Source: Alternaria dauci
Taxonomy: Eukaryota; Ascomycota; Dothideomycetes; Pleosporales; Pleosporaceae
Direction of reading: 5' to 3'
DNA: 64,000 nucleotides
Assembly (NCBI RefSeq): GCF_042100115.1
Contig: NC_091274.1
Coordinates: 1 to 64,000 of the forward strand
Shown here piece after piece: positions 1-64,000 of the stretch. A program made the translations under genes and the position numbers. Below the pieces are notes generated by a model that ran no database searches, had not been told where the DNA came from, and saw only the letters and a list, made by a program, of their open reading frames with translations. The number at the start of each line of letters is the position of its first letter. Position 1 is the first letter of the stretch.

Positions 1-128
1 ACCTAACCCTAACCCTAACCCTAACCCTAACCCTAACCCTAACCCTAACCCTAACCCTAACCCCTAACCCTAACCCTAACCCTAACCCTAACCCTAACCC
101 TAACCCTAACCCTAACCCTAACCCTAAC
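1..128. repeat. terminal telomere repeat (CCCTAA)n
   Basis: About 21 tandem copies of the hexamer CCCTAA, read towards the chromosome interior, with one seven-base variant near position 60. This is the TTAGGG-type telomere of most filamentous fungi, so base 1 is at or near the physical left end of the chromosome. The array stops at 128, where the sequence changes abruptly to GGTTACAGC. Confidence 0.98.
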
Positions 129-229
129 GGTTACAGCTTCTTAGTTATTTAGGGCTTCTTAGTTACTTAAGGCTTCTTAGTTACTTAGGCTTAGTACTTA
201 GGGCTTCTTAGTTATTTAGGGCTTCTTAG
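129..229. repeat. short subtelomeric block of 18-bp repeat
   Basis: Starts with GGTTACAGC and continues with about five degenerate copies of an 18-bp unit, GGGCTTCTTAGTTATTTA. The same start is seen again at 376, directly after the second telomere block, so this is a partial duplicate of the array there. Each junction between units contains TTTAGGG, a telomere hexamer in the opposite orientation to the true telomere. Confidence 0.9.
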
Positions 230-375
230 ACCCTAACCCTAACCCTAACCCTAACCCTAACCCTAACCCTAACCCTAACCCTAACCCTAACCCTAACCCT
301 AACCCTAACCCTAACCCTAACCCTAACCCTAACCCTAACCCTAACCCTAACCCTAACCCTAACCCTAACCCTAAC
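230..375. repeat. buried (interstitial) telomere repeat block
   Basis: About 24 perfect CCCTAA copies lying inward of a block of subtelomeric repeat. Orientation matches the terminal telomere. The right junction (CCCTAAC to GGTTACAGC) is the same as the one at 128/129, while the left junction cuts the 18-bp repeat after CTTCTTAG. This looks like a telomere that was extended by copying a second telomere plus subtelomere end onto it. Confidence 0.95.
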
Positions 376-745
376 GGTTACAGCTTCTTAGTTATTTAGG
401 GCTTCTTAGTTACTTAAGGCTTCTTAGTTATTTAGGGCTTCTTAGTTATTTAGGGCTTCTTAGTTACTTAAGGCTTCTTAGTTACTTAGGGCTTCTTAGT
501 TACTTAGGGCTTCTTAGTTATTTAGGGCTTCTTAGTTATTTAGGGCTTCTTAGTTACTTAGGGCTTCTTAGTTATTTAGGGCTTCTTAGTTATTTAGGGC
601 TTCTTAGTTATTTAGGGCTTCTTAGTTACTTAGGGCTTCTTAGTTATTTAGGGCTTCTTAGTTATTTAGGGCTTCTTAGTTACTTAGGGCTTCTTAGTTA
701 CTTAGGGCTTCTTAGTTACTTAGGGCTTCTTAGTTACTTAAGGCT
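376..745. repeat. subtelomeric 18-bp tandem array
   Basis: About 20 tandem copies of an 18-bp unit, GGGCTTCTTAGTTATTTA, with variants (TACTTA for TATTTA, AGG for GGG). The array ends near 745, where AT-rich RIP-mutated sequence begins. No coding content. Confidence 0.93.
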
Positions 746-2177
746 TTTAAGATTAATTTATATTAAAGTTAAAGTAAAATAGTAGTAAAGTTTATATTTA
801 TTTTATTCTTATAATATTATTAGCTATATAGTAATATAAATAATAAAACTATATACTTTAGAAATAAATCTTACTATTAGTAATAAAGGATTTAAAAAAC
901 TATACTAACTATTACTTAAAATACTTAAAAACTCTTTTTTTAAATAAAATAAAAAAAAATTTATTTTTACCTTAAATCTTTTATTAACTTTTAATAAATA
1001 CTACTTTTAAAATTATTTCTTTCTACTAGTTTACTTAATTAAAAATAGCTATATAGTTAGAAGTAGTATATAAAAGGCTATACTTAAGGAGCTATTATAT
1101 AAGTATACTATTATTTTATTAAATAAGAAAAGAAGTTAAGGAAAGCTATAGTTTAAAAGTTATTTAGGAAGTAGTAGCTTAGAGTATTATTTAACTAGAT
1201 CGCTAGTATAGACTCTAAGTAAGTTACTTACTACATAGATTCTATAAGTAGTATACCATATATATATAACTAAGATCCTATTAAGGAATAAGCTAATTAG
1301 GCTTTAGCTTATTATATAGTAAGTTAATTAGAAGTAACTAGTTATTATAAAATAATAAATTATAAAAAACTACTTCTTATTTTTTAAATAACTATACTTA
1401 GTAGTTACTAATACTTTATTATACTTTTTTTTCTTAAAGAAAAAATACTAAATTTTTATAAAATATTTTTTATTTTAAAGTATTAAATATTTTATTCTTT
1501 TACTTTATAAATATCTTTATCTTAAATATAAGTTATACTCTTTTCTTCTTTTTATAAAGTAGTTAAAAGTTATTAAATCTAAGTAAACCTTTATATAAGA
1601 ATATAGATAAATAAAAAAGTAAAAAAATCTTATTTAATATATTACTATATACTATATACTTACCCTTAGTTAAGTAAAATAAATAACTTTTTTTAAAAGG
1701 TTTCTTAATTATAGTAAAACTTTATAAATTCTTAATCTTTATTTAAGTTTTATATATAGTAGTATAAATTTCTTTTATAAAGATAATATAAGAAAGTCTT
1801 ACTTAGTAGTAACTAGTATTTAGTTAATATAGCTTTAAACTATCTTTACTTATTACTTAATTAAATACTTAATAACTTTATTCTTACTTTAGTATTTATT
1901 ATTCTACTTATTTAAATAAAATTTAATTTAACTAGCTTTATTTTATACTTTTTCTTTATTTATTACTTTATTATTATAAAGTAAAAGTAGTCTAGTTTTA
2001 TTACTTCTATAGTAATATTATTAAATAATAAATAAGAAAGAAAAAAATTAATTATTATAAATATATTTAGTAGAAAGTATATTTTTTAAAGATATAGTAA
2101 AAGGATTACTAACTATTTATACTAATAGATATATAAATTTTTAAAAGATTAGGTAATACTAACTTTAATATTTATTA
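746..2177. other. RIP-degraded AT-rich repeat remnant
   Basis: No gene. Very AT-rich, with almost no CA or TG dinucleotides and many TA, as expected after repeat-induced point mutation. The part at about 1070-1320 is clearly related to 43431-43670 (shared blocks such as GAGCTATTATATAAGTATAC), so this is one copy of a dispersed element also present deep in the window. The element class cannot be read through the mutations. Confidence 0.8.
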
Positions 2178-3188
2178 AAAGTTACTATAATATAAACCTT
2201 AACTTACTATAATATAAACCTTAACTTACTATAATATAAACCTTAACTTACTATAATATAAACCTTAACTTACTATAATATAAACCTTAACTTACTATAA
2301 TATAAACCGTAACTTGCTGTAACATGAACCTTAACTTACTGTAACATCAACCTTAACTTACGGCAACATCAACCGCAACTTACTGCAATATTAACCGCAA
2401 CTTACTGTAACATGAACCTCAACTTGCTGCAACATAAACCTCAACTTGCTGCAACATCAACCGCAACTTGCTGCAACATAAACCTCAACTTGCTGCAACA
2501 TGAACCTCAACTTGCTGCAACATAAACCTCAACTTGCTGCAACATGAACCTCAACTTGCGGCAACATCAACCGCAACTTGCTGCAACATCAACCGCAACT
2601 TGCTGCAACATGAACCTCAACTTGCGGCAACATCAACCGCAACTTGCTGCAACATGAACCTCAACTTGCTGCAACATGAACCTCAACTTGCTGCAACATC
2701 AACCGCAACTTGCTGCAACATGAACCTCAACTTGCTGCAACATTAACTGCAACTTGCTGTAACATTAACCGCAACTTGCTGTAATATGAACCTCAACTTG
2801 CGGCAACATCAACCGCAACTTGCTGCAACATTAACCGCAACTTGCTGCAACATGAACCTCAACTTGCTGCAACATTAACCGCAACTTACTGCAACATCAA
2901 CCGCAACTTGCTGCAACATGAACCTCAACTTGCTGCAACATCAACCGCAACTTGCTGCAACATGAACCTCAACTTGCTGCAACATTAACTGCAACTTGCT
3001 GTAACATTAACCGCAACTTGCTGTAATATGAACCTCAACTTGCGGCAACATCAACCGCAACTTGCTGCAACATTAACCGCAACTTGCTGCAACATGAACC
3101 TCAACTTGCTGCAACATTAACCGCAACTTACTGCAACATCAACCGCAACTTGCTGCAACATGAACCTCAACTTGCTGCAACATCAACC
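2178..3188. repeat. 22-bp minisatellite, outer part RIP-mutated
   Basis: About 45 tandem copies of a 22-bp unit built around AACTTGCTGCAACAT followed by GAACCTC or CAACCGC. From 2178 to about 2330 the units read AACTTACTATAATATAAACC, meaning every CA/TG has become TA. Between about 2330 and 2420 the units are mixed, and from there to 3188 they are unmutated. The open frame through the array (about 2534-2746) is a by-product of the repeat and not a gene. Confidence 0.93.
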
Positions 3189-3299
3189 GTGATATATCGT
3201 AATGTATAATACAACATACTATAGTACATATTACCAACTATTGTACCACCTATTGTACCTTACTATACTACATATTACAGCTTTATACACCCGTATAAG

Positions 3300-3565
3300 T
3301 TCTACATACAGTATATTATTACTTCTCCTCCAAAATCCTCTTCTGCCTTAACTCCTCTTCTCCCCAACGTAGCCGCAACTCTCCAGAACCGCTTGAAGTT
3401 CAGGGCTTTACTTCCAACCCATCTATTGTCAAACATATACAGCTGCATACGGTGAACTCAAGGTGTTTAGGAAACACACCTTTACCGCGATTTATTACAG
3501 TGTCTTTCAACAGTGTTGTGCTTGCGTCTTTTACCAGCACGTTTATTATTTTGATACAGTGTATT
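3300..3565 (-). mobile_element. un-RIPed fragment of a dispersed repeat family
   Basis: This GC-normal stretch aligns base for base with AT-rich copies at about 35030-35155, 45170-45360 and 50740-50950 on the same strand, and in reverse at 35395 and 49490. Shared anchors are AACTCCTCTTCTCC, GGGCTTTA and GTTTATTATT. Differences are nearly all C to T or G to A in the other copies, so this copy is close to the ancestral sequence. A terminal repeat of a retroelement is possible but its class is unproven. It lies just downstream of the helicase gene that ends at 3744. Confidence 0.75.
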
Positions 3566-3743
3566 ATCACTTTAAGAGGAATAGAGTAAGCGCATAAACT
3601 CTTACTCTACTACTTCTCTTCATTACTACGTACTGGCTTTCAAAGAACAAGAAGAGATCGATATTAGCCTAGTCCCACACTATCCTACTGGGAGGCTTGT
3701 CTTCCTTGATCTCCAAATCACCTCCAGCGTCTCTAGAACCTTT

Positions 3744-6700
3744 TCAATCGTACTGGTTCCAGTCGTGTGCTACGTTGCTGCACTGATCTCCACCGTGACC
3801 CTCATCATTGCCGGCGTGATCCTCATCATCGTCAGCGTGATCCTCACCCTCTGGCTTGTCCTTGGCTTCGTCTCCACCATCGTCGGCGTGATCCTCACCC
3901 TCTGGCTTGTCCTTGGCTTCGTCTCCACCATCGTCGGCATGATCCTCACCCTCTGGCTTGTCCTTGGCTTCGTCTCCACCATCGTCGGCGTGATCCTCAC
4001 CCTCTGGCTTGTCCTTGGCTTCGTCTCCACCATCGTCGGCGTGATCCTCACCCTCTGGCTTGTCCTTGGCGTCATCCCGATTCCAGTCATCTCCACCGGA
4101 ATAGAAAGGAATCCCATCATCATTTGGCTTGTCCTTGGCGTCATCCCGATTCCAGTCATCTCCACCGGAATAGAAAGGAACCCCATCATCATTTGGCTTG
4201 TCCTTGGCGTCATCCCGATTCCAGTCATCTCCACCGGAATAGAAAGGAACCCCATCATCATTTGGCTTGTCCTTGGCGTCATCCCGATTCCAGTCATCTC
4301 CACCGGAATAGAAATCAATTCCATCACCGTCGACGGGGGAGGCTGTGGAAAATGTGGGGAGAGGTCCGTAGTTGGCATCGGGAAACATCTTTATGGGCTC
4401 TTCAGTGGCCTGAGAGCCCGCAGCGAAGGCCTCTATATGCTCGGCGACATTGAACGGGGGGTTGAACTCGCACCAACCTTGAGCCAATTCTGGATCAACG
4501 TGCAATTGGATGGCGGATTTTCGGTCTAGGCACCATTTCCAAACCTTGTAGTAGGCGAGCTTGACGTACCGCTTGTCCTTGTCGGTCGCACCAGTGTATT
4601 CGGCGAGGACGCTCACAGGATTACCAACGATAACGAGGAGGGAACGCGCGCGTCCAACGGCTAGGAGCATTCGTGTGGTATGCTTGACGAAACCGAGGTC
4701 GCCAGCGTTGGTGGTGTCGAATACAATACCTTCCTTCTCGGCGCCCTGCATTTTGTCGACTGTGAAGACTTCGACGTCTCGCAGCTGGACGCTAAGTTTG
4801 AACAGCTCCTCCTCGTCAACCTGATTGGCTAAGTGCTCCATGAATCTAGCCAATACGAAGCGGATAGCGGCAACTTGCGCTACATACGGGGTGATGATAG
4901 CGACCTGCTTACCAGAAAACCCGCCAGCGATCATCTTGCAGACGGCCCGGAGGGTATAGGGAATGAAGTCCTTGTTGTAGCGAGACTTGGTGGCACCGAC
5001 GATGTCGTGGCTACCTTTGACGCTGACGAAGATGACGCGATGGCCGGAGGAAATGTTGAACTGCTCCATCGCGATCTCCATGGCGCGAATGTTTTCTTCC
5101 CGGTCATCTACCCCGGGGGCCACTTCCATACGGCCACGAGGAAGGATGTGGTTGGTGAGAGCGTTGATGTCGGAATTGAAGCGGTACTGTGTGTGCAGGT
5201 AAATAGTGGTACAGCCGCCTAGCATCGCACGATGGAAGAAAGGTAGGTCCTGCTGATCACTGAAGACGTGACGTTCCTCCGAACCACCGGCAGCAGAAGG
5301 CTTTGGCTGATGGATATCGCCGAAGAACAGGTGGGGTGTTATGGCCTTGCGCTCGACCATCAGCGGGCCCTCGTTATTATAGGCGTGCGTGTACACGAGA
5401 GGAGCGAGCGTGCTTGACTCGCTTGACTTGCCAGCCTCGTCGTGATGAACGGCATACGGCTGCTCGAGCGTATGAGTACGCGGCTGCGAGATTACGTCGG
5501 AGGTCATGCCAATGGCTACGGCCAGTTGAGCGAGGTCCCTAATGATCTCGTTGGTGAGAGCAGTCAGTCGGCGCATGTCATCGGCGTCGAATTCTTGGCC
5601 TGAAGCATAGAGGTCGAGCTGAAAACGGAAATCGCGGTACTTTTTTGGTTGGGCGATTTCGTGTACCACTAACTCGTTCGTATCGGCATTACGCTCCGGC
5701 ACTCCGGCGAGGCGCAGAACCCACGCACCCTCCGACAGCATTTCCAACTGAAGTCGCTTGTCGGTGAAAGACGACTTTGTCTCGGACGTCTCAAGAAGGA
5801 TGCGGAATTGCGAGTCCACTGTCAGTGCGTCAAGGAACGCCATGGTCCGCCTGTCTTCACTGGACTTCTCCTGGTAAGCCGCTGCCTGCTCTTTCAGCTG
5901 GTCCTTGGTGAAGTGCTCTTCTTCGATGTATTCAAAGTAGGGCGGCTTCTCGTTCTTTAGCAGGACGTTGCGAGCAGCTTCGGACTCCTTGCGAACAACC
6001 GCTGTCTCCGTCTCTTTCATATGGCGTCGGATTACGATAGGGAAACGTGCCTGGATGCCAGCGGCCTTGAGCTCCTTCCGTCGCTCTAGGCAGGCCGTGT
6101 AGATCCTGAGCATAGCGTCGTCGAGCTGCTTGTTCAACGGCGACGTGACCCAGAAAGCAGCAAGGCGACCAAGGCCATGGATAACGCCAGTTTGTTGAGC
6201 CTCGTAGTGCGCAACAGCCAGAGCCTCGATGATGCGTGTCTTGCCAACGCCACCAGGACCTTGGATGAGCGCTACACCACCGGCAAGGGCGCGAAGCTTC
6301 TGCAAAACGTCGGGTTGGAGTGAGCGGTTCAGACGCTCCATGATGCTGTCCTTAGCACCGTTGTCTCCCAAATACGCGAACATGCCGGCGAAGTAGTCCA
6401 CGATCTTGTCGTCTGGGAAGCGAAGGTAGGAGTTGTGGAGGATTTGAGTGACATCGCTAAAGGCATCGCCGCCTCGGAAGTAATGGTTAAGGGCGTTGAT
6501 CTGGCGCTTGATTCCCACGGTGGCAGGGTTCAAGCGAGCAAAGACGTAGATGCCGCGAAGCTTACGCAATGCCTCTTCAGCTTCAGGCAAAGTACGATAG
6601 TTAAATGCACAGCTGTAGTGAACGCCCTCCTTGAACAGGGGCTGCTCGGCGAAGGATGCACCCAAGCGAGGGCGGTAGAGAAAGCCGCCTATGTAGCTAG

Positions 6701-8180
6701 CGGGCGTGATGCCTGCGGACGGTTTGATCTCAAATCGCCAGGTGTCCGCTTGCTCCTGGTAGGGACTGAACTGGATGTCCACGAAGGCGCCCTCGCGGTA
6801 GCTGGCGCCCTCTGGTACCCTGAGCTCGGCGTAGTATAACCGGTCACCGCCGCCGCGAACCTTCATAATCTTGGTGTCGGTGATCTCGAAACCCTTCTGC
6901 TTGGCGGCCTTGCGCAGTTCGTGGACAAGGTTCTGGTAGTGCACGGTGACGTACTGTGTGTTGTTCTGGAATGCCCACTGGGGAGGGACCTTGAATCCTT
7001 TCGGCTGCTTGTCGACAGAGATCTCCATGCCAGTCTGAGGGTTGACACGACAGTCCTTCCAGTAGAGCAGAATCGGGTCGTTCTTGTATTGAGCTTGCAT
7101 CTCTTTGTACACGGTATCCATGCGCTCTTGTGCTGACTCTGTGGCGACCGTGAAGAAGTGCAGCACGGTGCCCTCGCCGCCATTCTCGAGGATATCGCGA
7201 GCACGATGGATGACTTCATCGAAGATCCCAAAGTTCTGGTGGGAGAAGAACCCCAATCCGTAGAGGGGGCGGGAGTTCAGAGGTTGTCCGTCAGGTTGTT
7301 CGGTTTGGAGGTCGAAGCGGAAGTGTAGGAGCATCCCTAGTTCGCTGAGTGCAAGCTTACTAGCAGCTCGCTTAACATCTTCTTGGGAAACCCTTGAGGT
7401 GAAGAACTCATCGGTGATCTTCATGGGAAGTACAGTGCAGTTGACGATGTTGTGGGCTGTCAGGGTAATGGAGGCTGCCCGATGAGCGTGGCCACGGAGG
7501 GTGATACTAGCGTCGTCGCTCGGATAGGAAATATCCATCTCTACACTAACGGAGGAGACATAGTGAGGGATCTTCCGAGTGAATAACTTTGTTGTGAAGC
7601 TAGGTTTATCCAGTGGTGGGGCCATGGTTTGGGCAGGAGGAAGCTCGTCTTTGCCATCCTTGGAGACGTCCTCCTTGGAGACGTCCTCCTTGGAGGCGTC
7701 CTCCTTAGGAGCACGAAACTTGCGGGTTTTGATCGGCTGGGGATAGAAGCAATCCGAGGCAACGTGGCCGAGACGGTTACAGCCGTTGCACCTAGGGCCC
7801 TGGTCTGCTGCTGGCTCACTAGGGCATTGCTTGGAGAGGTGCCCGTGACCACCGCAGTTGAAGCACTCGTTCGTGGGACAGTCGCGGTAGACATGGCCAA
7901 CCTCGCCGCAGTTGGAACACGCTTGCTGTTCGAGCTTCTTGGGGCAATCTTTGGCCCTGTGGCCTGGTTCTTTGCAGGTGAAGCAGGCGTGCTTCTCTCG
8001 GTCAGGGGCGTCGGGAAGGCCTCCGAGCTGGACAGAGTCTTTGCCGGGTGCCTCCAAGACAGCAATGCCCTGGTCGTAGACTTCTGTATCATGCGGCGCC
8101 GACGTCGGCCGGTCATTGACCATGTAGTGCATGACAGACTGGTCGGCCATGCTGGACGATATGCAAAAACAGAGTTTCAA
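3744..8180 (-). CDS. CCHC zinc-knuckle / UPF1-like SF1 helicase
   Basis: A single uninterrupted frame of 1478 aa. The N-terminus has four CCHC zinc knuckles (C66-C69-H74-C79, C88-C91-H96-C101, C106-C109-H114-C119, C131-C134-H139-C144), expected to bind single-stranded nucleic acid. An SF1 helicase core follows: Walker A GPGGVGKT near 641, a motif II-like GDIHQPK near 950 where DExx is degenerate, TPYVAQV, TVDKMQGAEKE and AVGRARSLLVIVGN near 1172. These last motifs are typical of the UPF1/DNA2 group. The acidic tail consists of 23-aa and 17-aa tandem repeats. A second ATG at codon 11 (MADQSV) could be the true start. It is transcribed divergently from the SNF2-like gene to the right and ends about 3.4 kb from the telomere repeats. 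Role is unknown; a telomere-associated helicase is inferred from position and domains. Confidence 0.88.
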   Translation of the reverse strand: MKLCFCISSSMADQSVMHYMVNDRPTSAPHDTEVYDQGIAVLEAPGKDSVQLGGLPDAPDREKHACFTCKEPGHRAKDCPKKLEQQACSNCGEVGHVYRDCPTNECFNCGGHGHLSKQCPSEPAADQGPRCNGCNRLGHVASDCFYPQPIKTRKFRAPKEDASKEDVSKEDVSKDGKDELPPAQTMAPPLDKPSFTTKLFTRKIPHYVSSVSVEMDISYPSDDASITLRGHAHRAASITLTAHNIVNCTVLPMKITDEFFTSRVSQEDVKRAASKLALSELGMLLHFRFDLQTEQPDGQPLNSRPLYGLGFFSHQNFGIFDEVIHRARDILENGGEGTVLHFFTVATESAQERMDTVYKEMQAQYKNDPILLYWKDCRVNPQTGMEISVDKQPKGFKVPPQWAFQNNTQYVTVHYQNLVHELRKAAKQKGFEITDTKIMKVRGGGDRLYYAELRVPEGASYREGAFVDIQFSPYQEQADTWRFEIKPSAGITPASYIGGFLYRPRLGASFAEQPLFKEGVHYSCAFNYRTLPEAEEALRKLRGIYVFARLNPATVGIKRQINALNHYFRGGDAFSDVTQILHNSYLRFPDDKIVDYFAGMFAYLGDNGAKDSIMERLNRSLQPDVLQKLRALAGGVALIQGPGGVGKTRIIEALAVAHYEAQQTGVIHGLGRLAAFWVTSPLNKQLDDAMLRIYTACLERRKELKAAGIQARFPIVIRRHMKETETAVVRKESEAARNVLLKNEKPPYFEYIEEEHFTKDQLKEQAAAYQEKSSEDRRTMAFLDALTVDSQFRILLETSETKSSFTDKRLQLEMLSEGAWVLRLAGVPERNADTNELVVHEIAQPKKYRDFRFQLDLYASGQEFDADDMRRLTALTNEIIRDLAQLAVAIGMTSDVISQPRTHTLEQPYAVHHDEAGKSSESSTLAPLVYTHAYNNEGPLMVERKAITPHLFFGDIHQPKPSAAGGSEERHVFSDQQDLPFFHRAMLGGCTTIYLHTQYRFNSDINALTNHILPRGRMEVAPGVDDREENIRAMEIAMEQFNISSGHRVIFVSVKGSHDIVGATKSRYNKDFIPYTLRAVCKMIAGGFSGKQVAIITPYVAQVAAIRFVLARFMEHLANQVDEEELFKLSVQLRDVEVFTVDKMQGAEKEGIVFDTTNAGDLGFVKHTTRMLLAVGRARSLLVIVGNPVSVLAEYTGATDKDKRYVKLAYYKVWKWCLDRKSAIQLHVDPELAQGWCEFNPPFNVAEHIEAFAAGSQATEEPIKMFPDANYGPLPTFSTASPVDGDGIDFYSGGDDWNRDDAKDKPNDDGVPFYSGGDDWNRDDAKDKPNDDGVPFYSGGDDWNRDDAKDKPNDDGIPFYSGGDDWNRDDAKDKPEGEDHADDGGDEAKDKPEGEDHADDGGDEAKDKPEGEDHADDGGDEAKDKPEGEDHADDGGDEAKDKPEGEDHADDDEDHAGNDEGHGGDQCSNVAHDWNQYD
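3826..4325 (-). repeat. in-frame 51-bp and 69-bp coding tandem repeats
   Basis: Two adjacent tandem arrays inside the C-terminal coding end of the zinc-knuckle helicase. About five 51-bp units encode a 17-aa acidic repeat (core GEDHADDGGDEAKDKPE), and about four 69-bp units encode a 23-aa repeat containing YSGGDDWNRDDAKDKP. Both periods are multiples of three, so copy-number change does not break the frame. Copies are nearly identical, which suggests recent expansion. Confidence 0.9.
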
Positions 8181-9260
8181 CGGTAGGTGAGACTTTGTTT
8201 CTATACGGACAGCACATCGTTAGCAATCGATCAGCGGAACAGGAGGCCACAACAACTTACCGACAAGGGTCAATGGGTAGGTAGAGATATCGACGTTGAG
8301 AGTGGTTTGCTTTCAAGAGAAGCAATTCGGGGAAGGTGTCAAGTAGTTGGTGTGGAGGAAAGTGTTATTTGTGCAGGACTAGGTAGCGCGAGCGCGAGAG
8401 ACGCTAACGCCAAGCAAATTTTGCGTTGCTCACCTTGGGTTGTGCGTGAGGAAGCGAGGAGCAAGATAAAGACACGTGAAAAGAAGGATTGGATGGAGAA
8501 CGATAGGGACGCGAAGAGGATATGGGGATCACCCGAGTTCTACAAGTTGGTACCAAGAGACAGAAGTGGACAGCCAGTCGACCTTTGGGCAATAGGAAGA
8601 TAACTATCGGACCGGCCATACAAATAAGCGAGGACATGCCAAGGTGAATGGGAGATCTAGCGAGCGTCAAGGCCACAGCAATGCGCAGCGTGTAGCCGGC
8701 TACGTCTTGGCTCTCTCCTTCGCGACTACAGTTAGTCCTACGGCTGGGTGATCCCCATATCTCTTTTCGCTTTCTTTTGTTTGGTTCTATCAACTTCTAT
8801 GCTCGATTCAGTTCACGATGACGGCCAGAACTGCGTTTGGGTGATCCCCATGTCTCTCCCTACTTTCCCTGCTCCTTGTCTCTCTTCTCCCTCTGCTCGC
8901 TTTCTATACACTCGGGTGATCCCCATATCTTTTATCAACTTTCTCTGTTTCGCGCGTACGCAACGTGAGCCCGCGTCAGAGTCTTGTGCGCTGTACCCGC
9001 AATGCTCAACAGTGAGCGCTCACGCCAGAACCGGGTGGCTATACTATGCCCTACTCCTGGTCATCGTTCTACTAGGCTCAGTACGGGCGACGAGGCTAAA
9101 ATTACTGGGAGCTTCCCCTTTCACTTTTCACCGCTCTCCGGCTGTTTCCTCGCGCATGTTGCCACAACACGAACGTTGCGACGCTCGCCGCAACACCACC
9201 CACCCACCACGTACCGCAGCATCGTCAACCTGCATACACCTTCTACCACGGGTGACTAGG
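8181..9260. promoter_or_regulatory. divergent promoter region with GGGTGATCCCCAT motifs
   Basis: The region between two divergent helicase-like genes. A 13-base word, GGGTGATCCCCAT, occurs at 8746-8758, 8839-8851 and 8914-8926, and once inverted (ATGGGGATCACCC) at 8522-8534. Three of the four sites are followed, in the orientation of the word, by ATCT or GTCT and pyrimidines. The frame of the right-hand gene is open from 8748, but this part is low in complexity and includes the repeated word, so it is treated as leader. The motif may be a shared regulatory site; this is inference from repetition and position. Confidence 0.45.
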
Positions 9261-12200
9261 ATGGACGATAACACGCAGTCACCCGCCCATCCACCGGCAG
9301 GCGACCCCAGCTCCCTTAGCTACTCGGGGAACCAAACAGAGATCTTCCGCGGCTTCGGCATCGACGACGCCACCAGACAAAAGGAGATAGCCAGGACGAT
9401 TGACAAGATTCTTGTGGACAACTACCCCGATGCACGCAATCGAGGTGCAGCAAAGCTCAGCGACACTGCCAATGAAGACCTGAACAAGAACCTACACGCC
9501 CTGGTCTGGAAGTCCGTACCCGACTTCCGCAACGAACCCAAGGCGTGGAGGACAATGGCGATTAGCAAGTTGATCACACATTCTCTCAATCGCCTGAGGA
9601 AGCGTAAAGCGGAAGGCGACCATGCTAAAGCCCCAACCCCCAACCCCTTGACGGCAACCTCTACACTCCAAAAGCGCGAGTTATCGCCAGAATCAACGCA
9701 CAACTCCAAAGACCACCCACCTAAGCGCTCTCGATCCAGAACCGTTCCTACAGGATTCACGCCTACTCCGAACAACGACAAGCCTGCTAATCCTCCCATG
9801 CCAACCGCTTCAAATCTCGACACACAGGTACATATATGCGCCGTAAAGGATGGAGAGATCAGCGAAGTAGTCAGCATGGTCGAATTCAGTGACATATGTT
9901 GGGAGGGCATCCCCAACTGGGAAAAACTACGCGACGAAGCTGAGCAATGCTACGAAACTGCGCAAGGCCTAGGACTCGATGGATTCGACTTCAAGGGCCG
10001 CTTGTTTATCGCTCCAAGAGCAAATCAGCATATCGGAATTGGAAGCCAAGGTGGATTCAACTTTGCTATGCGAGAAATCCCAGCTGGCACAGCCGTAGTG
10101 TTTGTCACGACGGTTAGATTGAACGTAACCGACACGCAAGTTGCCTCCTCCAAAGTCGTCCCGCCAGCAGAGGTGCAAGATGGTCAGCAACAAGATGCCA
10201 CCCACATGCAAGTTGCCTCCTCCGAGCCCGCCCCGCCAGCAGAGGTGCAAGGTGACCAGCAACAAGATGCCACCCACATGCAAGTTGCCTCCTCCGAGCC
10301 CGCCCCGCCAGCAGAGGTGCAAGATGGTCAGCAACAAGATGCCACCCACATGCAAGTTGCCTCCTCCGAGCCCGCCCCGCCAGCAGAGGTGCAAGGTGAC
10401 CAGCAACAAGATGCCACCCACATGCAAGTTGCCTCCTCCGAGCCCGCCCCGCCAGCAGAGGTGCAAGATGGTCAGCAACAAGATGCCACCCACATGCAAG
10501 TTGCCTCCTCCGAGCCCGCCCCGCCAGCAGAGGTGCAAGGTGACCAGCAACAAGATGCCACCCACATGCAAGTTGCCTCCTCCGAAGCCGTCCCACCGGA
10601 AAGTAAGGAGCTTACACCCAAGACACTCAAGGAGATACTAGATTTGGCGGCCAACATACATCCATTATCCTGGTCGAGGGAAGAATCCACACCTAGCAAC
10701 AGCGCACACAAGCAGCATCCTGTAGGTCCGTTCTCGTCATACATGTCCAGGAATAACAGCATCGCCTTCCCCCGCACACTTCAACCCTCGTCGTTCACAC
10801 CCGTGAATCTGCTACCGCTCGCCAGACCTGCCAAACCACCGTCCAGCGCACCTAAGTCCTTTCTCAAGTTTGTCGAGACCTTCCCTTCTAATAGCTACCA
10901 CGGTAGCGGACTAGACGACCCAATACATATCAGCGACGATAGTGGTAGCAGCGATTCTAGTGACAGCGAGTCTAGTAACAACATGGACATTCTCGTAGAC
11001 GATGAAGAGGTGCTAGAAGAATGCATGTTAGACGAAGGCGAACCGGAACAACCCCCATTGAACGAACAAGCTAAGACCCAGGCAAACGCGCATTTCTCGA
11101 GCACTATGAAGGTGAAGATGGATGGTATGTCTGCTTTTGCGCACGCGCAAAAGTCGAACATAGACTTGTGGGACTTAGCCGCGCAAACCTTCGGCCTTGC
11201 GCTCGACGACCTCAAAGGCGACCAGATCAACCTCGGAACTGGGGTCGGCTTAAACCCAGATTTCCACCCGCTACCCCATCAGTTGGTCGGCGCCAAGGAT
11301 GGCTTGGATGTCCTCGCCGGCGACCGAGGAGCACTTGTCATCGCCGACGACATGGGCATGGGCAAGACGATCACCGATGTCCTCATATGGTATCTCAATT
11401 TTGCTAGATCGTACCAGCGCCTCGGCATCAGCGCGACGCCAGACTTCCCCTACACTGCTCTCAAATCGAACGGAGACGAGATAGAGACGCCGAATCTGTT
11501 TGGATGCACCTACTTTGTTGCGAGTGCAGCAGGCCTTGAAACATTGGTACAAGCATGGCGTATGATCATGGGTGGCAGCGCCCACTTGGCTCAAGGATCA
11601 GAGTACAAGCCACCGAAGCTGATAGTCTTGCACGGTACGGGCGAAGAGATTGTACAGCGTTATGGCGGTGCGAAGAACAGCATCTACTCTAGCATGACAC
11701 CAAAAGAGTGGGATGAAGTCAACCGTCGCCCTAACTGGTTGAAATCACGATTGGCCTATGGGGAGTACAACAAGGTGTGGAAGTTGAACAACCCGACTAA
11801 GGAATGGGCAAACAGCGTCCCTGAGACATCGGACTTCAGACCTCAAAAGACGAGCGTTAGGTTCTTGATAGTCTCAACTCGCGAGTCTTGGAAGACGAAG
11901 ATCTTTGGCACGCTTGTCGATACCTCTGCGCCCCCTCAGTACAAGAGGCTAAAACAACAGTTAGAAAAGACCGACAAGAGGCATACTAAGAAGAGGGCGG
12001 CGTTGAGAGCACAGCTGAGCCTGTGCGCCAAGACGCATATGGACACTTCACGATTGCCTGCGCTTGATGGTCTCGGCCCTTGGCAGGCTCGTCGCATGCA
12101 AATATGGACAGACGACAAAGGTGTGAGGGTCGAGGTGTGGTTGGTCACATTCGTTGGTTGCGCTGCAATAATCATGGTCGACGAGCTGCATACCGCCCCG

Positions 12201-13622
12201 GGTACAAAAACTCAAACCTACACCCACATCATCGACCCCATTTTGGACTACAGGCCCAATGATCATCGTACTGGTATAGTAGGTCAGACGGGCACAGCTC
12301 TCACGAACGGGGTCGACCTGGTGTTAGGATTCGCCGACCACGTGATCCAGCGGTTAGTACAAAAGCAGTCCACCGATCCAGGCGCCAAAGCTTTAGCCAA
12401 TTTGAAAGGGGTAGATTGTACTGCAGTGTGGAGAAAGCTCCTCAATAGCTACAAGAAGTATCACGACGGGATGCAGCGTTGTAAAACCGAGAAGGAAAAG
12501 AACAAAGTACAGTCCGCGCTCGACAAGCAACTCCAGTCCGGCGAGATCAAGGACATGCTGAACAATTTTCGGGACATGGTTCGGTGGTGTTTCATAATGC
12601 GCGACACCGACAGTCTGGATCCCTGGCGCAAACCCCTCAACGTTGTCACAGCAAAGCTTACTGTCAACTTCACGTATCTGCAGCACGATGCGTGTTACTT
12701 CGCTAACGTGGAACAAGAAGAGTCTCGCGTGCTAGCCGCGGTCAAACAGCATTACGAGAAGGAAGTGGAGGCCTGGGAAGACCAAGGGGGAGAGAGCAGC
12801 AAGAAGTCCAAGCCCACCATGCCCCCAGGCGCAGTCGCAGACTCCGAGGCCTACCGCATTGCGCGACATGTCAGCATCTTTCCTAACCTTATGGCCGCAA
12901 TCAACAATTGGGATGCCGACCAGCTTATCGGAGATCGGATCCTCGACCCTCACCGCAGTCTCAGTAATAACAACGAAAACCTCCGCACAGCTCTTGTGAA
13001 CAGCGACACAATTCGACACTCATTCATCTGGGACATTGCATTGGAGGCTTGCAAGGGCTCAGCCAAGGTCGCATACATTCACAAGACGTTGGAAGAGCTA
13101 CGCAACAAGAAGACGACCATTCCCCATCCCCGTCCTCGCGCACACCAAGGAGAAACCCTAGAGTACAGAGCCAAGTACGTCGTACTCGCGAGCTCGACAT
13201 TGTCACGTGCTCTGATCTACGCTTACATCTGCCAAACGTTTGGAGAGAAACACGTTGTTCATGCCTACAACGCCGTGACACGGGACAAGGAAGTACCCAA
13301 GTGGAAGAAGGTCTGGGATGAGGGGGGCGGCAAGGTCGACGATGGCGTCTATATTCTCGTGGGTGCAACGGGCGCGATGTGTCAGTCAATATCGCTTACA
13401 GAGGGCAACATCTTGCATGGTCTTGAGCCTCAGAGTAACGCGCATATTGCTGAACAGGCTGCGAAACGCCAACATCGCATTAATACGAGGTTCGCCGAAG
13501 TCTTCGTTGAATGGCTGACAACTACTGCCCCTCAAGGATGCCGAGACACCATTGACATGAGGATAGTCAAGAACCTCCAAGCTAAAGGCTATTTTCAGAG
13601 CACGATAAAGGCGCAAGACTGA
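9261..13622 (+). CDS. degenerate SNF2-like helicase, subtelomeric
   Basis: 1453 aa from the ATG at 9261; the frame is open further up to 8748, but the upstream part looks like untranslated leader. N-terminal ~600 residues are disordered, with a 24-aa tandem repeat and an acidic serine-rich stretch (SDDSGSSDSSDSESS). The SNF2-type core follows: motif I DDMGMGKT near 696, motif II VDELH near 973 in place of DEAH, motif III GQTGTALTNG, and in the second RecA lobe VLASSTLSRAL and EQAAKRQHRINT near 1399, which matches the SNF2 motif VI pattern of QAxxRxHRxxQ. Expected role is ATP-driven DNA translocation on chromatin in the nucleus. It stands head to head with the zinc-knuckle helicase, suggesting a shared promoter. 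Divergent motifs mean activity is not certain. Confidence 0.85.
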   Translation: MDDNTQSPAHPPAGDPSSLSYSGNQTEIFRGFGIDDATRQKEIARTIDKILVDNYPDARNRGAAKLSDTANEDLNKNLHALVWKSVPDFRNEPKAWRTMAISKLITHSLNRLRKRKAEGDHAKAPTPNPLTATSTLQKRELSPESTHNSKDHPPKRSRSRTVPTGFTPTPNNDKPANPPMPTASNLDTQVHICAVKDGEISEVVSMVEFSDICWEGIPNWEKLRDEAEQCYETAQGLGLDGFDFKGRLFIAPRANQHIGIGSQGGFNFAMREIPAGTAVVFVTTVRLNVTDTQVASSKVVPPAEVQDGQQQDATHMQVASSEPAPPAEVQGDQQQDATHMQVASSEPAPPAEVQDGQQQDATHMQVASSEPAPPAEVQGDQQQDATHMQVASSEPAPPAEVQDGQQQDATHMQVASSEPAPPAEVQGDQQQDATHMQVASSEAVPPESKELTPKTLKEILDLAANIHPLSWSREESTPSNSAHKQHPVGPFSSYMSRNNSIAFPRTLQPSSFTPVNLLPLARPAKPPSSAPKSFLKFVETFPSNSYHGSGLDDPIHISDDSGSSDSSDSESSNNMDILVDDEEVLEECMLDEGEPEQPPLNEQAKTQANAHFSSTMKVKMDGMSAFAHAQKSNIDLWDLAAQTFGLALDDLKGDQINLGTGVGLNPDFHPLPHQLVGAKDGLDVLAGDRGALVIADDMGMGKTITDVLIWYLNFARSYQRLGISATPDFPYTALKSNGDEIETPNLFGCTYFVASAAGLETLVQAWRMIMGGSAHLAQGSEYKPPKLIVLHGTGEEIVQRYGGAKNSIYSSMTPKEWDEVNRRPNWLKSRLAYGEYNKVWKLNNPTKEWANSVPETSDFRPQKTSVRFLIVSTRESWKTKIFGTLVDTSAPPQYKRLKQQLEKTDKRHTKKRAALRAQLSLCAKTHMDTSRLPALDGLGPWQARRMQIWTDDKGVRVEVWLVTFVGCAAIIMVDELHTAPGTKTQTYTHIIDPILDYRPNDHRTGIVGQTGTALTNGVDLVLGFADHVIQRLVQKQSTDPGAKALANLKGVDCTAVWRKLLNSYKKYHDGMQRCKTEKEKNKVQSALDKQLQSGEIKDMLNNFRDMVRWCFIMRDTDSLDPWRKPLNVVTAKLTVNFTYLQHDACYFANVEQEESRVLAAVKQHYEKEVEAWEDQGGESSKKSKPTMPPGAVADSEAYRIARHVSIFPNLMAAINNWDADQLIGDRILDPHRSLSNNNENLRTALVNSDTIRHSFIWDIALEACKGSAKVAYIHKTLEELRNKKTTIPHPRPRAHQGETLEYRAKYVVLASSTLSRALIYAYICQTFGEKHVVHAYNAVTRDKEVPKWKKVWDEGGGKVDDGVYILVGATGAMCQSISLTEGNILHGLEPQSNAHIAEQAAKRQHRINTRFAEVFVEWLTTTAPQGCRDTIDMRIVKNLQAKGYFQSTIKAQD
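10137..10589 (+). repeat. 72-bp coding tandem repeat with 144-bp higher order
   Basis: Six full 72-bp copies plus a partial seventh inside the SNF2-like gene. Each encodes 24 aa with the core QVASSEPAPPAEVQ followed by DG or GD, then QQQDATHM. The DG and GD versions alternate strictly, with AAGATGGTCAGC and AAGGTGACCAGC at the DNA level. The array therefore grew in 144-bp steps, a small higher-order repeat. Confidence 0.93.
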
Positions 13623-13937
13623 GATACTTTGAAGGAATGACTGCCCGGAAATCGCGGAGACATACTGTAACTTTCTCAAGTAGTCTGTAGTACAAAATCG
13701 ATCCCATGACTCAATACCGATATAGGCGCACCAGACTAACATAGAGTAACGCTGTACGTATTGCCTACTGCTGCCACTGTAGGAAGCCTAGAAAGTTGCC
13801 TCTGTTAGCAATAGCAAGTTACTGCTGTACCTAGGTAACGTTGTGAGTGGAAGCGCTGCTGTCAGCCTGACTTGCGGGCGCGTGGTCTTCCGAGTCAGGC
13901 CGAATGCAACCTACCACACTAAATACTACTCCATGCT

Positions 13938-14145
13938 TCGCAACCGCTTCGCAATGTGCCCTCGCTAGCAACCAACCGTTGCGGCAACTTGCGTCCCAAG
14001 CCATATCGCAACCGCTTCGCAACGTGCCCTCGCTAGCAACCAACCGTTGCGGCAACTTGCGTCCCAAGCCATATCGCAACCGCTTCGCAACGTGCCCTCG
14101 CTAGCAACCAACCGTTGCGGCAACTTGCTTCCCAAGCCATATCGT
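13938..14145. repeat. 68-bp tandem repeat, three copies
   Basis: Three nearly identical 68-bp units begin at 13938, 14006 and 14074, with anchors CCCTCGCTAGCAACCAACCG and GCGGCAACTTGCGTCCCAAG. A fourth, diverged copy sits about 1 kb away at 15105-15172, so the repeats flank the small broken gene between them. The word TTGCGGCAAC also occurs in the 22-bp minisatellite near the telomere. Confidence 0.9.
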
Positions 14146-14614
14146 GATCTAATGACATAGTTTTGTACGACGGCTTACGCCGAAAAGTCAGACATGGATG
14201 CGATACAGGCTCTAGCTGCAGCCTATAGGGTATATAAGCTCTCGGCGGTACAGCCACCTACTGCACTGAAATACGAGCTAGACCAGGGACAGGACTTCAA
14301 CAAGAATGCGATTCGGAACACGGTGCTGTGCAACACCAAGGCGTTTGCAGATTCCAATGAAGCGAATCTACCAAAGCGAGAATCGGAGACTGAACAGCAG
14401 CATCACGACAGGATTGCACGCCGCATTTCAGGAGAATCAAACTAGGGCGATCGACTCGTTCGTGGAAGATCTGAGGAACCAGTGGCCAAGGCAGAGTCCC
14501 AGCGTGCCGTCCAGGACTGAGTATACTGCCTACCTCGACGTTTTCTCTACAGCGACAACCATTAGGAATCAGTTTGTTCATTGGTTCAACAACCGTCTGT
14601 TCATGCAGCAGACT

Positions 14615-15025
14615 TGTCAACAATCAAGCCAGCTTGATCGCTATCAAGCTGGGGCATCAAGCTGGCGTATCAATCAAGCCAAGCTAGAGTAGAGGTATAA
14701 ATCAATTAAGCCAAGCTACTATAAGCTAGCTTGATTGTTTGGCTTGATTGGCTTGATAGAATTAATACTCTATAAAGAAGGTTAAAGTAAGTAAGTAAGG
14801 TCACGTGGTGATAAGATCACGTGGTGATAAGATTATATAAGGATACCCCTACACTATCCCCTTTTAAGCTTCTTGAAAGGGGGATTAATTTTGTTAAGCT
14901 AATCAAGCTAAACAAGCCAAGCTTATTAATTTTAACCATCAAGCCAATCAAGCTAAGCTGAGGTAGAGGTACCCACTAATCAAGCTAAGCTGGGGCACCC
15001 AGCTTGATTGGCTTGATTGTTGACA
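14615..15025. mobile_element. 411-bp MITE with GCTTGATT subterminal repeats
   Basis: Ends are TGTCAACAATCAAGCC and its inverted copy GGCTTGATTGTTGACA. ACT lies immediately outside both ends and is probably a 3-bp target-site duplication. The interior is filled with short direct and inverted copies of CAAGCCAAGC/GCTTGATTGG and a doubled GGTCACGTGGTGATAA-like word. No coding capacity, so it is non-autonomous. The 3-bp duplication would fit a PIF/Harbinger-like element, but the ends do not prove the superfamily. Confidence 0.75.
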
Positions 15026-15104
15026 ACTCTGTCATGCAGTACCTTGGACAGTCCAGAGAGTTGCCCAAAAGGTGTTAGTAGGTGTATGAAGCCATACCGT
15101 GGTC

Positions 15105-15172
15105 TCTGCGTAACTTGCCCTCGCTGGCAACCAACCGTTGCGGCAACTTGCGTCCCAAGCCATATCGCAACC
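15105..15172. repeat. isolated fourth copy of the 68-bp repeat
   Basis: A diverged copy of the unit repeated at 13938-14145, sharing GCAACCAACCGTTGCGGCAA and the following CCCAAGCCATATCGCAACC. It lies about 1 kb downstream of the triplet, just after the MITE-interrupted gene. Confidence 0.85.
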
Positions 15173-15616
15173 TTGCAGCTGGAACATTCGGACGCTTTAA
15201 CTACCTTAGGGCTGGCGCTCCAACCTTCTTCACGCTGCACCTCTAAAGGCAAATACTAGTGTTATATTATTTGGAACTGCGCTCTTAGATGTACGAGGCA
15301 GAGCGACCCTCCCTATCTAGGACTACCTCTTTGAGATCTTTCGTGTCTTCAACAACTAAACTTTAGTATTCAATATTATATAAGAATAGCACTCTAAAAA
15401 GAGAAATAACATGTATTCTACACTCAAGGACGCGACCTCTTCTGGGATTAGGGACCGTACTCTACCTTGTTAGTCGGTGCGACTATATGCCGCACCTTGC
15501 CGGCACGCCCTGGCCCCCTGCTTTCCATGCCACGTCTTCTTTTCTCTGCTGTTATTCTTACTACTTTTCTACCCACACACTAATCGCTGGCTTAGAGCGT
15601 CAGCCTTGGTTCTAAA

Positions 15617-17479
15617 ATGGATCAGTTACAGCTCGATAGTGACCATTGTCAGGATAAACACAGCGGAAGAGGCTTTCCTGCACAGTGGGACGCTACAGTC
15701 GCTAACAACTTAGCATACAGCCCACCTAACCCGTCCTACAGCAGATTTCTTGCGCGTCGTCTCGCAGAACCATGCCGTGTACCAGGCGATGTACGATACG
15801 CGGGATGGATCGTTCCAGAAGTAGGCGACGACGAAGCGTGCAAGCCGGTTTTCATAGCCCACTCGACACTAGATGCGATATGGCTGCTGAAAGAGACGCT
15901 GGGTGCCAGCACACTTGACGCAGAAAATTGGGGGCGTCTCACAAGCGCTGCTATGGACTTTGCTAGTAGTAAGTCTCTAGAGCCTAGAAACTTAACTACA
16001 GCGCGGCTAATGACGCCAACGGAAGGCATCGCGGAGGACCGCATGGCTATAGACTCAGACAAGGACGATAGCATACCGCCATCAGCACAGAGGGCTACAG
16101 GCGACCTTGTGCCGTACCGTAAACGTCCAGCCTCCTCATCGCCTATTCGCAGCGAGATCCGTGCCAACAGCTTAAACCGCCTAGCAATACAGGAGGACAG
16201 CGCGGACGAATCGACGGCTAGGGCTAGCGAAGTCAACACTATGACAGTACACGCTGGCAAAGACACAGCTAGAGCGGAGGGGGGACACGAGCGCGGAACA
16301 AGCGACGAGGACAGCGAAAACCAGAGTGCGACGACGCCTCTATCCGTAAAGAGGTCCGCAACAGTTACAAACAAGAATCGTCTTGCAGAGCTACGGCGTA
16401 CAAGAAAGCTAGAAAGATCGCGTGTAATAAAGCTCGAGGCGATAGGCTTAAAGGAACCGCCTGAGAAGATGCCTGCGCAGGAACGTATGGCGTACGGCAG
16501 CATTGCGCCAGACGATGAGCCGACGATCTCTTGGATCTTCAAGCAAAAAGTCGCGGAAGATGCTGATTTCTATACAGCCTCGCCAACACCCTACTATACT
16601 GCCTGCAGCATGCTAGCAAAAGCGCGTGCTTTTGGAAATGCAACCTCGCAGTACAGCGCTGCGCAGTTCCTGCATAATTGGCGGAAACAGGGCACGCCGT
16701 TCTTGGTAAAACCAGTAGATCGTTATGTTCTTACCCAGACGCAAATGTCGCAGTCAGTGGATAGTAGCGCAACACTTCATACTGATGCCGACAATGCATT
16801 CTGCTTTGCCTGGGACATGTGCACACGGTACGAGACGATGCTTGCAGCTGTAAACATTGGCACTCGCTGGGCTTTCGCTTTGCTAGGGAAGGCGTACGCT
16901 CGCAAGGTCGACGAAATCCAGGTCGCTGATCGTCTAGCCAGTAACGACAGAACTCGCAACAGGTACGGGAAGGGCCAGGCACGAACAGAGGCTATCACAT
17001 ATTTGGTCCATCTGGTTTGCCAATCACCATCTAAATCTGACCACGCAGCCTTTCGTTACCGCCTAAAGCGAGCGACACGATGGTTCGACATAGTTCAAGC
17101 TCTAGGCTGGGGATCGCTGCTGCTCATACCCCACGAAGAGGTCTCAAACCATTGGCTCGAGCGTGTGCTGCGGAAGAACCAGCGCGATGTTTTTCTTGAG
17201 CTAGTGAAGCGCGAACGGCCGGAAATTTGCACGGCAAGCAGGGCCCTCGAAGCCTGGCTAGGGCCGGATGGAATTACTGGTGCGCCGATTGCTGGAAAGG
17301 AGAGGCTTAGCATTGAAGCGAATGCGCTAGCTACGGCGGTGGGGTTAACAGAGATTCCAGACAGCGAAGCCGAAGATGACACTGATTCTGACGCATCGGA
17401 AAGTATCCCGGCATCGCCGGCGCCATTGCGACAGATGTCGGTACTTGAATTATTCTGTCCTGTAAGCCCTATAGGTTGA
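15617..17479 (+). CDS. uncharacterised 620-aa protein (module protein A)
   Basis: One uninterrupted frame with a good start context (AAAATGG). I do not recognise the family. The N-terminal ~110 residues look folded (RFLARRLAEPCRVPGDVRYA). Residues ~130-270 are a charged, serine-rich disordered region with basic clusters (RRTRKLERSRVIKLE) that could be a nuclear signal. A long helical C-terminal domain of ~300 residues contains WIFKQKVAEDADFY, HNWRKQGTPFLVKPV and FRYRLKRATRWFDIVQALGW, and the tail is acidic (DSEAEDDTDSDASES). It converges on the 1172-aa gene on the other strand. With that gene and the ParB-like gene it forms a compact 9-kb group inside the un-RIPed island. No signal peptide or membrane segment. 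Confidence 0.75.
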   Translation: MDQLQLDSDHCQDKHSGRGFPAQWDATVANNLAYSPPNPSYSRFLARRLAEPCRVPGDVRYAGWIVPEVGDDEACKPVFIAHSTLDAIWLLKETLGASTLDAENWGRLTSAAMDFASSKSLEPRNLTTARLMTPTEGIAEDRMAIDSDKDDSIPPSAQRATGDLVPYRKRPASSSPIRSEIRANSLNRLAIQEDSADESTARASEVNTMTVHAGKDTARAEGGHERGTSDEDSENQSATTPLSVKRSATVTNKNRLAELRRTRKLERSRVIKLEAIGLKEPPEKMPAQERMAYGSIAPDDEPTISWIFKQKVAEDADFYTASPTPYYTACSMLAKARAFGNATSQYSAAQFLHNWRKQGTPFLVKPVDRYVLTQTQMSQSVDSSATLHTDADNAFCFAWDMCTRYETMLAAVNIGTRWAFALLGKAYARKVDEIQVADRLASNDRTRNRYGKGQARTEAITYLVHLVCQSPSKSDHAAFRYRLKRATRWFDIVQALGWGSLLLIPHEEVSNHWLERVLRKNQRDVFLELVKRERPEICTASRALEAWLGPDGITGAPIAGKERLSIEANALATAVGLTEIPDSEAEDDTDSDASESIPASPAPLRQMSVLELFCPVSPIG

Positions 17480-18512
17480 ACAATAAACCGGGTTACCTGA
17501 CGACCCTGAACTATGCGCTGCGGAAAAAGAGTGATGGGCTCGAAGAGCACAATGCTGAGCTTCTAGCGACACTCTACGGAAGTAGTGAGGTAGACGAGAG
17601 TTGCTAGTCATAGCGGTGCTTATTAGCAGGTGGGGTGTATGCGTCCGTGTTGCGGAAGCTTGCCAATTTAGTGTTAGGCTAGGTCTGTCGTCTAAGTCAC
17701 CGGCTGTACCGTGGCTCTCGACGATTACAGCCTGCTAGGAAGCTGCTGTCGTATTGCGATACAGATAAGTCAACAACACCGCAGGCTACAAATCTACAAA
17801 TAACTACAAAGAAGAGCGAAACACATAGCGGCTTCCTCTCTTTTCCTTAAAGGTTGCCGCGCAAGGTGCTATTACCTTTGCCTGCGGAGAATAGTAACAG
17901 GATGCCTCTACACTGTGCTACTTCAGCCACTAATGCAATGTAGACTTCGCAGGCTCTATTCTCTAGTGCCTGCGTCTTTTTACTATTACGTTAATTATGT
18001 AAATAGTAGAGAAGAGACACAGTTAAGATTAAGAAACGGATTACATGCGACAACGATAGTACGGTTAATATTGGGGTTGGTGTTTTTCTGAATTTACAGT
18101 TAATACGAAATATTTTAAAAAATCATAACACTACGTAACGTGTATTAATCTCTTCAAAAGCTGTATAGGATAGAAGATGTATATAGTATATACGTGTTTT
18201 ATAGGAGAGAAGATGTAAAATTATAGTGGAAGCTATAATAGCTTACTCTACACTGGGGACTCCTGTATAATAGTATGACATCGGTCAACCCATGCATAAT
18301 CAGAACTACCAAACACGCATTGAATAAAACCTTTAGCATCGCTCCGTAGTCGCATTAACTCTGTACGTCTCTTCTCAAGAACGGAATCATAGTTGATCGC
18401 TATGTCGCTGTTCCTTGGGGAGTCTCGACGCCCACTAGTAACCCGAATCCATTGCAGTTGTCGAAGGAAGCGGTTGTTGCAACCTTTGTGCTCTACCCCA
18501 GATAGTACTATG
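17480..18512. other. intergenic region between convergent genes
   Basis: About 1 kb between the 3' ends of module genes A and B. Composition becomes AT-rich between 17980 and 18260, but CA and TG dinucleotides are still present, so it is not heavily RIP-mutated. No gene, terminal repeat or RNA gene could be supported. Confidence 0.6.
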
Positions 18513-21500
18513 TTAGCAATGCTTCTTACTTGGGAAAAGGGCCTCTCTTAGGGAAGTCTTACCAATCTTCTTCGTCATCTCCCGTACCGAAAGCACCCAA
18601 CCATCGTCTTCCTCCGACGGGAAGTAATCTGGTCGAAGAGACCAGAGCATTCTTGTTACCAAGGCGGCCGCAAACATTTCAGAGTTCTTGGTTGGTCCTT
18701 TGGAAAACTCAGTCGCATTCACCGCTACAGTAGGGGTAGCTGAAGAGGATGCAAGGGTTAACACCAACATGAGCATTAGATCGCATTTTGGCTGACCTAA
18801 GCACTCGATGAGGCACTGACGTGCTCTGTGGTAGTGTTCACGAACCTTCTGATTCATGCCGGACTTTGAGAACTGGCCGTCCAACTGCTGAAAACCTTTT
18901 TCAACTAGCGGCGGGATGGCGTTAAAAGGGATTTGGCAACCAAAGTCGATAGTACTCTTTGTTTGCGAGCGCCGCTTTGCTTGGTGTACTGCCTCAATCG
19001 CTGCCCGCTTGAGGCTGCCCGGTCTCGCCGCTATAGCGGATGGGGCCGGAACGTTACCGACTAGCCGCGTCATTCTCCGGTAGCTCAATCGGCCATGGTA
19101 TGAACCAGGCACACAGTCAATGCGGCACGCCGCTAGAGCTGACATTATGGCGCTGATCCAGTATTCCTCCTTCATCGCCTTGGCCCTGGCGTGTTGCACG
19201 GCAGCGCGTAACACAGTGAACCAGCTCGCGTTCTTTGAAAAGAGGTAGCTACTAGATTGGCCATGGCTGTTAACACACTCCCAGTAGAGCTCTTGCGCAA
19301 AGTCGCGTCGCGTCTGGCTTCTCAAACCCGAAGTCGCTTCTGGATAAAAGACAGGAAAGATCGACTCGTACTCCCTGTACTGTGTTAGCGGCTGATATTT
19401 GAAACGCTAATTGCACGAACCCTGCAGAGAAGGGGTGCTCGCTTTCAGCCCAACGCGTCACCTGCTCTTGCGCCTCCTGTCGTGCCTGCAGTGTTGTTAG
19501 GCTTACGCTTTGAGCATTGCCCCGTCCGCCCTTGTTCAGAGCGCGATAGAATTGGTGTGTTACGAAAGCGATTGTCTGCGGCTTCCACATCTCTTCGAGC
19601 ACCTCTACTAGGAACTCTTCTGCGCCACGAGGCCCTTTACCTGTGAGCCCACCAAGCTCACGGAACCATACCTCGCTGTGACAATAAGCGGCAACCTGGG
19701 GCCCATAGTGGTGGCGAATGGAAGCAACGTGCATCATAATAGGTCGTCCATTGTCCATGCGCGGCCAACGCACTAGGTTAGCATGGCCACTGCCTTGCAG
19801 ATTGAGCATGTTGGGGTCGATAAACGGCCACCCACCCTGCTCAATGCTTTCTATGGTGCAGAGAGGCCCGAGCACTGAGCCCACTAAAGACCGGGGGAAC
19901 CCAGTAAAGCAGTAGCTGCCAAGGCGATCGAATGCGGCCACACCTTCCGCTAGGGCAAAAGGCAGCCCTTTAGAGCCAGCAGCCTTGAAGCGACGATAAA
20001 ACTCGTCTGATGCGTGCGCGAACAGACTAGCAAAGGAGGAGAGAACCTTTGGAAAGATGCGTTCTTTGAACGCGAAGAGGACATCAATGTAGGTAGGTTG
20101 TTCCAGCGAGAAGTACCGGATTAGCTGGAGGATAGGTTGAAGCACTGTCGCAAAATTCCGTTGACCGTCAGCTAACTGCGACACCTGCACAGACAGAACT
20201 TGCTCCATCCTAAACGCGTACAGTTCTTCCTTTATAGCGGCTTTAATCCGCTGTTGCTCGCGAGCGAACGGTTGGGAAGACGTAGGGTTATCAGGAGTCT
20301 GTTCGCCTCGCAATTTCCGCAGTAAACGCTGCCGCTTCGCCGCTACCCGAGGGTTTAGGTTGCCATCCTGATCTGGCAGCGTCAGGGCAGCCGTGGCAAT
20401 GCCCTTGGTAGCAAGTAAGTTGCCGGGGCTATGGCGTATAGTTCGCTTAATGTTGGAGTACGCCTGAAAATAACCACTAGTCAACACGCTCGCACCGTTG
20501 TTCTGATAGCTCATGTTGTCCTCTATTACAGCGAGCACGTTGTCGCGTAGGAATGCTGGGGGCTGCGCGGAGGAGAAGTTGCCGTACGATGGATGGAAGG
20601 CAAGAGGGTAGAAGGTAAAGTCGCGCGGGTGTTGGTATTGGCGAACAACGTTGTTGCGATTGGCAAGGAGGCAGCGCGCAGGTGCGAGAATGACACCGAC
20701 GTCATTAGAGGCGTTAGGGAGGTTGGAAGATGCTATTGAGTGGATGTCGACCGCTAGCGCGTAGGAGACCGTCTCAATGCTCTCCAGTCTATACTTGTCC
20801 TCTAGTGCGCGTAGAAGATCCTGTGTGTAGTTATCAAACGGCTGTTGATGGTCGTGCGGCGGGGGAATTGGATCGCCTGTTTGTGTACCGCTCTGTGGGG
20901 GCGTAGCCCCCTCTGCGCCGCCTTCGGACCTAGCCGCCGCGTCTTCAGAGTTAGATAAATCATTCTGAGAGTTTGGTAAATCATTCCCAGAGTTTGACAA
21001 ATCATTCCTAGAATCAGACGTCTCGCTATCAGAGTCAGACGTCTCGTCATCAGAGTCAGACGTCTCGTCATCAGAGTCAGACGTCTCGTCATCAGAGTCA
21101 GACGTCTCGTCATCAGGGCGCAACCGGGTTTCCTTAGGCAGACTATTGAGTTGCTCAGTAGACAACTCAATTGGAAGGTTCTGCCCGTAGTCATACGCAT
21201 GGAACGCTGGCAGGTTCTTAGTCCAGAACGGATCCTGCGTGTTCTTGCGCACGTACTCTGGCCACCCTTCCATGAACTGCTCCTGGAACGTTTCCCACTT
21301 GACGATTGAGATCGATTGCGACTGGGGTCCATCCAATTTCCAAGAAGCCTCAACACCCTCTCCAAGTAATACGCCTGTAAGGAAGACTTTCTTAATGTAC
21401 GACGTAAGGAACAGGGCATGGGAGGGTTTGAGAGCGCTGTGCTCAGACGCCTTCTCGCGGCGTTTGCGACGTTCGCTGCCTGACAGAAGAGGGTCTACTG

Positions 21501-22144
21501 TGCTATCGACAGGGTGCATAACAATAAACCAAGATTCGCGCGTTCCACCCTTTGCAAGACGGAAGGTACGATGCTCCATATCAAACGACAGTCCGTGGCT
21601 GTGTTTAGCGCTGTATGGAGCTCGCCAGTGTTTAAAGCTGATTGTTACGTGGTCGAAGAACGTAGAGAACTTCACAATGGGTTGGAGCGGCCGGCCGATG
21701 ATAATGATAAGGTCGAGGTGGAACTCAGGGATAAATTTGTCCTCAGGCTTGGCTGGTCGGGACCCAACGCGCCTCGATCCGTAGTCTATCGTGTATCGCT
21801 TCTGCAGCATTCCAATAGCCTTACTGCCGTTAAATTCGGGGCTGTCTATCATCTTGATAAATCCCTTCACTACTACGTAGTTACTATATGCGTACAAGTA
21901 GGATGCTCTTAAACTCACCAGGTAGTCGGTGGTCACCTCCGCTGTGGTCAATAGCCCAGGTAAGTTGATTATTCGCTATTGCGTCTTCGTCCCCAAGGCT
22001 GCTCTCGTGGTATTCTTCTCCATCATGCTCGTCAGGTTCTCTATCGTGCTCATCAGGTTGCACATCTTGGTACAGGCCGTCCTCCTCTCCAGCACTGCTG
22101 TTATCGTAATCGCTATCGTTTTGTTGTGCAAGATCTAAAGACAT
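18513..22144 (-). CDS. uncharacterised ~1172-aa protein (module protein B)
   Basis: Best model is join of 22144-21919, 21872-19381 and 19313-18513, which keeps frame throughout (1172 aa). The first intron (21873-21918, 46 bp) has a clear GTGAGT donor. The second (19314-19380, 67 bp, GTACAG...CAG) is inferred, because the frame changes there; a frameshift is the alternative. Features in order: acidic N-terminus (QNDSDYDNSSAGEEDG); a basic domain; repeated DETSDSD units encoded by a 21-bp tandem repeat at about 21015-21115; then a large conserved-looking region with FDRLGSYCFTGFPRSL, GGWPFIDPNMLNL, HYGPQVAAYCHSEVWFRELG and MWKPQTIAFVTHQF. From memory this resembles a multi-copy fungal family without known function, but I could not check it. 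It is co-directional with the ParB-like gene, about 160 bp away, and convergent with gene A. Confidence 0.72.
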
Positions 22145-22302
22145 GATGATAAGAACAGTATTATATAAAATAGTACGTTGGCTAAGGGCTGAGGATCTTG
22201 TAGGGTAGATCGATAGATGATGATCGAGAATCACAATATCCAGTGCAGAGGAAAGAGGAGAGGAACAGTGTCTATTGGGTTAGGGCTAGGGTCAGATACG
22301 GA

Positions 22303-24570
22303 TTACTTCCTCCAAGCCCCTCGTTGTTTCTGTCGAGTCTTTTCGCTTGGAGAAGCACTGCCCTCTACAGCTACCTGGTCGCCAAGGGTGTGTTTCTTAC
22401 GGTGTTTCTTTCGGGTCTTTTCGCTTAGAGAAGCACTGCCCTTTACAGCTACCTGGTCGCTAAGGGTGCGTTTCTGACGGTGTTTCTCTCGGGCTGCAGC
22501 AAGGTCGCTTAGACTCAAGTCCTCAATCCCCCTGTTTTGAACTTTGGTCTGCTGGGATGCCTTGGGTATGCGCGGCTCAGTTGAGGGGTGAGAAATTAGC
22601 TCTGGGGTAAGCTGGTCCGAACTCGACCGTGCTGAAACGCTACGTGCCGCTTCAGAGACTGTCAGATTGAGCTCTCTCTCTCTGCTAGACTCGGCGTTAG
22701 AGTGCCTTGCGGGCAGCGGAACCTCTTGACTTGTATTATCAGAGTCTTCTAGAGTGTGTCTAGACATCCATTCAGTGATTGCGACCTGAATTGTCTCTAG
22801 CAAGTCGTTTGCTGCCCTAGTAGACTGGAGCGCAGGTTCGTTGACGACTTCAGGGACCTGACAGATAGCATCACACGCGATTTGTGCGATTGTAGGCGTT
22901 CGCGCTATGTAGGTATCGCTTTGAATTAGGCACGCCAAGTGCTTGTTGTGCAAGGTTGGCCCTGTGAAACTGGTCACAATTGACAGCAGTTCTCTCCACA
23001 CCTTATGCTGGAAGCGTGCGCCGTAGTTCTTGATCTCTGCACTTGGGTACTCGTCAATATAGCGGTCTAGTATAGAGCTTGTGAATGCTTCCGCATTTTG
23101 CTGTACGTGTTGCAGTACTTCTTGTTGGAGGTCAAGAGATTTTTGATCAGCCTGGCCGGCATGCCTGCTCTGCAGCACGGGCACTAGATACTTCCGCAGT
23201 GCGGGTTTGTTGTTGTCGCTGTCAGACACCTTGGCGGATCCGCTGTTTACCCATTGGCTGACGTGGGTCATAATACTCCTCATAAGCTTCCCCTCTTTCT
23301 TCGGGGTTTTTAAGAGAGCGAGGATGTTTGTGTACGTGTGTGTGGGCTTTGAAAGTACAGTGGAGTATAGCGCATGGTAGGCCTCATTGCTTAGAGTTGG
23401 GAAGAAGCCCTGCCGGCGCGTATGGGAAGGGCCAGGATCCTTGTCTAACTCCTCGCCAGGGTAGAACAGGTCTTGTACGTCATGGGGACTTCGTGCCTGG
23501 GGCAGGCTAGCTAGCGTGTTCCAGTCTGCTAAACTGGCGTCAACCCCATACTGCTTTCGAATAGATGTAGAGATGCGAAGTACGTTCTCAAACGCAGCGA
23601 ACCAATGCTAGACAGTAGATTAGCAAGACAGGTCAGAGTATTTCGGCGGCGGGTTACACATACGTCATCTATCCGACAACTAGCCATCCACTCAAAAGTG
23701 GAGAGATTAAACGTTGCCTGCCCAATTGCGGTAGAACACCAACGCGTAAGCAGGGGCTGCCAGTTTTGATTTCTCCACAGGGTAACTAGCCGCCGTATTG
23801 GGAACTTGACGCGGCTACTAAGCTGAAGATGCTCTCTCATCTCTTTCTCAACTGACTTGCTTGAGCCTTGAAAGAGATTGGCGTTTGTGCAGAACAGGCT
23901 GGTTAACTCGGACCATATCTGGCCATGATTGTCAGGGAGCGTAATATCGGCCCGATTCGCCCGAAGTTTAACACGAGTGTCTGGTGGTAGCGTGTCTAAA
24001 AAGGTTAGGGGCTGTTGTTCACAGTACGCGCGTTAAGGGGCACCCGCCTTTATCGTAGATGCGGCACACCCACCACCTCTCCTCTTCTCCTAACTGCCGA
24101 AGGCGAAGATACTCTTTGAATGCCTCTACACGATGGTGACCCGTAATAAGTTCCGCTGTCCCTCCAGTCACGCTTTTCCAGCTCTTGAACGACGGCCATT
24201 CCAATCCTTCCTTATCCGCAAACGTGGCAGAAGTAACTGTGCTCTGAGCTGGCAATTCCACCTTCAGATGATGAAGCATCTGCTCTACGTGTTCCTTAGA
24301 ACAGGCAATCTGCAGTTGGTGGCTAGGGTCTCGTCGAAGAATACCAGTTTCGTTAAAGATCTCGCAGAGGCGGCGCTGGTGTGCTGTGTCAATAGACCTA
24401 TTGACACCAAAACTCCATTCTGCGCTAAGCGCATCGATTGGAAACTTCGCTATAGCGAGTAGGTATGGCGCAGCTTGTTCGTGGATAGGAGTTGTCTCTT
24501 CAATCTCTGGATCATTCGTACGCTGCCGTTTGCTGTTTTTGGTTAAAACGTTTGCTAGAGGGCGCTTCAT
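22303..24570 (-). CDS. ParB/sulfiredoxin-like domain protein (module protein C)
   Basis: Model: join of 24570-24048, 23995-23664 and 23607-22303, 719 aa, frame kept across both introns. The intron at 23608-23663 is canonical (GTATGT...TCTAG). The one at 23996-24047 needs a GC donor, with CTAAC branch site and TTTTTAG acceptor; it joins RIYDK directly to DTLPP. N-terminal ~170 residues carry a ParB-like fold: FPIDAL, then the ParB box II-like ELITGHHRVEAFKEYL near residue 140, followed by VKLRANRADITLPDNHGQIW. In bacteria ParB-type domains bind CTP or nucleotides and act on DNA; here that is inference. The C-terminus has two copies of a lysine-rich ~27-aa repeat (KHRQKRTLSDQVAVKGSAS), a likely nuclear signal. 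It lies upstream of and co-directional with gene B. Confidence 0.75.
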
Positions 24571-24775
24571 TGCAACGTTGTTAGAAAGAACACAGAAACT
24601 AAGGTAAGTGGAAAAGAGATAAGAGAAGGTAAGAAAGCAATAGAGAGGTACTACACAAGGTATAAGTAGGCGAGAAGCCGTCTATTCTTGCATAGGCCGC
24701 TGTAAGTCTAGCGGTGAGTGTTAGTCACTCTCGCCCCCAAGGGCAGCACCTTACGGCAATCCGCGGCTACTATCT

Positions 24776-25450
24776 CGCCCCTGGGGGCAGCACTCTACGC
24801 CTACTATCTCGCCCCCGGGGGCAGCACTCTACGGCTACTATCTCGCCCCCGGGGGCAGCACTCTACGGCTACTATCTCGCCCCTGGGGGCAGCACTCTAC
24901 GGCTACTATCTCGCCCCCAGGGGCAGCACTCTACGGCTACTATCTCGCCCCCAGGGGCAGCACTCTACGGCTACTATCTCGCCCCTGGGGGCAGCACTCT
25001 ACGGCTACTATCTCGCCCCTAGGGGCAGCACTCTACGGCTACTATCTCGCCCCCAGGGGCAGCACTCTACGGCTACTATCTCGCCCCTGGGGGCAGCACT
25101 CTACGGCTACTATCTCGCCCCTAGGGGTAGCACTCTACGGCTACTATCTCGCCCCCAGGGGCAGCACTCTACGGCTACTATCTCGCCCCCGGGGGTAGCA
25201 CTCTACAGCTACTATCTCGCCCCTAGGGGCAGCACTCTACGGCTACTATCTCGCCCCCAGGGGCAGCACTCTACGGCTACTATCTTGCCCCTAGGGGCAG
25301 CACTCTACGCCTACTATCTCGCCCCCAGGGGTAGCAACTTACAGTAACTTGCAGCAACCCGCGCCTACTATCTCGCCCCTAGGGGCAGCACTCTACGCCT
25401 ACTATCTCGCCCCTAAGGGTAGTACTCTATAGATACTATCTTACCCCTAG
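24776..25450. repeat. 34-bp minisatellite, outer part RIP-mutated
   Basis: About 20 tandem copies of a 34-bp unit with anchors CTCGCCCC, GGGGGCAGCACTCTACGG and CTACTAT. Because 34 is not a multiple of three, all frames through it run as long repeats; these are not genes. From about 25400 rightwards units read TTACCCCTAGGGGTAGACC and then dissolve into AT-rich DNA. Near 25335-25360 a stretch with GTAACTTGCAGCAACCCGC interrupts the array and resembles the 22-bp minisatellite near the telomere. Confidence 0.93.
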
Positions 25451-28400
25451 GGGTAGACCTCTATAGCTACTCTCTTACCTCTAACCCTATGCTAGTTATA
25501 CTGTTTACCTCTATAGTATTAGGTCTTAAATAAGCTCGCGAAATAGGACTATAATAATAGTAACCCTAGGATTTAATTAGTAGGTAGGTGCTATAAAAAG
25601 AAGACTCTTTCTACTACCTATTAGGAGAATAATAACTAGTAGTATTTCCCCTAAAAGAATTACGCGTAAAGTAATCTCTTATTTAGGTAATTTAAAAGTA
25701 ATTAGACCTTCTCTTTTTAATACCTTCTAAACTAGTACTTTTAGATTAGAGTTACTAATAGTTATAGATAGTAGCCTAGTATATATTAGCTAAATTATAG
25801 TAGAAGTAGCGCTATTTTTAGGGTGCTAGCCTAGCGTAATTATTCTAGGTAAATTTTATTACGTCTTAGTTAAATTTATTATGCTTCTACTAACACTTTT
25901 AGGTGTAAGCGCTAGAGGTAAGGCGCTTAATAGCTAGAGAAAGTAGTGCTACTTACTACTTAAATACTAGAATATTTAAAGTAACTAGTAGCTAAGGTAA
26001 GATATAATACCTATTTTAACCTTATAGTATAAAGTACTAGTAAGTTTAGTTTAGCCTACTTAAAGGTTAAGGCTACTTTCTAGCTATATTTTAGGCTCCT
26101 CCTACTCTCCCTTAGTTAAGGCCTCTTATATACCTTTACTAAATTCCTTACTAATAACTTCCTACCTAATAGTAATAGCTATATAGTAATACTCTAGTAT
26201 AGTAAGCTAGTAGCCTAGCTAGAGGCTTATTTCGCGTATAATAATCTTACTAAGTTAACTAGTCTCTTAGGGGCTAGTAGTATTAGCCTAAAGGTAATTA
26301 GTATAACTAATCCTTAGTTACTTACTTTTTAGGTACTTAGTAAGTAGCTATATATATATAAGAAATATTATAAATAACTAACTAACTCTCTAGGGTAGAA
26401 AACGTAGTATTACCTTAGGTGTATCCTATAGCGCCTAGCTTTTATAATACTAGTTTATAAAAACTACTTAGCCGTCTATTATATAAATATTCTAGTCTTA
26501 TATATAGCTATTCTAGTAGTAAGTAGAGGTAATTTTAGTTCCTTAGGTAGGCTACCCTCCTATAATATAAGTTAAAAAGAGGAGGTATTTAAGGAACTTT
26601 TCTACCTAATAAAGATAGTAGTGTACTAATTAAGGCTACTAGGCTAAGTTCTAGGGGTTACGTAGCCTATATCCCTAAGGACTATCTATTATCTTTTAAA
26701 TAGTCTATTTAAGACTACCTACTAACTTATTATCTAGGTAAGAAAGAAAGGAGTAGCTATATTAGTTAAAGGTAACGTTATCTTAGATTTTCCTAAGTAG
26801 TATCTAAAAGCAGTCTACCTTAGCTAATATCTATAGTAAGTCGCGCTATAGGTAGTCTTCTACCTACTATAGTATACTAGTAACTATAGCCTAGATATCT
26901 TTTAAATAAATTAGCTAACCTCTTATATAGAGAGTCCCTTAGTCTTTTAACTATAGCGAGATTAGAGCGTTAGTAGAATTTATAGTAATATACTTTAAGT
27001 AAGCTAAGAGGCTTATTATCTTACTAAAAGGGCTATATAAGCTATTAACTAAGTATTATTTTCTTTTCTTAATAAAGTTTTCCCTCTCTAGCTTACCCTA
27101 CTACTAGGCTAGGCGCTAAGTAGCTAGGAGTAGAATTTTAACAGCTAGTATATAGGTGTAGTATATAACTCCTACTAGTATATAGGAGAAATTATAGGCC
27201 TCTTATAAGTAGTTTATAGTATTATTAATACCTAATACTACTAGAAAGTAGATTAATCTACTTTAAAATAGGTTATCCCCTACTATTTAGAAGATAAAGG
27301 ATTTAAATAGCTATAGTAAGTTTATAATTTATTAGCTAATAGAGTTTAGGTATAGTATGTGCTAAAAAAGTATAGTAAGGTCTTTCTAGTTACTAGACTA
27401 TAGAAATAGCTACTTTACGTTATATATTTTATCCTTATAATAATAGGAGGAGCTAAGCTAACCCTTAATATCTAAGTTTAGCTCTTCTAAGCTTAACTAG
27501 CTAGATAAAGTATTACTCTTACTATCCTTATACTATATCTCTTAGGTAGAGTAAACCTATAGGATATAGTAGATAAAGCGCTTTATATAGCTAGCGTACT
27601 ACTTCTAACTTTTAGGATTCTAGAGGCGCGCTATTAGGCGGGTATTAGCCTCTTTAGCTTTAGCGCTTCTTAGCTAGCGCTAGCTCTTAAGTCTAAGGGT
27701 AGATAGACTAGTAACTACCTACTTAATAGCCTTATTAATAACGTCTACTACGCCCTAAAGTAGCGTATTATTCTTCTTAGGTATATAGCTTACTTAGCTT
27801 AGGTAGGTAAGATTATAGTAGGTAAGATAAATTACCTACTTATTTTACTTAAACTAGCTAGTATAGTTAGTCTTTACTACTATAGCGTTAGCGATTATAA
27901 GTAACTAGGTATAGACTACTTATAAATCTTAAATTTCTTTTATTATATATAATGCGTCGCTAGTAGTTAAAATTAGTACTAATATACTACTAGGTAGAGG
28001 CTGTACTTAAAAGTAGCGCTAGAAACTAGCTAAAGAGAAGAATATCTAGGCTTAAATATAAGCCTATAGCTAGTAATCCTCTTTACTTAAATTCTAGGAG
28101 TACTTCTTATTATAGTATCTTTAAATCTTATAGTAGCTTATTATAATAAATAAGTAGCTAGTATTATTATACTAGTAGAGAAATACTAGGATAAGAGCGC
28201 CTAACACTAAGATAGGTAGCTAGTTTAAGGGAGGAGAAGTAATATCCCTTAGGTTAGTAAGTAGGAGGCTACTAATCTAATATAATTTATCTAAGGCCTA
28301 CCTCTCTCCTTTCTAAGTAGAGTAGTAATCTCTTAAGTAAGTTATCTAGTTTCGCACTACGCTATAGTCTTTATAGATAATAACTTAGTATTCTAGTAGG

Positions 28401-28980
28401 TAGTATAGATAGTCCCTAAGAAGCTAAATTTTAAGAGTAGAGCCCTACTATAGAGGTAAGGCTACTATAGCTAGCTAAAATTCTAGGTAGTAGGCTAAGA
28501 TTCTAGGTAGTAGGCTAAAATCCTAGGTAGTAGGCTAAAATTCTAGGTAGTAGGCTAAGATTCTAGGTAGTAGGCTAAAATTCTAGGTAGTAGGCTAAGA
28601 TTCTAGGTAGTAGGCTAAAATCCTAGGTAGCTAGCTAAAATCCTAGGTAGCTAGCTAAAATCCTAGGTAGTAGGCTAAAATTCTAGGTAGTAGGCTAAAA
28701 TTCTAGGTAGCTAGCTAAAATCCTAGGTAGTAGGCTAAAATTCTAGGGGGTAGACTAAAATTCTAGGGCTATAGTAGCTTTAAATCCTAGGGTAGCTTAC
28801 AGCACTAGCTAGAATTACGTAAGGAATACTAAAACTTTACTAAAAACTATTTTTATAGATAACTTTATGACTAAACTCGCAACTATAAAACTAAGCGCAG
28901 ATTTAGAATCGCGCTATAAATCTATATAAAACTGTCTCTTTATATTCTTTTTTTTACCTCTATAAAGTTAACCCTAAGTA
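25451..28980. other. RIP-degraded AT-rich block
   Basis: No gene. CA and TG dinucleotides are almost absent, with the few remaining TG mostly in GTG. C in CC, CT and CG contexts survives, so TCGCG and GGCGCG words remain. This selective loss fits CpA-directed RIP of a once GC-rich repeat. Open frames are absent because CAG, CAA and CGA have become stops. The original element cannot be identified by eye. Confidence 0.82.
28476..28765. repeat. 20-bp tandem repeat, RIP-mutated
   Basis: About 14 copies of a 20-bp unit, CTAGGTAGTAGGCTAAGATT, with variants AAAATC/AAAATT and TAGCTAGC. All units lack CA and TG, so the array expanded before, or was evenly affected by, RIP. Confidence 0.88.
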
Positions 28981-29080
28981 CCTTAGGGCCACTTGATTTT
29001 TTGACCTTAGGGCCACTAGCGATTTCTTATCAGCCCTTATCGTCCTACTAAGATTTGGTTGGATCTAGTGGCCCCAAGGT
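28980..29080. repeat. short inverted repeat ACCTTAGGGCCACT
   Basis: ACCTTAGGGCCACTAG at 29004-29019 faces its inverse CTAGTGGCCCCAAGGT at 29065-29080, one mismatch in 16. A direct copy of the first 14 bases lies at 28980-28993. This may be the end of a DNA transposon or a tiny foldback. It marks the right edge of the RIP-degraded block. Confidence 0.5.
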
Positions 29081-29636
29081 GATCCTCTCGGTGAGGGAAT
29101 AAATATTCTTAATATATATTAAGAATATTAATAGGGCTTCTTTAATACTAAATATACTACTAGAGTGTAGTAATACTTATATATAAACTACACTTAAGCT
29201 AGATTCTTTCGCTCGACAACACAATAGCTATATTAAAATGTCTAGTTTTCAACGCGTTATTAAGTTATAAAAGGCTTAATAATACTTCTTAAACGCTCCT
29301 AATTAATACTATTAAAGTTATTACTATCTCTATTATCTACATCTATATCTCTACCTCTAGCTTTAGCTACAGCGGCTGTACTAGCCTAACTACCCTTAGT
29401 AGGCGGGACGATATCCGCCTCTAGCTAAGACTCTAATAACTCTAACTCTAACTTTATAGCTTAGCTTGCAATAGGTAGGGCTTAACGGGACGATAATAAT
29501 TTTTAAGATAATAGCTGCGATAAGTGCCTACGTTTAGCGGTAGCAGCGGCGGCGGTAGCAGCGGTGCTAGTAGTAGGAGCTCGTAAGCGTTTAGCTATAG
29601 TAGGCAATTAGTACACTAAAAAAAAACGCGTCTAAC

Positions 29637-29774
29637 GTTTATCCCTACAAAACGGGACACCTTACGTGCTAGGACTAGCTAATCAACTTCTAGGTCCTAG
29701 ACAGAAGTCTGTGATTTCAGTAAGTTAATTAGCGGGTCCTAGCACGCAGTGTATCCTGTTTCGCAGGGACGAAC
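29637..29774. mobile_element. 138-bp MITE with ~53-bp terminal inverted repeats
   Basis: The left end (TTTATCCCTACAAAACGGGA and onward) pairs with the right end, which ends TGTTTCGCAGGGACGAAC, over about 53 bases; CGTGCTAGGAC is perfectly shared. Only about 30 bases lie between the arms, so the whole element is nearly a palindrome. Mismatches are mostly C/T and G/A, with the left arm carrying the mutated bases. Non-coding and non-autonomous; a Tc1/mariner relationship is possible but unproven. Confidence 0.8.
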
Positions 29775-30336
29775 TTTATATAGAGGGGGTAAAGGCGACT
29801 TTATAAGTAATAAGCGTTAAATAAGCAAGAGCGCATAGACAGGTCTAATACGATTTAGGATAAGCTAACTGCAACACTAAAGAAAATCTCGAGGTAGGCT
29901 CTCTAGCGACCCCTAAAACCTCAAAAACTCGCTAAGTTCGCAAGCATAACAAGCAAGTCAATCAAAATAATAACACAGATTAACTTACTTGACTTAAATT
30001 ACTTAAGTAAGTCAAGCGGGGGAACTAATCTAGATTACTTGTTGTGGAGTCTGCTTGTATCCAATGGCCAGACCGACTTCGTTGTTACTACCAGTTATTA
30101 TTAGAAGACCACATTTTACGAGCAAGGGACGCACTTAAGATTAGGCATATGCTCTCTTATCAGATCGTGGATTCGCAGTACAGGGAGAGGAACCTGATGC
30201 AATCCAATAACATCTAGATTTTCGCAGATTCTCGCGATAGCAAAACTCTTCTTAGTAGTGCTATAGCGATTCATACGGCGGATCAAGTGGTAGTTCGAGG
30301 AGTCTATATTAATTTAGTCATCTTTATAGTATAATT
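29775..30336. other. intergenic, no gene seen
   Basis: GC-normal from about 29860. Contains AACAAGCAAGTCAATCAA-like and CTTAAGTAAGTCAAG words but no supported gene. It separates the 138-bp MITE from the 3' end of the interrupted gene on the minus strand. Confidence 0.5.
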
Positions 30337-31945
30337 TTAGTCGAAGCTCATACTAAAGACGTGATAAAGGACTAACGAAGCAACACCCGTCCCACACCTC
30401 GCTTCAACGGAAGCCACCAGCTGGTTGATAAAGACCGTTTCGTCGCGGAGGGTTTTCAGGCTTCTTGAAGTTCCTTCAAATCCTGCCTCCTTCATTTTCG
30501 CATTAATCTGAACTATTGTCAATCATGTAATACAACAGTTAGCTTTCACTCAACGCACATACCACTCGAGCACCAGATTTTCCAGGTTTACATGCGAATG
30601 CCTCCCAGATAAGAAAGAAGCATAATGAAATGAAGCGAGTAAAGGTTGCGTACTTCAACTGCTCCTTTGCCTGCACAGCTATCGACTTGCAGCATGTAAA
30701 AGCTTGCATAGCCGGCTTAGAACACATGTTCTCCGGAATGGTTATATCTGGTGTTCGGGGGCTGCGTAGCTCTACAGCGACGCCAGAGAAACTCGTGTTT
30801 CGAAAGCCAGCGAGGAACTTTTCCGCAACATTTATAATTGGAGGCTCTTGCTTGTCTCGTATTCTTTTATCGTTTGAGAATTGCCTGGTAAGCTGTTGAG
30901 CTGAGATAGAGTCGGACGTCCGCTTCGAGGCCTCGTCCGAAGATAAGTCTTGCTCATAGCGCAAGTCTGAATCAGCTCGAATGCGGAACAGTCTGCAAAT
31001 CTCTTTTACGTTAGATCTGGATTCCGGAAGGCCGGCGAGATGAATGAGAGCAAAGGACGATCTCTCTGAACAGGCTAAAACCTGCTGCAAAACTGTCTCG
31101 GGAACCTGTACTTCCCGCCTGCAAGACACTGTCAGACTTGAATGAGGAGTAAAGCCCCTCCCTGTGTAGCGGAAAACCCGGTGTGCCAGAAACAGCCAAT
31201 GAGATACAGCACTGTGTCGGAAATCCTGCTTTACTTATCTTCTCCTTGGCTGTTTCCGGCACACCGGGTTTTCCGGCACATCGGGAGGGGCTTTGATCAC
31301 AGAGAATGGGAAAACTGACCAGGCATCAGCAATGTTGAAGTTCCAAGCGTGATAGCGCATGTAGGTACTGTATATCCTCTGCGCCGCGCTAGCAATTGTC
31401 GGCATGAAATCTGTCTTACTTAGGCCCTGGCAGCACTGAGTGTAGAATGCTTCCGCGTAGTAGAACAGCTGGCCCCGATGACTTGGAATACAAAAAGGGA
31501 TAATGCATATATTAATAATTAATGCATGGGTAGCCTGAAAGGGTACAAGAACGTATAGATAAAGGGCTTCCACAGGGGGGTCCGACAGCGGTTGAGCGAC
31601 CTCTCGACTGTCGTCTAGTCGAGATAAAACGATAGTCTTGTAAGAAATCCTTCTCAAACCATCTTCAGCCATTGAGTACTGACGGTCGCCGAGGGCTCCC
31701 TAATCAAAGAGATTAGCTAGAGGAGTGTCTAGCTGAGAGCGGGACTGAACGGTGGAGTAATATGAAAGACAGCTGTAAAGTGCATGCCCTTTAAGGGGAA
31801 TAACATGAGTGAATCTGTTTAAAAATGCAAGCGGCAAAGGCCGGAACCGCATCTTAGATCCGGGTGATTGCTTCTTACTAGTCGTTTCACAGCTAGGAAT
31901 TGATTTCATCCAGATGTCTTTGTTTGATCTGACGTTAGCTATCAT
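30337..31945 (-). pseudogene. unknown gene broken by a stop and a MITE
   Basis: Minus-strand coding remnant. It opens near 31945 (MIANVRSNKDIWMK), meets an in-frame TAG at 31700-31702 (ANLFD, stop, GALGD) that looks like CAG changed to TAG, and continues through a hydrophobic, helical region (IASAAQRIYSTYMRYHAWNF). A 146-bp MITE enters at 31295-31150, and coding resumes at 31129-30539 with VQVPETVLQQVLACSERS and a polar segment. A final open piece lies at 30522-30337. No domain recognised; it could be a transcription-factor-like or HET-like accessory protein, but nothing proves that. Base composition is normal for genes, in contrast to its AT-rich surroundings. Confidence 0.5.
31150..31295. 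mobile_element. 146-bp MITE, copy 1 (inside broken gene)
   Basis: Terminal inverted repeats of about 50 bp: left TAAAGCCCCTCCCTGTGT, right CGGGAGGGGCTTTG, with AAAACCCGGTGTGCC inside both. The central ~45 bp (ACAGCACTGTGTCGGAAATC, then GCTTTACTTATCTTCTCC) occurs in reverse complement in copy 2. A TA-type target site is suggested by copy 2. Non-coding. It lies within the broken minus-strand gene, whose coding remnants flank it on both sides. Confidence 0.88.
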
Positions 31946-32095
31946 CGGATGGTGACTCTTGGCTAAACCTCAGCTCTCGTCGAATAGGAATCCCTGGCTA
32001 CGTAGGGGCCTCATCCGATGCCTCTTTCCCGCGAGACGTTACCCTTCCTCGGCTAGATAGTATTTCCTAGTCCGGCTCCATATCTTGTAGATTAG

Positions 32096-32241
32096 TAAAG
32101 CCCCTCCCTGCGTGCCGGAAAACCCGGTGTGCCGGAAACAGCCAAGGAGAAGATAAGTAAAGCAGGATTTCCGACACAGTGCTGTATCTCATTGGCTGTT
32201 TCTAGCACACCGGGTTCTCTAGCACACAGGGAGGAATATTA
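32096..32241. mobile_element. 146-bp MITE, copy 2 (inverted)
   Basis: Same element as at 31150-31295 but in opposite orientation. The left end TAAAGCCCCTCCCTGCGT is intact, while the right end reads GGGAGGAATATTA where GGGAGGGGCTTTA is expected, with G to A and C to T changes typical of light RIP. The two copies together form a ~0.8-kb spaced inverted repeat around 31296-32095. Confidence 0.88.
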
Positions 32242-33000
32242 CGTACTAAGTTCTTCAAGATCTTTATTAGGTTATTAAGGACTGCAAAATACTAGATAAA
32301 GGATAGGTGTATTGGTATGTATTAATAGATGATTATATTCTGCCCCTTTACTAGGTAGCTTAAACCCCTACTGCTTTAGCGTGGCTGGGGTGGGGCTGCT
32401 GAGAATCGTTGTGTAGCTGCCTGTTGAAGTAGGGCCGCAATCGCTAGCTACCGTAGTTCGACTATCAAGCGCCAGCTCTTGCGGATAGGTACTGCCGTTA
32501 TGGCGCAGACGACGATTCCACCTGTTGCCGGCCGGTTCCCGTCTATCCCTGCCGAAGCACTCGATCCGACGCTTGTGTCTTGAGGGAATAATGTCGCGCC
32601 GCTAATTTGGGCCGCTCAGCTGTTTTAGCATCTTAGCCCATTCTATGGCTCGGAAATTCCCGCTCTACGACAACCGTGCATAACTCCAGTCTCTGATTAT
32701 GCGTAAGATGGGTTATGCTCTTAGCTTTTAACACCTCTCTAGCTAGCCGTTCGATCTTATTTAAATGCCTGAGAAAGCATTTCTGCTAGTATCTACTATT
32801 AAATCTTACTCTTGATAACATCGCTACAACGAAACTATAGTCTTACTAAGCCTACTAGGTAAGCTTCGCTTATAGTAACCGTGCGCTAGATAAACACTAT
32901 TGCTAATTAAACACCCTACTAACAACAATCAAATTAAAAAGATAAGGTTATAGAGTTACTATAATTTATAATAAAACTACGAAAAGCTAGGAGTGTATTA
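32242..33000. other. mixed-composition intergenic remnant
   Basis: From about 32360 to 32760 the sequence is GC-rich and not RIP-mutated (for example GGTACTGCCGTTATGGCGCA) but has no sustained open frame or recognisable gene. It turns AT-rich at about 32800, before the Tc1/mariner element. Confidence 0.5.
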
Positions 33001-35032
33001 TATAGAGGGGTGATAAAAAGAAAAAGATCCTAGAAAAGTTATAGTTTTTTAATAAATATGTCTCTATAACTAGAGTAGGTAGAGACTAACTTTTTAAAGA
33101 TTTAGATAGAGAAAAACTCGTTATAGAAGATAGACTACTAGTATAACTACTTAGTAAGTAGAGAGGTAGGTTAAATCTATAGTAAAAAGTTATATAATTA
33201 AAAACTACACTTAACTCTTTTATATCTTTTTAATTATAATATCCTTTTTACTAAAACTTATATATATTATATAATAGAAATTAATATAGGGTATACCTAA
33301 AGGATAAAGTAATAGAAGGTAGGATAGAGAAGATAGAAAGAAAAACTTTTCTTTTTATTTCTTTTATATAACTAGCTAGTCTAGCTTACTAATACTTAGT
33401 ATACTAGCCTTTAGCTTCTATAATAGTACTTAAATACCTTAGTAAGGATAGAATATAGTTATCTATTAACTACTATAGGATTAGCTCCTACTCCTCCTTA
33501 ATAGTCTTAATAAAGCTATCTATACTCTCCTTATTATTATATAAACCTAAAGTAACTTTAGGTCTTTTACTTAAAGTATATTTAAGTAGAATTTATATAT
33601 TTTCTATAGGATTTAGATCTAGACTATAAGTAGGATACTTAAAGAGAGGGATCTTATTCCTAGAAAACTAGCTTCTAATATTAATAGTAATATAGATCTT
33701 AGATTTATCCTACTAAAATTTCTAATCTAGAAAGGTAAAACTATTAGCTTTCTAATAATTTAATTTTTTTTTAAAAAAGGTTAAGAATTTTTAAAGTAAG
33801 AGCTATTTAGAGTAGAAAATAAAAGAAGTTAAACTTACCTCTTTTAAAAAGTAGTTTAACTCTAAGTACTAGCACCTCTTTAATATAGTAAATATAATTA
33901 AAGTTAGTAGTAAATAAAGAGGTCTTAGTTACTACTAACTTTAATTTACTACTTATAAAGATTATACCCTAAACTTATATAGTTATATCTCTTCTTATTA
34001 CTTTATTAATAAAGGGGCTAAAATTATATAAAAAATAGTATAAAATACTAGATTTTCTAGAGAATAAGATAGCTTATTTAGATTTTTTTTAAACTTACCT
34101 ACATTACTTATATTAATAGGTTTAGCTCCTACCCCTTTATTTCTCCTTTTTCTTATATATTCTGTCTTAGTACTATACCTATATTTTATAGTAAGTAATC
34201 TCTAGCTTTTTTCTTATTTAAAAGAGCTTTTTTCTTTACTATAGTAATAAAGTATTTCTCTTCTTTAAGAATATATTATAAGCTTCTAGTAGATAAATCT
34301 AAGTTATTTTCTACTAGAAAATACTTATTTATTTTCTTAGGACTTCTTTCTATATTACTATTAATAAATCTTTTACTATATTTTATTATCTTAGAAGGAC
34401 GTCCTAGTTTAGGTGTAGAAAGAAGTAGAAAGGTCTTCTTTTTTTATCTTATATAATAAAGAGTATTAGAAATACTTCTAGTAGACTTTCCTAGAATATT
34501 ACTACTAGTAATAGTAGAGTTATTTTAGAAAGATAAGAGAAAAACTTCTTTATTAAACTTTAAAAGCTCTTATAATATAGATAGATAATAGAGAAGTAGA
34601 AATTTTAAAACTAGATTAAGAAAACTATATAGAGGAATACTAAAATATACTTCTATAGTATTAATATCTCTTTTTAATATACTTTTTCTTAAAGTTTAAT
34701 TTTAAAAAAAATAGTTATTAAACTAAAGGCTACTCTTTACTTTTATAATCCTTATATAAGCTAGTCTACTATATATTTTTTTAGTAAAAAATATATACTT
34801 CTTAAAAAGTTATATAAGATTAAAAATATCTTTTTCTTAATAGCTATATTAAACCCCTTTTATCTTTTAAGCTATACTAACTACGTAGTTATACTAGTAC
34901 CCTAGCTTCTTAAATAGATTTTTCTCTTTCTAAATATATAAAACGTTAGTCTCTAGCTACTCTAGTTATAGAAATATATTAGTTTAAAAACTATAACTTT
35001 TTAAAAGTCTTTTTTTTATTATACCTTTATAT
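33001..35032 (-). mobile_element. RIP-degraded Tc1/mariner transposon
   Basis: About 2.03 kb with ~85-bp terminal inverted repeats: GTTATAGTTTTTTAATA...CTATAACTAGAGTAGGTAGA at the left (about 33043-33095) matches the inverse of the right arm near 34940-35000. On the minus strand near 33640-33595 the translation gives TYSLDLNPIENI, the third catalytic aspartate region (SPDLNPIEN) of Tc1/mariner transposases. Stops are everywhere and CA/TG are lost, so it is dead. The dispersed repeat family starts directly after its right end, so it appears to have inserted into a copy of that family. Confidence 0.78.
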
Positions 35033-37150
35033 ATAGCTATATATAGTAAAATATAGTATTTAAGAAATGTACCTTTACTATAATCTATTATAGTATAATA
35101 TAATAGTATTATACTTATATCTTTTACTACTATATTTATTATTAAAATAATAAAGAGGTAAGAGTAGTAGAAATAACTTCTAAAAAGTAAGTTTAAGAGC
35201 TATAAAGGTAACTTAATAATAAACTAAAATTAATTATTATTATAAGTATTAATAGTGCGGTAAGGAACTAGCTACGTAGTAAGATATTAATAAGTAGTAA
35301 TAATAAGCTATAACTACTTAAAAAAATTATAATATAGTAAATAAGTATAAGTAAAAAGCTTTATTTAAATATTAATATACTAGTAAAAGATACTATAATA
35401 AATTATAATAAAGGTATATTTCCTAAATACTTAGTTTTATTATATATAGTTATATATATTTAATAATAGATATGTTAAAGCTAAAGCCCTAAACTTTAGG
35501 TGGTTCTAGAAAGTTATAGTAATATTAAAGAGAAGAGGAGTTTAGGGGGAAAAGGAGTTTAGAGGGAAGAGAAGTTTTTAAACTATAGTCTATAGCTTAT
35601 ATCTAGGCTTATAACTATAGTACTTAAGAATAAAAAGGTATTTAAGTAACTACTAAAATTTTCTTCTCTTAACTACTATACTTTAATATATTTAGTATAT
35701 CTAGTAACTCTAGTAACTCTAGTATCTCTAATATAAAGGTTATTATATATAATATTATTATAAGTATAAAGCGCTTAGTTTTAGAGGGCTTAGTAACCCT
35801 CTTAGTAACTATAGTAGCTACTATTAAGTAGTATAGTAAGTATAAAGTTATTATTAAGATTAACCCTCTTAAAAGTAACCTTAAGTATAAGTTCTAAACT
35901 TTTATTTAATCCTTTAGCCTATTATATAGGTTTACTAAAAAAGAATTTAATTATATACTTAAGGACTTAGTATTTATTACTAAGGTCCTCCTTATAAGTA
36001 CTACTATTATACTAGCTAGTAAAAGTATAAATAAAGCTAATAAGTTATATACTCTTCTTTAGGATATATAAGTTTAGTATATATATAATATATAAGTTAC
36101 TAGTACTATAATAACTAATAAGTAGTATAAGTACTTAGAGGAGGTCTATAATAAAGACTTTAAGGACTAGCTACTATATATTATAAATATTATTAAGGAG
36201 CTAAGATAAGTACTAATATAAGTTTATTAAGTATATTAAGGTTAGATCTACTTTTTATAAGTTTTATATATATAGTTAGTTTAAGACCTTATTAGTATAT
36301 CTATATTAAAGCGTTATTATCCTATTTAATAACTATCTAATCCTACTAGAATTTAGTTATATAGTTAGTAGTAGATTTAGTTTATTATAGTTTCTAAATT
36401 TATTACTCTACAACTACTAATTCCTTAAAAGGTAAGAATACTTCTTATATCTTCTTCTTAAAGTTATCTTAGTTATTAATAAGATTAGTATTCTCTTAAT
36501 TATTAATATTATTATTTATATAGTATTAGAGGATAGGGTTAGCCTATTTCTTAGTATCTCTTCTAAAGAAGGTAGAGACCTAGATAACCTTATCTTTATC
36601 GCCTATCTTATCTCCTTTAATATAAAAATAATAGTTTACCTAAAGGATCTAGGTTTTAAGCTTATTATAGTCTCTATAATAAAGATCTAGTTTATTAGTA
36701 TAGTTTATAGCTCCTCTATTAGTATAGGATTTAGTAGGGGTATCTATTATAGTATTACTTATCTTAAGGGTATTTAAAGTATAAAGGTTATCCTTAGATA
36801 ACCTAAAGGTTAGTTCTTAGGAATAAGTAAGTATAATAGATAAGGTTAGTATAATAGTATAATTAGAAGATTAATATAATATTATAAGAGGTTATATAAG
36901 AATAAAGTATAATCCTTAGATTAAATACTAAAGTCTTATATAAAGTTAAATATACTAAGCTATAAGAGTTTAGTATCTAGACTATATACTTAATAACTAT
37001 TATACTTATATATAAGCGTATAAGTACTTATAAGTAAGTAGTACTATATACACTTTACTATTAGCTAGTAGGTAATACTTATAGAAGAGTATCTACTTAT
37101 AGGTTAGCGTCTAACTACTTACTAATAGTAGTTACGTAACTATAGTGTAG
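35033..37150. other. RIP-degraded dispersed repeats
   Basis: No gene. 35033-35155 is a minus-strand copy of the 3.3-kb family. 35395-36260 is a plus-strand copy that extends further and is nearly identical to 49490-50300, with shared words such as AAAGCGCTTAGTTTTAGAGG. Between about 36260 and 37150 the sequence is AT-rich without CA or TG. The extended copies suggest an element with an internal region after a terminal repeat, possibly an LTR retroelement. Confidence 0.7.
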
Positions 37151-37404
37151 TACTATACTATAATCCTTTAGCTATGCTGCTTAATCCTTTAAAGTACTTA
37201 CGCCTACCCCTAGCTCCTCCTAGGTGCAGTTCGTAACATAGTGTAGCACTTATCTACTACTACTTAGCAGAGAATCTGCTGCTAAGCAAGCAGCGCTGCG
37301 TAGAAGAGAAATTAGCCATCGCTGCTCCTAATATAGTTAGCACTTACGAGCATTACACTAGCGAGCGTAGAGCGCTGCTAGAGCTCCCCCTGTACGCTAG
37401 GCTG

Positions 37405-40400
37405 CTACTCTATCGCCTTAATGCTAGCCTTGCCTAGCCGTACAAGCAGATCCTTAATTAAGGCACGGAAAGGCAAGACAAGCACGGTTACGCTAGGCCT
37501 GTTGCTCTGCTGCATATTATTAAGGACAGCTGCTGCAAGAGGGAACAGCGTTTTGCCTCCGCCTGTAGGCAGTACAACAATTAGTGGGCTAATACCCTGT
37601 ACTACAGCGTCTAGAGCCCGCTTCTGCTTAGGAGACCTGTACCTAAGTAGGCTGCTAGGGGAGAGGCCGAGCACCTTTCGGACAGCGATCTTAAGGCTAG
37701 CCTCTCTACTGCATGCCTCCTGGCGTAGCAGCGTGGCAGCAGTAGCAGGCCTACTCTGCGATACAGGCGCTAATAGCTTAGCTCTCTTCTGCTCGCGCTC
37801 CTGCTCGCTCTCTTCTTCCCTGCTATCTTGCCCGCTCTCTCTGCTACAAACTTTGTCCTCGTTAAGTAGCCGTTTACCCTAGCTCTTGCCTGTCTCTCTG
37901 CCTGTCTCTCTGCCTACTGCTAATCCTGCTAAACTAAGGCTAAGAAAGGCATGCTAGGCGTAGCTAAGCGTACGAAACACGTTAATAGAGCGCATGCTTA
38001 GCCCTTAAACAAGGTCTGCCTGTACCGCGTACGCTACTATGCCTATTGCTGTCGACCTGCCGTTCTGCAGCTTAAGTGGATCCTCTCTATCCTCGTCTAA
38101 GCTGCCTCTGCTATCCTTAGTATAGTGGCTCTGCAGCTGCTTATTGTAGCCTGCTGCAAAGCGCTCGCCCACTACTTTACGCCTAATGCCAGCAGCTGTA
38201 TAGCGGTATTCCTACGTAGTAAGGCGTGTGCCTAGTCGTTCTGCCGTCTCTTGCGTCATCGTACGCGTGAGGCGGTTAGTATCCTATAGCCTATGCTGGT
38301 CAGCCTACAGGTAGTTAGCGGCTGCAGCGGACATTAGCTTGTGTAGGCTACTGCTGTATAGTAGAGCTCGTACGGGCTGCACGTAGAGCAGGTACGCTGC
38401 AATTAGCTGCCCTACTGCCTCTAGCAGAAAGCGCGCTACTACCTTAGGTCGGTCCTACTGCGCCTGCGTCTTGTGGTAGCAAGTGACTACAAATACCTGG
38501 CCATCTATCACGTAGAGATTCCGGTCCTGCAGCACTCTATTCGCCAGCGTACACTCAGCAGCTCTAGCCCACGAGCTGGCTGGCCGCCTACAATGTGCAC
38601 AGCGAGACAGAGGAGCTTAAGGAAGCGATCTATACGTCGGACGTACTGCCGTGCTGCTCGTGCTCTCCACAGTACAGCGCCCGGTTAGAGTACGCTGCTA
38701 GGGCTGTTGGTACAGCTTTTGCGCTGCAGGCACGCTAGCTAGTCTCTTAAGCATCCACTTCTTACTAGCCTGTATGCAGGAGGGTAGTAGGAAGGAGACG
38801 CCTCGCCGTGCTACAGTAACGTCGTCCTAGATAGTCGCTAGCTCTACAGAGAGTTAGTCCTCTTTCCTAGCGATCTAGAGCAGCTCCTCCTAAAACACAC
38901 GCTCTGCCTCGGCAACAATCCTCTGTGCTATAGATTAGAATCGCCGTAGCTGTACCGGGCGGCCACGGAGGAAGAAGGTCTGGCGATCAAGCGACCACTA
39001 CATACTGCCTGCTATACTGCCTAGTGTACGCAGGGAGATGAACTTAGCGTAGGCAAGCAGGCTCAGCATCACGCTCATAGGGCTGTACGAGCCGTTAACT
39101 AAGTAGCGCGTACGCTGCTGCAGGAAGGCTAGCGTCTCTGTAGCTCCCTGCTCAGCTCGCCTGCAGGAGGGCAGCCAGAGCTCAACGGAGAGCAGGCGTA
39201 CGCAGTAGACGAGAGAGCCAAGCATAGAGGAGAACTGCGCTGCTGTACGAAGCCGACACGTCTCTAGGTGGATACTAAGAGCAGCGAGAAAGTGGACAAG
39301 GCTGCTGTTAAACGCCTAGTAGTAGACCTGCTAGCAGATGAGCGCCTTAGAAAGGCGCAGGATGTACTTGCGCTCTTTTGCAGCCGCAGAGGCGCTGCTG
39401 CTGCTACTACTGCTGCTGCCGCTTGTCGTATTAGACGAGACGAGCTGCTAGAGCCTCTCTGCTGCTTGTCTCTGCCGGCCATGCCACGGGAAGAGGCGAG
39501 CGATATCGCGGAGCCCTGCAGCTGACTGACTTAACTCTCGATCCTCGCCGTTGTCGTCGTCGTCGTTCTTCTCCTTCTCTACTGCCTCCTCTACCGCTAT
39601 TACGCGAAGACAGTAGCAGAGCAGGCGTGCCTATAGCCTTGCAGCACGAAGCTGGCTACCTTGTCCCTGCATGCGGCTGAAGGGGCTTCTATGGATTTCT
39701 TTAGCCTGTGGACTGCGTAGCCAGCGCAGCGTCTCGAGAGAGAGCGTGCTGAGCCCTTAGACTGCCTCTTCCACTAGCTGCTCTACTAGCTGTACAACAT
39801 GCTGCAGCGCTGGCTCATTAGCAGCAGGCAGCCGTATGGCGTAGGAGAGTAGGCGCCAGTCTGGGTACGTCTGCAGGTGCTCGTCCCACTGCGTCCGCTT
39901 GAACCAGCCTGTACGGTCCTTGGCAGAGGCCTCCTCAGCTACGCGCTCTATTGCGTCACTCTATTTGCGCGCTACAGTTTCCCACTCACGCGATAGAGTA
40001 GCCAGGCGCTGCTTGTAGCTATCAGCCTCCTTCTGCTCTGCTGTCTGGGGCTTGCCCTGGGCCTGCTCCTGCTCCTGCTCCTGCGCCGGCTCCTGCTCTT
40101 GCTCTTGCCTTTGCTTTTGCTCCTGTACGATAAAGTAGCGTACGTAGCGTCGCTCGCGGAAGAAGGTCTGTACCTTCACAGGCCTCCATAGCTGGGCAGC
40201 ATGCTCAGCGTACGAGGCAGCAGAGGGACTAGACCAGCGGGAGAGTTGCACGCTGTGCTGCTGATTAACGTGTTTGCGCATGCGCGTACGGCTTGTACTG
40301 ATGAATTTGCAGGCTAGGCTAGCATTACTGCTGCTAGTAGGGCTCCAAGTGCTGCTGCTGCTGCTGCTGCTGCTGCAGCTGCTACTACGGGTGCTAGCGG

Positions 40401-40742
40401 TAGGAGCGACAGAGCAGCAGAGCCAGGCGTCTTGTGGGGGGCCTAGCTCGGTGAAGGGCGTAGTAGGCAGCTCTGGTAGAGAGACTTGATCTGGCGGCAG
40501 GAGAGCATGGCTGCCGTACAAGGCAACCAGCTCTCTCCTCTGTGCAATAGGTAGCTTGTGGTGCCGTTTGAGATGCTCATGTAGGCTGTAGACAGCATGT
40601 TGATGCTCGTCGCAAATAAGCACGCGATACAGAGGCAAGTAGGTAAGCATTGTAGCTTGAGTGCAGTAGCGATAGCTAGAGGAGGAGGAGGAGGAGGAGG
40701 AGGAGAAGGCTGCTCCTCTGCTGTTGTTGCGCGCCCTTGCAA
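37405..40742 (-). pseudogene. OrsD/DUF3505-RecQ type helicase pseudogene, truncated
   Basis: The 5' end (40742 to about 39961) encodes a protein with LPLYRVLICDEHQHAVYSLHEHLKRHH and, later, HVNQQH, the two-zinc-finger pattern of the DUF3505/OrsD-like domain seen in fungal proteins fused to RecQ helicases. The glutamine-rich stretch follows. About 2.3 kb further along the same strand (37674-37405) lies SPKQKRALDAVVQG and the Walker A motif PTGGGKTLF, followed by LVLPFRALIKDLL, as in RecQ motifs I and Ia. Many stops, mostly TAG, lie between, and the rest of the helicase is gone where RIPed DNA starts near 37300. GC-rich but rich in CTA/TAG, so partly RIP-mutated. Such proteins are often linked to fungal telomeres. 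Confidence 0.75.
40350..40386. repeat. GCT/CAG trinucleotide run
   Basis: An uninterrupted GCT run of about 11 units within the helicase pseudogene, encoding serine or leucine runs depending on frame. Nearby are a GAG run at about 40681-40706 and a GCG run at about 40800-40823. Trinucleotide runs like these inflate open frames on both strands here; the frames seen on the plus strand in this segment are not genes. Confidence 0.85.
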
Positions 40743-40917
40743 CGCGTCGTTGCAGCACAGGCCCTCTGCGCGCCGTTGCAGGCCAGGCGGAGCAGCAGCA
40801 GCGGCGGCGGCGGCGGCGGCGGCGAATCAGCAGCTAGCAGGTCTCACTTCGGTCTGCTTCGCAGGCTAACTATGCCCCCTCTCATTTCCCGCTAGCCAAT
40901 CAGCGGCCGGAGCTGTC

Positions 40918-40950
40918 GCGCAACCATGCCCCCGGGGGCCATGATTGCGC
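40918..40950. repeat. 33-bp near-perfect palindrome at element/gene junction
   Basis: GCGCAACCATG and CATGATTGCGC flank a CCCCCGGGGG core, with one mismatch and one extra base. It sits between the start of the helicase pseudogene and the truncated aldo/keto reductase, so it may be the end of the inserted helicase element or a promoter hairpin. A CCAAT word lies just to its left, at about 40895-40899. Confidence 0.7.
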
Positions 40951-40966
40951 GTGTTCATATGGATAG

Positions 40967-41239
40967 AGGCAATGGAATCGGATTGCGGATACAGCAGGCG
41001 ACTCGAGCGTGAATCTCGCCTACCGCTGGGCGGTCTTCCATTCCAAGCTTAATGCGGGGCTTGGTGATGCAGTCATCCTAGGAGCAAGCAGGCCAGCGCA
41101 GCTGGAGAAGACGCTGTCTGCACTTGATGCTGGCCCTTTAAAGTCTGAGACAATAGAGCAGATCGAGCAATTGTGGAAACTCATTGAGAAGGATGCACCG
41201 CTGGACAACTACCACGCTTTTGTAAAAGAGTTTATGTAA
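40967..41239 (+). pseudogene. aldo/keto reductase, C-terminal fragment only
   Basis: The frame encodes NLAYRWAVFHSKL, then GDAVILGASRPAQLEKTLSA and a helical tail ending in YHAFVKEFM. This is the C-terminal NADPH-binding strand and last helices of the aflatoxin-aldehyde-reductase-like AKR group, where the usual pattern is ALRWxxHHS...IIGASSxEQLE. A full protein would need about 250 more residues upstream. An in-frame TAG lies at 40964, and sequence of the helicase element begins there. The C-terminal part has no stop, so truncation seems recent. Confidence 0.75.
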
Positions 41240-41328
41240 AAATCACTCGTCCATTAGGATGCAGATAGTTCCACCCATACAAGTTCTATAAAATCACTGT
41301 CCGTCTAGTACCATACATTCGAAACCTT

Positions 41329-42168
41329 TCAGGCACCTAGAAATTCCTGCACTAGTTCGGAAAATGCCTTTGCAAATTGGAAGAGGTGACCATGCCCGGA
41401 ATCTGGGAAGACTTGTAAATAGGAGCCAGGAACTTTCTGCTGGAGGACAAAATCGCCAGAGGTAGGTGCTAAGACATCGATTGTTCCGGAGGTAATAAAG
41501 AGCGGCACCTTAATATTTTTCGCTTGCTCCAGGTATGTGGAGTTACGGGTGAAGTCGAGGATAGCTTTGAGGTGTCTAGAGGTACCGGGCTCTTGTACTT
41601 GGTTCGTCTTATTTTCACCTGGTACGTTCCGCTCGGTGATGCGATTAGCGTAGTCGATAGCTGCAGCCGTGCTAGTGTTGGAAGGGTAAAAGAACAAGCC
41701 CAGGCCTTGCTCTTGGGGAACTACAGGCTGACGAGCAATAGCAAAAGTCGCGTCCGTGGCTAGTTCGATACCAGGTCCGTTGCCAACGATCGATCCGGCA
41801 ATGACAGCCTTTTCCACAAGGTCAGGGTAGTTGATGGCAATGTGCTGCGCAACACCGCCTCCCATAGAAAAACCGAGCAAGTTGACCTTCTTCACTTTGA
41901 TAGCCTTGAGGAAGGCAACTGCTGTGTCGCCCTGGGTCGCGATAGAGTCGCCGATTTCGCCCGTGCTGTGACCGACACCGGCGTTGTCGAACAAGATAAC
42001 GGGTCTGAACTGAGCAATGTAGTTGAAAAGTAAGGGATCCGCGATGTCCATAGTCGCACGGAAGTTGGCGAGAAAGATAACGGGGTTTCCTTTTTTCGCA
42101 CCAAAAACCCGATACGCGATTTGGTCGCCATTGACATCAACGTACTTCGTCGGGACGACTTGAGCCAA
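41329..42168 (-). CDS. alpha/beta hydrolase family protein
   Basis: 279 aa, intact, no intron. Classic alpha/beta-hydrolase layout: NGDQIAYRVFG strand region, oxyanion segment around residue 31-40, the nucleophile elbow GFSMGG with Ser101, acid Asp231 in SGTIDVLAP, and His259 in DSGHGHLFQ. No signal peptide, so probably cytosolic. It most resembles small soluble hydrolases of the haloperoxidase/epoxide-hydrolase-like type; the substrate cannot be told. It is the only intact gene between about 25 and 52 kb, sitting beside an aldo/keto reductase stump, with its 3' end about 90 bp from the end of that fragment (convergent). Confidence 0.9.
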   Translation of the reverse strand: MAQVVPTKYVDVNGDQIAYRVFGAKKGNPVIFLANFRATMDIADPLLFNYIAQFRPVILFDNAGVGHSTGEIGDSIATQGDTAVAFLKAIKVKKVNLLGFSMGGGVAQHIAINYPDLVEKAVIAGSIVGNGPGIELATDATFAIARQPVVPQEQGLGLFFYPSNTSTAAAIDYANRITERNVPGENKTNQVQEPGTSRHLKAILDFTRNSTYLEQAKNIKVPLFITSGTIDVLAPTSGDFVLQQKVPGSYLQVFPDSGHGHLFQFAKAFSELVQEFLGA

Positions 42169-43010
42169 CTTGGCCGGAGGGTCAATTAGAGCAACTTCTC
42201 GGCATCCACTATATGGTCTTATTATCTTCTATTCGAACATCCTCTCGATATCCTCGAAGCAAACTTACCTGGCAGCCGATCCGGAAGAAAACGCAGCTAC
42301 GCTTGATGCGCCGATCAGGGCGGTGAGAGAAGGAAACCACTTCATTGTTTTTCTTGAGAATGCCGGAGTTTGTTGGCTGAATGGAGTTCTGATAAAAGCT
42401 GGCGACTGTGAAAGATGTGGCCAGTGTCTAGACTTCTGCACTTTGGTTTATATATGACAAGAGGACCTCCGGAACTATTTTGTAATCAAGGTCCCAGCCG
42501 ATCTTAAACTTCCACTTGTAGCTCCATAGTTAATTTCAAAGTGCCCATTGCTTATGCAGAGACGCATAAGGAAGGTCGCGGTGTCTAGGGATGTAATATA
42601 ATCGGAGCATCGTTACCGTACACAGTGGCGGTGCTGTAGACTGCGATTACTGATTAGAAAACGAAGATCGTTTCCCGAGCCACTATAATCGGACAGATGA
42701 TGGGCCGACGCACTTATTAATCAATCTTAATAACATGATTAGACGATGTAGCAATGAGAGGTTTCAAGTTATCTGCTTACCCGAAACGATATGCTTGATT
42801 CTACTAGGATCATGCGTGTTTTGTTCTAGTGAATGTCGTAAGGCGCGATAAGGTATGATGAGACCAGGGGTGCAGACACCCTAAGTGGCTAGGGGCTAGC
42901 CAGCCCTGCCTAGGGAGCTGGAAGCGAGCTTGGACGGGCATTATCGCCGTCACTAGGCTAACGCACCTTTTGCCACGAGCTTACCTCCTATCGCGACTTC
43001 GCATCAGACG
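42169..43010. other. intergenic, remnant coding-like frame
   Basis: GC-normal sequence upstream of the alpha/beta hydrolase. A plus-strand open frame at about 42170-42457 has a protein-like stretch (NAATLDAPIRAVREGNHFIV) but starts at the hydrolase start codon and matches no family I know; it may be a fragment of a lost gene. A C/G-rich stretch at 42865-42985 is not RIP-mutated. RIPed DNA begins near 43020. Confidence 0.4.
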
Positions 43011-46000
43011 ATAGCTAAACTCACTAACGTCTTTAATAAGATATTATTCTCTATTATTATATACTTTATATTAGGCGATGCGTCTAATGTTAAAGCCTTA
43101 CTTAACTTATGCTAAGCGTCCCGTATATTAGTAGTTGTCGCGCGACTAGCGCTTTACATTTATATATAATTAATAGAGCTAGCGCTAGACCCTTTAGAAA
43201 CTCTTAAGCTCTTCTTTAAAACTTTAATAGAATATCCTAACCTAGCGAAGAAGACGTAAAAGATAATTTTATTTAATAACTAAGGCATATACTATAAGTA
43301 GCCTAACCTTAGATATAATAATATATTTATAAAGTTATTACTATTAATAGGAGGGTAGGATAGTAATGTTAAACTAGAACTATACTATAAACTATTTACG
43401 TTATACGTTCTTACTTAATTACTAAATACTATAAGAGGCTACGCTTAGGGAGCTATTATATAAGTATACTATTATTTTATTAAAAAAAGAAGTATAAGTA
43501 GCTAAGGGGCTAAAGGTCTTTTAGTAAGTATTAGCTTAGGATAACTTTCTACTAGTCTTATTTATATAGAATTTAAGTTCTCTAAAAGTATTTAGATTTT
43601 ATAAATAGTATACCTTATATATATATCTAGGATACTATTAAGGAATAAACTAAATAAGCTTTAGCTTATTAAAATACCCTTTTCCTCCCCTTTACTTAAA
43701 AGTAGAATCTACTAGAAGTATTCTAATAAGTAGTCTTTACTATCTTAAATATTTCTTATATAAGTTACTTACTAGTCTAATACTTCTATCTCCTTTAATA
43801 GCTCTACTAGTTTATTAGATATTTAGTAGTATCCTTTCTATTTAATATTATAGTATAGCTTTTATCTATAATCTTTTAATTTTTTATTTTCTATAAGTAG
43901 GGGGGTATTATTAAAATAAAACTTTAAAAAAGTAAAAAGTAGCTATCTCTCTACTTATTAGTTATAAAAGTTAATAAAAAAGATAAAGTAATAATATTAT
44001 TTAAAGACTAGACTAAATAGTATTTTATAATAGTATAGCTCTAATATCTATATATAAAAACTAAGGTTAACCTCTTTAGGCCTTAAGGATAAAGCTTATA
44101 GTATTATCTTATATTATATTACTAAAAAACTTTAAAACTAAGCTTAAACTATCCTAGCATATCTATAAATCTCTTTATACTTATAATACCTTTCTATCTA
44201 CTCTACTTATATTATACCTTATATTACTTTAATATTTTTACTATTATTATAACTACTACTAATACTACTTAAGAACTAAGCTTTATTATATTATAGTAAT
44301 TATAGTTCTAGTTATAGTTATAACTATAAATATAATTCCCTTTAAGTAGCTATAAAGTTTATATATTAGTAGTAGTACCTTTATATAGTACTATTAAAGC
44401 TATTATACTATACTTATTACTATTATATACCTAAATCCTATTATATTATATCTTAAGCCTTCTATATTATTAAATTAATTATCTACTACTTATACCTATC
44501 TTAGCTCCTTAATAATATCTATAATATATATTAGCTAGTCCTTAAAGTCCCTATTATAGACCTCCTCTTAGTACCTATACTACTTATTAGTTATTATAGT
44601 ACTAGTAATCTATATATTATATATCTACTAGACTTATATATCCTAAAGAAGAGTAAATAAATTATTAGCTTTATTTATACCTTTACTAGCTAGTATAATA
44701 GTAGTACTTATATAGAGGACCTTAGTAATAAACACTAGGTACTTATATATATAGTTAAATTCTTTTTTAGTAAACCTATATAATAAGATAAAGGATTAAA
44801 TATAAGTCTAGAACTTATACTTAAAGTTACTTTTAGAGGGGTTAATCTTAATAATAACTTAATACTTACTATACTACTTAATAGTAGCTACTATAGTTAC
44901 TAGAAGGGTTACTAGGAGGGTTACTAGGCCCTCTAAAACTAGGCGCTTTATACTTATAATAATATTATATATAATAACCTTTATATTAGAGATACTAGAG
45001 TTACTAGAGTTACTAGATATTCTAGATATATTAAAGTATAGGAGTTAAGAGAAGAAAATTTTAGTAGTTACTTAAATACCTTTTTATTCTTAAGTACTAT
45101 AGTTATAAGCTTAAATATAAGCTATAAACTATAGTTTAAAAACTCCTCTTCCTTCCTAAACTCCTCTTCTCCTTAATATTACTATAATTTTCTAGAACTA
45201 CTTAAAGTTTAGGGCTTCAGCTTTAACTATAGTACTTATTAAATATATATAGCTATATATAGTAAAACTAAGTATTTAGGAAATATACTTTTACTATAAT
45301 TTATTATAGTATCTTTTAATAGTATTATACTTATATCTTTTACTAGTATATTTATTATTTAAATAACTATAGTACTTAAGGCTATAGAAATATTTAAGTA
45401 ACTACTAGCTCTTTAAATTTCTATTTCTTAACTTTTACTTTAATACTCTATCCTAAAGCTTACTACTAAAGAGAAATACTTTCTTTAATACTATATACCT
45501 TATAATATATAATAATATTATAGGCGTTAAGTAGCTATTCCTAGAGTTATAGACTATACTTAATATTAATATAAATATAAAGTACTAGTATACTAAAGAT
45601 TAAATTAGCTTAAACTATAATAATCTTAAGCCTTATAGTATCTTAAGCCTCTTCCTAGACGCCTACCTCTCCTCTCTTAACTTATTAGATAATACTAGTA
45701 AGGACTAATATAAAATTCTCTTCTATATAAATAGCTTATTTACTATTACTTTTATTTACTTAGGTAGTATTACTTTACTAGCTAATACTAAGATAAATAT
45801 AGAAATAAAGTTATCTATTACTATAGAGTAGAATATTTATATTAAGAAGCTAAGTAATATAATAGTAGTTAGGGGTATACTTATAATAAAGTAAAAGGTA
45901 TATATTAAAATAGTTATAAGTAAAAACTATAATAGATAGCTATAGTAGGTCCTTAGCTAGCTTATCCTTATCTTATAATTATACTAAGTAGGTATAGCTA

Positions 46001-49000
46001 ATAATTATATATATAAGGTAGGTATTAATAAAGTAGTAGATTATTAATTTAATAATAATAATAATAATATAGGAGGCTTAGGTTATAGTATAATAAGACC
46101 TATTAGGTATATAGTAGCTATAAAAGAGTTTAGGTAATAGTAATATATAAGCTTTATAGCTACTTAAAAGGAATTATAATTATAATTATAACTATAACCT
46201 TAATTATACTAGTAGTAGTACTTATACTCTTAAAAAATAATTACTATAATATAATAAAGCTTAATCTCTAAGTAGTATTAGTAGTATTTATAATAGTAAG
46301 GATATTAAAGTAGTATAGCTAGGCGTAATATAAGGGATAGATAAAGTAGTATTATAAGTAAAAGAGACTTCTAAATATACTATAATAGTTTAGGCTTAGT
46401 TTTAAAATTTCTTAATAATATAATATAAGATAATACTATAGGCCCTATCCTTAAGGCTTAAGGGGGCTTACTACCTCTTTACTTAAGGACTTTCTCTCTA
46501 CCTAAAGCTAATATAGATAAACCCTAGACCTTTAAGTATAGAAAGTAATTTACTAAAGACTAAAGGTTTATAGTTTATATACTATACTTAACTAATAAGA
46601 CTTAGAAGTAAATTACTAACTACTTAAGATTTACTATTAAGGTTATTTAGTATATACTAAAGTAACTTCTTATTTTAAAAAAAAAAGTTTATTAAGCCTA
46701 AGTTACTTAGCTAAAAGTAAGTATAGAAGCTTATTAAGTTAATTAAGTTATCTTAAAAAATATAGTAAATAAGCTACTTTAAGCTTACTTACTATTTCTA
46801 AGATTAGTATATTAGATAATATATTATTTAGTACTCCTTCTACTTACTTAGCTATAGAAGATATATTACTATATTAAAACTACCTCTTATACTAGAAGAT
46901 TAGCCTAAGTAGATAGCTTTTATAGAAACTTATATTAATTAGACTATTAAATAGTAGAATATAGTACTTTAAAGCAATAAAAGCTAAGTATATAAAAGCT
47001 AGTATTAGAGAAAGTAAATTACTTAGTTATTTAGGGAGAAGTATAATATATAATAAGCTAATTAAAAAGATACTTAATTATTATTTAAGTTAAAATAAAT
47101 TAACTATTAAAGGCTTTATAAAGTATAGTAAGTATTTATATATATAGCCTTTATACTCTAAGTAAGTTTTAGTTAAGTTTTAGTTAAGTTCTAAGTAAGC
47201 TTTAGTATAAGTCTAAATAAACTTAGATAACTATCTTAATTCTAAAGCTATTTTAACTCTAAGGTTAACTAGCTAAGGCTCTTACTTAAGCCTCTACTTA
47301 TTATAATTCTCTTCTTCTTTTAAGCTAAATTTAACTCTTTACTACTCTTTAGTTTAGAGAAATATTTAGTTAACCTCTAGTTTTTACTTTTATAAGTATT
47401 AAGACTTTAATATTATACTTAAGTAGTAGTATAATAACTCTTAGTTATAAAAATATCTTTTTTTATTTATTATACTACTTAGTTTCTTTATAAGTATTAT
47501 ACTATAATTTTTTAATATTACCTTCCTTTATTATTTTTATTATATAGAACCTAATAAGTTTCTTTATAAGTAATATTATTTACTTTACCTTAGTAGTATA
47601 AAGCTACTTAATAATTTTATTTAGGTACTAGTATATCTACTACTTAATTTATACTAACTCTATTATTAGGTACTATTCTAGCTTAGACCCTTTATTTTAA
47701 TTATATCCTTAGGCTTTACCTCTTATAAGTTTTATAGCTAACCTATTTATAAGCTTTTTACTTACTTTTACTTATTAATAGGCTTACTTTATTTAATTAT
47801 ATATAATTTTTTTATTTTCTATAAGTAAGGGGGTATTATTATAATAAAACTTTAAAAAATAAATAGTAGCTATCCCTTTACTTATTATTTATAAAAGTTA
47901 ATTAAAAAGATAAGGTAATAATATAAGTTAAATACTAAGATAAGTAATATTTTATAGAAGTTAAGCTTTAATATTTATATATAAAAACTAAAGTTTAAAA
48001 AATTATTAAAACTAATAAAAAAAGATACCTATTAGAACTCTTAGTAGAGGTCTAATAGGGATTATTAGCTATTAGTTAGTAATATAATTATTATATATTA
48101 TAAAGAGGAGAGATAATATAGTATATTTACTATTACTAAGAAGAGGTTATATAAAAACCTAGCTACTTTTAACCTTTATACTAATACTAATATACTTTAA
48201 GTATCTTACTATATATAATTAAGTTATACTATATATAATTAAATTATAATATATATAATTAAATTATACTCTATATAAATATAAATATTTCGTCTTTATC
48301 CTTATCTAGGAGGTCTTTTAGCCTAGCCTAAAAACCCTAGCTAGATAGGTACTAATAAATATATCTATAAGTATATAATATACTTACCTTATATATACTT
48401 AGGAGCTATTTAGAATAGTCCTTAATAAGTTAAATAAGTAATTACCTAAGTTCTACTCCCTCTTATAAACTAAGATAGTAAATAATATTAATATTATTAA
48501 TACTTCTTATATTAGTAATATTTAAGTAGAGGAGATAGTAAAGAAGAGTAAAATATAAATCTTAAAAGATATAGAGGAGGTTATCTATAAGGCCTAGATT
48601 AATAATACTAGTAGTAGTAAGTCTTTATAGTTAACTATCTTACTATCTTAGTATTAGGAAAGAGGTTAAGCTAAAAGACTAAGACCTAGCTATAATAGTA
48701 AATAAATAATATTAAGAAAGTAATTAAGAATTAATATCTTAGGCTTAAAGAGAGGGAATTTAAATTAATACTATAAGGATAAGAGAATAAGGCGTAGATA
48801 ATATTAGTACTAATATTCCTCTAACTTAAGCTAATTATTAGATAGTAATAGCTATACTATAAATAACTAGTTAATTATTCTTAAGAAGGGGTAGAGGTAG
48901 TAGTAGTAAAGGTAGTAGTAGTAGAAGTAGTAGTAGTAGAGGTAGTAGTAGTAGTTATAAAAGGTAGCTATAAAAGTTATAAAGAGTAGAAATAGTAAAG

Positions 49001-51055
49001 GATAGTAGAGGATAGTATATATATTAGAAGGTTATATCTTATCTCTAGTAGGTATATAATACTATTATATATCTTTAGTATCTAGCGTTTATAATATACT
49101 ATATATATACTAGTAGTACTAAATATAAGCCTATAGTTACTTAGTTAATACTTTATCTTAAAAAAAGTCTCTAAATATACTATAATAATAATAAAAAAAA
49201 AGTCTATAAAGGCTAAGGCTAAGTTAGTATTAGTATAAAGGTTAGAAGTAGCTAGGTTTTTATATAACCTCCTCTTAGTTATAGTAAATATACTATATTC
49301 TCTCTCCCTTTTATAATATATTATAATTATATTATTAGCTAAAACTAGTAATCCTTATTAGATTTTTACTAAGGTTTAATAGGTATCTTTTTTTAGTTAC
49401 CTTTAGTTAGTTTTTTTTAACTTTAGCTTTTATTTAAATAATAAACGTATTAGTGAAAGATATAAGTATAATACTATTAAAGGATACTATAATACATTAT
49501 AGTAAAGGTATATTTCCTAAATACTTAGTTTTACTATATATAGTTATATATATTTAATAATAGATAGGTTAAGCTAAAGCCCTAAACTTTAGGTAGTTCT
49601 AGAAAGTTATTATAATATTAGGGAGAAGAGGAGTTTAGGGGGGAAGAGGAGTTTAGGGGGGAAGAGGAGTTTTTAAACTATAGTCTAAAGCTTATATCTA
49701 GGCTTATAACTATAGTACTTAAGAATAAAGAAATATTTAAGTAACTACTTAAATTTTCTTCTCTTAACTACTATACTTTAATATATCTAGTATATCTAGT
49801 AACTCTAGTAACTCTAGTATCTCTAATATAAAGGTTATTATATATAATATTATTATAAGTATAAAGCGCTTAGTTTTAGAGGGCTTAGTAACCCTCCTAG
49901 TAACTATAGTAGCTACTATTAAGTAGTATAGTAAGTATAAAGTTATTATTAAGATTAACCCTCTTAAAAGTAACCTTAAGTATAAGTTCTAAACTTATAT
50001 TTAATCCCTTAGCCTATTATATAAGTTTACTAAAAAAGAATTTAACTATATACTTAAGGACCTAGTATTTATTACTAAGGTCCTCCTTATAAGTACTACT
50101 ATTATACTAGCTAGTAAAGGTATAAATAAAGCTAATAAGTTATTTACTCTTCTTTAGGATATATAAGTCTAGTATATATATAATATATAGGTTACTAGTA
50201 CTATAATAACTAATAAGTAGTATAGGTACTTAGAGGAGGTCCTTAATATGTACTTTAAGGACTATCTACTATATATTATAGATATTATTAATGAGCTAAG
50301 TTATGTATTGGTAGTAGATATTTAATTTAATAATATAGATAGCTTAGGATATAGTATAATAAGATATATATAAGCTTCGTAGCTACTTAAAAGGAATTAT
50401 AATTTTAACTATAATTATAACTATAACTATAACTATAATTTACGTAATATAATAAAGCTTCTTAATTTCTAAGTAGTATTAGTAGTAGTTATAATAATAT
50501 TAGAGACGTTAAAGTAGTATAGGGTATAATATAAGTAGAGTAGATAGAAAGGTATTATAGGTAAAAAGAGACTTCTAGATATACTAGGATAGTTTAGGCT
50601 TAGTTTTAAAATTTCTTAGTAATATAATATAAGATAACACTATAGGCCCTATCCCTAAGGCCTAAAGAGAAAGTACTATAGTTATAAGCTTAAAGGTAAG
50701 CTAGAAACTATAGTTATTAACTAAAAAACTCTTCTTTTACTTTAACTCCTCTTCTCCTTAATATTACTATAACTCTCTAGAACTACTTAAAGTTTAGGGC
50801 TTTAGTTTTAACCTTTCTATTATTAAACTATATATAGCTATATATAGTAAAAATAGGTATTTAGGAAATATACCTTTACTATAATTTATTATAGTATCTT
50901 TTAATAGTATTATAATTATATCTTTTACTAGTACGTTTATTATTTAAATAAAAAGAGGTAGTAAGGAGACTTTAAGTAGCTTACTAATTACTAAGATAGA
51001 TTAGGTTTAGTTCTATCTAAAGTAACGCTAAACGCTAGCGTCTTACATACGTTAT
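43011..51055. other. 8-kb RIP-degraded nest of repeats
   Basis: No gene. CA/TG are nearly absent throughout. Recognisable parts: 43431-43670 matches 1070-1320 near the telomere; 43880-44090 and 47815-47990 are direct copies of each other, both preceded by a TTTTCTATAAGTA-plus-G-run tract that resembles a polypurine tract before an LTR; 44500-45360 is a minus-strand and 49440-50330 a plus-strand copy of the 3.3-kb family; 50690-50950 is another minus-strand copy. A (TAG)n-rich stretch at 48880-48960 is probably a mutated CAG run. The picture is nested retroelement-like insertions, all dead. Confidence 0.75.
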
Positions 51056-51914
51056 TAATGCCTAATAGGAAGTAGAATTATTACTGTATAAAGATCGTTA
51101 GGAGCAAACGCGCAGGCTAGGCGTTATAGTCGAAGAGAGTAAGCAACCCTGCCCTTATATTACCTAGCCTTCAGCTACGGCTGAAAAATGTTACACTAGC
51201 TGTGAGGCGCAGAACTAATCTCGTTTTCCCTGTTCACTTCACCCGTTCCGTACACCCTGTTATAGAAAGCGGAGGTCAGGCATAGGATTTTATTAGCTCA
51301 CTACGGTGAGTGACGAGGATTTATAACAGCAAGACGGAATTAACCTTACACTAGACCAGCCGCGTGATCTATACTTCATGAGGCCGAAATCATAGTCACC
51401 TTAGAACAGTGCCCATCGCATTACCTGGATTTTCGAAACCTCACTAGTCTAGCCATCTTTCTTAGCCTGCATCTCCAAGGTTTATATAACTCTAGAATGC
51501 GGGGTTCTATATTCCTTTTCACCGGTCATCGCGAAACAGATAAGCACCTTCTTTCACAGCAAGATGCTTTAATCTAGTAGGGCAGAACGAGATACATACA
51601 ACAGAAGGGAGCATGTAATTCTAAGCCACCAACACCCCACCTAAGTAGAGAAGGGATACGTTAATAGAGTGCACAGTAAGCGTCCTTAACACCGCACATA
51701 CGAAGTAGCATATTAGTTACTAACTCCTACAGCATTGACGCCATTTGCATATGTTCTAAATATCTTACCACCCATTCGTCCAATCAAGGAAAACCTCATC
51801 CGTGAACCTGCATCTATCGCGCATTTCATGTGCATTACCTTTACACGATTTCTTAGACTTGACAGAAAGCAGAAAAGAACAACAGTTTGAACTAGCCACC
51901 AAGCGTGCCTTGAA
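51056..51914. other. intergenic edge of gene-rich region
   Basis: Composition returns to normal at about 51060. No gene supported. An open frame at 51802-51987 on the plus strand overlaps the probable start of the TPR-HET gene in another frame and is judged spurious. Confidence 0.5.
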
Positions 51915-53165
51915 ATGGCTTCTCAACGCAATCCACCCTATCCTAGAAATATTACCAGCACGCTCAAAGAAGGACAGTCTTAATTAGAGTGACTACTAGC
52001 TTAGGGCCGTATATCCACTGAACAAGAGATTGACTTCCGCACGACCTTCGCCTCGCTCCTTATCCAGGAATACGAACGCGGAGCACGCGGCAACGTCCAG
52101 TACCTCCGCACTGCGATCGAGCATCATGAAGCAATCTTGCGAGGGCTTCCACAAACCTCCCCCAAGCGTCCTGAACACCTCACTCGGCTTTCGTACACAT
52201 AGCTGTCCAAGTATTTAGCGACGGATTCGAAGAGAGCGCTGGACGAAGCTGTCCGTACCGGACAATTAGCCCTTGAGGAAGCGACTTTGGCGTCTGTAGA
52301 CAAGACGGATATCCATGTGTACCAGGAAATCTTGAATTATTGCGGTGTTGCATTGTCATATCGATCTGAAGATACACGTGCGAAGGTTGCCCGTTCGAGA
52401 AGCACTGGACATGGCAATGAGATCAGTGTAACAGCGGAAGCTGATCTCAATGAGTCAGTCGAATGCGCCAAAAGTCTCAAGGATCACACAGTGGGAGATC
52501 TCCCCGCGTATACAGGCGCAATCTCTAACCCTTCTTCTCGGCTCATGAGACGGTACGCCATGACGGACAACGAAGCAGACCAAGCAGAAGCGGTACGATT
52601 GATTCAAGAATTACAGCGTATATCTCAGCCAGGATCGATGGAGAGAGCAGGAGCGTTTACGCTGCTTTCGCAACTTGCGTTGGATAAGTTTAATAAGAAG
52701 GATACGTTGGAGAATCTTGATAATGCGTTGGAGCAGCTGAACAGGTCTATTACCAGTCTTCCGGAATCTTTTGAGAGGAAATCAGACCTGTATAAACAGA
52801 CATCCAACCTCTACAAACAGCGGTACAAGAAGACCAAGGACGAGGCGGATTTCCGTCTTGCGGTTCGGTACTCAGAGTCGTTACTACGGACGGTTCCTCT
52901 TTCCCATTCGGTTTTTGGCACATATCTGTTCAACCATCTACACCTTCTGCGAGAGTATGCGAACACTGTGCGTTCGCTTCCGCAAGTCGAAAAATCTGTA
53001 TCGACGGCTGGACACTATGTCGCAAATCTGCGCAAGGATAGCATCAAGCAGCTTAATTGCCGTATCCTTTACGGCGACATCCTTGGTCATACAAACATCT
53101 TATCGCAACGGCTCGAAGATTTTGCAAAGGCCATGGATCACATCCAAAAGTGTGGCTACAGCTGA
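51915..53165 (+). pseudogene. TPR-like N-terminal half of a TPR-HET gene, with stops
   Basis: In one frame, starting at ATG 51915 (MASQRNPPYPRN), the sequence encodes helical repeats of TPR type (IEHHEAILRGLPQ, KRALDEAVRTGQLALEEATL, LDNALEQLNRSITSLPESFE, LAVRYSESLLRTVP). The frame is cut by TAA at 51981, TGA at 51990, TAG at 52002, TAG at 52200 and TGA at 53163. All are one C-to-T step from CAA, CGA or CAG, so they look like mild RIP or deamination damage. The frame is identical to that of the HET open frame that follows, and no intron boundaries fit the stops. Originally one gene of about 1450 codons is likely. Confidence 0.75.
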
Positions 53166-53198
53166 AACAGCGAGATCGATAAGTCAGGAGATAGACCT

Positions 53199-56100
53199 TT
53201 GGTGGACTCACAACTCATCTACAGTCTCGCTAGCAGTGCGCGGCAATTATTGCAAGCATCGGCTAGTCAGACCAAAGATAGAGGGATGCAGAGAATCTAT
53301 GAGAATATTTGTAAGCAGTGCCAGTCAGCTAATTTCATCAACGACCTGCTTCGGATCAACAAATGGTTTCTCGAACTTGCCAAAGTATACGCCGAAGCTT
53401 CATCAGCCAGAGAGTCTCTCACCGATGTGCAAGCACATGTCAGAGCGGATGAGGCGCATGGAAAGAATGAGAAAGAGCTTCAAGAAAGGTCGTCACGATC
53501 GCGGTGGAAATCAAGCAATTACACAACTGAATTAGGGGTGCGATCGCTGGCCATCGACCCTACAAACAAGCGGATCATTTTCGACTTGAGTAATATGATA
53601 GAGGATCTATTCGGCTTCGATCCGTCCAAAGCGATGTCACATGCTGAGTTCGTCGCCAAAAATCAAGAGATTGAAGCAGACAGCATTGCAAAAGCAAAGG
53701 CGAAAGGCCAGCACCCGAACCCAAAACTCTGCTACATGTGCAGATACATCCCAATCTTGAAGCCGACGACTGGAAACTCGAGCACAGATGCTCATAGCCG
53801 ACTAAGATTTGAATGGAATGACAAAATATATTTGCCGTTTGGGAACTGGAATCAGCTAAAGCTACGGACCAATTGTTCGATCTGTAAACTCATCCTCTCT
53901 TTGATTGTATCCGATCAGAAAAGCAACAATCTGCATCCGCGTCTTCGGGTGATCGATAGAGAGATACAGGGTACGCATCTAAAACCAGTTCGGCTATCCA
54001 CGGGCGAAACGGTTCTGCAAGTCGAGTATGGCATGCGTCCTGTTGGACAGTTGAGAATGGTCTCCAATCTCAACTATTCCCAGGCGTTACGCCAGGGGTG
54101 GGAAGACGACAGGCGTTTCCAATCTGCATTTGGTAAAATGCCTGTCTACCAGAGCGGGATGCCGCAAAGCCTTGATGTGGTACTTCCTCAGAAGGAAAGC
54201 AACCAGCAGATTAATGTTGGTGCACTTGGAGTCTGGCTCAAGGACTGCGACAGGAATCATGGTGAGATGTGCAACAGGAGTTTCCGCGAGAGCTCGAGCG
54301 TTGCTCATCCCGCTGACGATGTGCCATTGATTCTCATTGACGTCGTGCGCTTGTATCTCGTAGAGAGCACCTCTAACGAGAAATACTTCGCACTGAGCTA
54401 TGTGTGGGGTAAGGTCGACATGCTGCCTACCCTAACTGAAAATGTCGAGGCTCGAAAGGAACCTAGTAGTCTGACTGGGCTTCAATTTCCGAAGACAATG
54501 TCCGACGCTATTAAGCTGGTGAGATTGCTTGGCGAGACTTACCTTTGGATCGATGCTCTGTGCATTGTGCAGGATGACAAGATACAGAAGGCTCGTGACC
54601 TTGCAAACATGGATGCGGTCTACAGCAAAGCCTTTGCGACAATCGTTGCCATGGATGGCACAAGTGCAGACGGTGGGCTTCCTGGGGTCAGACCAAATAC
54701 GAGGCCGCCCCAGAAGATCGAAACACTGGTTATCAAACTTGGCTCACAGGATTTGGACTATGACCCTGACGCCAGCGATGACAACAACGTTGCGATCAAC
54801 TTGGTAGCCACGCCGCCAGAACTCCATCTCGCCCTTGAATCTTCGCCGTGGGACAGCCGTGGTTGGACGTTCCAAGAACACCTGCTTTCGCGTCGGTGTA
54901 TCTACTTCTCTCAGAATTACCTATATCTTCAGTGTGGCCAGCGCAGTCGCGTCTTATCCGAATGCGGTATCAACGAGCAGATGCCCAGCGAAGACGACGA
55001 TGAGGACGACGAGTATGAAGGCCGTAGGGGAAAAGCCCCTATTGTCACTGCGCTCGACAACCCTCTTTATGACCTGGCGCCTTCGCTAGTAGACCTTCCA
55101 GCTGAAGCAAAACCAGCAGAAACCTTTAGAGTATATAGTAAGCTTGTGGAGAAGTATACGCGTCGGCAGCTCACGTACGAATCGGACATCATCAACGCTT
55201 TCCTGGGTACTTTCAAAGCGCTCGAGACTTTCCAAGGCCAGGTCCTCTGCGGCCTTCCTGTACCAACGCTTGACTTGGCACTTCTCTGGACGCCATGTGG
55301 ACGAGTACCGCGCCGTGGTCACAGCCTCCATGTCGGTGCTGGTGCCCTTGCACTTTCCGGGCGAGCAAGGCAAGAAGGCCGACTACGACTTGGTCAAGCG
55401 TTGGTGACAAATCGAGGGACTACTCTCGATGTCTATGGTCCATCTACGGTTCGGACATTCGATGAATCAGTCGATAGACAGTTCCCGAGCTGGTCGTGGG
55501 TGGGTTGGAAAGGGTCGGTGGAGTACCGATTCTTGGCCGATGCGCTTGCCAAAGAGCCGCTTCCGACGCCGTTGGTCTCGGAGTATGCGATGGTTCTCAA
55601 TGGTGAAGAGGGGAAAGAGCTCCTTATCATCAGAGATCGTGTGCAGGAGAGGAAGCCTATACCTGAATCGCAAAGTTCTGCAGCACCTGCGACCGCCGCC
55701 CATAGCACAAACAACATTACAGCGGAACTGGGAGCCCTGGATATATCCGACTCGCAAAAACAAGCCTCCTCATGGAGCCTCACCCCGACCCTCCCAAACG
55801 TCCTCCAATTCCGCGCCCCCACCGTCCCCCTCACCGCCTTCGTCATATCCCCAACCCATGAATACATCTCCCTCTCCTCGCACATCCACGCCACGACTAA
55901 CCAAGCCGTGCGCCCCATTCTGGACCGCGCCGGCAAGCGCTGCGGCCTGTGGTGGGAGCAAGCAGGCTACGTCTACGTCCGTCGCGGTGTTTCCCCGGAC
56001 GCAGAGAAGAAAATGATGTTTGTCGGAATCAGTCGGTGCGAGGATACGTTCAAGGCGCGCGAAGGGCCGAAGAGGGTGGAGGGCGAGATTGAGATTTTTG

Positions 56101-56267
56101 ATGATAGGGCTTATAGGAAGGTAGGGAGAGGGAGTGGGCTTGTCAATGTGGTGGTTGTAGATGGGGATATGGAACATCCGTATGCGGAGAGGGTCACAGT
56201 AGCAAGGATTCATGTTAAGGCGCGGGAGGAGGCGGGGCCGGAGATGAAAATGATTAGGATGGCTTGA
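53199..56267 (+). CDS. HET-domain protein (heterokaryon incompatibility type)
   Basis: 1022 aa open frame, in frame with the damaged TPR part just upstream; ORF start is the first in-frame start after the TGA at 53163 and may not be the natural one. The HET domain is clear: FALSYVWGK near residue 397, YLWIDALCIVQDD near 447-460, and WDSRGWTFQEHLLSRRCIYF near 551-570, followed by WSWVGWKG near 765. An upstream CYMCRYIP...CSICKLIL pair precedes it, as in many HET proteins. HET proteins trigger cell death after non-self recognition between hyphae. Only the C-terminal part may be produced now, since the TPR half is broken. Function of the remnant is uncertain. Confidence 0.88.
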   Translation: MVDSQLIYSLASSARQLLQASASQTKDRGMQRIYENICKQCQSANFINDLLRINKWFLELAKVYAEASSARESLTDVQAHVRADEAHGKNEKELQERSSRSRWKSSNYTTELGVRSLAIDPTNKRIIFDLSNMIEDLFGFDPSKAMSHAEFVAKNQEIEADSIAKAKAKGQHPNPKLCYMCRYIPILKPTTGNSSTDAHSRLRFEWNDKIYLPFGNWNQLKLRTNCSICKLILSLIVSDQKSNNLHPRLRVIDREIQGTHLKPVRLSTGETVLQVEYGMRPVGQLRMVSNLNYSQALRQGWEDDRRFQSAFGKMPVYQSGMPQSLDVVLPQKESNQQINVGALGVWLKDCDRNHGEMCNRSFRESSSVAHPADDVPLILIDVVRLYLVESTSNEKYFALSYVWGKVDMLPTLTENVEARKEPSSLTGLQFPKTMSDAIKLVRLLGETYLWIDALCIVQDDKIQKARDLANMDAVYSKAFATIVAMDGTSADGGLPGVRPNTRPPQKIETLVIKLGSQDLDYDPDASDDNNVAINLVATPPELHLALESSPWDSRGWTFQEHLLSRRCIYFSQNYLYLQCGQRSRVLSECGINEQMPSEDDDEDDEYEGRRGKAPIVTALDNPLYDLAPSLVDLPAEAKPAETFRVYSKLVEKYTRRQLTYESDIINAFLGTFKALETFQGQVLCGLPVPTLDLALLWTPCGRVPRRGHSLHVGAGALALSGRARQEGRLRLGQALVTNRGTTLDVYGPSTVRTFDESVDRQFPSWSWVGWKGSVEYRFLADALAKEPLPTPLVSEYAMVLNGEEGKELLIIRDRVQERKPIPESQSSAAPATAAHSTNNITAELGALDISDSQKQASSWSLTPTLPNVLQFRAPTVPLTAFVISPTHEYISLSSHIHATTNQAVRPILDRAGKRCGLWWEQAGYVYVRRGVSPDAEKKMMFVGISRCEDTFKAREGPKRVEGEIEIFDDRAYRKVGRGSGLVNVVVVDGDMEHPYAERVTVARIHVKAREEAGPEMKMIRMA

Positions 56268-56772
56268 GGAAGTACCGATTGGGCGTCTAGGGCTTGAAGC
56301 TAGATGATGGCCACGATTTCGACTTTACTCTCGTAAGCCTGATTTCTCAGAAATTATAGTGGAGTGATTGATGTGCTAAGAATACACTACAGGAACTTTC
56401 ATCGGCAATGTTGGGATACTACCATGCGTCTTTGGTCAACGGTTACGACTGCGGGGCTGCCGTCAAGGCACTGAAGACCACTGGTGCTCGCATTTCGTCC
56501 GAAAAGTACGAGGGAGCCATGAGAGGCGATATCAAGCATACGAAGTTTGAATTCAACATCAATGTTATCACCAGGCCCAGCTACGACATAAACCTTGTGA
56601 ATACGCAGGATGAAAGTCTGTAGCTTTTTCTTCATACTTGATATCCGTTTTCCGACATACACCTAACCACCTGTCAGAAGCTACTGCACTGTGATACGTG
56701 ATGATTCAAGCCACCTTGCTGCAATAAAATGTCTCTTGATGATAGAGTACCATACACTCTTTACTCAGGATG
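56268..56772. other. intergenic, no certain gene
   Basis: A 71-codon plus-strand frame (56408-56623, MLGYYHASLVNGYDC) and an overlapping minus-strand one exist; neither has a recognised domain or a clear intron partner. Possibly a remnant of a small protein. Confidence 0.4.
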
Positions 56773-58005
56773 TTATACTTTGCTACTTCTTCTTATCTCT
56801 TCGGACTTCGTCTCGATCTTGATCTCTGGGCCCTCAATCTTCTTGACTTTCCTTCCCTCCCACCACGACATGATACCCGCGAACATCGCGACGCCGCATC
56901 CCAGCGCGATGAACGTGCCCGTTGCCCACGTCGGACGATTCAAGCGGTTGTAATCCCACATGAAGAAACACAGCACTGCCTGCAACAGTGTGTTCAGCAC
57001 CATCATATCCACCGTGAATGCCAACTTCCACATGCTCGTTGGCGGTGCTCTCACGCCCGTGAACGTCGTGGGCTCGGGATTGTCTCCACCTCGTCCTTCG
57101 CTTTCGGTGAACCACGCGGGTGGACGGAACCACGCTTTATTCTGGTTGAAGAGGCGGCGCATCGCGTTCGGATCGTGGAAGTGGACGGCGCGCTTCACCC
57201 AGTAGAAGTCGCGGAAGCGCCAGGGTGCGAGGCCAAAGCCGGTGACACAGAAGAGGGCGTTGAGGATCTGGCTGTCGATCTCGAGCCAGATCTTGTTCTG
57301 GCTGTAGTCATGGTCGCAGTCGTAGATCTGGGTGCCGCGCACATGGCACATGGCAGGGGCGGCTTTCAGGAGCAGGAAGAAGAGCATTGCGCCCCATGCC
57401 TGCGGATATCAGCGTGCGATGTAACGACGGGCCAGCAGACAACATACCACGACGTTGAGGCCATAGATCGTGATCAAAAATCCGGAAGGCGTGAGGAAGA
57501 ACACCCAGAATGCTTTCAGGCCGTTCTTGATGGTCGCGCCCCATGGTTCTTTTTGTGGAGATGCGTGCTTCTCCTTGAGCGTCTGGCGGCGGTGGAGCCC
57601 ATGCCCATGGGGCCGGAGCGAATGCTTGTGGGCCTTCTCGTCTGTTCCCGCTGGTAGAACAGAGTCGTCTGTCGCTGGACTGTCGAGCACTCTGGTTTGC
57701 GATTTGACCAGAGTAAGCCCGCCATCTTCGTCCGGCTTCGCAATGAGCGTTGCATGGCCATGCGCATCAAAGGTGATGTTTGCGCCGCCGACTTCAGGTT
57801 CGCGCAGCTCGGTCAGGTTCGGCGCTTGAGCCATCGCCGTCGCCGTCGCCTGCCACATTCCCAGCTGCGGCGTCGTGTGCAGCAATGATGATAGGGACAC
57901 TCCCCGCGCTCGCCCCGCGACACGCTTCTCCTGGTCGTCCGTCATGGCTGCACGCGTGTATGCGCAATTGGCGTCGTCGCGCGCGGTATCCTTTGTGGTG
58001 ATCAA
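56773..58005 (-). CDS. DUF2985 family membrane protein
   Basis: Two exons: 58005-57448 and 57399-56773, separated by a 48-bp intron (GTATGT...CCGCAG) at phase 0, giving 394 aa. The spliced join reads IYGLNVV-AWGAMLFF, as expected for the family. The conserved DUF2985 block contains KIWLEIDSQILNALFCVTGF and GLAPWRFRDFYW. Hydrophobic segments lie at about 165-185, 187-200, 300-325 and 335-360, so it is a multi-pass membrane protein, with a polar N-terminal half of ~150 residues (histidine-rich HKHSLRPHGHGLHRRQ). DUF2985 proteins are common in ascomycetes and their biochemical role is unknown. The gene is convergent with the HET gene and intact. Confidence 0.88.
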
Positions 58006-59351
58006 GTCGAAGGTGGGGAGGGGAGAAGATGGATCGTGATTGTTGCGATGGCATGGTTTCTCCGCGTTTTCCCATGCGCTCGAAGCTAAAAGGCGTCAAG
58101 CTTTTGCATGCGGATCTCCAACGAATGTGATAGGCGTGCCGAGCCGACGCGAAAACTGTCTGCGTGGTGATGCGCGTAAAGTAGTGACCCAGACAACAGG
58201 TCTCAGCGAAAAAAAATATCACAGCCTCAACGATCCAACCGTTCTCCAAGGCACAACTCAATGATCATTGCGATACGAGTCAGGCCTCTTCCAGGAGATC
58301 GAAGAGCGTTCTTCACGTTGGCGGTGATGCGCATCCGTCAGTGTTGATGTTCAGGCTACTGGTAAGCTCGGGCCGAAGCTAATTACGTCGTACGATGATA
58401 CGTACGACGATTGGCTATGATGGTTGCTCCCCAACAGAGGCGAGTCAGCGCGCTGTGATTGGCGCGATACGCCGCAGAACCCCCGTGAACAGCAGTTCTA
58501 GAGCCAGAAGACGGTGAACCCTATGACAACAAAGCGCAGAGTACCAGACGAGTCAACACCCTTGGCCAATGAATTCCACAACAACAACACACGTGCGCTG
58601 AGACGTTGGTTCGACAAGGGCTCCGCATCGCCATCGCACGCACCCAGCTATCAGGGACTTCGTGGAAAGTAATAGCGTGGAAATTTTCGCGATTGGCGGC
58701 CATGCGTAAGCACTAGATGTGGCGTACATGGTAAAGAATCCCGGCCTGCCCTCCAACACACGGTCCATCAAAGCTGGCGACATCGGTAGGCGACGGAGAA
58801 AGATGGCCGAAATGATGGAGGGAGCGTGGAGATGTTGTAATGAGGCCGGTGACATACGTGAAAGGATACCCACGTTGAATGTAGACATCCCGGAATGTTT
58901 GTTCATCGCCGATGGTACAGTGGCATCGCGAACCTGTGCTCGACCGGACAGATATGTTTGCAGCGATTCGTGCTCTGACTGTGTTGACTCTACGATAGAC
59001 GATTGCCAAAGCTGGTACTGGTCTAAGAATGATTTCTTCTAAACAAATGACTGCAGGAAACCTCGCGAGGAGCATCACCTTGGCTCTCTTGGATTTGGTT
59101 GAAGTTGTTGTGCAGGTCGATATACCTGGAGGGCCGCTGCGAGATTCCGAACAGAGGCTGAATATTAACTCAATGCGATGCTACCTAGATAGGAATGTCC
59201 GGAACGGCTGGCTATCTGGCATGACAAATAGACTGGAGCAGGTATGATTTGCCTGGCCCCATGTATGCTGGTCGAGAAGAAGGAACTGAATGTGAAGTAT
59301 CTACGACTACCGCCACACCGGCATTACATATCACATAAACGTGCCGAAGGA
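58006..59351. other. intergenic, coding-like frames but nothing certain
   Basis: Overlapping open frames on both strands near 58550-59080 (for example, plus-strand 58719-59042 with several cysteines in CSDSCSDC) have no recognised domain. A 24-bp inverted repeat, CGTCGTACG-ATGATA-CGTACGACG, lies at 58386-58409 and could be a transcription-factor site or short hairpin. Confidence 0.4.
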
Positions 59352-60002
59352 TCATTTGGGGATGCTGTAGCAGCTTCCAGAAAACCAATAGCTTTCTTTG
59401 CCATTGATACGGCGGACTCTTCGCAAAGCCTGGAGAAGGAAATCACGTGACTCGGGCGTGGAAGTCTCAAAGAGAAGGCTGGCATGGGACGATTTGGATG
59501 TTGTGACCCTGTAAACAGGCGTCACTTCGAGACACCTCCATTCTTTCACCTCCTCCATCTGTCCGATATGAATTCTGACCTTTTGGTGGAGACGGTTCAC
59601 CATTCATATGAGTGTCAGATCAGGAATGATGCTTCTACTGCCATTGCTTGCACCGTCAACAATGTCGAAATGGAATCTCGAGAACCAGGTGTGAACCGAT
59701 TCCCGATGTGGGAGTTTGTTGGCCCATTGCATTGGCTGAAAGTCATGTCTATGTTCGTTGATCGACAAGGCGTGATAAGCGCTTTGGATGTTAGCTGGCA
59801 GATGGTGGTGCGAAAAGTTAGGATGATCTCCACGACGACCCAATACGACGCCTGCCATCGCAGCTAAAGTGGTATCTAGGCCAGCCACGGAGTCGAACAA
59901 TGCGCATACCTTGACTTGTTGAGATTGAGCGTATGCTGAAAGCGTTTCCAAGCTAGCGCCCTGAGTGCTGTCTGGCGCTTCCGCATTCTGTTCCCTGAAC
60001 AC
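59352..60002 (-). pseudogene. DUF2235 (Tle1-like) hydrolase, broken fragment
   Basis: The minus frame contains VKVCALFDSVAGL (family: GVWDTVGSL), then AYHALSINEHRHDFQPMQW (family: YHALALDERRxxFxPxLW) and TWFSRFHFDIVDG (family: WFxGxHxDIGGG). An in-frame TGA at 59604-59606 cuts LTLI from MVNRL, where the family has a tryptophan; TGG to TGA is a G-to-A change. The frame continues to 59352. The N-terminal part with the GFSRGA nucleophile motif was not found upstream at 60003-61300, so the gene is also truncated or decayed. DUF2235 proteins are predicted alpha/beta hydrolases related to bacterial Tle1 phospholipases. Confidence 0.72.
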
Positions 60003-61897
60003 TTCGTTTCTAATCTCTGTCTTCTATCCATGGCGTCGACATATGCTCTGTATCATCAGCTATTCTTCGTCGTCATGGGTACTACAAAGATTTGTATCGT
60101 GATGGAACCCACTCCTTGAGCGCTTCCTTGGTTCAAGGCCGCCGTGCTAATGCTGCTATCGCATGCGGGAACAACAGCGGGCATTTCTGCCAATTCTCGT
60201 CCTCTCCTGTGAGCAATGCTCCGCAAGTTGAGGACTATAGCGGTACTGCCACCTGTGAAGTTGACCCGGGTTTCCCAGCCATGTGCGTGGAGTGAGCTGT
60301 ACTAGGTTGTGTCTCTCAAAAGTGTTTACCTCCTCTGTCGCTTTGTTGATGGAGCAGTCGCGCAATCTAACAATATTATCAACAACATTGTTGTTGTCTG
60401 TGATGCTGTGTAGATTGGGGAGTAGAGCTTCTTGAATCCCCTGTCGGTCAAAGGAGCTCCTTAGCGGCAGTAGTTCTGCAGCTAATTTACGACTGCTGTG
60501 TATGTGCTCAAACAAGATCTGCAAGGTGATAAGAACTAAGACGCAAGCTAAATTGTCGCGGCGGAGGTGTTCGGCTGCTCAGTTCAGCAGGCTGGTCTTT
60601 CTGCCGTCGCTCTCATGATACGAGTGTATAAACTTGCCTTTATGCCTCTTATTGAAGGCCTGTTGTGTGGCGATGATCATTGGGTTGTGCTTTAGAAAAC
60701 GGTTGGATTGTATAGCTTCAGGATTGTTACGCTGGGTTCCTCTGGATCACCGCCGTACCAGCACTCACAGCACTCTGCCATGTACTGCTGCACTGGGCAT
60801 CGCGGTACTCGATGGGGGTGGATAAAAACCAGCATCTTCGGCATCATCAAGCACTAACAGCTACTGCATATTGTGTTTGTTGCAGAGCTCGTCGTGTAAC
60901 CAGCTTAAACTCATCTGCCTGCGGGTCCTTGCAGCTACAGACCTTGACCTGCTCAACTATCTCCTGGAGGCGCTGCTGAAGTCAAGCTGTGTGGCCGACG
61001 ACTACTCATTGGTGCGGTCGGAATACTCGATGGCAAGTTGGGAGTTTCTGCAGCTTGTGTTTGGTGTAAGCGATGACGGCAGGAAGCGTCTAACGAACTC
61101 GCCCTACCCCACTGACGCCTATCAGAACAACACGAGATTCTGGCACAGCATATCGCCTGTAACTGATCGAGTAGCGCTCCACGGTTGGGAGAACCAGGGT
61201 CGCGGCTGTACGGCACGAAACACGAAGGCTGTGGTCGAATCTCGGGACGATCTAGAGGACGGAGGCCGGTGAGAACTATTGCAGTGATTGAATTCAGTAA
61301 GATACACGATTTACCTGAGTCGTAGGCTCTCCACGAGAGTGTGACGAGTGGCGCAGATTCTTGCTGTCGACTAACACGAGAGGCTCATTACGAGATCGGA
61401 CCGGTCAGGGTTCAGGCTGTTCCGCGCGGCCGGCACTTCTTATGCCGTGCAGAGTGGACCTGTGCGATTCCGCTCGTCAGCATCGAGATCGACATCACCG
61501 TACCTGGAATTCGGCGCCTCGGGCAAGCTTCTTTGAGAACGTGGGCGAGAAACCGTGCACGAAAGTGGAATGACTCAGCTGTCAGCATGAGGCTCAAGTA
61601 CGCTAGTCGCCGCTCGGTCTCCGCGGGGTAGGGTGGGCCCTGCTTGTTTGGTAACCAATCGCAATACGCACATTCAACACAAGCAACTCTGGCGAGCACG
61701 ACGTCTTGTGGTGCAGATCTTTTATTGAGACTGTCTTCTTTTCACAACCTGCCACGCAGGGCTGGACCAAATGCACAATATTACACGTCTTGATTTACAC
61801 ACTACAATTAATAGCTCCAACCACGTCTCCGCCATAATCCCTTGTCCTCGAGCCGTCCATCCATCGAAAACCGCTGCCGAATCGAGTCGACGGCACT
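60003..61897. other. intergenic, decayed coding-like sequence
   Basis: Normal base composition. Several frames of 60-130 codons on both strands (plus 60871-61272, plus 61341-61631, minus 61412-61699) have no recognisable domains and overlap each other. Part may be decayed upstream sequence of the DUF2235 gene. I cannot support a gene here. Confidence 0.45.
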
Positions 61898-62254
61898 CTA
61901 CTGCTTGTAGCAAGGGGTGCGGAACTGAGCATTCCAGCCACTGACAGTCTTGTACTTTCCACCAGCGTTGCAGGCGGTGCCGGCCGAGAGAGGGTTGTTG
62001 GGGTTCGTCGCACCGTCGGCGCGGTGGGCGTTGGTGCACCAGCGCTGGCAGTCGAGATTGCCAATCTTGGCATCCTAACGGACGAGAATATCCCAATCAG
62101 TATTCAATATTTCACTTTATCTCCCTGAGGGCTTGCTCACCGAGTAAACGCAGCAGTGAGAGTCATCTTGGAAGAGACACTGGCACCACTGGGCAGCCTG
62201 GGTGGTGATGGCGGTGGCCATCAGCAGAGTGGCGAGAGACAGAATGCGAACCAT
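61898..62254 (-). CDS. small secreted eight-cysteine protein (effector-like) 1
   Basis: Two exons, 62254-62141 and 62074-61898, with a 66-bp intron (GTGAGC...GTTAG) at phase 0; 96 aa. Residues 1-21 are a signal peptide (MVRILSLATLLMATAITTQA). The mature ~75 residues hold eight cysteines at 24, 26, 34, 35, 47, 51, 73 and 93. Conserved words are CQCLFQDDSHCC, CNAGGKY and GWNAQFR. It is a paralogue of the gene at 63209: same intron position, same cysteine pattern. Small, secreted, cysteine-rich proteins in such accessory regions are often host-interaction effectors or antimicrobial proteins; this is inference. A TATA-like GATAAATAG lies about 120 bp upstream. Confidence 0.85.
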
Positions 62255-63208
62255 TTTAGCGGTTGTGGAAGGGTTTGAATTGGTAAAAGATTGTAAAGTA
62301 GAGTGGATTTGAGTTGAGGAACTTGGTGCTGTATTGAGAGGTGGATGTCATTCAGAGAGCGGGTGGTGCTCTGCTATTTATCATGTCGAGGTAAGAGATA
62401 CTCCAACTAGGACTTGCTTGAGCTCGTGCGTGTATGCAGAGATAAAGGAGCCGTCACGGATTTTCGGCCGAATAGTGCAGTCAAGTCAGTCCAGCCTCGT
62501 ATCGTGTCTCTAGACCGCCGGGCTTTTACATGAGTCTATGCGTTGTAGGGGCATCTCCTAGGTTGCGATCGCGGTATACCATGGCCACCGGCACAATTAT
62601 TGTGGGTATAGAACTACAGCATGTCGATCACGAGGGATTGAAAATACGCTAACACAGGCCAACGTAGGGAATATGACGAATGGGAGACAGCACGCTTCAT
62701 TTTCGGCCGTCATTTCAGATATCACGAACTCGCTGATCAAGTGATCCACTTACATTACTTTTGCTTGTTACTACTGTTGATCCTGTTTGAAAATCTCTTC
62801 CCTATTCGGTCCTTGCTGGTTCGTCCTTATTCGGTCCATTGCTCGGTCTAATAATCTATGCACTGGTTTGAGCTAACAGGGCTCGTATTGAAGGGTATGG
62901 CGTGAAGACACGCGTAGGAATGTGTCTCATACAATCATCACAGCGACTCAACCGCATGTGGTCTTCTGCGCCCCCTTGCTAATGAAGTCAGCACTACGAC
63001 TAATGTTCTACTCAGCTGACCACAAGGATTCATTTGCGATAGACGAACTTGAGCTTGCCGTCGGTATAAAGCGACAGCAATCCTCTCTAGACCCAAGACA
63101 CGAACGCAGCATCTTCCTTCTCTCGCAGTCAGGTTAGCTCAGTACCCACAAGTTCAATCACCGTCCTTACTCTCACTCAACGCTTTATCAATCTCGAATC
63201 CCGAAAAG
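62255..63208. promoter_or_regulatory. shared divergent region between effector-like paralogues
   Basis: 950 bp between two head-to-head paralogous genes. No convincing third gene; a plus-strand frame at 62922-63137 is likely chance. The divergent pair may share regulation, but no duplicated promoter motif was found by eye. Confidence 0.4.
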
Positions 63209-63514
63209 ATGGTCCGCCTTTCCATCTTCGCGGTTATCTTCGCCGCCGTCACTTCCGTCGCCGCCGACGGATACTGCCAATGCCTCTTCCAGGATGGCTC
63301 CCACTGCTGCGTCACTGTAAGTCAACTATAGCCTGACTCCCGAGTGAAGCCAAATCTAACAACGTACTAGGAATACGGCATCAGGAAGAACTGTGAGGAG
63401 AGGTGCATAAACAATGGAAACTCGGACAAGCAGTGCAACGCTGGTGGCAAGTACTCGAACGTTGGCGGATGGCATGCACAATGGCGCCGCGCCTGCGTCG
63501 ATTCGGGCATCTGA
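63209..63514 (+). CDS. small secreted eight-cysteine protein (effector-like) 2
   Basis: Two exons, 63209-63316 and 63371-63514, separated by a 54-bp intron (GTAAGT...TACTAG) at phase 0; 83 aa. The signal peptide is about residues 1-19 (MVRLSIFAVIFAAVTSVAA). Eight cysteines at 23, 25, 33, 34, 44, 48, 58 and 78 give C-x-C-x7-CC-x9-C-x3-C-x9-C-x19-C. Shared words with the divergent neighbour are CQCLFQDGSHCC, CNAGGKY and GWHAQWR. The partner has 12 more residues between the sixth and seventh cysteine. No named family recognised. Function is inferred only from secretion and disulfide pattern. Confidence 0.85.
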
Positions 63515-64000
63515 AGATAGGTAGTACATAGGAGCTTGCTAGGGTGCCTTGCGCAGTCTAGACTAGGGAACCGTTTCTTTGCATCATAGCCAATAATACT
63601 CCTTCTTTTGGGTTCCCTCAGTTGTTGAGATGCTGAAGCCTCATTCGAAAGTTTGCATGCATATAAGCCACATTTCCTCCAAGTCCTCGATATATGACTT
63701 GAACAAATAACAATCAATAAATCACCTTGTATACCTCACTCACGACTCGCATCGTGGACTAGTACTGCGACCTGTTTGATAGCCTAATTCGACCCCCCTG
63801 TTCTGCTGATACGACATACGCCTCGTGTAGTTCACATGACGATAAGCCTTTCTAAATGAACACAAGCGTTTTTTGTGGACTCAGTAAGCTTACTACCGGG
63901 AATTCATCTAACCTATGCACGTCCCCCCCGTAGAGCGCATCGTGAATTCGCGCATATATTTTTATGACTCGTGTGATGTGGTGTCCTAGTCCGCTGGACT
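63515..64000. other. downstream flank, no gene seen
   Basis: 3' flank of the effector-like gene to the end of the window. A minus-strand frame over 63367-63717 overlaps the gene antisense and is judged a shadow. Nothing else supported. Confidence 0.5.

Follow-up and report, generated by a model that had tools for sequence, protein, structure and literature searches.

The left end of contig C3 of Alternaria dauci carries a five-gene unit of 25.1 kb that begins at the telomere, and our analysis strongly supports the view that this unit is a mobile or selfish subtelomeric element. This had been suggested by a sequence-only reading and was borne out by the genomic distribution of the unit, which is found at 19 of the 20 contig ends, in a single orientation and with an inner border that is precise across many unrelated flanks. 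We further consider it probable that the unit is a telomere-capping element, whose fixed end is joined to chromosomes at TAT in an element-directed manner and whose copies subsequently recombine. All copies and junctions described here come from a single genome of 10 contigs and 34.9 Mb. The window, i.e., the whole stretch of 64,000 nucleotides that was analyzed, opens with CCCTAA repeats and corresponds to the left terminus of contig C3.

The three long genes that had previously been described as a compact module (positions 15617-24570) are real and intact, and their frames are open. They make up the inner half of the unit (positions 376-25519), which contains not three but five genes plus terminal repeats, with two more large genes lying outward of position 15617 (Table 1). 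The G+C content of the three-gene block is 44-56% per kb, and that of the adjacent AT-rich stretches 19-31%. Gene A, ORF2, and ORF3 are located on one strand, gene B and ORF1 on the opposite one. All ten tandem-repeat rows within coding exons have a period divisible by 3 (15, 21, 51, 69, 72, 78), an observation that we counted in favor of the capping-element reading. The periods of non-coding tandem-repeat rows include 16, 22, 32, 34, 44, and 68, but also 6, 18, 24, 66, and 102.

Table 1. Features of the unit and of the adjoining chromosome end (positions in the window)
Feature	Position	Strand	Remarks
Terminal telomere tract, (CCCTAA)n	1-128		
Partial outer repeats	129-229		
Second, inner telomere tract	230-375		
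Outer end of the unit	376-755		GGTTACAG, then 18-bp repeats (GCTTCTTAGTTAYTTAGG)
AT-rich stretch	756-2181		
Nested 249-bp dispersed repeat	1068-1316		within the AT-rich stretch; hypervariable among copies
22-bp minisatellite	2182-3188		
Gene A, 1468 aa	3744-8150	-	zinc knuckles and UPF1-like SF1 helicase; repetitive acidic tail
Gene B, 1453 aa	9261-13622	+	divergent SNF2-like ATPase; 24-aa in-frame repeats
68-bp repeats	13938-14144		
ORF1, 620 aa	15617-17479	+	labelled family PF28402 (protein search); helical model
ORF2, 1243 aa	18248-22144	-	exons 22144-21919, 21869-19421, 19374-18563, 18492-18248
ORF3, 719 aa	22303-24570	-	exons 24570-24048, 23995-23664, 23607-22303; GC-AG intron after first exon
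34-bp repeat array	24764-25483		G+C-rich palindromic core; adjoins the inner end
Precise inner end	25484-25519		...GTTTACCTCTATAGTAT; final TAT common to unit and target

Gene A matched the Pfam models AAA_12 (3.6e-27), zf-CCHC (1.6e-18), and AAA_11 (4.1e-6) as well as UPF1 in the PDB (6.2e-10). Gene B matched the DNA helicase phrog_62 (E = 9.6e-8), and the motifs ADDMGMGKT and DELH were spotted in it by eye; searches of Pfam, NCBIfam, and the PDB gave no match for this protein. Among the 32 copies scored for each gene, 27 (gene A) and 26 (gene B) are free of stops. The stops in the other copies (5/32 and 6/32, respectively) were counted against the explanation that we favor.

The uninterrupted 620-aa frame claimed for ORF1 was found as such. 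It is open in all 34 full-length copies and has 46 homologues, the named ones coming from fungi of the order Pleosporales. ORF2 turned out to be longer than the approximately 1172 aa first assigned to it, with 1243 aa encoded by four exons, the final one of which had been overlooked; this exon and some of the intron borders were set by alignment to homologues. Altogether, 122 homologues were retrieved at E ≤ 0.001 (120 among the matches listed), which align over almost the full length of ORF2 and, where named, represent several ascomycete classes. The spliced product of ORF3 has the expected 719 aa and contains the sequence GHHRVEAF, the putative ParB-like motif. The designation of the protein as ParB-like could be retained only as a distant DUF3723/ParB-like resemblance of the N-terminus, since no ParB model was listed and the assignment consists of DUF3723 alone, with an E value (0.021) that falls under the cut-off of this model. 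A segregation system, which had been suggested as one possibility for the gene set, found no support. The profile and structure searches that had been recommended gave, apart from this sub-threshold DUF3723 match, no known fold: the ORF2 family yielded a confident structure model (of a homologue) with no known-fold match, the ORF1 model was weaker than that of ORF2 and had no fold match, and the ORF3 part of protein P0006 had no match in the PDB.

An ORF3-like part precedes the ORF2 part in four of the 166 proteins retrieved. These gene models are from Zopfia (42% identity over 716 columns), Fusarium oxysporum f. sp. rapae (35%, 487 columns), Microthyrium (37%, 387 columns), and Coniochaeta (38%, 97 columns), and their order is that of the genes in the window. 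Co-occurrence in relatives, which had been envisaged for all three genes, was thus observed for this pair, adjacent and ordered in four other fungi.

A genome search with ORF1 yielded 36 matches, 34 of them full length and open and two cut by contig ends, and a DNA search with the ORF2 exons yielded 36 copies at 99-100% identity plus one 93-bp match. Since both counts are lower bounds, the ten chromosome-sized contigs carry at least 36 near-identical copies, a number that cannot be attributed to chance. Every one of the ten left contig ends bears units, as do nine of the ten right ends; the sole end without one, C7 right, terminates in SSU rDNA. All copies have the same orientation toward the chromosome end, and head-to-tail arrays reach six units at C4 left and four each at C1 right and C3 right. 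The contig stops within a copy at C2 right, C5 right, and C6 right, while at C3 right and C4 right it extends beyond the telomere tract of the copy by ∼120 kb and ∼20 kb, respectively, extra DNA that we take for assembly chimeras. Four ends (C3 right, C4 right, C7 left, and C9 left) have other DNA beyond the place where the telomere should lie, so that the structure of the ends depends partly on the assembly, a point that we counted against the favored explanation.

At all 41 junctions read, from the 36 copies plus five old remnants, the inner end of the unit (...CCTCTATAGTAT) stops at the same base; of 42 pattern hits, one proved spurious and is not included. Of the 36 inner ends, 17 are joined to non-unit DNA, which in one case (C5 right) is a decayed older element, and 19 to another, truncated copy. 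The latter joins lie in the 18-bp repeats (nine cases) and at positions 818, 866, 1112 (five cases), 1282, 25284, and 25406. The outer junction, where telomere repeats meet GGTTACAG, is constant in the ten tracts read, one of which has an extra C. These ten tracts are located on nine contig ends, with six further telomere ends outside this count; C9 left has no telomere tract. Two or more telomere repeats follow none of the 41 inner ends within 40 bases, and the joins within the C4 array are also devoid of a telomere tract. Terminal copies for which a tract was read are complete outward and buried copies are often cut back, which is the pattern expected from repeated erosion and re-capping.

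Unoccupied relatives of the flank that run uninterrupted through the join were found in the DNA analyzed for nine of the 22 non-unit junctions and for none of the other 13; flank-relative matches above 99.9%, which were mostly self-matches, were excluded. TAT precedes the join in seven of these nine targets, the others having AAT (C2 left) and TAA (C7 left, a 78% relative). The distinct in-unit targets have TAT in six of seven cases, the exception being position 866 with AAT. Pooled, this amounts to 13 of 16 targets, or 12 of 15 if the site in the 18-bp repeats is omitted, which is ambiguous because TTAT and TTAC units cannot be distinguished there. In the flanks, TAT has a background frequency of 0.053, compared with 0.081 in the AT-rich outer part of the unit, resulting in binomial values of 3e-11 or less for the excess if the sites are assumed to be independent. 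Since the unit itself shows TAT at the join, the choice of TAT as a target is inseparable from a three-base homology. This ambiguity, the three targets with AAT or TAA, and the 13 junctions with no unoccupied relative were counted against the explanation that we favor.

In the capping mechanism that we regard as probable, the fixed inner end of the element would be attached, at TAT, to a chromosome end that is broken or stripped of its telomere. The DNA beyond the join would be replaced, so that the element body and its telomere repeats would form the new chromosome end. Later erosion would shorten the outer side of this copy, and a new one would be added outside of it. Repeated trimming and addition would then lead to head-to-tail stacks with exact inner ends and truncated older outer ends, and homologous exchange could afterwards amplify and homogenize the copies.

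Judged from the copies themselves, exchange by recombination is clear. Comparison of seven copies, one from the window and six from C4, revealed four variable sites in 21,281 letters outside a 236-bp stretch; the other 40 of the 44 variable sites fall within this stretch, which coincides with the 249-bp dispersed repeat. The latter also occurs at no fewer than eight interior places, and its variants match one interior relative in patches. Moreover, the identical 1112 junction is found in five copies on two chromosomes. Together, near-identity, the patchy 249-bp repeat, and the common 1112 junction indicate exchange between copies, atop joining. The same features would be expected of a Y'-like subtelomeric repeat that has no joining machinery of its own and is spread by homologous recombination and break-induced replication of the host alone, which likewise accounts for tandem copies with common junctions. 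Homologous recombination, however, would yield neither one exact border on 17 to 22 different flanks nor a common TAT, and Y' junctions carry a telomere tract, unlike the joins within the C4 array. This explanation is therefore unlikely. Against the capping reading we nevertheless counted that the near-identity of the copies and the five 1112 junctions can be explained by ordinary recombination once the initial attachments had taken place.

None of the unit proteins had a match to any known model of a transposase, a recombinase, a reverse transcriptase, or a Rep protein, which we counted against the favored explanation and which agrees with the earlier statement that no transposase or tyrosine recombinase was recognized. 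In genome-wide searches, RVT_1 had 112 matches, none of them inside the unit arrays (the 19 nearest were rechecked), DUF3435 (PF11917) was represented by one decayed locus outside all units (C5:127859-129179), and Helitron_like_N by a single match outside the array (C4:158979-159260).

We consider it improbable that the unit is a telomere-targeted retroelement of the terminon or MoTeR/FoTeR type with a reverse transcriptase (RT) that is diverged beyond recognition or borrowed from another source. Here, the UAU at the 3' end of an RNA would pair with ATA at the chromosome 3' end and prime copying, and the precise chromosome-side end, the truncated telomere-side ends, and the head-to-tail stacks do correspond to a target-primed pattern. 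Prp8, which carries an RT-like domain, is also among the weak Foldseek rows of the ORF2 model, but these rows (E values of 2.9 to 7.3) are at chance level, and an aspartate in ORF2 that might pass for motif A is not conserved. Furthermore, none of the RVT_1 matches lies within a unit, and genes on both strands together with introns in ORF2 and ORF3 would hardly suit one genomic RNA of 25 kb. That the unit is a telomere-bearing DNA resembling a linear plasmid or a mini-chromosome and integrating at chromosome ends is very hard to credit: the unit bears telomere repeats and helicase-like genes, but all copies were found in the ten chromosome-sized contigs (a free form might be missing from the assembly), and its main frames matched no DNA polymerase model.

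Returning to the capping element, the catalytic step of joining is putative, since the ORF1 and ORF2 models are without fold match and RVT_1, DUF3435, and Helitron_like_N are all located outside the units. For this step, which the proteins of the element itself would perform, ORF2 and ORF3 are the candidates, and the 34-bp array may be their site of action. The element would be DNA-based, and a donor end, not a free linear molecule, would serve as the template for a new copy, comparable to break-induced replication. We tentatively raise the possibility of a new class of mobile elements that end chromosomes, which attach one defined end at TAT, discard the distal DNA, and supply a telomere, using ORF2 with ORF3 as the putative enzyme.

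A 25-kb end-capping element with a three-letter join and no recognizable mobility enzyme would suggest a novel DNA-joining activity and, if correct, a further route for the healing of broken chromosomes. Where an element that resides at telomeres is known to have a defined end for joining, it is, to our knowledge, a reverse-transcribing one. By contrast, the unit would represent a DNA-based, site-specific chromosome-healing system, with ORF2/ORF3 genes spread through the Pezizomycotina. Since relatives of ORF2 occur in many ascomycetes, this question can be approached in tractable species.

Several known systems share traits with the unit. Y' elements and telomere-linked RecQ helicases are subtelomeric, helicase-coding, and variable in copy number. 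The unit resembles them in these respects and in what appears to be recombinational copy exchange (near-identity, common junctions). It differs by its exact non-homologous inner joins and its UPF1-like and SNF2-like proteins: gene A matches AAA_11/AAA_12 and UPF1, gene B matches phrog_62, and no RecQ model was listed for the unit proteins. Starships are likewise fungal and multigene, and DUF3723 genes have been reported with them, whereas the DUF3723 match of ORF3 is sub-threshold and the unit is without the DUF3435 tyrosine-recombinase captain that Starships carry at one end. A Helitron was rejected as well, since no HUH Rep was found in the unit, which ends in CTATAG-TAT and not in the CTRR that is the rule for the Helitron 3' end. 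According to the reports on MoTeR/FoTeR (PMC7367193, PMC12857005), these elements resemble the unit in occupying many ends and in having truncated copies and arrays, but they are RT-coding, inserted in telomere repeats, and, for FoTeR, 4.3-7.3 kb in size; the unit contains no RVT_1 and is not inserted within telomere repeats.

The giant Penelope-like terminons of rotifers (PMC6431247) reach up to 40 kb and share with the unit a large size, extra ORFs, outer (telomere-side) truncation, and head-to-tail telomeric arrays. They encode an RT and pair with telomere repeats by means of a 3' stretch of telomeric repeats, whereas the unit has no RT model match (no RVT_1), its flanks are not telomere tracts, and its inner end is CTATAGTAT, not a telomere repeat. 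The telomere-associated transposable elements of Colletotrichum higginsianum (DHX_G198, DHX-chim_G203, and DTX-chim_G199) are helicase-bearing, 11.3-18.5 kb in size, and located at all 24 subtelomeres in one orientation between telomere and unique DNA (PMC5576322). The unit is also helicase-bearing, subtelomeric, and in a single orientation. These elements are described there as having one full-length copy per end and encoding a helicase plus DUF3505 (PMC5576322), in contrast to the five genes, other helicases, tandem stacks of up to six copies per end, and mapped TAT joining site of the unit, whose proteins have no DUF3505 among their Pfam rows. The C. higginsianum helicase elements are the closest published kin that we found and the rotifer terminons are closest in architecture, and there is a fair chance that the unit, as a telomere-associated mobile element, forms a class of its own.

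At the outer end of the window, five and a half 18-bp repeats lie between two telomere tracts. To judge from its sequence, this double tract looks as if the telomere had been re-capped once in the past. Two right contig ends run on outward of their telomere tract. Beyond the tract of the right-hand unit copy on C4, the DNA matches a stretch inside C6 with full identity, suggesting either a chimera or a telomere fusion. On C3, the contig continues for about 120 kb, and the DNA at the join is AT-rich, perhaps of mitochondrial origin. Two left ends are also unusual: C9 starts with 34-bp repeats in inverted orientation in place of a telomere, and on C7 the telomere tract is preceded by 177 bp of other DNA. 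Both starts are perhaps assembly artefacts.

Nested inside the unit is a dispersed repeat of 249 bp, possibly MITE-like. This is the hypervariable part of the unit, since it holds 40 of the 44 variable sites found among seven near-identical copies. It matches, in patches, an interior copy in the window.

Locations of the features described
Feature	Locus	Position
Double telomere tract		window 1-375
249-bp repeat		window 1068-1316
20-bp tandem array		window 28452-28767
AT-rich relic stretches		window 33000-37000, 43000-51000
Interior copy of 249-bp repeat		window 43430-43671
C4 right extension	L049	C4:3421200-3422400
Identical C6 stretch		C6:1308347-1309197
C3 right join	L050	C3:3324300-3325800
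C9 left start	L051	C9:1-700
C7 left start	L054	C7:1-450

Inward of the unit, the window also contains relic stretches that are strongly AT-rich (19-25% G+C) and flanked by islands of normal GC content. At the right end of C3 there is an old insertion, and the 20-bp tandem array is the uninterrupted relative of its target.
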